Shown here: piece by piece, positions 1 through 64,000 of the stretch
How positions within the stretch are numbered: the first letter of the stretch is position 1
How the letters are laid out: every line of letters starts with the position of its first letter
NCBI RefSeq assembly: GCF_037975245.1
Contig: NC_092569.1
Span: forward strand, 28,925,668 to 28,989,667
DNA length: 64,000 nt
Source of the DNA: Apostichopus japonicus
Taxonomy: Eukaryota; Echinodermata; Holothuroidea; Aspidochirotida; Stichopodidae
Direction: 5' to 3'
Position numbers and translations under genes: made by a program
The notes under the pieces: generated by a model
Databases searched by the model: none
Seen by the model: the letters and a program-made list of their open reading frames with translations, nothing else
What the model was told of the DNA's origin: nothing

Positions 1-307
1 GGCATCCATACAGGAGTGTATTATCAATATAATCACCACTCGGTTCAGGGGACCACCAATTGCCTTCCTTATCTGATGGAACATTTCCCCCGTATTAGGC
101 CATATATGCTCATCAATGGCTGAAGAGGATTAACCTACAGTACTGTATAGTCTGACAGTAGCTTGATCTAGGAACCTTGTGATGACAAAGTGGGATACAC
201 AGCTTCTGAATGGCACCTCTGCCCTAAATGTCTTGACTGACCAATACTGTCATAAAAGTGTAATAATTTTAACATGCAGCTACCACGACTGAAGGTGTTT
301 AGATATT

Positions 308-703
308 ATACAACACCTAATTATATTCCGGCCATTTGATTGGTCAATTGCTCATCGATTGCATGCAAAATCCGCTCTATTGCACTCTATGAAATAGAAC
401 CTTGTGCTATACTTTTTTGATAGCACTTTTTTTCAATGGTAAGAGAGCATAGAAACCTGTCTGTTCAAAAAAATCTGTTGCATGAGTGCATTTTACATCC
501 AATTATATCCAAATTTGAAGGTGTTGTATGAAACAAATAATGAATGGTTTCCATTTGTGCAATAGTACATATATTACATTCGTTGAAAAATGTAATTTGT
601 TCCATTCAACTCAGCTGCGCCTCGTTGAATGGAACATTCCATCTTTTAACTCATGAAATATTTGCACTATTGCACTCATAACCATGTATAATTTGTATAC
701 TAT
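308..703. other. Insert in first tandem unit with inverted repeats
   Basis: This block is absent from the second tandem unit. It has an 11-bp inverted pair (atacaacacct at 308-318, aggtgttgtat at 519-529) and a hairpin with 11-bp arms at 600-610 and 624-634. It could be one or two small non-autonomous insertions. I cannot define target-site duplications, so the class is open. Confidence 0.4.
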
Positions 704-1162
704 CTTAAAGAAAGGTGTACTATTGAATTGTGTTTGTGATATTTATCATGGCCCCACAAAAGTATCCATCCTCAAATCATCTGTGTGAAACAATGCAAAT
801 CTACAGTTTGCACCACATTTGACTGTATGTATGTCCCGATTCTGACCAACAATTGAATGTACCATGCACTGAATCATGTGTGTGAAAATCATCATAGCTG
901 CCACAGGGTATAGATACTGCTTCAGACTATGCTATTTCTATATTTCTGGTCGATCCTTTGTTTCGCAGCCTCAAAACTGCTTGGTATGGAACGGGTTCAG
1001 TAGAATATTTTCACCTGTTATATGAGGGATTTATATTCTGTTATATTTTATATTCTTAGGGTATATAGATTACATCTATTGTGTATTCTAGCTTGTATAG
1101 TTTAATACCCATACCTATAATTATTGTCTTAAATTAATTTACCAAAATATTATGGTACATAC

Positions 1163-1213
1163 CATAGTATTCATTTCCTCCTGAGGTACTTCATCATGCT
1201 CTTCATTAGTTGT
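1163..1213 (-). CDS. Possible C-terminal SET gene exon
   Basis: This 51-nt open block sits between TTTTGCAG and GTATGT. It reads an acidic TTNEEHDEVPQEEMNTM in the phase left by the previous exon. It has no recognisable domain, and support is splice sites and phase only. It lies in a block present in the first tandem unit but not in the second. Confidence 0.4.
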
Positions 1214-3857
1214 CTGCAAAAAGTACAATCAGTAAATTATTGATCTTGATTGAAATAAATATAATGCTTAGAGATTTAGGACCTGTCTATATTGGGGTGT
1301 GTTATTAAAATGATCAAGAATTTCCACACAATTGGCATCCATACAGGAGTGTATTATCAATATAATCACCACTCGGTTCAGGGGACCACCAATTGCCTTC
1401 CTTATCTGATGGAACATTTCCCCCGTATTAGGCCATATATGCTAATCAATGGCTGAAGAGGATTAACCTACTGTATAGTCTGACAGTAGCTTGATCTAGG
1501 AACCTTGTGATGACAAAGTGGGATACACAGCTTCTGAATGGCACCTCTGCCCTAAATGTCTTGACTGACCAATACACGATAGCGTAATATAGTTAACATG
1601 CAGCTACCACAACTGACGTTGTTTAGATACAATTTAAAAAAAAGGTGTACTAGGGCTTATTGAATCATGTTTGTGAAATTTACCATAGCCCCACAAAAGT
1701 ATCCATGGTCAAATCATCTGTGTGAAACAATGCAAATCTACAGTTTGCACCACATTTGACTGTATGTATGTCCCGATTCTGACCAACAATTGAATGTACC
1801 ATGCACTGAATCATGTGTGTGAAAATCATCATAGCTGACACAGCGTATAGATACTGCTTCAGACTATACTATTTCTATACCTCTGGTTGATCCTTTGTTT
1901 CGCAGCCTCAAAACTGCTTGGTATGGGACGGGTTCAGTAGAATATTTTGACCTGTTATATGAGGGATTCAATATGCCCATTCTGATATATTTTATATGCT
2001 AAGGGTATATAGATTACATTGAGATATATTATAGATGTGTATTTTCAATAATTAACCACTGGGTTCCCGGGACCACCAATTGCCTTCCTTATGGAAAATT
2101 ACTCCCGTATTTGACCATATCTCATTACTTGTCTTTTATTGAATTGGTTAGGGTCGATAAGAAGTGTCATCTCTGGTCAACTAACGCATGCTTCATAAAT
2201 GCTGGCAATTTCTCAATCAATGTGAATGCGAGTTGAACTTGTAAGACACATAAAAAAGTATTGTTATTTCACAGCATTTTAATTAAATTTTAATGTTACC
2301 TTCTTTCTCCAAGGGCAATAACCACCATAGTCATATGTTATCTCCTCCCCTGGTAGTATTTTCTTCTTAGCATATAGACAAAGATGTGGTATTACATCAT
2401 CTTTTGCAACCTTCATGAAGCAGTTGGCATTCCTTTTGTCATCATTGACAAGTCTTCCTAGGGAGTTGTCCTCCTTTGTAGCATCAACACTGCAAAGATA
2501 TAAAATAAGACTGTTTTACATTGAATTAACTTGTAAAATCAATCTTGCTCTATAAGCAGTGTATAACTTCAGTAAACAACATCAAAAAAGTTATTCTAAA
2601 CATTCATGGTGCCACATCCAGCAATGTTTGTTAAACATGGCATAAAATATTTATGCAAGAAGTGGCATCACAAGATTTTTGAAAAACCCCAAAGCTAAGA
2701 TGGAGAGAGACAAATTACAAGTATACAGTATGAGTTTATATGAGTATAATTATTAGTATCATAAAAGTGATTTGTTATTTCCTGTTTGCAAATACTCAGA
2801 AGCATATATTCCATCAAAGATTTTTGCACTTTGGATATAAGTGAGGTATCGATCTCTGTAATATATGTCTAAATATTCTCCCAAAAATTTAGTAGGAAGA
2901 TAATGATAGTATTTTCAATGTTTTCTGTCTTTGTTGTAACCTGTATTGTCATAAATAGCTGTTAAAATATTGTTTGATTGATAATTTACCAGAGATTTTG
3001 TCCATTATGCATGAAGAAATAAAGGTAGGTTATGTCTGCAACTTTTTTCTGACATCTTATTTCAGCATTTTTCCTTGTGGTGAGATCCCCTCTGTATTGT
3101 AGGAGAAATTCTCCAGAGGATATTTCCTCTGTTGCAAAGACTCCTCTACCTTACAAAAGAAAATGGTCTTAAAGTCAGCATAGTTTTAGATCACACACAA
3201 AGATGTACAGTAACTCAGTATTTTTTTTGGGAACACCATAGTTTCTGATGCAGCCAATTACAAATTTAGTATTATTTATCATGGTTAAGTCTGCATTTGC
3301 AATTTAAAGACAATTTCACTTAATATTTGCATTGGGTTTGGTGAGCTCTTAATTGCACCGTTAAATTTCGTCAAAAAATACTAATAATTTTTAATAAATT
3401 TCATCTATAACAGCTAGTGTCTAATTATAAAAAAAAAAAAAATTTCTAAGGGAGGCCCTTAGGTATTTGTTGGGCTGCCAATGCAAATGGTAGGAAATAA
3501 TTCAAATAAAAACATATGGGCATCAGGCTTCCCAGCCCACCCCCATTTAACCTCACAACTGCTACACTCCTTGCTCTCACTGCAGCCCCTGTTCATAGAA
3601 CCCTGGATTAGCCCTGGTATGCAAGCTAATGAATTCAAATTTTTGTTTATGCTAATTTGATGATACTCTAGGTAACATTGAATGCTGACAATTAATGGCA
3701 ACAACTTTTCCCAAGACTTAGCAAGGAATAACTCATTAAATATTATTTGACGCATACCTTTTTCCTTATTTATCCATTGAACAGATAACCCATTTCTATC
3801 TGCCAATTTTTTGTTTAGGTTTGGTGTAGGTTGACGTCTGCACCGTAAGTTATACAT
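1163..3857 (-). CDS. KMT5A-like SET-domain lysine methyltransferase (4 exons seen, possibly partial)
   Basis: Exons read from high to low coordinate: 3857-3758, 3149-2990, 2489-2300 and probably 1213-1163. They are joined by canonical splice sites in phases 1, 2 and 0. The product is about 167 residues with a compact SET domain. It starts at the KGRGVFA-type entry, continues with GEFLLQYRGDL and the VDATKEDNSLGRL segment, and ends in GEEITYDYGG followed by PWRKK. This order matches the KMT5A (SETD8) branch, which mono-methylates histone H4 lysine 20 in the nucleus. The usual NHS motif after GRL is here VNDDKRNANC, so the conserved histidine is missing and activity is uncertain. The PWR tail resembles KMT5A-like paralogues that are expanded in fish and marine invertebrates. 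The first exon opens with ATG right after an acceptor-like CAG, so further 5' exons are possible. Confidence 0.75.
2300..2489 (-). CDS. SET gene exon (catalytic SET-C region)
   Basis: This 190-nt exon begins by completing a Cys codon, giving CVDATKEDNSLGRLVNDD. It then encodes the VPHL-like segment IPHLCLYAKKKILPGEE and the ITYDYGG motif that carries the catalytic Tyr. It ends in phase 0 before GTAAC. The NH of the canonical motif is replaced by ND. Confidence 0.85.
2990..3149 (-). CDS. SET gene exon (SET-N region)
   Basis: This 160-nt exon enters in phase 1 and leaves in phase 2. It encodes RGVFATEEISSGEFLLQYRG and continues to YFFMHNGQNL. The glycine-rich S-adenosylmethionine-binding entry and the QYRGDL strand are visible. 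The donor is GTAAAT. Confidence 0.8.
3758..3857 (-). CDS. SET gene exon (pre-SET segment)
   Basis: This 100-nt exon lies between acceptor TTTTGCAG and donor GTATGC. It reads MYNLRCRRQPTP to NKEKG and ends in phase 1. The next exon supplies the rest of the Gly codon, giving the KEKGRGVFA junction expected at the start of a KMT5A-type SET domain. The ATG may be the true start or an internal Met. Confidence 0.65.
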
Positions 3858-4047
3858 CTGCAAAATAAACTGACACAGTTATAGGCTTGAAAAGCAAAGT
3901 TTAAGTGAGAAATACATGAATAATATAACTTTCCAAATGTAACTAAATCAGTTTCAAAAATCTACTAAAATTTAACTAAAATCTGTTTACTTGTTATATC
4001 TGCTGCTGCCACTTCTATTGTTTAAATTCAAATAATAAATTCTGAAG

Positions 4048-4420
4048 TTGTGGGGAAGGGGGGGGGGGTTAGTATATACCCATCTTAATTATGGACCAAA
4101 CTTTATTTTCAAAGTAAATTACTATGATGGACCATTACAAACTGAAAATACTGACCACCTAATTTCCAGGAGGAAAGGTATCGTGAGACCCCCCCCCCCA
4201 AGTTTCCCTTATATGGGAGAGGAACCAAAGTGCCAAAACAATGTACTATCATGGACAATTACAAAAATGGAAAAACTTTTCTTTCAGGGTGAGAATGGTC
4301 ACAAAGGGCTCCTGATTTGGTTGGGGAGGGTGTTGATTTACCCCATCTAATTTATTGACCAAAGTTTGTTAACACAACTTACTATGATGGACCATTACAA
4401 AAATGAAAATACTCAATCCT
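4048..4420. repeat. Degenerate ~130-bp tandem repeat
   Basis: The phrase 'actatgatggaccattaca' recurs near 4120, 4246 (diverged) and 4380 with similar followers. G and C homopolymers occur at 4059-4068 and 4189-4199. The open frame across it is a by-product of the repeat. Confidence 0.55.
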
Positions 4421-5090
4421 GACCCCACTGTTCATGACTCAACTGTGTATCATGAAGTCACCATATATAGGTTAGTGTTTACTAATATGCAACCCTTATT
4501 TCACCACTCCTTGTGTAGTACAGTGCACAATTTACAGAGCTAAGGCAAGACTTTTGGTTCTCAGATTGGTTCATAATCATAGCTCACAGTTTTCTCCCTT
4601 AAGTCCTTTAAGTCTACTGGATTTAATTTTAGCTCAGACTGCACATGTCAGAAGGAAGTTTGTCTATGATTTTAGTCAGCAAAATCAATTTCATGATGAT
4701 ATTGTGTATACTGCCTATACTATATGATATTTCTAGCCTACCACACTTTATGTAGTGTTGGTTAGGCTGATACTTTAGTAGTGTGGTATTTAGTGTGGAT
4801 ATATCATGCTAAAGGAACCTCCTTAGAATGTTTATACTATGTAATATATATAGAATTTCTAAACAATATCAGAAATCCTCAGGCAACATATCCTATACAG
4901 TAGGCTTGCTTAGAATTTAGTAGATGTTCAATTAACTCCAAAAATAGGACCTAGGCCTAGCTAGAAGCCATATCACAATATTATTAATATTAGCCTATTT
5001 ACTTGTCAGTAAAATGGCAATAGGCAGCGCTTAGCTTAAATAATGGGAGTAAATTAAAATATGCAGGCACAGCTAGATAGGCTAGGTGCT
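4421..5090. other. Non-coding stretch, nothing recognised
   Basis: AT-rich sequence upstream of the SET gene, with short 'taggcctagg' strings. I found no convincing exon, RNA gene or element. Confidence 0.5.
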
Positions 5091-5098
5091 CTCTAGTA

Positions 5099-5796
5099 GG
5101 GGTCTGCCCAATATTCATAAGGTCCGCTATTCATAAGAGTCATTGTTCATAAGGTTCGTTATTCATAACATGCATTTTTTCGATAAAAAGTTTGTTGTTC
5201 ATTATGAAAAGGGATCATAATTCATAAGATCCGGTATTCGTAATGGAAACTTATTCGGTTAACTTATTCCTTATTCATAATAAGACAAAGGGTTCCTTAT
5301 TCATAATAGAGCAAAGAGTGCGTAATCCATATTAGACAAAAAGGTTCTTTATTCCTAATCATTAAATGGGACAAAGGGTTAATTCGATATTCATACAGTA
5401 ATGGAGCAAACGTTCCATAATCCATAAAGGGAAAAAGTTTTCTTATTCATAATAGGAGAGAAGTGCGATATTCATACAAGTGTAATTGGCAAGGCCTATT
5501 ATGAATAACGAACCTTTCTTCCCATTATGGATAACGAACCTATTTGTCTAAATGAATATCGAACCCTTTGTCTTATTATGAATAATGAACCTTTGCTCTA
5601 TTATGGATTACGAACCCTTTTCACCATTCTGAATATCCAACCCTTTTACCAATTATGAACAACAAACATTTTTCTTTCATTAGGAATAACGAACCATATA
5701 AACAATGAACCTTTTTGCTCATTATGAATAGCGAACCTTATGAACAATGAACCTTATGGATATAGAACGTTACCTTATGAATATCCGGCTGTCACC
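5099..5796. mobile_element. Foldback element made of inverted minisatellite arms, 8-bp target duplication
   Basis: The left half is built of ~18-30-bp variants of 'ttattcataa...ggttc'. From about 5490 the same words run in reverse complement ('attatgaataacgaacc'). The outer ends form an imperfect inverted repeat around 'atattcataaggt'. The 8-bp sequence ctctagta flanks the block on both sides (5091-5098 and 5797-5804), as expected for a transposed unit. No coding capacity is seen. It resembles foldback (FB-like) elements with repetitive arms, but the family is not assigned. Confidence 0.65.
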
Positions 5797-5804
5797 CTCT
5801 AGTA

Positions 5805-6820
5805 TACCATTAATTGATACGTCTGGCCTGCATTTGAGCTATAAAACTTGACACAAATCTTCATATCTTGCAACCCTAACTACGGTTAAGTTATTATGTA
5901 TGATGACATGTCTCTAGGAATACAGCGTAACTTTCAGTGGGCTAAAACAAATCCGAGCAGCATGCATCATAGTGCAGTTTAACTACTTTAACATCAGCTC
6001 AGGGCTTGAGCTTTTACATAGGCGTAGTACTATTCGGGTATGATTACGATATGGTACAGAACCTTATCTAACAACTAGCCTTTGTTAAATTGGTGAATGA
6101 CTTAATGTTATTGACCTAGCCTAGGCTATAGACAGTACATGTGTGGCCTGGAATTTCAAACACAGGCCTTACTAAAAATATATAATTTCACAACAACTGG
6201 TATATTTAATTATTCAAATTCCAAATTCAAGCTGCACCAAGTAACAAAAATAAATGAAGCTATTAAATTGTAACCTCCAAGATCTAACCTATATCCTACT
6301 ACTTATAACATGTAGGCTAGGCCTAGCCTAGGATTGAATCATTAATATATTCTGTGGCAGCCTAGTCTTTAGCCTAGCCTATAGCATACCATGTTATGTG
6401 CCTATCTACAACAGTAAAGGGTATATGAAGACTAGCTAGGCCTATAGCCTAGGCTTTTTAATATTCAAATTGATCCTTTATCTTTTTTTATTATGACTTT
6501 CCCCTAATTTTTATACATGCTCACCTTTAAAATGTCATTGTTTCTATCTTCTTAAATCCCAGTTGAAAGAACATCTTCAACCCTGCCAACATGTCAGTGA
6601 TATGTACTGTAGGGTGTTGCTTCTGTATTACTTTGAGGGCGCTATTCTGCAATGTTGAATCAGTTTCTTTACATTGATAAAATGTAAATCCTTGTTCACA
6701 CTAATTAGACCACTTGTGTGAGTTCTCTGCATACACTTGTGATTCGTAGTCCTCTTGATTCACAAGTGTATGTAAAAAAATTGGGAGAAATTCTGCCCCA
6801 CATACGTATACAATGTTAGT
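5805..6820. other. Non-coding stretch with 'taggcctag' strings
   Basis: No exon or defined element recognised. Short AGGCCTAGGCT-like words are frequent at 6300-6460. Confidence 0.4.
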
Positions 6821-6848
6821 ATGTGTGTGTGTGTGTGTGTGTGTGTGC
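6821..6848. repeat. (TG)n microsatellite
   Basis: A run of about 14 TG dinucleotides at the head of the ~395-bp repeat family. A related (TG)n plus 'gcgtctgtgac' head is seen again near 36710. Confidence 0.8.
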
Positions 6849-7806
6849 GTCTGTGACACTTGCTTGGGTACGCTCTATCTCAATAAGGGAATGTTGGATT
6901 GAGGCCAAACTTGGACTATAGATCCGCCATATGGAGAAGGTGTGCCCTATTGTTTCTGGTGCCCACAAAGGTCACCAAAGGTCAGTTATGGTCCAAACAC
7001 CGAAAATATTAAAACTGCAATAACTCCCAGTGCCAATGTGTGACAAGATTGATATTTTGGGACAAGTTGTGAACTGGTTAGGGGAGCATTTTCAAACTTA
7101 ACGGTCATGTGATCCGAGGTCACCAAAGGTCAATTAATGATAAAAAACTAGTTTTTTTTGGATAACTTGAGAACAAAATGTCCGTTAGGGTTGGGAGTTG
7201 CTTCAATGTTATCCAATTGTTGACCTGCATCTGGGTGACACTTGACCTCAATTTGACCTCTGGTGACATTTACATGTTTTTGGGGATTTTTACAGTTTTG
7301 ATGCTATTTTCAGATGTCAAAGGTACCTTCTGATCATAAATGTCTCAGGTTGATCCCCGTGTGACCTTTATGTGCGAAGTTATATTGGGTCAAAGTTTTT
7401 CGGTCGGAGTTAGGATGGTTGTACAGACTTGTCGTTTTGTTTTTTGGAATCAGGAGACTAAACTACATTTGAAACCAAGGTCAAAGGTCACATTAGAAAA
7501 AATGTGCTTATTTTGGGAGGAAACAAGCAAAAAAGAAAATGTTTGGTTTTGATGCTAGATTTGGATCTCAAAGGTACCTTCCGATCAAAAATGTCAATTG
7601 GTTGACACCCGTGTGACGTTCGTGTGCGAAGTTATACGAGGTCAAAGTTAATTTTCAGACATTTAATGCAATAACTCCCAGTTCCAAGGTGTGACATGGT
7701 TGATATTTTTGGACAAGTTGCAAATGGTATAGGGGAATATTTTCAAACTTAACGGTCATGTGATACGAGGTCACCAAAGGTCAATTAATGTTAAAAAACT
7801 AGTATT
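6849..7806. repeat. ~395-bp tandem repeat family, first segment
   Basis: Contains 'ggtcatgtgat..gaggtcaccaaaggtcaatta', 'aataactcccag' and 'tgacctcaatttgacctctgg' in fixed order. The marker 'cggtcatgtga' falls near 7102 and 7757. Weak open frames inside differ from copy to copy and are not genes. Confidence 0.75.
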
Positions 7807-8902
7807 GTTGGTCCTTAGCTCAATTAAAAGAAAACTCGGAGGCATTATTTGGAGATCTGTTGTAGTGTAATGCGCCAACTTTAACAGCGTAGCGATTAAC
7901 TGAAGAGAGTAAATATGAAGCAAAAGACATAAAAAATAAATTGCTACTAAACTCTCAATAAACTACCCCTTTAACTCTAGAGGACTTCCAAACTTACTAC
8001 CCCTTTAACTCTATAGGACTTCCAAACTCACTACCCCTTTAACTTCCAAACTCCCAAGAAACTGCATATACATAATATAAACCACATAACAACATCCCTA
8101 AAAAATATGCATTGTGAAATAGATCACCTATGAAATAAACCCTAGCCAAGTCTAAACTACAAACTTGAAAAACCTCCAATTTCCCCACTGAATACCACAG
8201 TACTGAAAAAACACATTCACCCAGGCTTGCTCAGGGAAGCTTAACTAAACGAGAATATTAAAATAAACCCAAGCCCAATAAAAGTACATATACCCCTGCA
8301 ACAAACGATTGCGAAATATCATCTAACCGAAACAATTTCCCCACCTCCACGTAAGAACCGAAAACGTAAGAACCTGAGCTGTAGTTCACAACCGTAAACT
8401 GGAAAAACAAAATACAATTATGAATAAAAACACTGTAACATACACAATGTCAATCTCTAACAAAAACCTTGACACATCTTACAAAAACATAAAAACTGCA
8501 CTGCAACCAAGTAATAAGGAAACAATGATAAGTAAGTCCTAACGTTACACTTTGAATACAAGACATATATGCATTTAATATATAAAGTATAGGAATACAC
8601 TGACGCTACTATCTCAATGAAGAAAGAGCAAAGTCACATGTACCAAAAAATGAAACCTAGCAACCTCACAGAAAAACCCATATCCCAAGAAAGCTGTCAA
8701 TAGACAATAAAATAAACAAAGGAAACTATTAACCCACCTAAACCTTTAAATTGCATAACCAAGCTGCCGAAACACCATCTGAAAAACAGCAACAGCCCGA
8801 ACAAGATGGCTGAAGTAAATCTAAGTTACACTCACTCAAAACGAGGGCGCTATAAACCAATTGGAGCAAAGACCAAACTGGAAATCAAATTTGGTCACAA
8901 CA
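7807..8902. mobile_element. 1.1-kb insertion in the ~395-bp repeat
   Basis: The satellite is interrupted after 'agtatt' (7801-7806) and resumes with 'agtatt' at 8903-8908, a likely 6-bp target duplication. The insert begins GTTGGTCC and ends GGTCACAACA, a weak inverted match. It carries a ~35-bp minisatellite ('ctacccctttaact' at 7962, 7997, 8031). No coding frame is seen, so it looks like a non-autonomous element of unassigned class. Confidence 0.5.
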
Positions 8903-10700
8903 AGTATTTTGGGGATAGCAAATGGGCAAAGAAAAAAATGTTTGAATTTGTATAGTTTGATGCTCTAATTTAGGTCTCATCAATCAAAAATGTCAATAAG
9001 TTGACCCAAGGTGACCTTTGTATGTTAAGTTATAGGAGGTCAAAGTTAATTTTCAGACATTTAGTGTAATAACTCCCAGTACCAAGGTGTTACACAGTTG
9101 ATATTTTGAGACAAGTTGCAAATGGTATAGGGGAATATTTTCAAACTTAACGGTCATGTGATCCGAGTTCACCAAAGGTCAATTAATGATGAAAAAACTA
9201 GTATTTTTGCGATAACTTGAGAACAAATTGTCCATTAGGGTTGGGAGTTGCTTCAATGTAGTCCAATTGTTGACCCGCATCTGGGTGACCCTTGACCTCA
9301 ATTTGACCTCTGGTGACCTTTTCGTGTTTTGTGGATTTTTACAGTTTCGATGCTATTTTCAGAAGTCAAAGGTACCTTCTGATCATAAATGTCAATGGGT
9401 TGACCCCCGTGTGACCTTCGTGTGCGAAGTTATATGAGGTCAAAGTTAATTTTCAGACATTTCATGCAATAACTCCCAGTTCCAAGGTGTGACAAGGTTG
9501 ATATTTTTGGAGTAGTTGCAAATGGTATAGAGGAATATTTTTAAACTTAACGGTCATGTGATACAAGGTCACCAAAGGTCAATTTATGATAAAAAAAGTA
9601 GTATTTTTGCGATAACTTGAGAACAAGTTGTCTGTTAGGGTTGGGAGTTGCTTCAATGTAATTGTTGACCCGCATCTGGGTGACCCTTGACCTCAATTTG
9701 ACCTCTGGTGACCTTTTTGTGTTTTGTGGAAATTTACAGTTTCGATGATATTTTCAGATGTTAAAGGTACCTTCTGATCATAAATGTCTCAGGTTGACCC
9801 CCGTGTGACCTTCGTGTGTGAAGTTATATGAGGTCAAAGTTAATTTTCAGACATTTAGTGTAATAACTCCCAGTGCCAAGGTGTTACACAGTTGATATTT
9901 TGAGACAAGTTGCAAATGGTATAGGGGAATATTTTCAAACTTAACGGTCATGTGATCCGAGGTCACCAAAGGTCAATTAATGATAAAAAAGTAGTATTTT
10001 TGCGATAACTTGAAAACAAATTGTCCATTAGGGTTGGGAGTTGCTTCAATGTAATCCAATTGTCGACCCGCATCTGGGTGACCCTTGACCTCAATTTGAC
10101 CTCTGGTGACCTTTTCGTGTTTTGTGGATTTTTACAGTTTCGATGCTATTTTCAGATTTTAAAGGAACCTTCTGATCATAAATGTCAATGGGTTGACCCC
10201 CGTGTGACCTTCGTGTGCGAAGTTATATGAGGTCAAAGTTAATTTTCAGACATTTAATGCAATAACTCCCATTGCCAAGGTATGACAAGGTTGATTTTTT
10301 TGGACAGTTGCAAATGGTATAGGGGAATATTTTCAAGCTTAATGGTCATGTGATCCAACGTCACCAAAGGTCAGCTAATGTTAAAAAAGTAGTATTTTGG
10401 GGGAGAAAATGAGCAAAGAAAAAATGTTTGAATTTTTACAGTCATGCTCTATTTAGGTTTCACCGATCAAAAATGCCAATTGGTTGACCTCCGGGTGACC
10501 TTTGTGTGTGAAGTTATGTATACAAGTTCAAAGTTAATTTTTTGACATTTAATGCAATTAAATCTCAATGCCAAGGTGTGTCATGGTTGATATTTTGGGA
10601 CAAGTTGTGAATGTGGTGGTGGAACATTTTCAAACTTAATGGTCATGTCATCTGAGGTCACCAATGTTATCATATCTGTTGACACGCTTGTAGGTCTCTT
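8903..10700. repeat. ~395-bp tandem repeat family, second segment
   Basis: The marker 'cggtcatgtga' (or a close variant) falls near 9151, 9551, 9945 and 10342, giving a period of about 395-400 bp. Copies differ by scattered substitutions. The two 69-codon open frames at 9228 and 10021 are the same repeat read twice. Confidence 0.85.
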
Positions 10701-10849
10701 ATATTTCTTACATTTTCGACGCCATATTTAGATCTCAAAAGTGTCTTTTGATCAAAAATCTGATCACATTTTGTGATCACAAAAGTGTTGGCTATAGTGT
10801 TGGAACATGTAGGACCACAATTACTTGGACTATTTGAGCCCAATCTTGC

Positions 10850-11023
10850 TTGACAATATTATGTGTATTGTCATATACCCCAAGCAAGGAACCACAGTGC
10901 CCTTGGGCTCTTGTTTCACTTGGTCTTTTGTAAATTAATTTACTTTCTTTGTAAAGCGCTTTGAGCAGTAACTTTTGTTTACTGATTTGGCGCTATATAA
11001 GTCTCATTTATTATTATTATTAT
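10850..11023 (+). mobile_element. 3' tail of a LINE or SINE (CR1/L2-like)
   Basis: The block ends 'aaagcgctttgagc ... ggcgctatataagt' followed by (ATT)n. This 3' signature is shared by many animal L2/CR1-type LINEs and the SINEs they mobilise. No coding part is present, so it is a short fragment or a SINE body. Confidence 0.5.
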
Positions 11024-11996
11024 GTCCTGTGGGTCAGTTTGTGAGGAACCTGCTGAGCTAAACAAAAGTAGTTTTCATCACTTTTCAGAGCCAGAGACGA
11101 AAAAGCCCTCACTGCTAACCCTTCCATGGATGATGTTTCTGCAGGTAGGGCAAGCCAGACCAAGTGGACTGTGATCAGGGATACCAATAATACCTGCAAG
11201 AATCATAGATGCACCCAAATTAGTCAAGATTATCAAAATTGGTGACTGGAAGTGTTGTTGCAGACATAGACCTGGTTACTGCTTACACAGTATTGCTCAT
11301 ATGTGTATTTACACACTGCACCGTGCATACTGAAATCTCTGAAAATACATCTTTATGGACCTAAATTGATAATTGCATAGATTTCTGTTGTGGTTTATAT
11401 GGTGACGACTATGAAAAGTATCATTTTGGTGATAAAAAAATATTCATCTCTCACTTAATTAAGGTGGCATACTCCTATTAGAGTCTATATCAATCCGCTC
11501 GATTGTTCTCCTTCAGGAAAAGTGCCAAAAAGCAGCGTGAGAACATCTTTTGTGACCTGTTATCAATCATAATCTAGTTTTTTGTGGCTTGCATGTTAAA
11601 GAGCATGAATGGAAGTACATGTGGTGAGAAAATTGGGTCAATTGAGGCAATTTTAGACCCCTTTAGGCCTCCCGGTAGCAGTCTAGGAAATTTGTTTACC
11701 ACTGAGTGAAGAGGTTTGTTTACAAGTGACGAAAACTTCCGGCTCGGATAGCAAAACATCTACATGGTCATGGTACTAAAAATTGATGGTGCCATTAAAG
11801 GCCAACTTGTCAGCTATCCGGTGATGGGTAGCGTTTAGCTAGTGAAAACTTCTATCTAGACTTAAAGCCCACATTACTTTTGTGAATTAGTGTGTAAGTC
11901 AATGGGGCTTTTCATGGGCGTATGCTACCTGAAACAAATTTATCATTGTACGTCTGACATCACATCTGCTTGCTTCAAGTTCACTTTTGGTCTCGG
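11024..11996. other. Non-coding stretch, nothing recognised
   Basis: No exon, RNA gene or bounded element recognised. The 61-codon minus frame at 11574-11759 has no family features. Confidence 0.4.
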
Positions 11997-12480
11997 TATC
12001 AATCTGATGTTAACTGAAAACGTTGCCTAGGAAATGAATTCAAACTTCAACTGGAAGCTTAGATTGTATTCCTCTTTCATCAGTTCAAAAATACACTTTC
12101 TCCATGGATTAGCCTTTTTATAAGTTTGGTTATCTATCGCCGACTGGTATCAGGGAAAATAAAATCCGTTGCCGTAACAACCTCAAAAAGTCAATAAACA
12201 AACTCTGATTATGGTCTTTTTGTTTTTGTTTTTTTCATCAATATGGAATATTTTATGAAAGATCGTGACGATCATTAAACGCCCCATTTACTAGAAATTA
12301 ATTAAGAACTTCCATTTTATATGACAGTTATGTTTTTTTCTAATGGCCCCATTTACTAGAAACTAATTAAGTTCTTCCATTTTATATTACAGTTTCCTAT
12401 AGAAGACTTTTTATACAACACTCAATCACAATAGGTATATGAATACATAATTGTCATTGTCACCGCTTGCTTACTGTTTA
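11997..12480. repeat. Dispersed repeat flanking the hAT triplication (left copy)
   Basis: From 'tatcaatctgatgttaactg' onward this matches 16025-16454 nearly base for base, and part of it also matches 15862-16024. The three copies bracket the 12.9-15.1 kb triplication, so the whole block may have grown by repeated duplication. Confidence 0.75.
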
Positions 12481-12851
12481 AAATTCGGGCAATATGCTGA
12501 TAAATTTTCAGGCACCTACTGAAAAAAAAAGATAATTTGCAATGGGCATTTCAGTGGTTAAACTTATATTATTATTACCATTAATATTTTAACGACTTCC
12601 CCAAAAATTATAACCAATATGGAAGGGTAATAACACTGAAAATTATTTCTATGTTATCGGCATGCGATGTAAAAACCGATGTATGCCTATATGTTATGCA
12701 CATCCAAATGTGGAACGCGCGCATACAATTTCTCAAAGTGGCGAGGAAAACGTGGTAAATATGACTGATTAAAGGTCAATTTTGACCAAAATTTTTCAAT
12801 TTTTAGGTCATGCACAATCACAGGAATAAATGAATAGGCCTAGATACACTA

Positions 12852-12885
12852 GAGTGCGACAGTCGGAAATTCCAACTGTCGCACT
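12852..12885. other. 12-bp-arm hairpin
   Basis: Arms gagtgcgacagt and actgtcgcactc face each other across about ten bases, just before the first unit of the triplication. It may mark the original end of the duplicated element. Confidence 0.5.
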
Positions 12886-13192
12886 CCAATTTTCCAACTA
12901 TCGTCAGTTTAAAAAGTTTTGGGGAGAGACACCCCCCCCCCCATCCTCTCTAGCGACGTCCCTGCATGTACCCAGTGTTCTCACTGTGGAGTAAAATCCG
13001 GTATCACTCAGCATAAAGGTAACATGGGATTTGCTGCCACGGAATATACTCTCTATTTTGTTACCCCAATATTAGGGAAGGGGCACCGTCTTTCAAACAC
13101 CATCTACAACTAAACAAATATGTACAGGCTTGGGCTCTAGCTATGAAGTGTTGTCTCTTATGATAATGACGGAGCGCACTAGTTTTCTACTG

Positions 13193-13600
13193 GAATCGCC
13201 CAAAGATGCGGCGTCTGTAATCCGAGGAACCAACGAACTTCTCTGCTAACTCCCCAGGCTTCAACGGGGCTAGACGTTCGCGGTGATGATGGCACACCAT
13301 CACAGAGTCATGGTGCTTCGTAGCCAAGTCTTCAAACGCCTCAACGCACTAAAAGATCTCTCGGCTTTCGTCGATCTGGTGGGGTAGACGAGGATCAACC
13401 ACCAGAGCTGCTTCGACTTCACCAAACAGGCCGTTCGGCTGGTTTCATCGACTTGAATATATGTCTATACCCTTCAACCAACGACGACTGGAACTGGCCT
13501 CGAAAAATAGGAAGACTAATTGCTTAAGATTGTCGCAGAGCTCAGGGTACCAACTCACGAGATCTGGGTGGAATTCTCCATTAAGCAACATTGAGTGATA
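13193..13600 (-). pseudogene. hAT transposase C-terminal fragment, copy 1 (broken)
   Basis: On the minus strand this reads a leader with SWYPELCDNLKQLVFLFFEA. In shifting frames it then reads the hAT C-terminal dimerisation signature AERSFSALRRLKTWLRSTM and a tail with SSDYRRRIFGRF. Frames change at least twice, so no protein can be made. It resembles ZMYM1-like hAT transposase descendants. Only the C-terminal ~130 residues are represented, and the catalytic core is absent. Confidence 0.7.
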
Positions 13601-13942
13601 TTCGATGATATGAATCCTGAGATGTGTAAGCACTCCAATTTTCCAACTATCGTCAGTGTTACAAAGTTTTGGGGAGAGACACCCCCCCCCCCCCATCCTC
13701 TCTAGCGACGTCCCTGCATGTACCCAGTGTTCTCACTGTGGAGTAAAATCCGGTATCACCCAGCATAAAGGTAACATGGGATTTGCTGCCACGGAATATA
13801 CTCTCTATTTTGTTACCCCAATATTAGGGAACGGGCACCGTCTTTCAAACACCATCTACAACTAAACAAATATGTACAGGCTTGAGCTCTAGCTATGAAG
13901 TGTTGTCTCTTATGATAATGACGGAGCGCACTAGTTTTCTAC

Positions 13943-14340
13943 TGGAATCGCCCAAAGATGCGGCGTCTGTAATCCGAGGAACCAACGAACTTCTCTGCTA
14001 ACTCCCCAGGCTTCAACGGGGCTAGACGTTCGCGGTGATGATGGCACACCATCACAGAGTCATGGTGCTTCGTAGCCAAGTCTTCAAACGCCTCAACGCA
14101 CTAAAAGATCTCTCGGCTTTCGTCGATCTGGTGGGGTAGACGAGGATCAACCACAAGAGCTGCTTCGACTTCACCAAACAGGCCGTTCGGCTGGTTTCAT
14201 CGACTTGAATATTTGTCAACCAACGACGACTGGAACTGGCCTCGAAAAATAGGAAGACTAATTGCTTAAGATTGTCGCAGAGCTCAGGGTACCAACTCAC
14301 GAGATCTGGGTGGAATTCTCAATTCAGCAACATTGAGTGA
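13943..14340 (-). pseudogene. hAT transposase C-terminal fragment, copy 2 (broken)
   Basis: Same content as copy 1. Lack of the 10-bp tatacccttc block puts the leader and the AERSFSALRRLK signature in one 82-codon open frame (14300-14052). The downstream tail is still out of frame. Confidence 0.7.
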
Positions 14341-14684
14341 TATTCGATGATATGAATCCTGAGATGTGTAAGCACTCCAATTTTCCAACTATCGTCAGTG
14401 TTACAAAGTTTTGGGGAGAGACACCCCCCCCCCCATCCTCTCTAGCGACGTCCCTGCATGTACCCAGTGTTCTCACTGTGGAGTAAAATCCGGTATCACC
14501 CAGCATAAAGGTAACATGGGATTTGCTGCCACGGAATATACTCTCTATTTTGTTACCCCAATATTAGGGAACGGGCACCGTCTTTCAAACACCATCTACA
14601 ACTAAACAAATATGTACAGGCTTGGGCTCTAGCTATGAAGTGTTGTCTCTTATGATAATGACGGAGCGCACTAGTTTTCTTCTG

Positions 14685-15090
14685 GAATCGCCCAAAGATG
14701 CGGCGTCTGTAATCCGAGGAACCAACGAACTTCTCTGCTAACTCCCCAGGCTTCAACGGGGCTAGACGTTCGCGGTGATGATGGCACACCATCACAGAGT
14801 CATGGTGCTTCGTAGCCAAGTCTTCAAACGCCTCAACGCACTAAAAGATCTCTCGGCTTTCGTCGATCTGGTGGGGTAGACGAGGATCAACCATAAGAGC
14901 TGCTTCGACTTCACCAAACAGGCCGTTCGGCTGGTTTCATCGACTTGAATATTTGTCTATACCCTTCAACCAACGACGACTGGAACTGGCCTCGAAAAAT
15001 AGGAAGACTAATTGCTTAAGATTGTCGCAGAGCTCAGGGTACCAACTCACGAGATCTGGGTGGAATTCTCCATTAAGCAACATTGAGTGA
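14685..15090 (-). pseudogene. hAT transposase C-terminal fragment, copy 3 (broken)
   Basis: Same content as copy 1. The tail segment LAEKFVGSSDYRRRIFG is clearest here (frame 14819-14553). Confidence 0.7.
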
Positions 15091-15214
15091 TATTCGATGA
15101 TATGAATCCTGAAATGTGTAAGCCCTAACCAAATAGAGCCACGACACTACTCTTTTTCCAAATGTGTGTGTGTGTTGGGGGGGGGGGGTGTCATTTGATA
15201 GTGTGTTCCCCCAT

Positions 15215-15566
15215 CGAAATGTGTGGGGGACGTGTTCCCCCCCCCGTCCCCCTCCCTGGATTGACGCCCATGCCCTCAGTGTGCTATTGCAGGTGTGATT
15301 TTGTCTTTACCCTGATCTATATCTTTAATGATAAAACAGTTATATTGTCAACGGTTGAGTGATCGGATATCATATTTTTAATAAGTTTTAGCAATCCCTC
15401 ATGCATCAGTTTGATTCTCTATAAACCATCGATTTATTGATTGCTAAAAAGATTCATGAGTAAACACTCTGCCTCTTTTCAACCTTCTCTTATCATCCTA
15501 TTCTTTAATTTATCTTTGTTTGTTGCATGCATGTGTACGATTGATATATCTCTTTTATAAGTAGAG
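15215..15566. repeat. Dispersed repeat, copy A
   Basis: From 'catcgaaatgtgtggggg' to 'gtacgattgatatatctc' this matches 54421-54762 closely. A C-rich run near the left end is shared. No open frame is conserved between the two, so it is probably a fragment of a non-coding mobile element. Confidence 0.75.
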
Positions 15567-15659
15567 TAGTTAAGTACATGTCATCTGTTGCTAAAATCTT
15601 ACTTTTTATTATTATTAAATATATATGCTCTATGTCCGGTGGACAGAGCGAAATACATG

Positions 15660-15751
15660 TTGAGACTAGTTGGGACTAGTGGAACAGAGTTGTCTGATGA
15701 TCGCTCTGAGTTACAACTACTAGTGTTCCACTAGTCTCAACTAGTCTCAAC

Positions 15752-15783
<32 letters not shown>

Positions 15784-15834
15784 ACTCAGAGTTTCGCGCG
15801 TTCATCAGACAACTCTGTTCCACTAGTCTCAACA
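15660..15834. repeat. Inverted repeat around (TA)n with a hammerhead-like string
   Basis: The left arm (about 15660-15712) and right arm (15783-15834) are inverted copies of 'gttgagactag..tggaacagagttgtctgatga'. An (AT)n core separates them. On the minus strand the right arm holds CTGATGA (15808-15802) followed by GAAAC (15795-15791), the two conserved strings of hammerhead ribozymes, but a complete three-stem fold was not confirmed. Such tails occur in Penelope-like elements. Confidence 0.55.
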
Positions 15835-15861
15835 TAAATTACAGAAAGGGGCAAAAGGCTT

Positions 15862-16454
15862 CATCAGTCCAAAAATATACTTTCTCCATGGAATAGCCTT
15901 TTTATAAGTTTGGTTATCTATCGTCGACTGGTATCAGGGAAAATAAAATCCGTTGCCATAACAACCTCAAAAAAGTCAATAAACAAACTCTGATTATGGT
16001 CTTTTTTTTTTCATGGAATATTTTATCAATCTGATGTTAACTGAAAAAGTTGCCTAGGAAATGAATTCAAACTTCAGCTGGAAGCTTAGATTGTATTCCT
16101 CTTTCATCAGTCCAAAAATATACTTTTTCCATGGAAAAGCCTTTTAATTTAGTTTGGTTATCTATCGCCGACTGGTATCAGGGAAAATATAATCCGTTGC
16201 CATAACAGCCTCAAAAAAGTCAATAAAAAACTCTGATTATGGTCTGTTTTTTTGGTTTTTTCATCAATATGGAATATTTTATAAAAGTTTGTGACGATCA
16301 TTAATCGCCCTTTTACTAGAAATTAATTAAGAACTTTCATTTTATATTACAGTTTTGAGTTTGCTATAGAAGACTTGCGACTTTTTACACAACACTCAAT
16401 CACAATAGGTATATGAATACATAATTGTCATTGCCTCCGCTTTCTAACTGTTTA
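15862..16454. repeat. Dispersed repeat flanking the hAT triplication (right copies)
   Basis: A partial copy at 15862-16024 and a full copy at 16025-16454 of the sequence at 11997-12480. They share 'gttgcctaggaaatgaattc' and 'tatcgccgactggtatcagg'. Confidence 0.75.
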
Positions 16455-17062
16455 CATACGTATATGCTTTCAAGTGATCATGAAAAGAACGTTGGTTCTG
16501 AAAGGACACTTGTGTAGACTTTCCGTGTATAGGTATAATCAGGTAACAACTCCCATGGTATGGGTTACGCGATATCTCGACCATTTGATAATTTTCGTCA
16601 AAATGTCATGATAGTAGAATTGTCATCAAAATCTTGCTTTGTCAAGTTTAGTATATCTAACGCAACAACTCATAAATGTTAAATGTGATTCCAAGATATC
16701 GTGTTAATGATGTTTTGCATAAACTATAGCAATGACTTTGTACATGTAAACAGGTAAACGTGCAAGAAGCAACTCGAGGAAATGGAAATTTTCTTCAAGA
16801 TGTCACTTGTTCCTCACTCGGCAAATATCGCATATGTTGACACGCTGTCGAGGTATACTAACATAGTGCTTTTACATCTTGTCTGCATGTGCCGTCAATG
16901 CCACCGTCATAAAAGAAAAGAATTGCTTTTTAATATACAATAATGAATAGACCTTCTTTTTGCAAAATATATCAATTTTTGGCACAAAAAAGGAGGGTGG
17001 GGGGTGGCGAGCACAAAAATTCGCCGAAGTCCGTTTTGGGGTCAGATCTAAGGAAAAGGGGA
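16455..17062. other. Non-coding stretch, nothing recognised
   Basis: No convincing exon or element. The short open frames around 16872-17066 overlap on both strands and are chance. Confidence 0.4.
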
Positions 17063-17070
17063 CCAATAAC

Positions 17071-17647
17071 CATGGGCGTATGGGAGCCCAATTGCTTTGG
17101 GTGCTGTAACGATTTGCACGAAAAATGTAAGCAAAATTGAAGGGCGTACTGGTAAAACCCCCTCACCTTTTGAGAATGTGTTACTAAATTAAAAGGTGCT
17201 AAACTTAGATGCATACTGGTGCTACCATTGGAAGGAAACTTATGTAAACAAGATTTTTACTTTCCAGGTTAGTCTCCCAATATATTTCTGTATAATATTT
17301 TCACTAGTTGGCGTCAAAAGTGTGCGTGTGGGGGGGGGGGGGGGGTCGGCTATGCGAGCATGCCACCCCCTATGCACATAACTCCACAACATCAATGCCA
17401 GATAAGTCGAGCACGTTTAGAACGTTATAGACGTTTAGTTATAAACGTTTAGAACGTGATAGTCTATTACTACCTTAGGCTGAGTTCTTATACGGACTTA
17501 CTAACTCTCATCAAACAAACTTATTGTATATATTTCTGATATTTGTCTCGGGCAGTGCCCGAGACAAATATCAGAATATTGCCCGAATTTTCACAGGAAT
17601 ATCTTTTTGCGGGGGGGGGGGGCTTCCCCTCGCCTCCTACGCCTATG
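17071..17647. mobile_element. hAT-type MITE, 577 bp, perfect 8-bp target duplication
   Basis: The ends are CATGGGCGTATGGGAG and, reverse-complemented, CATAGGCGTAGGAGG. The 8-bp ccaataac is duplicated exactly at 17063-17070 and 17648-17655, the duplication size of hAT elements. There is no transposase. Internal G runs occur at 17331-17345 and 17611-17622, and a perfect hairpin lies at 17536-17574. Confidence 0.8.
17536..17574. repeat. Perfect 18-bp hairpin
   Basis: Arm ctgatatttgtctcgggc at 17536-17553, spacer agt, and exact reverse complement at 17557-17574. It lies inside the MITE near its right end. It may be a trace of a nested insertion or a structured part of the element. Confidence 0.85.
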
Positions 17648-17655
17648 CCAATAAC

Positions 17656-19049
17656 TTCTCTTTCAGAAATGTGTTTAGGAAGGGTGCTTAGATGCAAAAT
17701 GGTGCTATCATTTCTACAATTTTAACAAACTTTTGCTAGTGTACACAAATTATTGTGTGTGTGCAAATTTTCAGCTCTCCATTTCTTACACTCATCTTAA
17801 TATCTCCGTCAATGTCATCAAGTTTATCATTTCCGATGCTATATGAATATTCAAATTGATATTGAACCAATCATCTTACCGATTGGATCGTATTGTCAGT
17901 TACAGTAGTTAACCCTTTTATAGTGTCGTCAATTGGTCCGTTTGTCAAATCCACACAACCTCAAATCAATCTCAATAATAATAATTTATAATAACTTCGT
18001 GACGATGACGTTACAAAAAGATTCGCTGTCGCATTGGAAAACGAAAATGTTCCCTTCAAGGGTAATTGAGTCGTGCTCAGGTTTTTTGAGGTAATCATAC
18101 CTACTGGGTAAACAAGAGTACAGTACTGTACCCTTTCTATGCCCCTACCTAAATCAGTCGGAAGAATTTTGGAATCCTCTTAATGTGGAGTTTTTCATCT
18201 TACCCCCCCCCCTCTCCCCAGTACAAAACAGTTGTTGCGCCTCTACTGTTAGCTGTAGAACAATAAAGGGCTAATCGGGGTCTGACAGATATCACGTGCA
18301 AACTCAAGATTTCCTGATACACTAATATTGTTGTGATATATAATACTGCCATACTCATTGGTTACCAGAAGTCTCCCTTTACGAACTATATATGCGGATA
18401 CACATGTGTTTTGCTAAAAACGTCATTTATAGTATTTGGTCACTTTTCAAGAGAATCGTTGTATCCGAGGCGTAGGAAGAAAGTTCAATCGAGGGATGGT
18501 AGGAAGGGGTGGGGGTGGGGTGTGCGGGGAGTAGAAACCTCGAAGGGCAGCAACAACCAATCATTTTCACAAATGAAAATTTTTTCAAATCTTACTAGCT
18601 GTGTTCAATCTATCTGCGCATTGAAGGCATAAACAGCCAATTGAGACTAAGCAATTTTCATTGCATATTCAAATTGTCTGGGGTATCGTCTGTAAAACAA
18701 TCCGGACCACTCATCAGCTTCCAGACTTACATCGTGATCAACTAATTGATATGATGTGAATACGGAATTGTGTACAACCAGCTCCATATTGTAATCACAA
18801 TGTTGAACTTGAATATGCATGAAAAATTATATACGTCATCCACCATCATGACCAATTAAAAGTCACTATAGGGGTGACTTTATTGGACGCTTTATGAAGA
18901 TTGTAATAACTACTGGCAAACGGTCAGTAATTTTTCATTAGTATCACAGAACGGCAAGACATACATGATACGTACCTACTTACCACAGGAAAAGACACAT
19001 TTGATAAACTTAGATTGTTTTTCCCTTTCTGCCTCTGGATTTGTTCAAA
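17656..19049. other. Upstream region of the FREP gene
   Basis: No exon recognised before the FREP start. No TATA box can be assigned firmly. TATA-like words near 18828 lie more than 200 bp upstream of the ATG. The 99-codon frame at 18333-18632 shows no family features. Confidence 0.4.
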
Positions 19050-19140
19050 ATGGAGAAAGGAGGATTAAAGCAGTGTCGATCACCTTTATTTATTCATCTT
19101 CTGATTGCTGTCATTCTGCTTCTTGGAGGAAGGTCTCAAG
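19050..19140 (+). CDS. FREP exon 1, signal peptide
   Basis: ATG opens MEKGGLKQCRSPLF followed by a hydrophobic stretch and GGRSQ. The exon ends in phase 1 before GTAGGC. Short N-region, hydrophobic core and small residues near the end fit secretion. Confidence 0.85.
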
Positions 19141-22100
19141 GTAGGCTTAATTTTACCAAAATGTACCTTTTTAACAATGATATACATTAATTTCCCATGA
19201 GTGAACAACAGAAATAGTGTTCTGGGAACAACCATGTCGACATATTTGTATATCTAAATAATAGCCTACAAGTGATTTCCTCAGAAATGCATAACGTCAC
19301 ATTTATCTTTTGGGGATGGACCTCCAGATCTCCCACATGACGGAGTTCCCTTCAACGATCCCAATGTCATACCAGTTATCTTCGTATAAGAGCTCAGGTG
19401 AAATGTTATATGCTATACTTCCAGCACAATTGGACTGCAGGACTATAAGCCAGCGTTGCCAGCCCCCCCCCTCCCCGCCCCCTCCAAAAACACACATTTA
19501 TGTTGTTCAATCCGACTTAAGGTAGCTATAGGCCTAGGCTTGGGTAAAAACATTTACCCGTTTCACTCGATATTGTTCATCTAAGAGTCCCCCAACTAAG
19601 CTTGCACGGTTTCGTGAAAACCACAAACCGTTTTTTTTCTTGCAAAAAAACCCGAATCTGGCTCAAAAACCGGTTTTCTTCCTTCCCGAATTTCATTGAA
19701 AACATTCAAATCTCTGACGGAGGTGTAGCGATCGCTAAGATGCGTATTTTTGAAACTATACCAACACTGCTGTAAAAGTCTAGTTTGTTCGCAGTAACGG
19801 GTAAAAAATAAGGAGAATAAATTCAAGGAACGTTACTGTCTTTATGTCTCTCTTTTCATTACCCATGTTAACTTAATTAACTCATTTTAAAAATTAATAT
19901 GTCGAAAAGAAATGTGTTAGTGAAATTCTTTCTTAAAGTTTTAACATAACGTGCAATTATCGTTTGTCTTGTGTTTACTCGACTTCACGAATTTCAAGTT
20001 CAGAAAAAAACTCACGGGTCAACCCGATCACCCGATGGTCTCGTCAGCGAGAAATCTACTCTGATAATGACAGTAACTATTTACTTACAGTTGTCTAAGA
20101 ATTTATGTTAACTAAGGAAGGGTTTGCTCGGTCGGTTGCTTACTGTTCAACCTGCTAATGATGATAAAATAGAATTCGTTGGAATCAATAGATAACAAAT
20201 TTGCCCCAGATGGAGAATCTTCCTAAACGTATATATTAATGTAAAACCCCCTCCCGGGAAAATCAATTGCTCTACCCCCATATTCACGCTATTAAGACGC
20301 TATTTTCGGAGATTAGGGCCGAGCGTAAACCCCACTATTACCAATTGGAGATCGTAAAAAAAATTCTTTACAATATGATTGGTCCAATAAATTCAGAAGT
20401 GGCTGACAAAGTGTTTGAAGGTACCAAATTGCACGAGGCTCTAGCCATGTTCGCGGGTGGTGTCTTGGCGGTAAAAGAAATTCCTCTTTAAGGAGTGAAG
20501 AGAATTTGCCGTCTACACTTTCAAGTACAAGTTGAAAAATATTGCTGGCAAAAGCGGGGATTATAGGTGGGCAAAGATTATAAATTGTTTACGTTAAATA
20601 GGAAACACGTGTTCCTCAACGTAAACGAACAACCAACTTAGAGTCCCCTTGTCTAGCGATAATTGATAAGAAATAGTGAAAGGAAACTTGCAAAGAAAAT
20701 AAAATCTATTAGCGTACAAAGAAAAATTGTCCAACAGCAACATCTGTAATTTCCAGCCATATATGCAACATTTTGACTCCTTCAGTATTCCTTGGCTCAA
20801 GCCTGCCTGACGCCAGGTGTATCTTGTAAATAATAAACTGTGATTGGTCTAATGTTACTTTTTGCATCTTTGTTGTTCAACTAACAGAGCCCTGCTCAAA
20901 TGTTTTCTCACTGCTAGGCCTGTGTTCTGAGCCAGTTGCGTGCGCGGCTGTACATGTCATATATGGTATTGTGGATTGCGCCATGTACCTTTCAAGTTTT
21001 AACGATCATTTTTTGAACACGAACTGTGCTCAATGTGTTTGAAAAGATTTTCTCCATATCCTTTACTGTTAAATTGAAGTAAAATAATAAGAACATCACA
21101 AAGAGGACAAACACGTTGGATATAGCAATTTATTTTCAACTGCATCTCGTCATTTAAGTGTGTACTTCTCACAACTACTAACGTTGGCAACCAAGGTCAG
21201 TTCAATACTACAAGGTCACCTAACTGATTCACGCATATAAGGGCTGCATAGCCTAATGTTAGGCCTAGCTATCCACACTCAACACTGGTATATGGCGTGT
21301 GCCAATCGTAGTTGCCAATGTCGTCTAGCAGAAAAGCTTTCGCTTGTTTTAATTTACTTTCATATTGCAAAAGGATCAGTAAATAGGAGAAACCAAAGTC
21401 AACAAATGATCGATGGAACCTTTAACTTGTTTTTTTTTTCTCCAGTATTTGCAATTAAACATTTCGGAATTCAACATTTATGTTCAATAAGTTATTTTTT
21501 TATTGAGATTGACCGCCAGACTACCTTTCATAGGAGCAGAACTATGTCAATCTCTTTTCATAACTTGCTCATTGGTTAAGAAGCAAATCTTCAAGTTTCC
21601 CACTGAAAGGTGTTATAACAAATGTTCGAACAAGTTAAGCAAAAGAGTCATTTTTTGGGGAAAATCCCGGTCGCCAGTGTAATATCCTACAGTATGGAAC
21701 ATACAGCGTACATGGGTATACGTTGGTAAATATACAAAAAAATGAGAGAACTCAATTATTAAAGCAAGCAGGTATTTCGTTGAACTGCCTAGCACTATAT
21801 TACAAGAGCAAGTGAACAACTGATATAGAGAGGAAGTAATTTCATATAATGACAAACATGGCATGTATTTGGTGGGACATGTTTTTTTTTATTCATTCCC
21901 TATGTTCTTGACATTTAAATTATATTTCTGTGATCTATTTACATACATATGATTCATATAGTGTTATTGTGTTTGCACCTTAATTTCAAAATTATAAGAT
22001 ACGATTGTCTTTGCTTATTCCTGGCACCTTGCCAACTTCAGGTTGAAGTCATATTATACTTCTTATTGTTATTAGAGTAGAACGCGTGGTAATAAATGTA

Positions 22101-25100
22101 CGGAAGCGTAGAAGGGACATATTGATGAGATATATGCAACAACTCGCCAATATGAAAAGAAGTTGACAATTGACGTTTTTTCGGGATGTATGGAGATGAT
22201 ACCAAATCGTTCAAAATCTGAAAATGTATCTTTGTCGAGATACAAAACGTCAAGTTTCCGTTTATTGTCAGCTTGCAATATAGTCCCTCTTAATACAAGG
22301 TTATCTTCTTCTGCCAACGGAATATCCCTTTAAATCAACATGGAAACTATGAATTATTTATAATATATAATACTTCATCAAAGGTAGTTATCGCTTCATT
22401 CGAAATTCGTAATTTAAGTCACCACAGTCATACGAAATGCAATAGCAAGTTGTACAAGGGCAGAGTTAGAGCACATTGCCAGTCAAGTATCCCATCTCAA
22501 AATCTTATCCCTAACTCATGATATGGTCGATTGAATGGGACCAATTTCGACTGGTCAAACCCCTCATTCTTCCCTGGGATGGATCGTAGTGGGTAATCTG
22601 TGATGTCATTACGGCAAATGTTTTTCAAAACCTTTATTTTTCTATTATAATCTTCTTGTTCATTTATCCTTGATACAGTTGGAATGTTCGCTTAGCTGTC
22701 AAGGTTCTCTGCCATTTTAGAATTTCAACAAAATGCAACTGTTTTTTTTAGAGATAATACTTTCTCTGTAGAAACGTTAGTTAAAAATCATACAGAAAAG
22801 CAAAAAACATTTTCCGTTGGATTGCCATGATCATATAATTGACTCTTTTGTTGCCAGATGCATTGAGAAAGTTCCACTTCATTTTGTAAAAATTCATATC
22901 GTCACCTTATAACATTCTATGAGGGTGTGGGTTTTCCCTAAGGATGAAGAAATGTCAAGAATTTGTATTAAGCAGACAACTTTAGCCAGTGGAAGATATC
23001 CCTCTAAATATTCCTGTATGATGAAATAATTAAAGTTTTAAAGCTTCTCAATATAGAAGAAGTAAGTGTTCACATAGATCTGCTTACAGGGGTAGGATCA
23101 GGGGTGGGGGGAGGGGGACTGGGGCACACCCCCCACTTTTTTCCAAAAAGCAAATGGGCCCTACTGGCAAATACAATGTGCCCCTTTGATGAAGAACTGT
23201 CTTTTGGAATATCTTAAACATTTGTTAATTTTAATATATTAAAATTAATTATTTAGTTTTAGTCTGTAAATGTATGCTATTCTAAAATGACATCCCACAT
23301 CTTTTTGTAGCACGGTTAACAATAAACAATCTCAATAAATAAAAAAAAAATCAATGTTGCAGCTCATTCTACTAGGATATTATTCTATACTTGATGATGC
23401 CAAATCCTACTTCTGTGTCTAGAGTTTTGAGGCTATTGATGCATGCCTTGCTGTACTACAAAGGAGATTCACTGGAATTACTGCAGGGTCATATACAGTA
23501 CTAACCCATATGGAGGAAATTATAATTCTAAATGCAGCAAATGGCATAGCTTTTAAGATATCAGATCAGCTTGTGAAAACAGTCACCAGTGACATTGATT
23601 TTCCGCAGTTGGATGTACAGCTTAGGTTGTTAAGGGGTACTAATGTTCAGCAGTTTCCTGATTTGAAAAGAATTACATCAATGAGCACAATCATTTCTGC
23701 TATATAGCAGAAACACCCAAATGTCCAACCCTTACTTTCAGAACTTGCAAACTAATTCATATACTGTATATTTGTTGGCTCATTTAAGTACCGCTTCAGC
23801 TGAGAGATCGTTCTCCACACAGCGTCTTCTAAAGAGTTATCTGAGAAGCACAATGTCACAAAAGAGATACAACAATCTGATGTTATTGAATGCACACAAA
23901 TCTAAGACCGATGACTTGGATTTAACCGATGCTGCTAAAGACTTTTATTCAACGAATGAACACAGAAGGATTTTTTTGGAAAGTTCTAAATCATGGATGG
24001 AGAGAAGTACAGATGTAGGTTAATAGAGTCATTTGCACCATAACAGTATTGATAGCATACTAACACATCATATATACTTAAGTGATATGGCGATTGGCCG
24101 GCATGTGTATCGGTTTATAGCATAACGAATGGTGATTATGGAATGAGAAAGTGCCCCTCTGATGTTGTTCCCCCCTGGACTTTTTGGAAGCTTCCTACCC
24201 CTCTGAATGCTTACCTGTCTATTGCAGCAATAAGGTGGTCCACTACCTGGTTATTTCTCGGACTAAAAACCAAGGGCGTAAGAACCGGGGGCTGGGGGAG
24301 CCAGCCCCCCAGTAAAAAATATGGGGGGCGTGGAAGTATCATCCCCCCGCTTCGCAAGTCAGAAAACCCTTTTTTCATTTCCAAATTGAGAAAAAAATCT
24401 CATTTGGAGTACCAAATTGCATCTAAGGCCAGGTGAAAATGCAAAATTATTTACAAAATGGAGTGGGTGTTGAAGTGTGCTATATTGCACCAAATTGCAT
24501 ATGAGGCCACCTGGAAATGCAAAAAATTTCCAAAGGGGAGGGGGACACCCTCTCCCCTTAGACCCTCCCCCAGGCAGGCCATCAGTCTTCAGCCCCCCCC
24601 CCCCTACTCAAAAGTACCTTCCTACGCCAATGCTGAAAACGTCATTTAACATTATTTGCTTTAGTTCTCCGTTGTCATAGCATACAAGAAATTCATTTTT
24701 ATTTGAAGTTTTCTTTATTTTGATTCAATAATTTAAAACGATTACATGAATTATACACACTTTAGAAAAGAATTAGAACAATTTCCCGCTTGTAAAATAA
24801 AATAAAACTTGTTGATAAATTTATCGTAACTATTCCTGTAATGTTTCATGTGATTCTTGTTCAACAGCTGCTCGTTACAATCCTGGTCCATGCCCAGGGG
24901 CAGCACCGAAACCAAATGACCATGTTACAAAAGAAGGTAAGTTCAACAACGAAGCAGTAAACTAAAACTTTACACTAACCGTTACAGTTTAGGAAAAATC
25001 CACTAGAGTGACGTGCGCAGGATTTGGAAGTTGATGGGGGGGGGGGGGATTCTGTTACCGATTTAGGAAGAGCTTGACGTTTTATTGAAGGCCGTCCCCT

Positions 25101-28100
25101 CAGCCCGGAGGCGTCGTTTTATTCTTTCTCGAACAAAAATGTCATAATCCTCGACTGAGGTCAGGGCATGGTGACCTCATCAGGAGCGTTACACATAAAA
25201 CTATATCCCTCCCCTAATAAAATCAAGGGTAAATAAGCCCCCCCCCAGTCCCACCACCCACCCACTGAAAGATAGAACAATACACAAATGTGTTAATTTA
25301 ATTTACATACACATAGTAGTATGTAAGTATGTTACAATTGAAGCGTTTGAAAAATTTCAAAATTTGCGAACTATAACACTATAAAGGAAAGGGGTTTAAC
25401 TCCTTAGACCATCCTCAGACGACATAACATCTGATGTTGATTGGGCGTTCCCGTTACTGCCCCATCCCTCCTTGCGCATTACACTGATCTTTTCATATTT
25501 CTCGGGACCTTCAGCCAGTTTCTGCGGTCAAGTTAAATGATATTAGTATCATATTTTGTTCACATTATCTGTACCAATGTTACATCCAATGCCAGCTAGC
25601 TATCACGTAAGCTAACAACATATAGTGCTTTATGCGTTTACATTTGATGTTGCATGTAGGACTTCGATAGGGACTGTTTAGTCATTGACATTAATATCCG
25701 TAAGATTGTGAAAGGATTTTTTATTTGAGGCGGTTCAAGGGTTATTTAATCAATTTGATGTCGTCTTTATGGAAAAGCAATGTCAAATATACTGTATGGT
25801 GTGCCCATTATGAACTTCTAATTTTTTACCAGTGATATAAGAAACAGCCAACAACAAAAAAATGTGATATTTATTTTATTAAGTTCCCATAACATTATTT
25901 CAAATATCACAAACATCACAAACATCTTATAAGATAGAAATATATTGTTTTGTTGAATTCATTCTATTTGCATGGTTAGACTCATTTCATGAAACAAGTT
26001 ATTTTATTATAATGACACTATAAATAATAAAAATAAAATATATTCTGTTTTATATACAATCACATTGTTCTTCATCACTAACTACTAATTTTCATAATTA
26101 ATTAACCATCTTAAGTTGTCGGATATTTTTTATATTTGTGGCAAAACAAACTCAAGATTCCACGGCAATCTTATGGATATGTCTTGTATTCAGAATAAAA
26201 CAATGAGCAACCATCACGGGATGTGTTAAATACTAATGACTCAACACTAACCCACGCAGGGCCCTTATACTCGGATATTCCCCTTAACTATTTTCTTGTG
26301 TTGTAATTGTCTCAGCTTATAAAAGTCTATCCTAATCAGTTTCTTTTATAAAATTGGTGATAGTTCATATAAATGGAATACTTGATGCACCACTTACAGT
26401 ACAACATTCAGTGAACGTTTGGTGACCATGCATAATTTGCTACAGTAAATTGTGCTCTTTGATATTGCTGTGTTAAGAATTGGTAAAATATCAAGATCTA
26501 TTAGAAGTATGCAGTGTGATGGTAGCCATTGTGTGTGGCACTGTATGCATATTCTGTAGTTGATCAATTTTGTGATTTCACACATGGTTATGAGCAAAAG
26601 GAAAGGCAACTTTTGGAACAGTTGGTTATGGTGTCGTCACGTCATGTGGATGTTAGGTATTTGTATTTGTATGTATTTATTTGTTTCATCACTATTTACA
26701 ATGTGACAGGAAGTCTCCTATGCAAGGGAAGAAGGTAGGATTCATGCTAACAAGTTCACCTGAGCCTCTTTCTTTGAGACCATTGCCACATTGTCTTTTA
26801 TTGATTTTTGTTACACTTTTTGGATCTGAAATGTGTTAATAACATTGAAAAACAACAAATTTCCGACATAACATCTTAAGGATGTACAGTAGAGAGAGCA
26901 AAATCAGAGCATTGGAAACTGGAGGAAGCCTGTTTATTGCTGTAAAACTTAAAAGCTGGCCCCACTTGCCCTGACTGAACCCCCTCCCCTGCCCGACTCT
27001 ACTGTCGTAACCTAATTTTCATAGTTGTGACGACCCATACTCTTACAACGCACCCCTGCACACTGTATGACTAGTGAGCACAGACAACGACTGTTTTATG
27101 TTAACAAACTATGCTCCTTTAAATATGTCACATGACAAACTATTTCCCCTTGATTAGTTACAACAATTATTAAAACTGTGCAGCTTGAGTCGTGAACTGA
27201 CACAAAATGCTCACTGCCAGCCAGAGAAACGTTAAGTCTGTGTACATGTTCAGTTATTGGGACTGAAACAGACATGACTTTAAAATGGGTAAAGTCAGTG
27301 GTGGAGATTTCTTGTCAGAAGTGGGGGGGGGGGGTTGCAGGCCATTGATGAAATAAAACGTCATAACTGCTGGCTCACTATCTAAGTGGAGCGCCACCAT
27401 AAGTTGGCGCGAAGTGCACAAGAATTTGTTGGCAAATATTGCCTCCCAGCAAATGGCACTGCCCAGGCCTTGGTTGATGCGCAGCGTACAAGCAAATTTC
27501 TGGTTTTGGTACCCCCAGATGACCGGAAATGGCACTTCTCGGGCTTGAAACTGACCAACCATATGTACACTTTTGCCTGAGAACCTTTTTGCAAATACTT
27601 TTTTCTCATCTATAACCTTTTTGAAGATTGTCACCAGTCACACATCACGTTCGACTTCATCACATATCCTGTGGATCATTGCTTTTGTAGGTGATTCTTC
27701 ATCGCGGCCCACAATATCCGTCAGCCCCACTGTTCAGAATTTGAAAATTCACAATTCTCGTAAATAAATTCACTTCAAAACATACCCATAATGTTGCACA
27801 AAATATCATCTATGGACAACCGGTATAGAAAAACCTCCTTCAAACCCTAACAGACAGGTCAAAATTGCACGAGTATGATGAAGTATGATGAAGAATGTTG
27901 GTTATGGAATTTTCGAAATTCAGACGGCTACTAAAAAATTTCATTGAAGGAAATAAAAATATATATACCAGATATTTCCGAAACCGAACACTACACACAT
28001 CGACAGTTTTGAGCATGGGCGCAGATCAGTCTTGGATAATGATGGGACGCGTGTCTGTTCTATGACACTATCTAAGCGGAGCGCGACCATGGGTTCGCGC

Positions 28101-31100
28101 GTAGCGTTCAATTTTTTTGGGCAAATATACCTCCCAGATCGCCGGAAATAACACTTCCCAGACCTAATGATGCTCCTAAACCTCCCTAAGTTTTAGATCT
28201 CATGGCTTAGAAATTTAGTTTGGAGAAATACATGGGTGTCTGCAGAAAGAAAATCAGGGGACAAATAATCCAAGAAGACTTTTGTATATATACGATGGGT
28301 CTGGGGTCCTCTCCCAGAAAACAAATATAGACTGCCGCAAATGCGATTTCCGTCCTATATTTAACAACTGTGGATAAAATACAATAAAATGAGAACTGCT
28401 GCATGTCATTTGCACAATGCTGGATCAAACTGCGCCAAAGTTCAATACAGGGGAACTTGAAATGCAGCTATTGGTCAAGACAAATTGGTGGGGACACGGT
28501 ATATCATGTCCCCACTACTGAGTTGGTGCCCGCTGTCCTCACCAGGATCTGCGCCCATGGTTTGGAGGCTGTTTATCGTGGAACGCCATTTTCATGCTCA
28601 CTGATATGATGTGATATCTGCTGTTTGCTTTACAAATTCGAATAATTTTGTCACTGTTCATCTTTCTCTTGCCGTTTTCCTGCCGTATTTTCTACTCCAT
28701 CCTTTTCTCCTTTTCTCTCTTTCTTCTTTTTCTTTTCCTTCCTTCACCTCGTTGAAGTTGGCAAGTGTATACAGTTCCAAAGCTATTCAACAGCAACAAA
28801 ACGTTATTTTGTGTATGTCTGTTGTGGGGTGAAGTTAGCGCTATGAGCTACAAGTTCCAATGCGCAAGGTGGGGGAAAGGGGCTAGAAATAATGTGTGGG
28901 TCAATTCTAACTCGGTTTTCGGTCGTTAATTGTTGAGGTAAAAGGTTGAAATGACTTTAACAATTTCAAATTTAATAATTTGATTTATTATGCCATTTGG
29001 AGCACATAAAATAGGCTATAACAGAACATTACTGGCAAAAACTAGGGGGGTTGATTGTGTGGGCCAACCCCCCTCTTCAAAAAGTGGGGGGTTAAAACCC
29101 CCCAATCCCCCCTGTTTCTCCGCCACTGGGTAAAGTTACCATAATTTGATAGAGTAGAGATCTGTGAAAACTATATGGTTAGCCTGTATTGTTAGACCTA
29201 TATTATTATATATACAGAGATATATGCATTGGTTCACTGTAATCACCATACCACCCTGACTTCATGCAAAGACAGTAGATTGCCCTCTTGTTTTGTTGGT
29301 GTACAGTGACTCCCTGTGTTCCCTTAAGTCGGGTACTGTGTTATACATATGTAGTTGCAGTGATAAACACTGTAGTCGCTGTCCTCTTTAGTCAAACTGT
29401 AACCACTTTTTCAATCCCAATTATAATCTACAAAGCCTTAACGGAAACAGCAAAAATTGCCATGTGATAAAGTAAACATCAGTTTTGTATCTTCAGACAC
29501 TTTCGTGGTTTATTGCACCCGTTCAGGGGAATTATACCGTAAACTGCAACACATGCCGTAAGTAAGGGAACTTTTTCCTTGTTTCAAGGAGTTAGATTCT
29601 CCCGACCTTTGCAAGTATAAAGTCTCTCTATTTCTGAGAACGGTCAAATATCCATGAAAATCTGAAGAATAGAAAAATCAGCGAGAGCTTAATCAAAGCT
29701 ATCCTATCAGAGAACAGTTATGCCCTAACCATCCCTAGTTTACCGTATATCATACTTGGAATTGTTGGTCAGAATTTGTCAATACGCTGGCACGGTAGAC
29801 AAGCCATGAGTTGATGTATTTATCAGAACTGATCTCTAAAAGGATCTGTCTGAAGTACTTCCAATTTGAGTACACTTAGATAGTACAGAATGATTGTATA
29901 TCACTAAATTATCGTACCTGATGTAAAGAGTCAGCAAAACGAGATATTTTTTTTTGTTTTCTTGTTTTAACGATAGCCAGCGAATCAGTGCAGACCACCC
30001 CAATGGAAACCACTACTGGTGATGATCCTTCTATCGTGGTGAGAATTACATACTTAATTACATACAATTTTGAAGTAAGAGAATATTGTGTTTGAGGAGT
30101 AAGATTTAAGATTCAAATTTTGATGATGATATGAGCAATTATGATATTGCCTGGCTGTACAATACTGTATGTTGGCTGTTAATTATCACTTCCAGTGTAG
30201 AAGAGAGATCTCACAGAAACAGCAAAGAAATAAGCTTGGAATACTGTAAATGAATAGAAAAAAATTGAAATTGGTATATTTTTTCCCCTTTGTCATCCAA
30301 TAGTAAAGATACCCTTGAAACTATTCGGTTACGATGTCACTCTTTGTAGGAGAGAAGGTTACATTTTGTGATTGGCATTAAAAGTACATTCCATGAATCT
30401 TGGAAACATTAACACTATCAGTAGAGTCAATTAGAACATTCTGTTTGTAATAGCTTAGAATCGTCAGAGATTTGCAATGAATTCGACACAAAGTATCAAG
30501 GCATCAATGTTTCCAGATTGCCTGAATTACCACCAAACAAAATGTCTGTCCATTGGAGTGCATATAGGATGAGGAACCTCCTTTCCATGTGACGTTAATG
30601 TTTCTTCCTCGTTCAGCATATTGTTCTGTAGGATTTTTGTTAGCTATTTTAATACTCCAATAAAAGTATGAAGAAAAAGCTGAATGATCGTGTACTGCTG
30701 TCAAAGGTCATATATTATCCTTAATAAGATAAGATATGTCACTTCATGGTTTGCTTGCTTGCTATTAAGTAACTTGTTATGTTATTATTAGATGAAAGAC
30801 TGCTTGGATGTCTTCAATGCTGGTAATACAACCGATGGCATCTACACAATCAAACCAACTAACTGGAATGGGGATTCATTTGATGTCTTCTGTAACATGA
30901 CTGACGGAGGAGGATGGACGGTAAGTCAAGTATGACATCCTAGTATACACGATATATTGTATATGTATAACATGACTGACGGAGGAGGATGGACGGTAAG
31001 TCTAGTATGACATCCTATAGTATAGACGATATATGTATAATATGATCGATGGAGGAGGATGGACGATCAGTCTAGTATGACATCCTATAGTATAGACGAT

Positions 31101-34100
31101 ATATTGTATATGTTATATGACTGACGGAGGAGGATGGACGGTCAGTCTAGTATGACATCCTATAGTATAGACGATATATTGTATATGTATAATATGACTG
31201 ACGGAGGAGGATGGACGGTAAGTCTAGTATGACATCCTATAGTATAGACGATATATTGTATATGTATAATATGACTGATGGAGGAGGATGGACGGTAAGT
31301 CTAGTATGACATCCTATAGTATAGACGATATATTGTTTATGTATAATATGACTGATGGAGGAGGATTGGCGGTAAGTCTAGTATGACATCCTATACTATA
31401 GACGATATATTGTATATGTATAATATGACTGACGGAGGAGGATGGACGGTAAGTCTAGTATGACATCCTATAGTATAGACGATATATTGTATATGTATAA
31501 TATGACTGATGGAGGAGGATGGACGGTACGTCTAGTATGACATCCTATAGTATAGACAGTATAGACGATGTATTGTATATGTATAATATGACTGACGGAG
31601 GAGGATGGACGGTAAGTCTAGTATGACATCCTATAGTATAGACGATATATTGTATATGTATAACATGACTGACGGAGGAGGATGGACGGTAAGTCTAGTA
31701 TGACATCCTATAGTATAGACGATATATGTATAATATGATCGATGGAGGAGGATGGACGATAAGTCTAGTATGACATCCTATAGTATAGACGATATATTGT
31801 ATATGTTATATGACTGACGGAGGAGGATGGACGGTCAGTCTAGTATGACATCCTATAGTATAGATGATATATTGTATATGTATAATATGGCTGACGGAGG
31901 AGGATGGACGGTAAGTCTAGTATGACATCCTATAGTATAGACGATATATTGTATATGTATAACATGACTGACGGAGGAGGATGGACGGTAAGTCTAGTAT
32001 GACATCCTATAGTATAGACGATATATGTATAATATGATCGATGGAGGAGGATGGACGATAAGTCTAGTATGACATCCTATAGTATAGACGATATATTGTA
32101 TATGTTATATGACTGACGGAGGAGGATGGACGGTCAGTCTAGTATGACATCCTATAGTATAGATGATATATTGTATATGTATAATATGGCTGACGGAGGA
32201 GGATGGACGGTAAGTCTAGTATGACATCCTATAGTATAGACGATATATTGTATATGTATAATATGACTGACGGAGGAGGATGGACGGTAAGTCTAGTATG
32301 ACATCCTATACTATAGACGATATATTGTATATGTATAATATGACTGACGGAGGAGGATGGACGGTAAGTCTAGTATGACATCCTATAGTATAGACGATAT
32401 ATTGTATATGTATAATATGACTGACGGAGGAGGATGGACGGTAAGTCTAGTATGACATCCTATACTATAGACGATATATTGTATATGTATAATATGACTG
32501 ACGGAGGAGGATGGACGGTAAGTCTAGTATGACATCCTATAGTATAGACGATACATTGTATATGTATAATATGACTGATGGAGGAGGATGGACGGTAAGT
32601 CTAGTATGACATCCTATAGTATAGACGATATATTGTTTATGTATAATATGACTGATGGAGGAGGATTGGCGGTAAGTCTAGTATGACATCCTATAGTATA
32701 GACGTTGTATTGTATATGTATAATATGACTGACAGAGGAGGATGGACGGTAAGTCTAGTATGACATCCTATAGTATAGACGATATATTGTATATGTATAA
32801 TATGACTGACGGAGGAGGATGGACGGTAAGTCTAGTATGACATCCTATACTATAGACGATATATTGTATATGTATAATATGACTGACGGAGGAGGATGGA
32901 CGGTAAGTCTAGTATGACATCCTATAGTATAGACGATACATTGTATATGTATAATATGACTGATGGAGGAGGATGGACGGTAAGTCTAGTATGACATCCT
33001 ATAGTATAGACGATATATTGTTTATGTATAATATGACTGATGGAGGAGGATTGGCGGTAAGTCTAGTATGACATCCTATAGTATAGACGTTGTATTGTAT
33101 ATGTATAATATGACTGACAGAGGAGGATGGACGGTAAGTCTAGTATGACATCCTATAGTATAGACGATATATTATATATGTATAATATGACTGACGGAGG
33201 ATGGACGGTAAGTCTAGTATGACATCCTATAGTATAGACAGTATAGACGATGTATTGTATATGTATAATATGACTGACGGAGGATGGACGGTAAGTCTAG
33301 TATGACATCCTATAGTATAGACAGTATAGACGATATATTGTATATGTATAATATGACTGACGGAGGAGGATGGACGGTAAGTCTAGTATGACATCCTATA
33401 GTATACACGATATATTGTATAGGTATAATATGACTGACGGAGGAGGATGGACGGTAAGTCTAGTATGACATCCTATAGTATAGACGATGTATTGTATATG
33501 AATAATATGACTGATGGAGGAGGATGGACGGTAAGTCTAGTATGACATCCTATAGTATAGACGATATATTGTTTATGTATAATATGACTGATGGAGGAGG
33601 ATTGGCGGTAAGTCTAGTATGACATCCTATAGTATAGACGATGTATTGTATATGTATAATATGACTGACAGAGGAGGATGGACGGTAAGTCTAGTATGAC
33701 ATCCTATAGTATAGACGATATATTGTTCATGTATAATATGACTGATGGAGGAGGATTTGGCGGTAAGTCTAGTATCACATCCTATAGTATAGACGATGTA
33801 TTGTATATGTATAATATGACTGACGGAGGAGGATGGACGGTAAGTCTAGTATGACATCCTATAGTGTAGACGATATATTGTATATGTATAATATGACTGA
33901 CAGAGGAGGATGGACCGTAAGTCTAGTATGACATCCTATAGTATAGACGATATATTGTTCATGTATAATATGACTGATGGAGGAGTATTTGGCGGTAAGT
34001 CTAGTATCACATCCTATAGTATAGATGATATATTGTATATGTATAATATGACTGACAGAGGAGGATGGACGGTAAGTCTAGTATGACATCCTATAGTATA

Positions 34101-37100
34101 GACGATATATGGTATATGTATAATATGACTGACGGAGGAGGATTGACGGTAAGTCTAGTATGAGATCCTATAGTATAGACGATGTATTGTATATGTATAA
34201 TATGACTGACAGAGGAGGATGGACGGTAAGTCTAGTATGACATCCTATAGTATAGATGATGTATTGTATATGTATAATATGACTGATGGAGGAGGATGGA
34301 CGGTAAGTCTAGTATGACATCCTATACTATAGACGATATATCGTATATGTATAATATGACTGATGGAGGAGGATGGACGGTAAGTCTAGTATGACATCCT
34401 ATAGTATAGACGATGTATTGTATATGTATAATATGACTGACAGAGGAGGATGGACGGTAAGTCTAGTATGACATCCTATAGTATAGACAGTATAGACGAT
34501 ATATTGTTCATGTATAATATGACTGATGGAGGAGGATTTGGCGGTAAGTCTAGTATCACATCCTATAGTATAGACGATGTATTGTATATGTATAATATGA
34601 CTGACGGAGGAGGATTGACGGTAAGTCTAGTATGACATCCTATAGTATAGACGATATATTGTATATGTATAATATGACTGACAGAGGAGGATGGACGGTA
34701 AGTCTAGTTTGACATCCTATAGTATAGATGATATATTGTATATGTATAATATGACTGACAGAGGAGGATGGACGGTAAGTCTAGTATGACATCCTATAGT
34801 ATAGACAGTATAGACGATGTATTGTATATGTATAATATGACTGACGGAGGAGGATGGACGGTAAGTCTAGTATGACATCCTATAGTATAGACAATATATT
34901 TTATATGTATAATATGACTGACAGAGGAGGATGGACGGTAAGTCTAGTATGACATCCTATAGTATAGACGATATATGGTATATGTATAATATGACTGACG
35001 GAGGAGGATTGACGGTAAGTCTAGTATGAGATCCTATAGTATAGACGATGTATTGTATATGTATAATATGACTGACAGAGGAGGATGGACGGTAAGTCTA
35101 GTATGACATCCTATAGTATAGATGATGTATTGTATATGTATAATATGACTGATGGAGGAGGATGGACGGTAAGTCTAGTATGACATCCTATACTATAGAC
35201 GATATATTGTATATGTATAATATGACTGATGGAGGAGGATGGACGGTAAGTCTAGTATGACATCCTACAGTAAAGACGATATATTGTATATGACTGACGG
35301 AGGAGGATGGACCTTAATTCTAGTATGATATCCTATGTCATAAATATGGTTAAGTTTGCCTCCAAAGTGTCGTTATTCTGTGGATATTGTCAGATTATAA
35401 GCACCAGAAGTGTGCTCTGTACAATAGTTATACACACATTCTCATTGACAGTTCCTTTAATCTTACGTATTCACACTGGTCAACAGGATCACTTTGGTCG
35501 ATTGGTACGGAATTAGTTTGTGACGCAATGGTCAGGGGTTCTGTTCCTACCTATAGGTCTACATTTGAAGTGGCAGTGAATTTGCTAGAAACAAATAAAC
35601 ATCCGTTGGAATAAGAAACAAGTTTTGACACAATAAACTTCCAGTAATTTCTACTTCTTACTTTTCTTTACTAACTTTGAACCTCCAGAAGTCCACTTGA
35701 GATCATTACAGTGTTTGATTCCATTGTCTATGAATTGGGGATTGTCAGAGTAGATTCAGAGTAGATGGTTTGCTCTCTTGATATAGATTTAGAGTTTATT
35801 ACAAAAGCAATCTGTCTGTCGCAATACTAGGCCCATTCTCTCCGCAAATGAGGCCAGTTTTGGTTTGTTGAAGTAATCATTTCAAACCAGAGCTGAGCCC
35901 AAATCATTAAAAGTGTTTCTGTTCCAAAGCGAATAGTATGGAAGTTTGAAAGTAAGATTCCATTATTTGTAATGGGACAGAGTTCAGACATTAGCAACAG
36001 TATCCAACGTTGGTCTGAATATCTATTACACACACAGACATTAGAACAGTTTTCATTCATGGTCTGTGAACAATCAACTATGGTGAGAAGATGGTGAAAT
36101 TCACTTTGCTCTAAAATGCCACTTAACAGAAGGGTGAATTACAGTTCAGAATGGATTTAATTTGGAAGATTATGTTACTGCTCATTCACAGGTCATCCTT
36201 AGGTTCGTTCTACAAAGAAGTTAAATGCACTTTCTCATTGAAATGTTATTGAAAATAATTTGGAATTATCTTTTCATTCTTACATTATATACAGGTATTC
36301 CAACGTCGTGTTGATGGCTCCGTTGACTTCTATCGTAACTGGACCAGCTATAAGGAAGGCTTTGGTGTGCTGGACCATGAGTATTGGTTGGGAAATGATA
36401 AGTTGTATTACCTCACCAATCAAGGTGACTATCAATTTCGGATCGATATGGTGAACAAAGATGGAGCTCCATACTACGCAAAGTTTGACTTGTTCCGGAT
36501 CAACGATGAAAGTGACAAGTACAGACTGTCTGGACTGGGAACTTTTAATGGAACTGCAGGTTTGTCCAAACTATAGGTTTCTCTCTGTGTTTGTTGTATA
36601 CAACTTCACTGTACTATTAAATGTCATGTTCTGTTTTTTTATTTCTTTGGATGTCATTTATTTTTCTGGTTCCTTGCTGGAAGCAGAGGAACCTATGCAG
36701 TCAAGTTTGTGTGTGTGTTTTTTGTGCGTCTGTGACGCTTGCTGAAGTCCGCCGTGGTGGAGTGATGGATATTTGTCATACTCAATGTGTAGGTGTGTTA
36801 TAATGAGAAGGTGTGCCCTATTGGTTTTGACGCTGACCTTATGAATATTAATGAGATTATAGAGCCAAACCTAAAAATCTTTACATTGCAATAATTCTGC
36901 AACATTAAGTTGGATTGTAGCCAAATTTGGTTTAGAATTGTTAGTTCATTGCTGGCCCGTACATATAGGCCTAAATTTTGGGGCAATCTGGGTCTAAAAA
37001 CTTCCTAGCCCCTTTTTTGGGCCAGGTCTGCCCACATTTTGTTTCCACCTCAAATGCATTTTGGGACACATTCTTTGGGTCCGAATTTGAGGGGCCCATT

Positions 37101-40100
37101 ACTTTTTGAACCAGTTGGGCCCACATTTGTGATCTGTAAAGACATCACATAAATCAAGCATGATTAGGCCTACTGACAGTGAAAATGCTAATACATAACA
37201 TGCAGTTCATAAACCGAGCAAAATGACAGTCAATGCAGCAATGAAAAGACATAGAAACCATGTTCGTACAGTGACATGCTAAGGTATCACACATAGACAA
37301 GAACAACTTGCTAACAGTGATAAGCTGAGATATAACATGACTCAAATATAACAGTGATATGTGATGTAGACTGTCACAGAGATTAAGGAAACATGTCCTG
37401 ATATACGGTGATATGTAATGTAGACTGTCACAGATTAAGATGCATGTCCTGCTATGTAGTGATATGTGATATAGACTGTCACAGAGATTAAGCATAAATG
37501 TTTTGCTGTGTAGTGATATGTGATGTAGACTGTCACAGATTAAGATACATGCCCTGCTGTGTAGTGATATGTGATGTAGACTGCCACAGAGATTAAGCAT
37601 AAATATCCTGCTCTGTAGTGACACGTTATGTAGGCTGTCACAGAGATTGAGCATGCATGGCCTGCTGTACGGTGATATGTGATGTAGACTGCCACAGAGA
37701 TTAAGCATAAATATCCTGCTGTGTAGTGACATGTTATGTAGACTGTCACAGAGATTTAGCATACATGTTCTGCTGTATGGTGATATGTGATGCAGACTGT
37801 CACAGAGATTTAGCATACATTATAAATCAATAAAGATTTCTTTATTCCGTATTCCTGTAATCCAAAGATTATTCAACGCAGAAGTAATGTTGAGTCGATT
37901 CGTGGTTTATTAGCTTTGATATCTGGTAACTATCTGGTAATCTGTTAATCTGCTAAACTGTCAATCTGTCAGTCTGGTAAATAAAATCTTTGGTTTAACA
38001 CTGGAAAATACTTCTTGCTTCAATACGTTCTTGATATCGACTGAACTCAAATTACGGTAAATGAACGTAAAGACAGAACCAACGAAAACAACAAATTTCA
38101 AACACATACTCACGCACGCACGCACACTCGCACAAACACGCACACGCGCAGTAGCACTGCAACTTTACATGACGCACACTTCGTAACAATACACAAACAA
38201 CACATCGTGTGAGCGCGTTTACACTCCCCCCTGTTAAATCATATGGATTTCACACACATTTACAACCAATCAAACAATTTAGTACACTGAGACAAAGTAA
38301 TATATATTCAAAGAAAAATCAACAATGAGACTAATCAGACATTCTCTTTACAATACACAATTTCGTAATCGGTCTTTTGAGTATTTTATTACGAACCTTA
38401 ACCCCAACGCTTCTTACTTTCCCATCGCTACTCTTGAAAACTGTATGGATTCTAGCTAAAGGCCATTTTCCGCGTGGAATTGTTTCGTCGGTGAGGAGAA
38501 CTATGTCCCCAATGACAACATTTTCTTTCGGAACATTCCACTTATGGCGTTTTTGGAGGAGAGGCAGATATTCTTTCCGCCATCTCTTCCAAAACAAGGA
38601 AGCAAGGTATTGTACTTGAAGCCACCTTTTACGCCCGTAAGAGACTCCTGCGTCAACTGGGGTGTCTGGCCCATGTCTCATCAAAAGCAGGTGGTTCGGA
38701 GTAAGAGGCTCCTCATCTTTTGGATCTGAGGAGAAGTCAGTGAGAGGTCTTGAGTTGAGAATAGATTCAACCTCGGCTAGTACAGTAGTAAGAACCTCAT
38801 CAGTGACCGTTTGCTGCCTCAGGACGCCTCTTAGAATCCTTCTTACCGACCTAATAAGCCTTTCCCATGCTCCTCCGAAATGGCTGGCTGTAGGAGGGTT
38901 AAAGTGCCACTCACAACCTTTACTATGAAAAAAGGCTTCTACATCATCTTTATTCATGGCTTTAAAAGCATTTCTCAGCTCTTTCTCGCCAGCTTGGAAA
39001 TTAGAACCATTGTCGCTAAAAATCTTAACTGGCTGACCTCTTCTTGCTACAAAACGTCTGAAAGCATTAAGGAAGGAATCAGCATCAAGGGATTCACAAA
39101 CTTCCAAATGAACAGCTCTGGAGGACAAGCAAGTAAAAATGCAACCGAACCTCTTTACGGTCGAGCGACCTCTTTTCGCTTCGAATGGCCCAAAATAGTC
39201 CACGCCGACAAAACTAAAAAGAGGTTTGTCAGAGGAGACTCTCTCCGAAGGCAATGCGGCCATTATCTGACAAGAAGGCCGTGCAAGGATCTTACGACAA
39301 ATAACGCACTTACTTACTACACTCTTCACTGCTGTTCGACCATTCAGTAGCCAAAACTTCTGCCGAATGGCACTTAACGTCATGGCCAATCCACCATGAC
39401 CTACCGACTCATGATAATATCTAATAATGAGTGTGACTACTGCTCCCCTAGGGGGCAAGATAATTGGGTGCTTAACGTCAGTTCCCAAATCAGCATTGTC
39501 GAGACGACCCCCCGCTCTAAGTACATTTCCAAGAAGAATGGGTTTGAGTTTAAATAATCGCTGGTCACGCTGCCAGGATTTAAACGCCGATTTTTGGACC
39601 CATGAAATTATGGTAGTTTCACTCGCTTCGATTTCTGATACAGACAGATTTATGCCACTTGCTGCCAATGAACCTCTACACTTATTAACAAAGCGAAAGA
39701 CCCAAGCTAACACCTTGACTAACTTGGTCCACGATGAAAACCTGGAGATTAACTGCTCAGAAAAATTATCATTAACTAAAGTAGTTACATTAAGAAAAAC
39801 AGACTTTCCTATTTCTGTGTCTCCAGACAAATCAATATCATCATGTTTCAGTGAAGGCCATGCGCTTTCTTTCTTCGAAAGGAAACTTGGGCCGGAGAGC
39901 CACGTTCCTAAATCATACGTACCCCTCGAGCCATCATCGGCTGGGTTTTCTTTGGAGCCTACATGTCTCCATTGATTTGGAGAGGAGAACTCATGAATCT
40001 TGGACACTCGGTTCGCAACGAAGGTTTTAAATCGCTTATCCTCGTTGCGAATGTACCCAAGGACAATCATTGAGTCCGTCCAAAATATAACATCATCGAG

Positions 40101-43100
40101 ATCAAACCTAATCTCTTGTTTGATCGACGTGTACAACGTCACTGCAAGAACCGCGCCCATTAACTCGAGCCTAGGAATAGACACGGGCTTCATTGGGCTG
40201 ACTTTGGCCTTTCCTTGAATGAATGAGCAGCTTGCTTCACTGTCAGCACCTATCACGCGGAGATATGCCACTGCAGCATATCCTCTCTGAGATGCGTCAC
40301 AAAACACGTGAAGCTGGACGCGCTGTGCGTTATCTAACTGTAGCCAACGAGGGATCTGTATAGATGAAAGAAGAGGAACATTTTGAAGCCACTTCTTCCA
40401 TGTCACAAGTTCTTCGTCCGTCAAGGGTTTGTCCCAATCAGACCCTTTGCGACAAATATCTTGTAAGAGGCACCGAGCAATGACAACAAAGGGAGCAGCA
40501 AAACCCAATGGGTCAAAGATCGAGCTTGATATTGACAATAACCCTCGCCTTGTAAAGGGTTTGTCGGGCAACGACACGTTGAATAGGAAATTGTCATTTT
40601 CGGCATTCCAACTTACTCCCTGTGTTCGCTCAGTTGGAAGAGTCTCCAGGCTATTACGTAAATTTGGAGCTCTTTCGGACTCTGGAATGCTTTGGAGAAC
40701 GGCACGATCGTTACTAACCCACTTCGTGAGTCTAAAGCCGCCCTTACTTAAAATACTTCTAATGCGTTCCACAACTTCTATTGCAACAGTTGGATCATCG
40801 ACTGAAGCCAGAAGATCGTCTACATAGAAGTTGTTCCTTATGAACTGAATGGCTTTCTTACCTACAATGTCCTGATTATGTAACTCGTTGTCCCTGGCCG
40901 TGCGCTGTAACGCATAGCCGGCGCAAGCTGGACTTGACGTGGCACCAAAGAGATGCACCGTCATTCTATATTCGAGCGGTTCACTTTCTAGATTACCGCC
41001 AGGCCACCACAAGAACCTGAAGACATCGCGGTCTTCGCTTATTACCTGCACTTGGTGAAACATTGCCTCTACGTCAGCAACTAGTGCAATTCGCTGCTGC
41101 CTAAATCTGTGGAGAACACCCACGAGACTGTTTATCGTGTCTGGGCCCTTCAATAAACACGAGTTTAATGAAGTATCCCTCCACTTCGCTGCACAATCAT
41201 AGACTACTCTGGCCTTCGTCTTTGTGGGGATGAACAACTGGATGGTGAGGCAGGTACCAAACATTACCAGCCTTACCTTCACCTTGAACCCGTTCGGCAT
41301 AACCTTTCGCAATGTAACCTTCTACGGTTTCTGTATACTTTTGACGCATTACATTGTCTCTTATTAGCTTACGTTTTATGTTTCTTAGACGTGATTCAGC
41401 TAACGGTTTATTGGAAGGCAAGAAATGGTTATTGTCCTTCCACAGAAGTCCTATCTGGTAGTGACCTTCACTAGTAAGTGAGGCAGTAGATTCTAATATA
41501 CCTTTGGCTCTCTTGTCTTGGACAGAATCACCTTCGCCAATACGCGCATCGTCTACAGACCAAGAACTTTTAAGTAAACTTAGAATCTCTCCATTCGAGC
41601 AACAAGATATGCGATGGATGTTCTTTCTATCGCTACGACCACTGAAACCTGTAGGACCCATAACAGACCAACCAAGGGGTGTTTTTACTCCATACGGATC
41701 TCCCGTTCCACCACGCCTCTCATCCGTAACCCAAAATGCTTCGGGAACATCCGCCCCTATAAGTAGCTCAAGATTGTATCTTGAGATATCCCCTCAGGGA
41801 ATAAGTTTCAAATGTTGCCACCGGTTGAGGTCTCGAGCAGAGGGGACACTATCATCACTCTTGGGTAGTTTTGGAACAGAAAGAGCAGTTATTGGCAAAT
41901 CATTACTTTCATTCTCCCCTTTAACGGTAATATCAAATGTTGAACCGATCTTAGGTTCGACTCCGTTAACCGTCGAAGACGTGTAAGACGTCGGTTTTCC
42001 CTTAACACCTAACTTCTTCCTAAGGGATTCTGAACACAGAGTAGTGTCTGACCCACTGTCCAAAATAGCCAGGGTATGCACCCGATTACCATTGTTACCG
42101 GTCACTGTAACCGGCAGAATTCTCAAGAAAACGTTACTACCACAAACAGCGGTGTTTGACATAACAGAGATATTCTCTTGATTGGGTGGAGGATGAAGTA
42201 GATCATTGTGTTTGTTAGACTGACAAAACGGGCAAACGGTATCCCTTCTACATTTAGCCACCGAATGACCAGGAAATAGACACCTAAAACACAACCTCTT
42301 TGTCCTAACAATGTCTAGCCTCTGGTTGTAACTCATGTTGCAGAACGACTCACAGTCAAAAATCCTATGATCATCATCACAGGCAAAACACTTAAGAGAT
42401 CTACCTTTCATAAAATTAGATTTCACGCGAGGTTTCTCGTCACTCACTACGCTACTCGACTTGCCTGTGTGAAGCGTATTCTAGTTATTGTCATTGTGAA
42501 GCGTATTCTAGTTATTGTCATTATGACGTCACCCATGGCTCATTTTAGGTAGTTCGGGAACGGTAAACCCGGCCTTACACTGATACCGTAGATCCGAGCG
42601 TGAAACGTGAAATAATCAGGAAAAGCGGGTACTGGATAATATATGTCTTCTTTTATTGATTCAGGATAAAACTATAACTTTGGAACTTGAGATAATTAAA
42701 ATGTGAAGAGCCCGAAGTCCACAGACGTAAATATAAATTACGGAGCCTACTGTTCTACGTCTGTAGACTTCGGGAGATAAACTTCAACTCCTCGATAAAT
42801 CTTTAAGAAACACTTAAACCCCTGATTCCAAAATAACAAATTAAGACGCGTTGCACAGGGCACACGCTCTGCCCTTGAACCCGATTGGTGTAAACTTTTA
42901 ACTCACCCCTTACCAAACTCTTGATTGGTTGAGTGCCAACCTGATATGCAGATGAGCATATGCAAATACGCTTCACACATGTGTGAAGCGTATTCTAGTT
43001 ATTGTCATTGTGAAGCGTATTCTAGTTATTGTCATTATGACGTCACCCATGGCTCGCGCATTGGTGGTTTGCGCTGTGGTGTGGCGGGATATAAATCACG

Positions 43101-46100
43101 CACTATTAGAAGCGTATCTTTTGTTTTAAATGATTCGGGGTTGGAAGACAGCCAAACTGGTTCAAATTGGTTGAGTGCCCATTTGCATATGCTCATCTGC
43201 ATATCAGGTTGGCACTCAACCAATCAAGAGTTTGGTAAGGGGTGAGTTAAAAGTTTACACCAATCGGGTTCAAGGGCAGAGCGTGTGCCCTGTGCAACGC
43301 GTCTTAATTTGTTATTTTGGAATCAGGGGTTTAAGTGTTTCTTAAAGATTTATCGAGGAGTTGAAGTTTATCTCCCGAAGTCTACAGACGTAGAACAGTA
43401 GGCTCCGTAATTTATATTTACGTCTGTGGACTTCGGGCTCTTTACATTTTAATTATCTCAAGTTCCAAAGTTATAGTTTTATCCTGAATCAATAAAAGAA
43501 GACATATATTATCCAGTACCCGCTTTTCCTGATTATTTCACGTTTCACGCTCGGATCTACGGTATCAGTGTAAGGCCGGGTTTACCGTTCCCGAACTACC
43601 TAAAATGAGCCTTACACCTATATTCCTACCAAACATGTTAGACGAAATTTCAGCTTGACCTGTCAGATACGATAGAAGGTCATTAAATTCTGGTTCTCTA
43701 CTCTCATGTATCTTTTGGGCGACATTTGCCCACCCAGTTTGAAGATAAACAGGTAACAAACTGTGAATCTTAAGAAGGTTACTTGTTGAATTTAGGTCAT
43801 TTACATACCCCATCTGAGTTAAGGTAACGTAACACCTCTGCATTTCGGATATGAGCTTCCACAAGCTTTCTCCGTCATTAGCCTTAATCGATTTGCGACT
43901 AACCAATTTACTCATCAAAGAATTCAGAATCAGATGCGGTTGACCAAATTGACGTTTCAAAATTGCCTTCGCGCTTTCGTAACCTTCGTCGCCTAGAAGC
44001 TCGCAACTTTCGATGCAGAAACGCGCTTTACCTTTACATAGCTGCAGCAAATACTGCAAACGCGCGGCATCACCGCTCAATTTACTTGCCACGTTAACTT
44101 CGAAATTGGTTATGAAGTACCAATAATCTGTGGGGTCTCCATTAAACTCAAATACCTCAGCCTTCGGTAACTCTAATGCCAATTTGAGTTCGTTAAACCG
44201 GAATACATAGTTGGAATCACAACTAGAACTATACCTATTTGAACTTAAATGTAGAAGACCTTCACCATTCTTCATGTCTACGTTACTATTATTACCATCG
44301 GTAATATCATTAACTTCCTTAGAGCTAACACAATGACTAACGTTACTATTCTTAGTAAAAATACCGTTATCATCATTGTCGGTTAACCTCTTTTCCTCGT
44401 CGCCTTCGGGAGCTTCTGAGATCCTCTCGGGCCCTTTTCTGCTTAGGTCTACATACCTCTCGACTTCGATCTTTACGGCGATGAACTTGCTGACTACGTC
44501 CGCCATCCATTCTTCTTCCAAAATAAACTTATCTTCTTCCAAAAGCTTTTCAATCACAGCTTGATGGGCCTCTTCTATTGCTTCTAAATTTTTATTCGCT
44601 TTCTCTAAGAGTTCCTTCACAGAGTCTATTCCTGCGTCCTCTCTAATGAGAGTAGAAATAGAATTAATTGCTCTAGTCAAGGTTCCCTTCTTATTCCTGC
44701 GCCGTATTAACAGCGTCTTCATCGTAAGGGCCTCGTCTGTTGACATCTTCAATTATAGATTTTATTTACTATAAATCAATAAAGATTTCTTTATTCCGTA
44801 TTCCTGTAATCCAAAGATTATTCAACGCAGAAGTAATGTTGAGTCGATTCGTGGTTTATTAGCTTTGATATCTGGTAACTATCTGGTAATCTGTTAATCT
44901 GCTAAACTGTCAATCTGTCAGTCTGGTAAATAAAATCTTTGGTTTAACACTGGAAAATACTTCTTGCTTCAATACGTTCTTGATATCGACTGAACTCAAA
45001 TTACGGTAAATGAACGTAAAGACAGAACCAACGAAAACAACAAATTTCAAACACATACTCACGCACGCACGCACACTCGCACAAACACGCACACGCGCAG
45101 TAGCACTGCAACTTTACATGACGCACACTTCGTAACAATACACAAACAACACATCGTGTGAGCGCGTTTACATACATGTCCTGCTGTGTTGTGATATGTG
45201 ATGTAGACTGTCACAGATATTAAGCATGAATGTCCTGCTGTGTAGTGATTTGTGATGTAGACTGTCAAAGATATTAAGCCTACATGTCCTGCTGTGTAGT
45301 ATAATGTGATGTAGACTATCACATTGATTAAGCATCAATATCCTGCTGTGTAGTGACATGTGATGTAGACTGTCACAGAGATTAAGCATGAACCTCCTGC
45401 TGTGTAGTGATATGTGATGTAGACTGTCACAGAGATTAAGCATGAACCTCCTGCTGTGTAGTGATATGTGATGTAGACTGTCACAGAGATTAAGCATGAA
45501 CCTCCTGCAATCTCCTGCTGTGTAGTGACATGTGATGTAGACTGTCACAGAGATTAAGCATGAACCTCCTGCTGTGTAGTAATATGTGATGTAGACTGTC
45601 ACAGAGATTAAGCATATATGTCCTGCTGTGTAGTGATATTTGTGTTGTAGGCTGTCACAGAGATTCAGCATGGATGTCCTGCTGTGTAGTAATATTTGAT
45701 GTATGCTGTCACAGAGATTAAACATAAGGTCAAAGTTCATTTGAGGTCAATAGCTCCTGGTTAACTTAGTAGTGTAAAATTTGCACTTACAGACTTAGAA
45801 GTGGAATGTAGATTTGCTTAAAATGAGTAACCCTTATTGATTGTAAAGAGGTAAAAAGTCATTGAGGTCAACATTGATAAGTACTGAAGACTTTGTTGCC
45901 AGGCTCACATGGTGTTAACTTGGATGTGTCTCACACACTGTATGTAAGTTGCCCTTGGTGAGTACAAAACCTACTAATACTGTCAAAGATCAAAGGTCAT
46001 TAAGGTCAGCATGGATCAAAATCTTGTAGCACCGCTCAGCTAAGTGGTAAAAATGTGGATGAATCAAATTATATGAATTTCTTATTTGGTATATTTTGGA

Positions 46101-47327
46101 ATTGTTGATGCCAACTCGTTGGTGCCAATTTGAATGAATGTGGCATTGACTTGGTTGTTATTAAGTTCATTATGTAAACCTTTTTTAACAGGGATTAATT
46201 TAGTTGGCAGGGATTCACCAAACTTTTTTGGTTCGTGGTTCAAATGTTTTTGTTGAAAAATGGAGATTCTTCAATTATATATTACCCCCAACGTTTAGGG
46301 CTAGAGTATGTTTTTTGTATAGTCTCTGTACTGTAGGTGTCAGGTTTATGTTGACTACTATATATATGTACTGTATAGTATTGAGATAAATTGTCATCCG
46401 TAGTTACAGAACATGCTGCAAGGTTGTAAGAATAATAGTTGTGAAACAGAGGGAGTTACGTTACAATATACAAATTAAACTTTGCTTTATTGGAACTCAA
46501 TTGTGTTGTGACGGATGTACAATTTGCAGATGTAAATCCATCATCAAAAAATGTATGTCCATCACACAAAAACTTTGCGAAAATATCGCATGAAGGTGAT
46601 CAAATTTAAATTTGATTTTACTGCTTATTCTAGTTTAAGGTCTTATTAACATGATACATGTAAGCTTTTAATTATTTAACATTCCATATCCCAGTGATCT
46701 ACAATAAGATTTATGATCTGAAAAAAAATCACTTTTTCAACGTACGTCCGTCACCGGGTGGTTTTTTTAACAATTTTGTGCGGCTTATAAGGAGGTAAAA
46801 AATGAAAACCCCACAGCATAATATTGGAAGGCAGATGACAAACAATATCCAAATTAAAAGTTACCTCATATAAATACTCATTGAGATATGAACCAATAAA
46901 CTATCCGAAATGTACGTCCGAGTTTACGGAACTGCCCAGATTCAACTTAATATATCCAATCATATTTACTAATTGTTTAATGTGTCTATATTGTGATAGG
47001 TCCCTTAATTGTGATGGATTGTAGTTTAAGGGAATATCTTTACTTGTTTAATTCACAGACAGAGATAGACGTTACCCTGGTGGTTATGCTTTGAGTTATC
47101 ATCTTAACTCTGCCTTTAGTACCTTTGACAGGGACAATGATAAAGCAAACAGATCTAACTGTGCTGCTTATCAGCATAGTGCCTGGTGGTACAAGAGCTG
47201 TGCAGCATCTAACCTCAATGGTAACTATATGGCAGCAGATGATGATAGATCAAGCATATACTGGTATGATCTACCTGGAGGTCGATATAACATCAAATAC
47301 ACAGAAATGAAGATAAGACCCATCTAG
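19050..47327 (+). CDS. Secreted fibrinogen-related protein (FREP, ficolin-like), 6 exons
   Basis: Coding exons are 19050-19140, 24868-24936, 29977-30038, 30792-30920, 36295-36559 and 47059-47327. Phases match at every junction and give 294 residues. Residues 1-30 form a signal peptide with hydrophobic core LLIAVILLL. Residues 31-74 are a short Thr/Pro-rich linker with two Cys-poor exons. From about 75 there is one fibrinogen-like domain: MKDCLDVF, NMTDGGGWT, VFQRRVDGSVDFYRNW, YWLGND, FSTFDRDND (calcium loop), NCAAY, AWWYKSC and SNLNG. Such proteins bind acetylated or other sugars on microbes and act in innate immunity of echinoderms and molluscs. Binding specificity here is inferred. Introns are filled with mobile DNA, and intron 4 is an array copied from the end of exon 4. 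No collagen stretch or coiled coil is seen. Confidence 0.92.
19141..23086. other. FREP intron 1, unassigned part
   Basis: AT-rich intron. Short open frames (19310, 20267, 21256, 21613 and others) lack family features and codon consistency. C-rich runs occur at 19465-19485. I see no bounded element here. Confidence 0.5.
23087..24205 (+). mobile_element. hAT element remnant, 1.1 kb, with transposase fragment
   Basis: The ends CAGGGGTAGGA and, inverted, CAGAGGGGTAGGA are hAT-like. The flanking octamers tctgctta (23079-23086) and aatgctta (24206-24213) agree at six of eight places. It contains the transposase remnant at 23425-24023. The rest is G/C-run and AT-rich sequence. Confidence 0.65.
23425..24023 (+). 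pseudogene. hAT transposase C-terminal fragment (ZMYM1-like)
   Basis: A first open part reads FEAIDACLAVLQRRFTGI through to a TAG at 23705-23707. A second, shifted part (23721-24023) carries the hAT C-terminal dimerisation signature ASAERSFSTQRLLKSYLRST and LDLTDAAKDFY. The catalytic core is missing. At least one stop and one frame change make it non-functional. It belongs to the same broad family as the triplicated fragments at 12.9-15.1 kb but is clearly diverged from them. Confidence 0.8.
24271..24632. mobile_element. hAT-type MITE (family M1, copy 1)
   Basis: Ends CAAGGGCGTAAGAACC and, inverted, CATTGGCGTAGGAAGG. Flanked by ctaaaaac (24263-24270) and ctgaaaac (24633-24640), seven of eight identical. 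It matches 53877-54236 along its whole length, including 'cttcgcaagtcagaaaaccc'. No coding function. Confidence 0.85.
24868..24936 (+). CDS. FREP exon 2, linker
   Basis: This 69-nt exon between TTCAACAG and GTAAGT, phase 1 to phase 1, encodes AARYNPGPCPGAAPKP and NDHVTKE. It has no domain and is Pro/Ala-rich. Confidence 0.75.
24937..27287. other. FREP intron 2, unassigned part
   Basis: G and C runs at 25036-25047 and 25240-25248. No exon or bounded element recognised between exon 2 and the hAT element. Confidence 0.45.
27296..29128. mobile_element. Non-autonomous hAT element, 1.83 kb, perfect 8-bp target duplication
   Basis: Ends CAGTGGTGGAGATTTC and, inverted, CAGTGGCGGAGAAAC. The octamer ggtaaagt flanks both sides exactly (27288-27295 and 29129-29136). 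No transposase frame is visible. The central ~1.1 kb matches 52673-54362. A sub-block around 27380-27560 ('ctatctaag.ggagcgc.acca') is also shared with the MITEs at 57689 and 63443. It lies in FREP intron 2. Confidence 0.8.
29137..29976. other. FREP intron 2, 3' part
   Basis: No element or exon recognised. A T-rich tract at 29947-29966 precedes the exon 3 acceptor. Confidence 0.45.
29977..30038 (+). CDS. FREP exon 3, Thr-rich linker
   Basis: This 62-nt exon between CGATAG and GTGAGA runs phase 1 to phase 0. It encodes SESVQTTPMETTTGDDPSIV, probably an O-glycosylated spacer. Confidence 0.75.
30039..30791. other. FREP intron 3
   Basis: 753 bp, no repeats of note. It ends TTATTATTAG before exon 4. 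Confidence 0.6.
30792..30920 (+). CDS. FREP exon 4, start of fibrinogen domain
   Basis: A 129-nt, phase 0-0 exon encoding MKDCLDVFNAGNTTDGIYTI and ending NMTDGGGWT, the first conserved block of fibrinogen C domains. Its last 27 nt and donor GTAAGT are the source of the 77-bp array that follows. Confidence 0.95.
30894..35337 (+). repeat. 77-bp minisatellite copied from the exon 4 end and its splice donor
   Basis: The unit is 'aatatgactgacggaggagg' + 'atggacg' + 'gtaagtctag' and ~40 bp of AT-rich intron ending 'gtatatgtat'. The first unit is the real end of exon 4 (30894-30920) with its donor. More than 50 units follow without interruption to about 35337. Nearly every unit keeps GGACG|GTAAGT, so each carries a potential 5' splice site. 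Variants (gatcgatgg, gattggcgg, gatttggcgg, units with an extra acagtatag, a short unit with ttatatgactg) recur in blocks, which shows duplication of several units at a time. Reading on from exon 4 meets TGA at 30933-30935. No acceptor with a pyrimidine tract lies in the unit. Confidence 0.97.
35338..36294. other. FREP intron 4, 3' part
   Basis: Unique-looking AT-rich sequence leading to the exon 5 acceptor 'ttatatacag'. No other feature recognised. Confidence 0.5.
36295..36559 (+). CDS. FREP exon 5, fibrinogen domain core
   Basis: A 265-nt exon encoding VFQRRVDGSVDFYRNW, GFGVLDHEYWLGND, LTNQGDYQFRIDM, and so on to GLGTFNGTA. It ends in phase 1 at a weak donor GTTTGT. The reading phase and domain order leave little doubt. 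Confidence 0.95.
36700..37100. repeat. Diverged copy of the head of the ~395-bp repeat family
   Basis: 'tgtgtgtg..gcgtctgtgac.cttgct' and 'gagaaggtgtgccctatt' echo 6830-6960 in the same order. Coding potential is nil. Confidence 0.5.
37160..37820. repeat. 54-bp minisatellite, left of the BEL/Pao insertion
   Basis: The unit contains 'tgctgtgtagtgatatgtga' and 'gactgtcacagagattaagc', repeated about 12 times. On the minus strand it gives a 220-codon open frame with an 18-residue repeat, which is a repeat artefact. The array continues at 45173 beyond the retrotransposon. Confidence 0.9.
37821..38223 (-). repeat. BEL/Pao 3' LTR
   Basis: 403 bp. On the element strand it begins TGTAAACGCGC and ends TTGATTTATA. 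It contains a CA-rich 'gcacgcacgc' stretch. No difference from the other LTR was seen by eye. Confidence 0.92.
38224..38232 (-). other. Polypurine tract of the BEL/Pao element
   Basis: AGGGGGGAG on the element strand, directly next to the 3' LTR. It is the expected primer site for plus-strand DNA synthesis. Confidence 0.75.
38331..41793 (-). pseudogene. pol: BEL/Pao pol: reverse transcriptase, RNase H, integrase (one frameshift)
   Basis: The main frame (41312-38331, 993 codons) holds RT with VADVEAMF and the catalytic YVDD at about residues 163-166. RNase H follows with FCDASQRGYAAV, FWTDSM and NPADDGSRG. Then come the integrase zinc module (H-H-C-C, YHESVGHG to CVICRK) and a DDE core with GVDYFGPF, SDNGSNF and GGAWERL. 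It ends with a basic tail. The N-terminal RT part lies in another frame (41793 to about 41230). The shift occurs at a run of four G on the plus strand at 41226-41229, where the frames would agree with one base fewer. Apart from this shift the domains look intact. The homopolymer could also be a sequencing error. Confidence 0.92.
41794..42465 (-). pseudogene. gag: BEL/Pao gag C-terminus and aspartic protease
   Basis: Begins beside the foldback insertion. It carries two zinc-knuckle-like Cys clusters (CFACDDDHRIFDC and CFRCLFPGHSVAKC) and a protease active site LAILDSGSDTTLC. It ends at TGA (41796-41794). The frame continues open in phase past this stop into DISRYNLELLIGAD, the usual protease-RT linker of BEL elements, so the stop is either a mutation or a read-through point. 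Confidence 0.85.
42466..43611. mobile_element. Long-inverted-repeat (foldback) element inside gag
   Basis: Two 431-bp arms (42537-42967 and 43181-43611) are inverted copies of each other with few or no differences. A 213-bp spacer separates them. A 76-bp direct repeat (42466-42541 and 42980-43055), itself holding a tandem 27-bp unit (gtgaagcgtattctag...), lies outside the left arm and again in the spacer. Each arm has an inner hairpin around 'cccgaagtc.acagacgta'. No target duplication is clear and no protein is encoded. It interrupts gag and so is younger than, or arrived with, the retrotransposon. Confidence 0.85.
43038..43096 (+). promoter_or_regulatory. CRE-like site and TATA-like box in the foldback spacer
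   Basis: TGACGTCA at 43038-43045 and ATATAAAT at 43089-43096 are about 44 bp apart in the unique spacer. A second TGACGTCA lies at 42524-42531. The arrangement could start transcription rightwards through the right arm, antisense to gag. This is motif evidence only. Confidence 0.3.
43612..44752 (-). pseudogene. gag: BEL/Pao gag N-terminal part, interrupted
   Basis: ATG at 44752. About 380 residues with a coiled-coil-like N-terminus (KELLEKANKNLEAIEEA) and the capsid-type segment FNGDPTDYWYFITNFE typical of BEL gag (DUF1759 type). The true frame stops at the inverted-repeat insertion after FGRNIG. The few further codons belong to the insert. Confidence 0.85.
44770..45172 (-). repeat. BEL/Pao 5' LTR
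   Basis: 403 bp, seemingly identical to the 3' LTR. It would hold the promoter of the element, read towards lower coordinates. Confidence 0.92.
45173..45740. repeat. 54-bp minisatellite, right of the BEL/Pao insertion
   Basis: Continuation of the array at 37160-37820, about ten further units. One unit has a short internal duplication ('ctcctgcaatctcctgctg' near 45507). Confidence 0.9.
45741..47058. other. FREP intron 5, 3' part
   Basis: The start has 'aggtcaaagttcatttgaggtcaata', weakly like the ~395-bp repeat family. The rest is AT-rich with no exon recognised. Confidence 0.45.
47059..47327 (+). CDS. FREP exon 6, calcium loop and C-terminus
   Basis: Starts after TTCACAG in phase 1. It encodes RDRRYPGGYALSYHLNSAFS, the DRDND calcium loop, NCAAYQHSAWWYKSC, SNLNGNY, and ends KYTEMKIRPI then TAG. 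It lies 10.5 kb from exon 5 because of the BEL/Pao insertion and repeats in intron 5. Confidence 0.95.
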
Positions 47328-48110
47328 GTTCTTTCCAATAAGTACTTGATAAGAGGATCAAAACTAACAAACACACTGGAATTCAGCAAATATATCATCC
47401 ATATCAGCAAACAGAAATGTCACAGATAACCCAAATTCAACCCCCAGCTCCTCAAAACTACTCTAAACAGACACAGACACACCCATGTGTGTTTCACATT
47501 CAGACTGAGGACCCCGTTGTTTCTTCCACTCTTCACGTACCATAACCTTGACAATACCCCTTAACAATGACATTTTTCTGAGGACCTGTTGATTCTTTTC
47601 ATCTGAGGACTTGCAATTTCTTTGTTTTTAGAAAAGAAAACAAGTACAGACACACATATTCTTATATTGTTATCAGTTATGAAACAATGATATTATATAC
47701 TATTGTGTAAACAGGTATAAGTTCAGATACATTTCTCATTAACAATAGTTACTACCCATATCATGGCATGGGATGGAATGGATGGGATAGTCTGTTGGAA
47801 TTCAACATGCATTTCTCACAAAAAGTTACATCTTAAAAGGTTGTGTTGCTGAATCAAATGCAGAGAATTTTTTTTCTTTCCTCTAAGTATAGTTTATCTA
47901 AGCGTTAATAGATTTTATTATCTTGGCTCTCTGTATTCCATTTGAATTACTGTTTACATATTCATGTTCGATTTTTATTGAGAATTGATTAGTAAACAAC
48001 TTTCCATCAGACGAGGGGGCGCTTCAGCATTTTGACAGAGGGCAATGTTGTATATTAGTCCTGAATCAAATTAACTCAATAGCCAGATAAGCTTGGTTAT
48101 AGACACACTG
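47328..48110. other. Downstream of the FREP gene (3' UTR region)
   Basis: Follows the FREP stop codon. I see no convincing AATAAA close to the stop, so the transcript end cannot be placed. Confidence 0.4.
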
Positions 48111-48280
48111 GGTGATTCACTAGTTATGTATGTAGATAAGCTGCTAATGAATACATGAATACATGGGTTGGGTAAGGATGATTACCGAAGGTATGTTAAT
48201 ATGCATGGTTACATGGGTTAGGAATGTATGATTATGTAAGATAGTAGCATTTGCAATTTCCTGAGGATCACTTATAGAGA

Positions 48281-48545
<265 letters not shown>

Positions 48546-48602
48546 TTGAAGTTGTTAGGGTAATTGAAAAACTTTTACCATTGTTTAAAATAGTGTTTAT
48601 GT

Positions 48603-49245
48603 TTAGAGCTGTTGAATATGCATACATGTATGTTTTCTCTTTGCTATGCGCATACTGTGATTGAGGTTATTTCGATATTTGGTGAAGGACTCTTTGTTAA
48701 CTTGATTTGGTGACTTTAAGTAAGTCTTGTACAGTATATTCTTGCGTTTAATTGAGACAAGGAATCCATTTGTAGTCCAAGGTTGATTATACTTTAGCCT
48801 TTGCCGTACTCTATACAGTGGGAAGCAGTCTGAATAAGCCTGGCTAAAACTATTATTGAAGGTATTAAATGCAGTGTTGGTGTTATTTGCCAGAAAAACT
48901 TCACTCCAATCAGTGCTAGATATACAGGAGGCAAAATGTCGGATATTATGTTCAGAATAATTGCGAGAGTAAATCGGAGCATAACCAGGAATAGAACTTG
49001 ACTTCAATATAGAATGTAAAAAAGAATGAAAATGATCACTGATATCAGTTGTGAAAACACCAGCTACATTCACCCTAGCACCAGCATTGGTAATATTTAA
49101 GTTTGTAAGTATATTATCAATAAGAGAAGAACTGTTAGTAGTGACTCTAGTGGGCTTGTTAATATTTGGGTGAAAGCCACAGGCAGTGAGGTTAATAAGG
49201 AAATAGTTAGCGGCTGGTTACAAAGATCAAATTAAAGTCTCCAGC
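48603..49245 (-). pseudogene. Non-LTR retrotransposon (LINE) ORF2 fragment
   Basis: On the minus strand one frame gives the end of an endonuclease domain: AGDFNL, then in a shifted frame YFLINLTACGFHPNINKPTR, SSLIDNILTN and TTDISDHF. The endonuclease-RT linker follows, with NQPWTTNGFLVSIKRKNILY and KYRNNLNHSMRIAKRKH. The order is that of CR1/Jockey-type LINEs. A frameshift, truncation before the RT core and the lack of a 3' tail make it dead. It splits the 51-bp minisatellite. Confidence 0.8.
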
Positions 49246-49261
49246 AGCAGAAATATCACTT

Positions 49262-49770
49262 AAAATATCATTATGTAAGATAGGTAAGTAGTTTATGATA
49301 ACATGGATTAAAAGTGTATGGTTATGTAAGATAGGTAAGTAATTTATGATTACATGGATTAGCAATGTATGATTTTGTAAGATAGGTTAGTAGTTTATGA
49401 TAACATGAATAAGGAAGGTATGATTATGTAAGATAGGTATGTAATTTATGATTACATGGATTAGGAATGTATGATTATGTAAGGTAGGTAAGTAGTTTAT
49501 GATTACATGGATTTTCAATGTGTGATTTTTTAAGATAGGTTATTAGTTTATTATGACATGGATTAGGAATGTATCATTATGTAAGATAGGTTAGTAGTTT
49601 ATGATAACATGGATTGGGAATGTATGATTATATAAGATAGGTAAGTAGTTTATTATGACATGGAGTAGGAATGTATGATTATGTGAGATAGGAAAGTAGT
49701 TTATGATTACATGTATATGATGATGGTGATTATGTAAGATAGGTAACCAGTTCACGATTACCTCAGTTGA
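49262..49770. repeat. 51-bp minisatellite
   Basis: 'gtaagataggtaagtagtt' recurs at 49275, 49326, 49377, 49428 and onwards. Related words at 48120-48240 show that the (ATC)n tract and the LINE fragment lie inside or beside the same array. Confidence 0.85.
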
Positions 49771-50390
49771 TGATTATGTGAAGTTGTTAAAATTATTACA
49801 TCGGTTGGGTTATGTAAAGGATATAAGACTAGTGATAATATATTTGTTTGTTTAGAATGAGAATTTGCCGTATTGTTTCATGTTGGTTTAAAGGTCACAT
49901 TTGCAGCATTGTGTATCTATATTATACAGATTCCATCATACTGCTGTCTCTACACAGCCCGGGCTTTAAAGAAGTTGATTGCACTGTGCAGCATGTTTCA
50001 TTTAAGATATTATAATCATCATTGTGTATTTATGTATTTATCTATGTGTAACTTAGTGCAAGATTTATTGAATACATGTAGCATGATAATTATCAATACT
50101 ACTTCTGTCCATGTTCTTTGGTCACTTGTTCCGTCCATTTTCAGGAAGCCATCATCAAGGCAGACTGACCCATGACCTACACCTTTGGTCAAAAATGGTC
50201 ATCACGCCAGTGTTGTCAAAGCAATGCTCAAGTCACTAAACTTTCAAGTATATAGGAGTAACACAGTGACTTGAGTCAAGTAACTGGTGCCAGGAAAATC
50301 TCTGATAATTGCTTGTCCTTAGAAAAGAGGTTTCTCAATACCACTCTCTAGTATGCCCACTCGCCCAGAATCATAGTCAGAAATAAACAG
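49771..50390. other. Non-coding stretch, nothing recognised
   Basis: No exon or element recognised. The 100-codon frame at 49873 shows no family features. Confidence 0.4.
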
Positions 50391-50394
50391 GTCA

Positions 50395-50868
50395 TGTGCA
50401 ATCCCCCTCCACTCCTTGCCACAGTCCCACCAGTGGTACCGCAAGGCACGATCTAGCCCTGGTACAGCAATAGAAATCCCCACTCCCTGCCACAATCCCA
50501 CCAGTGGTACCGTAGGCCACGATTTAGCCTGATGTAGCAATATAAATTCCCTTTCCCCCCCCACCTGCCACAGTCCCATCAGATGTGCTTCAGGGCGCGA
50601 TCTAGCCCCGGTGCAGCAATACAAATTCCCCCTCCCCCTGCCACATTCCCACCAGTGGTGCCGCAGGGCACGATCTAGCCTGATGCAGCAATAGAATTTT
50701 CCCCTCCCCTTCGCCCATTCCCTGCCACAGGCTCACCAGTGGTGCTGCAAGGCGTGATATAGTTCTGGTGCAGCAATAGAAATCCCCTCCCCTTCCCCAC
50801 TCCCTGCCACAGTCCCACATGGTGCTGCAGGCTGCGATCTAGCCCTGGTGCAGCAATAGAAATGTTCC
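50395..50868. repeat. ~80-bp CT-rich minisatellite
   Basis: Units contain 'gcaatagaaatccc', 'ccctgccacagtcccacc' and 'ggtgc.gcaggg.cgatctagcc'. Markers fall near 50452, 50525, 50605, 50676, 50759 and 50842. Several overlapping minus-strand frames arise from it and are not genes. Confidence 0.85.
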
Positions 50869-52160
50869 CCCAGAAGAGAGTCTTCATTCAACTAAGCCCA
50901 ATCATGGTTTGGATTTGGCTGAGAATTTGTGTACATTATTTTCGGCAATGTAGACGCCTAGATATAGCATACTGAGCCTTTCTCTGTGGAGAACATGGTT
51001 TTGTATGAATTCTCAGTTCGATGGAGTATCATGAGAGAACTTTAAGAACTGAACATTTTGTTAAGAAAACTAATAAATATTCTTATTGTAAGCACTTATC
51101 TTCAGGCGGTTATCGGTCATACTCACCATATGGCCCTGGCAAAATGAGTCCACACCAGCTGCACTGACCTAGTTACGGCACTGCCCCCGCCCCCCCCCCC
51201 CCTCCTCGCATCCTCTCCCAGGACAAAGTCTAGATAAATCCCAAGTTCTGAATACAAATTTTTCGTAAATCATATAAGGCCCATTCATTATAAATTCCCA
51301 ACTATCAGTTTTACAGTCAGTTACGGGATCATTATGATGACGAGACATAATATTCAAAGAACGTGAACATCAGAAAAGAACTTTAAGGATGAATGTAGAC
51401 ACAACATAATTAATTGTGGCGTTTAGACCACTAAACAACTCTGTTATCACCCCAGGTTGTGTTTCTTTATCACAGACTTTTAATATTTGAGAAAACCAGT
51501 AACCTTTCATACATCCGAGGCCTATCAATTAAAGCGGCTGGGATACTTAGTATAATACCCTGTTCAGTTCGTCCGTCAGATAGAAAACAAAAACTTAATA
51601 GGAAAACAAGACTTACCGCCTGAAATATATTTCTTCAATACTCTAAAAGTTTAACAATGATAAATAATGTTGAATGTTGACCAATGGTGCTCTGCTGTTT
51701 GTATATGAAGATATAAAGAACAAAATTTTAGTTGAGTTAATACAATTGATAAAACATTAAGATTTAGGCCTATATGCACCGACGAGCTGACGTCATCAGT
51801 CATTTAGCCTTAAATGACAAATATAGAGCTTAAGCATATTTTAAAACTAAATATCTCGTGAATCACAATACATACAGAAACATTACAAGCCCTAAAATTA
51901 TTCCTATTTCTTGGATAGTATATTTGAAATAACAAGACAAGTCATCCGTTAATGTAAATGAAACTAATTAGTTTACTCTCTTATCGATAACAACACTCGT
52001 AGGTAGAAAAATGGCACAACTATTGTATTACTATTGCTGAATATCGGTTTTGATTTGGCGGCTAATGGCCTCCCCCATTACTCTAGAACCATCCCTGAAT
52101 AACCGAACGGTTAGTCACCCCATTCCACTCCCCCTCTCTGGTCATCTGGTCCATAATTTG
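50869..52160. other. Non-coding stretch, nothing recognised
   Basis: A C-run at 51185-51201. Otherwise no exon, RNA gene or bounded element recognised. Confidence 0.4.
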
Positions 52161-52169
52161 ATTACTTAG

Positions 52170-52345
52170 ACTATTAAATTAATTAATTTAATTAATTAAT
52201 TTGATTAAACATATTTTTAATTTGATTAATCAACTTGTTTAAGTTGATTAAACAGATTATTAATTTGATTAAACAGATTATTAATTTGATTAAACAGATT
52301 ATTAATTTGATTAAACAGATTATTAACTTGATGTAACAAATTATG
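52170..52345. repeat. AT-rich 21-bp tandem repeat
   Basis: 'attaatttgattaaacagatt' is repeated with period 21 (markers at 52251, 52272, 52293, 52314), preceded by a looser 'aattaatt' run. Confidence 0.85.
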
Positions 52346-52672
52346 AATTTGATATAAAGAGGGAGACAGTCTGTTTGCCAACAACTACTGTGTGCATGCT
52401 ACAAACATTGGTTTTGCGAGCAGTTCCAATACCAATAAGGTTAAGCAATTTGATAAACATCGGACAAATCTTGGAGTGAAAACAGAAATTTTTGTCCAAT
52501 GACAAGGTCAAGATTTCTTTCCCCGATCTATATTTTAACTGCTAGCCTATTCTAGTTATATCGTCAATGAAAGAGTGATCGTTATTCGTATTTTTTTATT
52601 AATTTTTAGCAATAAAACGGCTGTTAGCAATTAAGGATTGGATGATTTTGAATCTCTCGTTTATTGATTGGC

Positions 52673-54362
52673 GCGCAGCGTACTAGAAAATTTCTGGTTT
52701 TAAACACCCCCCCCCCCCCAGATCACCGGAAATGGCACATCTCGGGCTTGGAAATGACCAACTAGATGTACACTTTTGCCTGAGAACCAAGTATTTCCCA
52801 ATTTGTTTTCCCATCCATAACCCTTTTGACGATTGTCACCAGTCACACATCATGTTCGACCTCATCGCATCTCCATTGCTTTTGTAGGTGATTCTACGTC
52901 GCGTTCCACAATATCCGTCAGCCCCACTTTTCAAGGTTTTAAGCCCATTATTAGTTCAGAATTGAAAATTCACATTTCTCGTGAAATAAATTCACTTCAA
53001 AACATACCCATAATGTTGCACAAAATTTCATATATGGACAACCCAATACAGAAAAACCTCCTTCAACCCCTGACAGACCGGTCAAGATTGCACGAGTAGA
53101 GGGAAGTATTTTAGGAATGTTGGTCAGGGAAATGTCGAAGATTCAGACACAGTTAATTTATTGGTGCATGGGCACAGATCAGTCTTGGATAATGGTGGGG
53201 ACGCGCGTCTGTTCTCGGATACTATCTAAGCGGAGCGCGACCAAACAATATCAGGGGACAAATAACCCAAGTAGACTTTTGTATACGATGGGTCTTGGGT
53301 CCTCTCCCAGAAAAAAAAAAATAGACTGCCGCAAATGCGATTTCCGTCCTCTATTTAACAACTGTGGATAAATATTATAAAATGAGAACGTGAAGCTAGC
53401 TCAAATTGGCAACACACATTGTGAGTTGTTAACGATTGTTTTGTTCAAACTCAGTCCGTTTTGCTGACCACTAGTTACCAGTCTCGTATATAGATTATAT
53501 TTCACATGATTGAATGTGTTAATACTTCAGCAGAGAAGACACGCCTAACAGTGCCAATAGTAATAATTCTCGTCTTTTATGGCATGTCATTTGCACAACG
53601 CTGGATCAAACTAAGCCAAAGTTCAATACAGGTGAATTTGAAGTGCAACGTTTGGTCAAGACAAATTTGTGGGGACACGGTATATCATGTCCCCCCAACC
53701 CCCCCCCCCCCGGACTGAAAAAAAGTTGGTGGGGGCGCCTACCGCTGTCCCCGTCAGGATCTGTTTCCTTGTATTGGTGTACAAATATTAAAACCTCTTA
53801 TAACGGCTACTTTAAAACTTCGTTGAAATGAAAAAAATACCAGATATTTCCGAAACCGAACACTAAAAACTACACACAAGGGCGTAGGAACCGGGGGGGT
53901 TGGGGGGCGCCAGCCCCCAGTGAAAAATGTGGAGGGGCGGAAGTATCATTCCGCCCCCCGCTTCGCAAGTCAGAAAACCCCTTTTTCATTTCCAAATGAG
54001 AAAAAAATCTCCTTTGGAGCACCAAATTGCATATAAGGCCTGGTGAAAATACAAAATTAAGTTTACAAAATGGAGTGGATGTTGAAGTGTGCTATATTGT
54101 ACCAAATTGCATCTGAGGCTACCTGGAAATGCAAAAAAATCCAAAGGGGAGGGGGACACCCCCTCCCCTTAGACCCCTCCCCCAGGCCGGCCATCAGTCT
54201 TCAGCCCCCACTCAAAAGTACCTTCCTACGCCACTGACTACACACATAGACAGTTTGAAGTTTGTTCATCCTGGAACGCCATTTTCATGCTCACTGATGT
54301 GATATCTGCTGTTAATATATATGATATCTGCTGTTTGCTTTACAAATTCGAATAATTGAAAT
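52673..54362. mobile_element. Truncated relative of the 1.83-kb hAT element, with nested MITE
   Basis: From 'gcgcagcgtac' to 'ttacaaattcgaataatt' this follows 27471-28645 in the same order and orientation. It lacks both hAT ends. The MITE at 53877-54236 is inserted in it, and the other copy shows the corresponding empty site (near 27990). Confidence 0.75.
53877..54236. mobile_element. hAT-type MITE (family M1, copy 2), perfect 8-bp target duplication
   Basis: Ends CAAGGGCGTAGGAACC and, inverted, CAGTGGCGTAGGAAGG. actacaca is duplicated at 53869-53876 and 54237-54244. 360 bp, matching 24271-24632 throughout. Confidence 0.9.
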
Positions 54363-54420
54363 GAGACTGAAATAAATAACAGGGGAGAACATTTATTACT
54401 CTTATACCGAACCCTACACC

Positions 54421-54762
54421 CATCGAAATGTGTGGGGTACGTGTCCCCCCGCCCCCCTGGATTGACGCCCATGCCCTCAGTGTGCTACATGCAGGTGTGA
54501 TTTGTCTTTACCCTGATCTATATCTTTAATGATAAAACGGTTATATTGTCAACGGATGAGTGATCGGATATCATATTTTAAATAAGTTTTAGAAATCCCT
54601 CATGTATCATTTTGATTCTCCATAAACCATCGTTTTATTGATTGCTGGAAAGATTCATGAGTAAACACACTGCCTCTTTTCAACCTTCTCTTATCATCCT
54701 ATTCTTTCATTAATCTTTGCTTTGTTGCATGCATGTATACGATTGACATATCTCTTTTATTG
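54421..54762. repeat. Dispersed repeat, copy B
   Basis: Partner of 15215-15566, same orientation, few substitutions. Confidence 0.75.
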
Positions 54763-54879
54763 TATCACACAAGTGATCTCTGCGATAAAATGGATTCATG
54801 GTTATATATATATTAATATAAAAACGGTTGGGCAAACAATACATAATTTAGATGCAATCAACCGTGTTGGCCATAGTAA

Positions 54880-54938
<59 letters not shown>

Positions 54939-55050
54939 TGTCTGATGGCGTGTGTTGGAAAGTTACGAATATACACAAGAAAAAAAATGGGAAAAAATTA
55001 TACTTTCATTTCCAACTTTATTACTTAGAACGTTAAATAGGTGACAAAAT

Positions 55051-55080
55051 ATTTCGAGCGTTTACACGGCTCTTCTTCAG
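55051..55080 (-). other. Hammerhead-like motif in the Penelope 3' end
   Basis: On the element strand CTGAAGA is followed by an AGAGC/GCTC stem with a loop and then GAAAT. This recalls the CUGANGA..GAAA core of hammerhead ribozymes known from Penelope-like elements. One extra A at the base of the stem departs from consensus. An inverted copy lies at 56191-56220. Confidence 0.35.
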
Positions 55081-55103
55081 TTGTACTAATGAAATGGAAG
55101 AAA

Positions 55104-56130
55104 CTAGACCTTTTTGGTATTTAGCTTAGCATGTATGCTCATAAAAGAGAGATCCCTGTTGAGCCCATTGTTGTGTGTGTTGAGGCGTAAGATGGTTTTT
55201 AGTTCCCGGTTGTTTCTTTCATGGGCGGTTTTGAAGAAGCCGTAGAGAATTACAAATTTGAGGTCAGATAAGTTGTGATTGGAGAGATTAAAATGTTCGG
55301 CAACAGGGAAACCTGGGTTATTATTGCGGATACTTAGTTTGTGGTTATTGAAGCGGAGTCTGAACTTTGTGCTGGTTTCGCCAATATAGGTGACCTGGGG
55401 GCACTTGCAACAATACAGCAGGTAGATGACATTGGCTGAGTCGCAACCAAATCTACCAGGTCTCAGAGTAGTGCCTGAGGCCCGGTGGAGGAAAGTGGGG
55501 GAGGGGTCGAGGTGTGTGCACACCAAGCATCTAGGTTTGTTACAGGGGATGTTACCACTGTCAGGTTCATTACTGAGTGGGGTGAGATTAGTGCGAACCA
55601 GCACTGAGCGGATGTTACGGGGTTGTCTCTATGCTATGACTGGGGGGGGGGGGGCTTTGAAGAGTTCAGCTATTGTGGGGTCCGAACCTAGAGTGCCCCA
55701 AGATTGTTTGATTTCATTGAAAAGGGGGCGAAGGGAGGGATGGTAGGTGACAACGAGGGATAGTCTATCAGAAACAGATATTTTACGATAGGTAAGGAGA
55801 CTAGATCGTTGTAGAGACAGAACCCGTTTGAGGTGGAAGTTAAGTATTCGGTACGGGTATCCCCTTTGAAGGAAAAAATCAAACAGTTCAATGGCCTTAT
55901 TAAGAAAAGTTTGGTCATGTGAGCAGATACGCCGGTATCGGAGTAACTGGCTGTAGACAATGGAATTTTTGGTGTGGCGGGGATGAAAACTATTAAAGTG
56001 GAGATAAGAGTGCCTATCAGTGGGTTTGGCATACACCGATGTCTCTATTTTGTGATCATCGATCATGACGAGTACATCGAGGAAGGGAATTTGCTTAGTG
56101 GACCGTTCGGTGGTAAACTTTATGGAATGG
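55104..56130 (-). pseudogene. Penelope-like RT C-terminus and GIY-YIG endonuclease (frameshifted)
   Basis: The upper frame (about 56130-55629) reads IPFLDVLVMI and SVYAKPTDRHSYLHFNSFHP, the end of the RT palm and thumb. The lower frame (55604-55104) reads VRTNLTPLSNEP, a Cys-rich CNKPRCLVCTH, and the GIY-YIG core with VIYLLYC, TYIGET and RFNNH, ending LNTKKV then TAG. The two are out of frame across a 12-bp G run at 55643-55654. The homopolymer, or an error in it, explains the break. The RT catalytic motifs are missing. Confidence 0.88.
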
Positions 56131-56291
56131 TGAAAATCATGCTAAGCTAAATACCAATAAGGTCTAGTTTCTTCCATTTCATTAGTACAACTGAAGAAGA
56201 GCCGTGTAAACGCTCGAAATATTTTGTCACCTATTTAACGTTCTAAGTAATAAAGTTGGAAATGAAAGTATCATTTTTTCCATTTTTTTCT

Positions 56292-56394
<103 letters not shown>

Positions 56395-56480
56395 TTATAT
56401 ATATATATATAGTTTAAATATGGCCAACACGGTTGATTGCATCTAAATTATGTATTGTTTGCCCAACCGTTTTTATTACT

Positions 56481-57680
56481 CCATTGTCTCATATCGTGGA
56501 GGCAGTCTTCTATTGTGTTTTAGTACCATGGTAGGCCTATTATATGCTTAGAAGTATAACAACTTACCTTATATGGCATAATAAATTCAGTGGTTTCACA
56601 CTACACCCAGGGAGTTTAAATGGCAACTCCATGTTCCACCGATTTTGTTAAGATAAACGACGTCAAAACTTGGATCCCCAAGTATACATTGGAATACACT
56701 TCAGAGACCTATAATTCCTCTTATTGTCGCTATTATTGTGTGTTTGAGTTTAATGTCGATACGAAAGTACATGAAGTATCACTTTTAAATTACAGAAAGG
56801 GGCAAAAGGCATGTTTACCCCCCCCCCCCCCTCCCCGCCACAAATGGGCACTTATAATTCATTGAAGAGGGCATGTTTTGAGGTACTTTTTAAGGAAAAG
56901 TCACCAAGGAAAAAACCTGGGCAAGAAAAACCCAAAACCGAACCGACTATAATTCGCTCTTAACCCCAGCCCCTTGTCTAGAGACTGCGGATGTGTGCCC
57001 ATCGTCAGGTGTGTATCACGATTCCCCCTAGAAGGGTAAAATAAATGCTACGCATGTGATCAGCCAAGGGGTTGAGGTTATTCACCAAAGAAAGGGGCAC
57101 GTGCCTTTTGTGCCCCTGATTATTTCAAAGTAAATAATTATTAAGAATTCATCTATGAAAGAATATCTGAAAATGTTGAATCAAAAGAAGAAAACTAGAA
57201 TGGCGATCGGTGATTATATAGAGGTATATTATATTTATATATTGTAATTATATATATTATATTTATATATTATAATTATAATATCACTACACTGTAATTA
57301 TGTTTTTCAAGTTCTCAAACCTGATAAACAAATGAACTAACGCCATGCAGTCTGTAAGACTTGGTAAGAATACCATTTGTCTGAAATAACGTAATGATCT
57401 TCGACCCAATGAATTAAGCTACAGTTGACGGAGAAACTGGAAGTTTTAAAACTAAGAAAAGGCTCCACCACCTTGATGAATAATGATAAAGTAAGAGATG
57501 ACGTCGTTGAGCCAGACTTTTTCATCCTTTCTACTTTGTATGTTTTGACATTTGCCCTCTCAAGTAAGAAACAACATGTTATAGTTTAATGTGCATGTAT
57601 GCATTGCATATTTATAGAAACAACAAGTTATAGTTTAATTTGCTTGTATGCATTGCACATTTATTAGATAAATTGTATGA
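56481..57680. other. Non-coding stretch between Penelope element and MITE
   Basis: A short piece at 56785-56808 ('aattacagaaaggggcaaaaggc') also occurs at 15838-15862. C-run at 56818-56832, TA-rich part at 57215-57300. The 81-codon frame at 56620 is not recognised. Confidence 0.4.
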
Positions 57681-57688
57681 CATATATG

Positions 57689-57985
57689 CAGGCGCGTAGC
57701 CAAGGGGGGGGGGGGCGAAGGGGGAAGCCGCCCCCCCCCGAGCATATTTTTTAAAAAAAATTTTAAAATGTTTTTATGATATCGCTACTATTTTCAAAAG
57801 AGAAAATGCTAAGATGCAACTTACAAGGCCTGGGAAGTGCCATTTCCAGCGATCTGGGAGGCATTTTCAGCCAAAATTTTCTTTAACGCTTCGCGCCAAC
57901 ACATGGTGGCGCTACGCTTAGATAGTTAGCAATGCCGAATCTACAGTTTCGCCCCTCCCTTGGCAAATTCCTGGCTACGCGCCTG
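57689..57985. mobile_element. hAT-type MITE, 297 bp, perfect 8-bp target duplication
   Basis: Ends CAGGCGCGTAGCCAAGG and, inverted, CAGGCGCGTAGCCAGG. catatatg is duplicated at 57681-57688 and 57986-57993. Internal sequence 'cttcgcgccaacacatggtg' is related to blocks in the elements at 27296 and 63443. Confidence 0.92.
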
Positions 57986-58263
57986 CATATATGCATATAA
58001 ATTGGATGACATGTAACCTGGCAGTTTTACAGCCTACGCCCAAAAAAAAATCCAACTAAAAAAATTCTTTACTCTCTTGATAAAAGGTATATTGCTGACA
58101 ATCATATTCTTTATATGTTCATTAAATTAATGTCGCTATATTATTCATCTGAAAGAACCACTTGAAGTTTCATACAGATTGTTATTTAAAAACACACACA
58201 CCGCTGATATTAATGATACGGCAAAACAATCATGCATTACATTCAAAAGTTTTCCTTAACTTT

Positions 58264-58723
58264 TTAATCGTATCCAATTTTAGTTTTGAGAACTTTTTCG
58301 TTTTCATATGCTATTGCGCCTTCATTATTAACTAGAACTTTATTAACTTTCGTTAGCTTTCCCCGATTTGTTGTTCTAGTATTATCGCTATTTATCACCT
58401 CTTTAGGATTAGAACCTGTTTCAGTTCTGGACATATTTGCCAAATTGTTAGCAGTATATGTCGTCTCACCATAAAATGAAGCAATTTCGTTTCGGGATAG
58501 CTCGGCCAAATCATCTGTAGTCTTTAGTTTGCCCGTTGGGTTCGTGGGTTCGCTGTAAATTCTGTCGCGGAATTCGTCTAGTTCGTTTATTGCACCGTCA
58601 GGTGGAAGTCGTGGTTGGAAATGCGCATGCCCAGATGAGGCTTCATCGTATTCCGGATCGTTATGAACCTTATTATCAGACCCTTGTACCACGTGGTCTC
58701 TTTGTTGACGTTTCCTTTCCATC
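58264..58723 (-). CDS. Lectin receptor exon, cytoplasmic tail
   Basis: 460 nt from acceptor TTTGTAG to TAA. Begins MERKRQQRD (stop-transfer charges) and holds several tyrosines in acidic or YxN contexts. No ITAM or ITIM of the YxxL/I type. Confidence 0.85.
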
Positions 58724-59766
58724 CTACAAACAAACCATAATTTGCCAGGTAATTCATAAAAATAAAATAATAGTCCAGTTGAATGTTATTTTGTTCTTAT
58801 ACTGTAAATGAACTTTTGAATGTTCTTTCGACTATCATTTAACATATTTGCCCTTTCATGCCGTCATGACGACCCTACCATATAAATAATGTGTACTTTT
58901 TTAATGTTTAGATGTTGTGACGTAAGTAGCTTTAGATACCATGACAACAACGTGTATAAAGACTGCGTATACTCGCAGACGACCCAATTGCCTCGGCCAC
59001 ATTAATGTTTGTTTAAGGTAATCTACAGAATAGATATGGTGCTACCTAAATCAATGTATCCTACTATTGTCCTTTTTTTCCAAACGTGATAGAGACGTCC
59101 CCTTATAACTCATACGAACATGCTCACCAGGTCCAAAGCCAGGGTCTGTTTTATTCTTCTTGGTAGGTGATGTTAGAATTGTTGGCTGACGTCTTACCTG
59201 CCTATATAGGGAGGGGTCTCAGTAATTCGTGTTTGTGCAAGACGGCTTAGTTAACGGTGCTATCATTTTCATCATTTTATCTACAATTGCTTCCCTGCTT
59301 TACCCTATGTCATTAAATGTAAACCATACAGGGGCGTGAGGGGGGGGTGCCAGAAGTAGTGTGTAACCATGGGGCTAGAAAGGAATATGCAATTAAAAGA
59401 ATGGATATTACGATACATCTATTCTTAAAGGATACTTAGATTTGTTTAAATTTTCCGTTGTACTTCTGAACTATCTAGTATTGGCCTATTACATACCTTA
59501 GGTAAACCGCGCATGATCCAGCAATCAGGAGACAGACTGCTAGCATTCCAATAATGCCTATCAATGTCCAAATAGTGGCGTTATTTGGTGGATCTAAAAT
59601 TCAAAGGGATGCATTTCTAGATTTTATGAAAGACTTGCAAGAAGTTAGAAGAAAATTTTGATTCAACATATTAGGTGGACGTCAAAGTCCAACATTGTGT
59701 TAAGAGATATAGATATGTAATGTTAAGAGATATAGACATGTTAAGAGATATAGATATATAATGTTA

Positions 59767-59800
<34 letters not shown>

Positions 59801-59826
59801 GTATATATATATATCTCTCTTAACAT

Positions 59827-59884
<58 letters not shown>

Positions 59885-60480
59885 ATGTTAAGAGATATAG
59901 ATATGTAATGTTAAGAGATATAGATATGTTAAAAGATATAGAAATAAAATGTTAAGAGATATATATATATATAATGTTCATCATGGAAGCTAATTTTTGC
60001 GTCATGGCGACAAATGTGCACTGTACTGTCATATTACGTTTTGGATGTAAGTATAGACCTATACTTTTTAGCTTATAAAAAATTGCAATATTACGCTATC
60101 TGGCCGATAATTTCACATTATTTTTACATTACAATCGATAAAATCAATAAATCAATAAAGAAAAATGAATCTTAAAATAAACAAGTTTTAATCACTTAGT
60201 ATACTTTAATCACTTTAATGACTTTACTGCATGGGAGTCAATATGATATACAATATATCAAAACGTCAAGTTTTCCCTCAAATAAAACGTTACCGGTGAT
60301 ATGCATACATATCACTACGTTCCACTTTCTATTAAGCTCACAGTGTACCCCATTATGTGACTGAAGCGCAATTCATGTTTAATCTGCGATATTTTAACCA
60401 ATTCTTTGTTCATTTGAATCGGATTTTTAATAAAGTGTGCGTTAGACCATTATTGCCGCGTGTATTGTTCAACACTGTAG

Positions 60481-60523
<43 letters not shown>

Positions 60524-61154
60524 TACCATAAATAGCTGGGCTATAGTATAGGTTTGCACCGTAAGTGTAGCATAGGTTATATAGGCTAGCGGTCAATTAT
60601 TGTTGTTGCATACTGATTTAGTCTCCTGCAGACACGATTATGACTTCTTTTATTCTTACCATCACATCTTGGTTTTACGTCGCAGATAAATGGAAGAGCT
60701 GTCAATGGATGGTTAAACTCCCACATTTCGGTGTGTCGGTTAACCGAAACACAGTCACGCATTTCGGTGTTAGCAGCGTTAAAGTCGAAGTAACTGTGAG
60801 AAAGAAGAAAGACTTTCATACAATTTAAACCCGACATACACATGCAAGAGTTGGCCGATATTGATATCTACTAAATAAGGATGAATCCACGTTGAATCAA
60901 GTATAGGCTATAGCCTAAAAGCGAGACTTGGGATTATGTAGTAATGTATCTAAGCCTATATACCTCAGGCTAATCATGTAAGAAGAATGACGTAGCACTA
61001 GTGACCGATTTATTACCTGTTAAAGTATGGCCAACACCCCCCCCCCCGAAACTAACCTTTTGGGGCGTAATAGGGGTTATCTATACAAAGGGCATCGTAC
61101 CATGATCATACATAGCGTTGAAATTAGGATTATACCATTCTTAAGATTCTTAAG

Positions 61155-61219
<65 letters not shown>

Positions 61220-62899
61220 TGTAGTTTGTAAATATTTTGTATATAGTTTGTATATAGTTTGTTTGAAAGAGATTTTACAAGGAACCGATTAATGTTTCTC
61301 GCACGCGTAACTGATGCATTTTTAAACTGTATGATTTTGGCAGAGGCTAAGCCCAATTTTTGTTGAATATTCAGAAGTGTCGGCATTTTAGATGAAAATA
61401 GTGCTGGGCGGGATTTAAGATTTTTAAGACAGTGCTAGGCGGTAATTTTTAGTGCTGGGCGCATATATATATATATATAGAATAGATATAGGGGCTTAAA
61501 CGACACTCTTGCATAAGAAACCTTGAAATAACTCGTCAAACATCCATTGTTTGAAACGCAGGACAAAATGTTGCTAAACAAAGTTTGGATCCAGCTGTAT
61601 AAAAATCGGTCAGAAGTTAAAGAAAGAAAGCGTTTTAAAATCCCAATCAAGGCAGTCAAGAGTTTCCTCATAATCTTACAATATGAGGGCACCTGGGGTA
61701 TAGTGGTTGTTTCAGCAATCAATGAGGTCTAAGTTAAGACGGATATTTTCACCTATAAATCTCCCTTTTAAAAACCAAGTTTGTTCTGGACTAATCAGGT
61801 CTTTGAGAACTGGAAACAGCTGTATTTTTTCGTTACTATGGTTACCTGCTTGATGAAGGGTATTTGTTAGATTTTTATTTTATTTTATTAAGGTATTTCT
61901 GATAATCTAGTTTACTTATATATAAGTTTAGCCTAATAACTGCTGAACGAGTCTCTAGCCATCCATGTTGGCAAATACAAATAATGCATCATGCAGCCCT
62001 GTTCCTCATCGCCCCCCCCCCCCCCCCGAATAAACGAATGGTACATTTAATGATGGCGCCCTCACTTCTTCTTACTACTATTATGTTGTTGTCATTAGCT
62101 TGCAACAACAACAAAAGGAGTTTACCCCTGTTCGACCTCGCAAGAGGTCCTACGGGGGTAAACTCCTTTTGTTGTTTTTGTCAGTAGACAACTTTGCCTA
62201 ACTTACCCATCTGATTGCTCAAGTGGGCTCTCATCTGACACCCACCGTAATTGACCTTCCACAGGATCGTCGGTGATTCCTACCCACAGATATCCACCTT
62301 CAGCAAATAGATTACCAGACTCTCTAAGCAAATTTGTCTACGAAAAAGTAGAGACGGAAACTAATCCTTAAATGAATTCTTACAATTTGGACATTCTTAA
62401 ATAAACGGATGACCCTTCTATCTACGCTTCCGCACTAAATGTGTGTACCATTGCACATTATTCATTAAGAAAATTTGATGTTTTCTCCCAAGTTTAACGT
62501 GTAGTTTCCACGAAGCCATGTAGTTCAGTGTACATAACCTCAGATATAACGCAATAACATAAATATAATTTGTTAGTTCATTTTGTCAGACCTGTAAAGG
62601 GCCTATAGTTGATAATCGTAAATTATATGAAATAATACATTGTTTCACCTTGATCTCGAACCAGGGATCAAGAATTGGTAATCTTCCAGAGGTCACCATT
62701 GCTCCAGCACCGATACCATTACAATATCCGTCCGCTGCATTAAAATTGAGTTGAAAGGTCAGGGAGGATTTCAAGAAACATCTCTGTGTACTACTGATGT
62801 ATATAACCTCATGGTCGGAGCCGTAACAACTGCAATTTAGAAGTTGTTCCCCTTTGAAAAAGAAGGGAAAATAGTCACATGCAGGTGTTTCGAACATAT
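58264..62899 (-). CDS. C-type lectin single-pass membrane receptor (5 exons, N-terminus missing)
   Basis: Exons 62899-62649, 62337-62207, 60793-60660, 59593-59497 and 58723-58264 join in matching phases and give about 356 residues plus a missing signal-peptide exon. The first three encode a C-type lectin-like domain: Cys-rich start with CSCYGSDHEVIY, FLKSSLTFQLNFNAADGYCN, then YLWVGITDD, LRWVSDESP, DCVSVN and LPFICD. The usual EPN/QPD triplet and the WND motif are not present (MWEFN instead), so calcium-dependent sugar binding is doubtful. The fourth encodes a transmembrane helix (WTLIGIIGMLAVCLLIAG). The fifth encodes a 150-residue basic-then-acidic tail with tyrosines in YDEA, YSEP, YGET, YTAN and YENE. 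YxN contexts can bind Grb2-type SH2 domains when phosphorylated. It is probably a cell-surface recognition receptor. Confidence 0.85.
58724..59496. other. Intron of the lectin receptor gene (transmembrane to tail)
   Basis: Contains a lone hAT-like end ('caggggcgtgaggggggg' near 59329) without a visible partner. Nothing else recognised. Confidence 0.5.
59497..59593 (-). CDS. Lectin receptor exon, transmembrane helix
   Basis: 97 nt, phase 1 to phase 2, between ATTTTAG and GTATGT. Encodes DPPNNATIW, one NxT glycosylation site, and a hydrophobic helix ending in AVYLR. Confidence 0.85.
59695..59985. repeat. 'taatgttaagagatatagatatg' minisatellite with (TA)n blocks
   Basis: About 24-bp units occur on both sides of (TA)n tracts at 59768-59798 and 59829-59880. 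The word 'ctctcttaacattaca' (59814-59830) is an inverted unit, so this is a foldback-like structure. Confidence 0.8.
60484..60517. repeat. (TA)n microsatellite
   Basis: Pure dinucleotide run of about 17 units in the lectin gene intron. Confidence 0.9.
60660..60793 (-). CDS. Lectin receptor exon, CTLD end
   Basis: 134 nt, phase 2 to phase 1, between TTCTCACAG and GTAAGA. Encodes YFDFNAANTEMRDCVSVN and LPFICDVKPRCD with the two terminal Cys of the fold. WND is replaced by W-E-F-N. Confidence 0.88.
61158..61218. repeat. (TA)n microsatellite
   Basis: About 30 TA units in the lectin gene intron. Poly-(Tyr-Ile) frames across it are artefacts. Confidence 0.95.
61219..62106. other. Intron of the lectin receptor gene, unassigned
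   Basis: No exon recognised. C-run at 62011-62026. Short (AT)n at 61463-61479. Confidence 0.45.
62107..62176. other. Strong two-stem hairpin next to a lectin-gene splice donor
   Basis: 22-bp perfect arms (aacaacaaaaggagtttacccc at 62107-62128 in two parts, inverted at 62155-62176) enclose an inner stem gacctc-gcaa-gaggtc. It begins 30 nt into the intron after the donor at 62206. Could be a MITE remnant or an RNA structure. Confidence 0.8.
62207..62337 (-). CDS. Lectin receptor exon, CTLD middle
   Basis: 131 nt, phase 0 to phase 2, between TTCGTAG and GTAAGT. Contains the conserved WVGITDD and RWVSDESP strands of C-type lectin domains. Confidence 0.88.
62649..62899 (-). CDS. Lectin receptor exon, N-terminal half of the CTLD
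   Basis: 251 nt, entering in phase 1 after 'caaaaacag' and leaving in phase 0 at GTGAAA. Encodes FETPACDYFPFFFKGEQLLN, then the first half of the lectin fold to DPWFEIK. The preceding exon with the signal peptide was not found in the last kilobase of the window. Confidence 0.8.
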
Positions 62900-63434
62900 C
62901 TGTTTTTGTTGGTTGAGGATGGTTTGAGACAACAACTTCTCAAACAAAAACAAACAAAAAAGCCCAAAAAAAAATTAAAAGACAATTCAGAACACATTAA
63001 ACGCCATAACATCTTAAGAAGATAATTTCTATTAGCCAGGTTTTTTTTTCATTTCCACCGCAGTATAGTGGTACAGAACAGGGATGTTCCGTGAGTCATA
63101 AATTCGGACACGGGGTCGGTGATCCAACCGGCGGCGCCGTGGTCTTGAATCAAGTGCCACGGACGAAACTATTGCTCCTTCCGCGACCAATAGGAAGTTT
63201 GTGCATTCGTCACCTCAACATTGCGGCACGCAGGTTCCAGCGACCGTATACACGGTACTTACACCTATTATAGGTATACCCTTTTATATAATACATACGC
63301 TAACATTTATATGCGGCATCTGTACGTGGAAGTCTAAGGCCAGTCTAAGGTAATAATTAATATCATCGGCTTATGTACGAAAGTATACACACTCAGCTTG
63401 ACAGGAAGTGACGATAATCAAATTCAAGTCTGTA
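62900..63434. other. Upstream region or first intron of the lectin receptor gene
   Basis: Relatively GC-rich at 63090-63260. On the minus strand 'tatataaaagg' near 63290 looks like a TATA box, but no signal-peptide exon follows. Nothing firm. Confidence 0.35.
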
Positions 63435-63442
63435 CTTAACTT

Positions 63443-63833
63443 CAGTGGCGGAGCGTCCATACAGTCAGAGGGGCGGATGCCCACCCCCCCCCCCCTGACG
63501 GACTCAACTGGACTGCTGGCGCCCTTTTCAGCTTTTTACCACTTTTTACTTATTGGCGATTATTTACTTTTTTATTGCGCTCTCATCTACCTATTGACAT
63601 TTGTCACATTTTGTTGGCGATGACACGTATTTATTCTTCGTTTATCTGCAAATAAGCAAGGCCAGGAAAGGGTCATTTCCGGCGATCTAGGAAGTATCTT
63701 TACTCAAAAAATTTCTGTACGCTCCGCGTCAACCTGTGGTGGCACTCCGCTTAGATAGTGTCGAAAGCACCCCTACAGACCATTCTCGCCCCCCCCCCTT
63801 GACCAATACCCCTAGCTCCACTGCTTGACTTGT
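63443..63833. mobile_element. hAT-type MITE, 391 bp, near-perfect target duplication
   Basis: Ends CAGTGGCGGAGCGTCC and, inverted, CAGTGGAGCTAGGGG. Flanked by cttaactt (63435-63442) and cttgactt (63834-63841), seven of eight alike. The inner block 'tccgcgtcaacctgtggtgg' is related to the elements at 27296 and 57689. C-runs lie near both ends. Confidence 0.82.
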
Positions 63834-64000
63834 CTTGACTTGTCTTGACTTGTCTAATAGTCTGTTAGTATAATGGCTTTCAGTATATATGATTATCAAA
63901 TATAAACTGAATGATGTAATCACACTAACTGTCGGTACAGATTGGTAAATCACAAATGAACGTTTGCGTCGACCCACAAGGCAGAAATTTAAAGTTGCCG

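Follow-up and report, generated by a model that had tools for sequence, protein, structure and literature searches.

Exon 4 of a fibrinogen-domain (FREP) gene of Apostichopus japonicus ends within the first unit of a 77-bp minisatellite, which carries copies of the exon end and its 5' splice site into the following intron, and further units lie behind most of the sister exon ends examined. Our preferred reading, to which we assign a probability of roughly 0.6, is that a minisatellite is spreading at this exon boundary within the FREP family of the sea cucumber, the downstream copies being tolerated decoy donors.

The window, i.e. the whole 64-kb stretch of DNA analysed, contains an intact FREP gene on the forward strand, with a 294-aa open frame in six exons and GT-AG boundaries at all introns, as checked on the spliced frame. 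Exon 1 (19050..19140) opens with the start codon and encodes a hydrophobic, putative signal-peptide-like N-terminus, followed by exon 2 (24868..24936) and exon 3 (29977..30038), all three being located with A. japonicus fibrinogen-like protein A models as tblastn queries and by the spliced open frame. The fibrinogen C-terminal domain starts in exon 4 (30792..30920; Pfam PF00147, spliced open frame), which ends in phase 0 with NMTDGGGWT and is followed by its real 5' splice site, GTAAGT, at 30921..30926 (GT at 30921-30922), as borne out by the spliced frame. Exon 5 (36295..36559), beginning VFQRRVDG, and exon 6 (47059..47327), ending with the stop TAG, were likewise placed by tblastn of fibrinogen-like protein A models and the spliced frame; the acceptor that a preliminary description had put at 36294 does have its AG ending there, exon 5 itself starting at 36295. 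In a draft of the joined domain, the PF00147 match reached 226 bits against a cut-off of 22 (E = 6.4e-67), and the Fibrinogen_C domain is present within the intact spliced frame.

Tandem Repeats Finder reported a single array at 30893-35292 (period 77, 57.0 copies, 91% matches, score 7241), and wrap-around alignment parsed 30893..35336, on the forward strand, into 57 full units and one partial unit; with this period and copy number the array is a minisatellite under the definition of tandem units of 10-100 bp (PMC11506328). Unit 1 combines the final 28 nt of exon 4 with the real donor at 30921-30922. The preliminary description had reported more than 50 tandem copies behind the real exon, with the exon end as first unit and the donor kept in nearly every copy, all of which holds, and had composed the unit of exon 4 end, donor and intron, where only its figure of 27 nt for the exon-derived part has to be replaced by 28 nt. 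In the window array GT is kept in 54 of 58 units and exact GTAAGT in 50 of 58. GT is missing at 31066, 31759 and 32058, through one shared G-to-A change, and at 35315 in the terminal partial unit (35287..35336, forward strand), whose donor is degenerate (ACCTTAATT). Unit-by-unit differences reveal multi-unit block duplications, among them units 11-14 and 15-18 (31661..32258, forward strand), which are two copies of a four-unit block similar to units 2-5; the shared G-to-A change was apparently copied by such duplications. The + strand of the window holds 68 GTAAGT motifs, 50 of them inside the 4.4-kb array, a density beyond chance. The copy number of a 77-bp array is hard to assemble, and block duplications could raise the suspicion of an assembly artefact inflating it, but this is very improbable given that the units differ at many sites and that arrays of varied length occur at 58 separate exon ends.

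When the array was sought in sister FREP genes, as the preliminary description had proposed, further units were found behind 58 of the 65 exon ends examined (contigs C2, C7, C8, C9, C11, C15, C18 and C21, i.e. seven contigs besides C9), near-copies such as L009/L010 and L027/L028 being included in the 65. The census started from 124 candidate places, and at least four among those listed proved to be array units, a pair each on C2 and at C9:26.48 Mb; the ends read comprised 62 of the TTCTG/TCCTG type, L042 and 12 of other types, leaving out about 45 of the 124 places, and L012 and L014 fall outside the TTCTG/TCCTG pattern. Seven ends (L083-L089) were covered over 181 bases each. The first donor is exactly GTAAGT in 51 of the 58 array-bearing ends, GT itself being demanded by the search pattern so that its count there is no result. 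Sister arrays differ in length, giving 2 to about 58 donors per gene copy, and the lengths of the 21 arrays that reach the edge of the examined piece are lower bounds. Gene intactness was checked for some, not every, array copy: next to the L015 array (C8), neither exon 4 nor exon 5 could be recognised in the adjoining DNA examined, the sole exon seen there being a last exon, in L030, and L090 and L091 (181 bases each) are array stretches that begin in array sequence, not in an exon.

Array divergence does not match gene divergence. Between the distant paralogs L023-L027 and the window, arrays are 88-92% identical, as against 73-79% for exon 4 bodies and 76-87% for exon 5, and introns 3 and 4 of these paralogs gave no BLAST match to the window introns (E 1e-3). 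For the near paralogs L009 and L012-L014, identity to the window is 93-96% in introns and exons and 90-96% in the arrays. Consensuses were also compared for 42 arrays with at least four units, near-copies and L015 included: 28 of the 42 share one sequence, from which the remaining 14 depart at 1-3 of 77 sites. Their distance is uncorrelated with exon distance (r = 0.01), the latter being measured ungapped over 59 nt with one indel locus inflating the top bin, so that the BLAST comparison is the better measure. Majority consensuses tend toward ancestral letters, which weakens the consensus argument and leaves the BLAST argument unaffected. The sites are not frozen, because in all of the seven groups compared the units lie 3.8-6.6% off the common consensus; the mean unit difference is 6.26 of 77 within one array versus 6.90 between arrays (43 arrays), and unit positions 59-76 are the most variable. 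With units varying freely within arrays, and arrays closer to one another than the distant genes are, these comparisons suggest that the arrays probably arose after the paralogs had split and passed from one paralog to another at a single boundary.

The opposite view, that the array dates back to the common ancestor of all array genes and that selection, with no spread between genes, has held its unit, would accommodate the slow donor and ATGACATCC blocks described below, as well as the clustering of array presence on the exon tree (6 state changes versus 16.4 in shuffles), a tree built on few columns whose 6 changes are compatible with repeated gain as well as with a single gain followed by losses. 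We nevertheless consider it unlikely: units differ nearly as much within arrays as between them, the most variable positions have an unchanged consensus even in distant paralogs, and without turnover the unit divergence (4-7%) should equal that of the gene split, where introns are unalignable. Less probable still is that the array is kept as a recombination substrate shuffling exons 1-4 with exons 5-6 and so diversifying the FREP repertoire. Among 17 VFC-type proteins, exon 4 and exon 5 distances correlate at r = 0.23, versus 0.70 for exons 5 and 6, and P0042 is nearest to different loci on its two sides; yet the nine proteins of the MEKGG subset give low values throughout, across the array-free intron as well (0.17, 0.03, -0.22), six VYC-type proteins show no contrast (0.36, 0.32), and at the DNA level exon 4 and exon 5 distances are concordant (r = 0.88, 11 loci).

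As for the consequences of splicing within the array, the early TGA named in the preliminary description is indeed present at 30933..30935 (forward strand, spliced open frame), as the fifth codon of the intron when reading on from exon 4. It would be reached with any downstream donor, and each of the 57 downstream positions leads to one predicted shortened product of 121 aa ending in WTVSQV. Coding use of the array was considered and rejected: stop-to-stop open frames do occur in it, but a period of 77 is not divisible by 3 and the exon 4 frame runs into the TGA. The two protein models with the best matches to array genes follow the first donor, P0007 matching exons 4-6 of L014 at 100% with the junction GGGWT-VFQRR and P0047 matching exons 4-5 of L024 at 97-100% with GGGWT-VLQRR. 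In L014, exon and array are separated by an insert. A search for the truncated isoform, sensitive only to proteins 0.55-1.75 times the query length, returned six matches, none being an A. japonicus protein ending in WTVSQV or WTVSLV. The A. japonicus protein P0121 (182 aa) ends in WTIMRSF, its stop lying six residues past the exon 4 end in letters unlike array-derived ones; P0122 and P0123, from short contigs (source lgn), continue as WTVSL past the exon end, which could be genomic read-through; and gene model P0051 has exon 5 attached to an array-like segment.

Conservation of the donors was assessed by an event-rate analysis that set aside L010, L028, L015, L045, L047, L057, arrays of fewer than three units, the real exon unit and six degenerate units. 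The donor GT changes at 0.40 of the mean event rate (bootstrap 0.19-0.65), i.e. 2.5-fold below average, and is the ninth slowest of 76 dinucleotides, with 8 of the 75 others equally slow, several of them in the ATGACATCC stretch. It underwent 9 events, compared with 24, 18, 54 and 24 at other GTs of the unit and again 9 at the GT at +5/+6; position +3, with 29 events, is among the most variable sites. Tested in three ways, conservation is suggestive at GT and absent over GTAAGT as a whole, the motif being no slower than average (rank 37 of 72); in the window array alone GT is not conserved, and selection on the donors is not claimed. These data bear on a regulatory function, in which a ladder of donors, each with its GGAGGAGGATGG exon-end element, would compete for U1 and set the share of truncated or decayed product, for instance on immune challenge. 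Such a role finds some encouragement in donor retention (among 381 internal units from 47 arrays, 367 keep GT and 297 the full GTAAGT), in a GT that changes more slowly than all but one of the unit's five other GTs, and in the persistence of donors that, if harmful, would be expected to be purged. It is rendered doubtful by the variable +3, the eight dinucleotides as slow as GT, the average rate of the whole motif, the window array, and the lack of an A. japonicus record of the predicted truncation within the size range searched. Structured RNA was rejected as well, folding against shuffles giving no clear signal in three pieces (two short ones no more stable, z -0.03 and 0.29; a 150-nt stretch weakly so, z -1.48), which also speaks against the regulator.

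Under the spreading-minisatellite reading, a 77-bp segment running from the final 28 nt of exon 4 through the donor into the intron would have been tandemly duplicated in one gene, the array then being lengthened and shortened by multi-unit exchange. It would subsequently have come to occupy this boundary in many paralogs, by spreading to them or by overwriting between them; the simplest route, which we infer, is recombination or conversion with the nearly invariant exon end as a guide. The first donor, at the end of a defined exon, would normally be spliced, its dominance in RNA being suggested by the gene models, and occasional use of a downstream donor would either produce the truncated 121-aa protein with its WTVSQV end or lead to transcript decay. 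Among the options offered by the preliminary description (tuning of splicing, holding of U1, simple satellite growth seeded by an exon boundary), the last is best supported by free unit variation, block duplications and at most weak donor conservation; the word 'simple' falls short, because the same boundary is involved in 58 of 65 ends and the arrays are more alike than the distant genes. Several observations weigh against the preferred reading: a GT slower than average leaves room for some selection on donors, the case for first-donor dominance comes from gene models, one of them mapping to L014 with its insert, and there are the cases of P0051 and P0121 described above. A further reading, which we hold to be unlikely, is that an exon-end satellite homes to one splice boundary across the gene family via the shared exon end and, in some genes, has come to serve as a donor ladder that sets the proportion of full-length to truncated FREP.

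Splice-donor minisatellites are a known kind, with a human precedent, IFI6 (6-16), in which a tandem array of 12-bp units, in frame and adding codons, starts at the natural end of a coding exon. Turri, Cuin and Porter reportedly described in 1995 the minisatellite of this human interferon-induced gene 6-16 (IFI6/G1P3) with its several splice donor sites. One report states that two downstream repeat units of 6-16 act as donors, giving three mRNA species (PMC4526556). In both systems the units supply several donors in an immune-related gene, and the FREP array also starts at a natural coding exon end and has units carrying a consensus 5' splice site. Unlike the in-frame IFI6 unit, the FREP unit is not a multiple of three and contains an in-frame stop; it reaches about 58 copies and recurs in dozens of paralogs, and its downstream copies are putative donors, the two mapped protein models being spliced from the first. 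Several possible donors for a single acceptor are likewise a feature of tandem alternative donors and of recursive splice sites. Recursive sites need AG directly before GT, and recursive splicing was rejected, the unit consensus having ACG before GTAAGT and both CAGGTAAGT and AAGGTAAGT being absent from the array. The array host genes belong to the expanded A. japonicus FREP family, which passages of a previous study present as the family with the greatest expansion, up-regulated in visceral regeneration, and in which those passages describe no exon-boundary repeats (PMC5638244).

In dozens of gene copies of a single animal, the spliceosome meets 2 to about 58 nearly equal donors facing one acceptor, so that ordinary RNA data on the FREP array genes could reveal how a 5' splice site is chosen. 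A tandem repeat seems to pass from paralog to paralog at one exact exon boundary while the surrounding genes diverge, and, if downstream donors are used, changes in array copy number would alter the output of an immune-type gene.

The window gene lies on one (C9) of the 35 contigs of the 671.6-Mb host genome and comprises six exons between 19050 and 47327, separated by GT-AG introns, with an intact 294-aa frame whose product carries a Fibrinogen_C domain. Among the best 120 of 2572 database matches, those nearest to the gene product are 'fibrinogen-like protein A' sequences from Apostichopus japonicus. The best match reaches 85% over the whole draft query, and the gene's own protein is absent from these 120 although its frame is intact. 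Exon 4 ends with NMTDGGGWT at position 30920, and this exon end is itself the first unit of a contiguous 77-bp array (30893-35336) of 57 full units and one partial unit. The donor GT is kept in 54/58 units and the exact GTAAGT in 50/58, in agreement with the preliminary description, which had reported over 50 tandem copies behind the real exon and a donor in nearly every unit. The three internal GT losses are the same change, found inside resembling four-unit blocks, and the fourth lies in the terminal unit; further block copies relate units 22-25 to 27-30 and units 42-46 to 53-57. These block copies point to array growth by multi-unit exchange.

Intron 5 of the same gene holds a BEL/Pao-type retrotransposon (37821-45069, minus strand) with Peptidase_A17, DUF1759, DUF5641 and integrase matches, probably a recent insertion, since the two 300-nt direct repeats bounding it (37821-38120 and 44770-45069) are identical. 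A 54-bp minisatellite lies on either side (37353-37820 and 45176-45725), as if the retrotransposon had inserted into it. The window also contains a 400-bp tandem unit in 3.6 copies (8983-10398), a 265-bp CATCAT repeat with 98% matches (48281-48545), and two adjoining open frames on the minus strand (55107-56141), which we take to be perhaps a Penelope-like element, the frame at 55107-55628 giving a GIY-YIG match just below the cut-off.

Across the genome, a 21-mer that covers the exon end together with the donor has 722 occurrences, in clusters spaced by about 77 bp and as singles, and a degenerate pattern of the exon end matches 124 places, of which 100 were listed. Synonymous sites of the exon end show very little variation, array-less genes included, since the three glycine codons read GGA-GGA-GGA in 90 of the 100 listed places. 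The ends read comprised all 48 of the TTCTG type (the window's own included), all 14 of the TCCTG type and others. Sister FREP genes, in which the preliminary description had proposed to look for the array, do carry it: in the sequence read, 58/65 ends of array-bearing types are followed by one or more additional units. Among the seven array-less ends, three (L045, L047, L057) have a unit-like intron start that other sequence then interrupts, and the introns of the remaining four (L011, L054, L055, L080) are unrelated. A sample of 14 ends belonging to other types (L017-L022, L031-L033, L036-L040) contained no array. Arrays read to their end contain about 2 to 58 units, and 21 arrays reach the edge of the fetched piece. 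In three genes on contig C7 (L012-L014), a transposon-like insert whose ends read CATAGACGTAGGAG and CTCCTACGCCTATG, or nearly so, splits the first unit, placing the next one 349-551 bp away instead of 77. Array stretches with no recognisable exon 4 in front within the fetched DNA occur at C8:36976500-36986499 (L015) and at 26.48 Mb on C9 (L090/L091).

Introns and exons of near paralogs (L009, L012-L014) are 93-96% identical to those of the window gene, and their arrays 90-96%. In distant paralogs (L023-L027), neither intron 3 nor the part of intron 4 that follows the array gave a BLAST match to the window gene; identity is 73-79% for the exon 4 body and 76-87% for exon 5, against 88-92% for the array. 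The majority unit is the same in 28/42 arrays, the remaining 14 differing at 1-3 sites, and is unrelated to exon distance (r 0.01; 820 pairs, 41 loci), while single units differ from the common consensus by 3.8-6.6% in each of seven groups. Units differ on average at 6.26 of 77 positions within an array versus 6.90 between arrays, and 172/422 have their nearest relative solely in their own array, versus about 5% expected by size. From these consensus, unit and paralog comparisons, array sites are free to change and there is local turnover, yet all arrays look derived from one master sequence that seems younger than the paralog split. The mismatch between array and gene divergence is best explained by spread from paralog to paralog at this one exon boundary. 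An exon tree built on 70 rows and 80 columns requires six changes of array state, two of them forced by well-supported branches, and is compatible with gains or losses of the array alike.

Regarding donor use, one database protein model (P0007) matches exons 4-6 of the array gene L014 at 100% and another (P0047) matches exons 4-5 of L024 at 97-100%; their junctions, GGGWT-VFQRR and GGGWT-VLQRR, are those of the first donor. Downstream donor use is predicted to yield a 121-aa product, and a search with this truncated product as query recovered no such A. japonicus protein. Use of the first donor in splicing is indicated by models rather than RNA, and other models run counter to it: P0051, an old gene model, connects an array-like start to exon 5; the first residue of P0084 and P0056 is encoded by an ATG also present in most units; and P0121 ends shortly past exon 4 in residues that differ from those the array would give.

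Donor sites of the window array are as variable as the rest of the unit. Over 47 arrays, GT is altered in 14 of 381 internal units, representing 9 events, a rate of 0.40 of the mean (0.19-0.65); four other GTs of the unit show 24, 18, 54 and 24 events, the GT at +5/+6 shows 9, and donor position +3 shows 29. Counted by events, eight other dinucleotides change no faster than GT, and counted by cells ten do; some of them lie well away from the donor. A random-offset test on the 20 genic arrays gave P values of 0.008 for GT events, 0.05 for GT cells and 0.37 for GTAAGT events, and with a fixed offset across all 20, GT ranks 8 and 11 of 76. GTAAGT is present in 51/58 first donors versus 297/381 internal donors (Fisher P 0.08). 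These values are no more than suggestive of selection keeping downstream donors. Such a donor might matter in a few genes in which GTAAGT units stand behind a differing first donor (L034, GTTAGT; L087, GTAACT; L026, GTATGT).

The minisatellite of IFI6 (6-16), which has several donors, is the nearest known case. The principle would be equal; the IFI6 kind, however, is defined by multi-donor use in mRNA, whereas the FREP array is known from DNA and protein models. The FREP array is set apart from that kind because it differs in unit length, frame and copy number, and because it occurs in dozens of paralogs, with evidence of spread.
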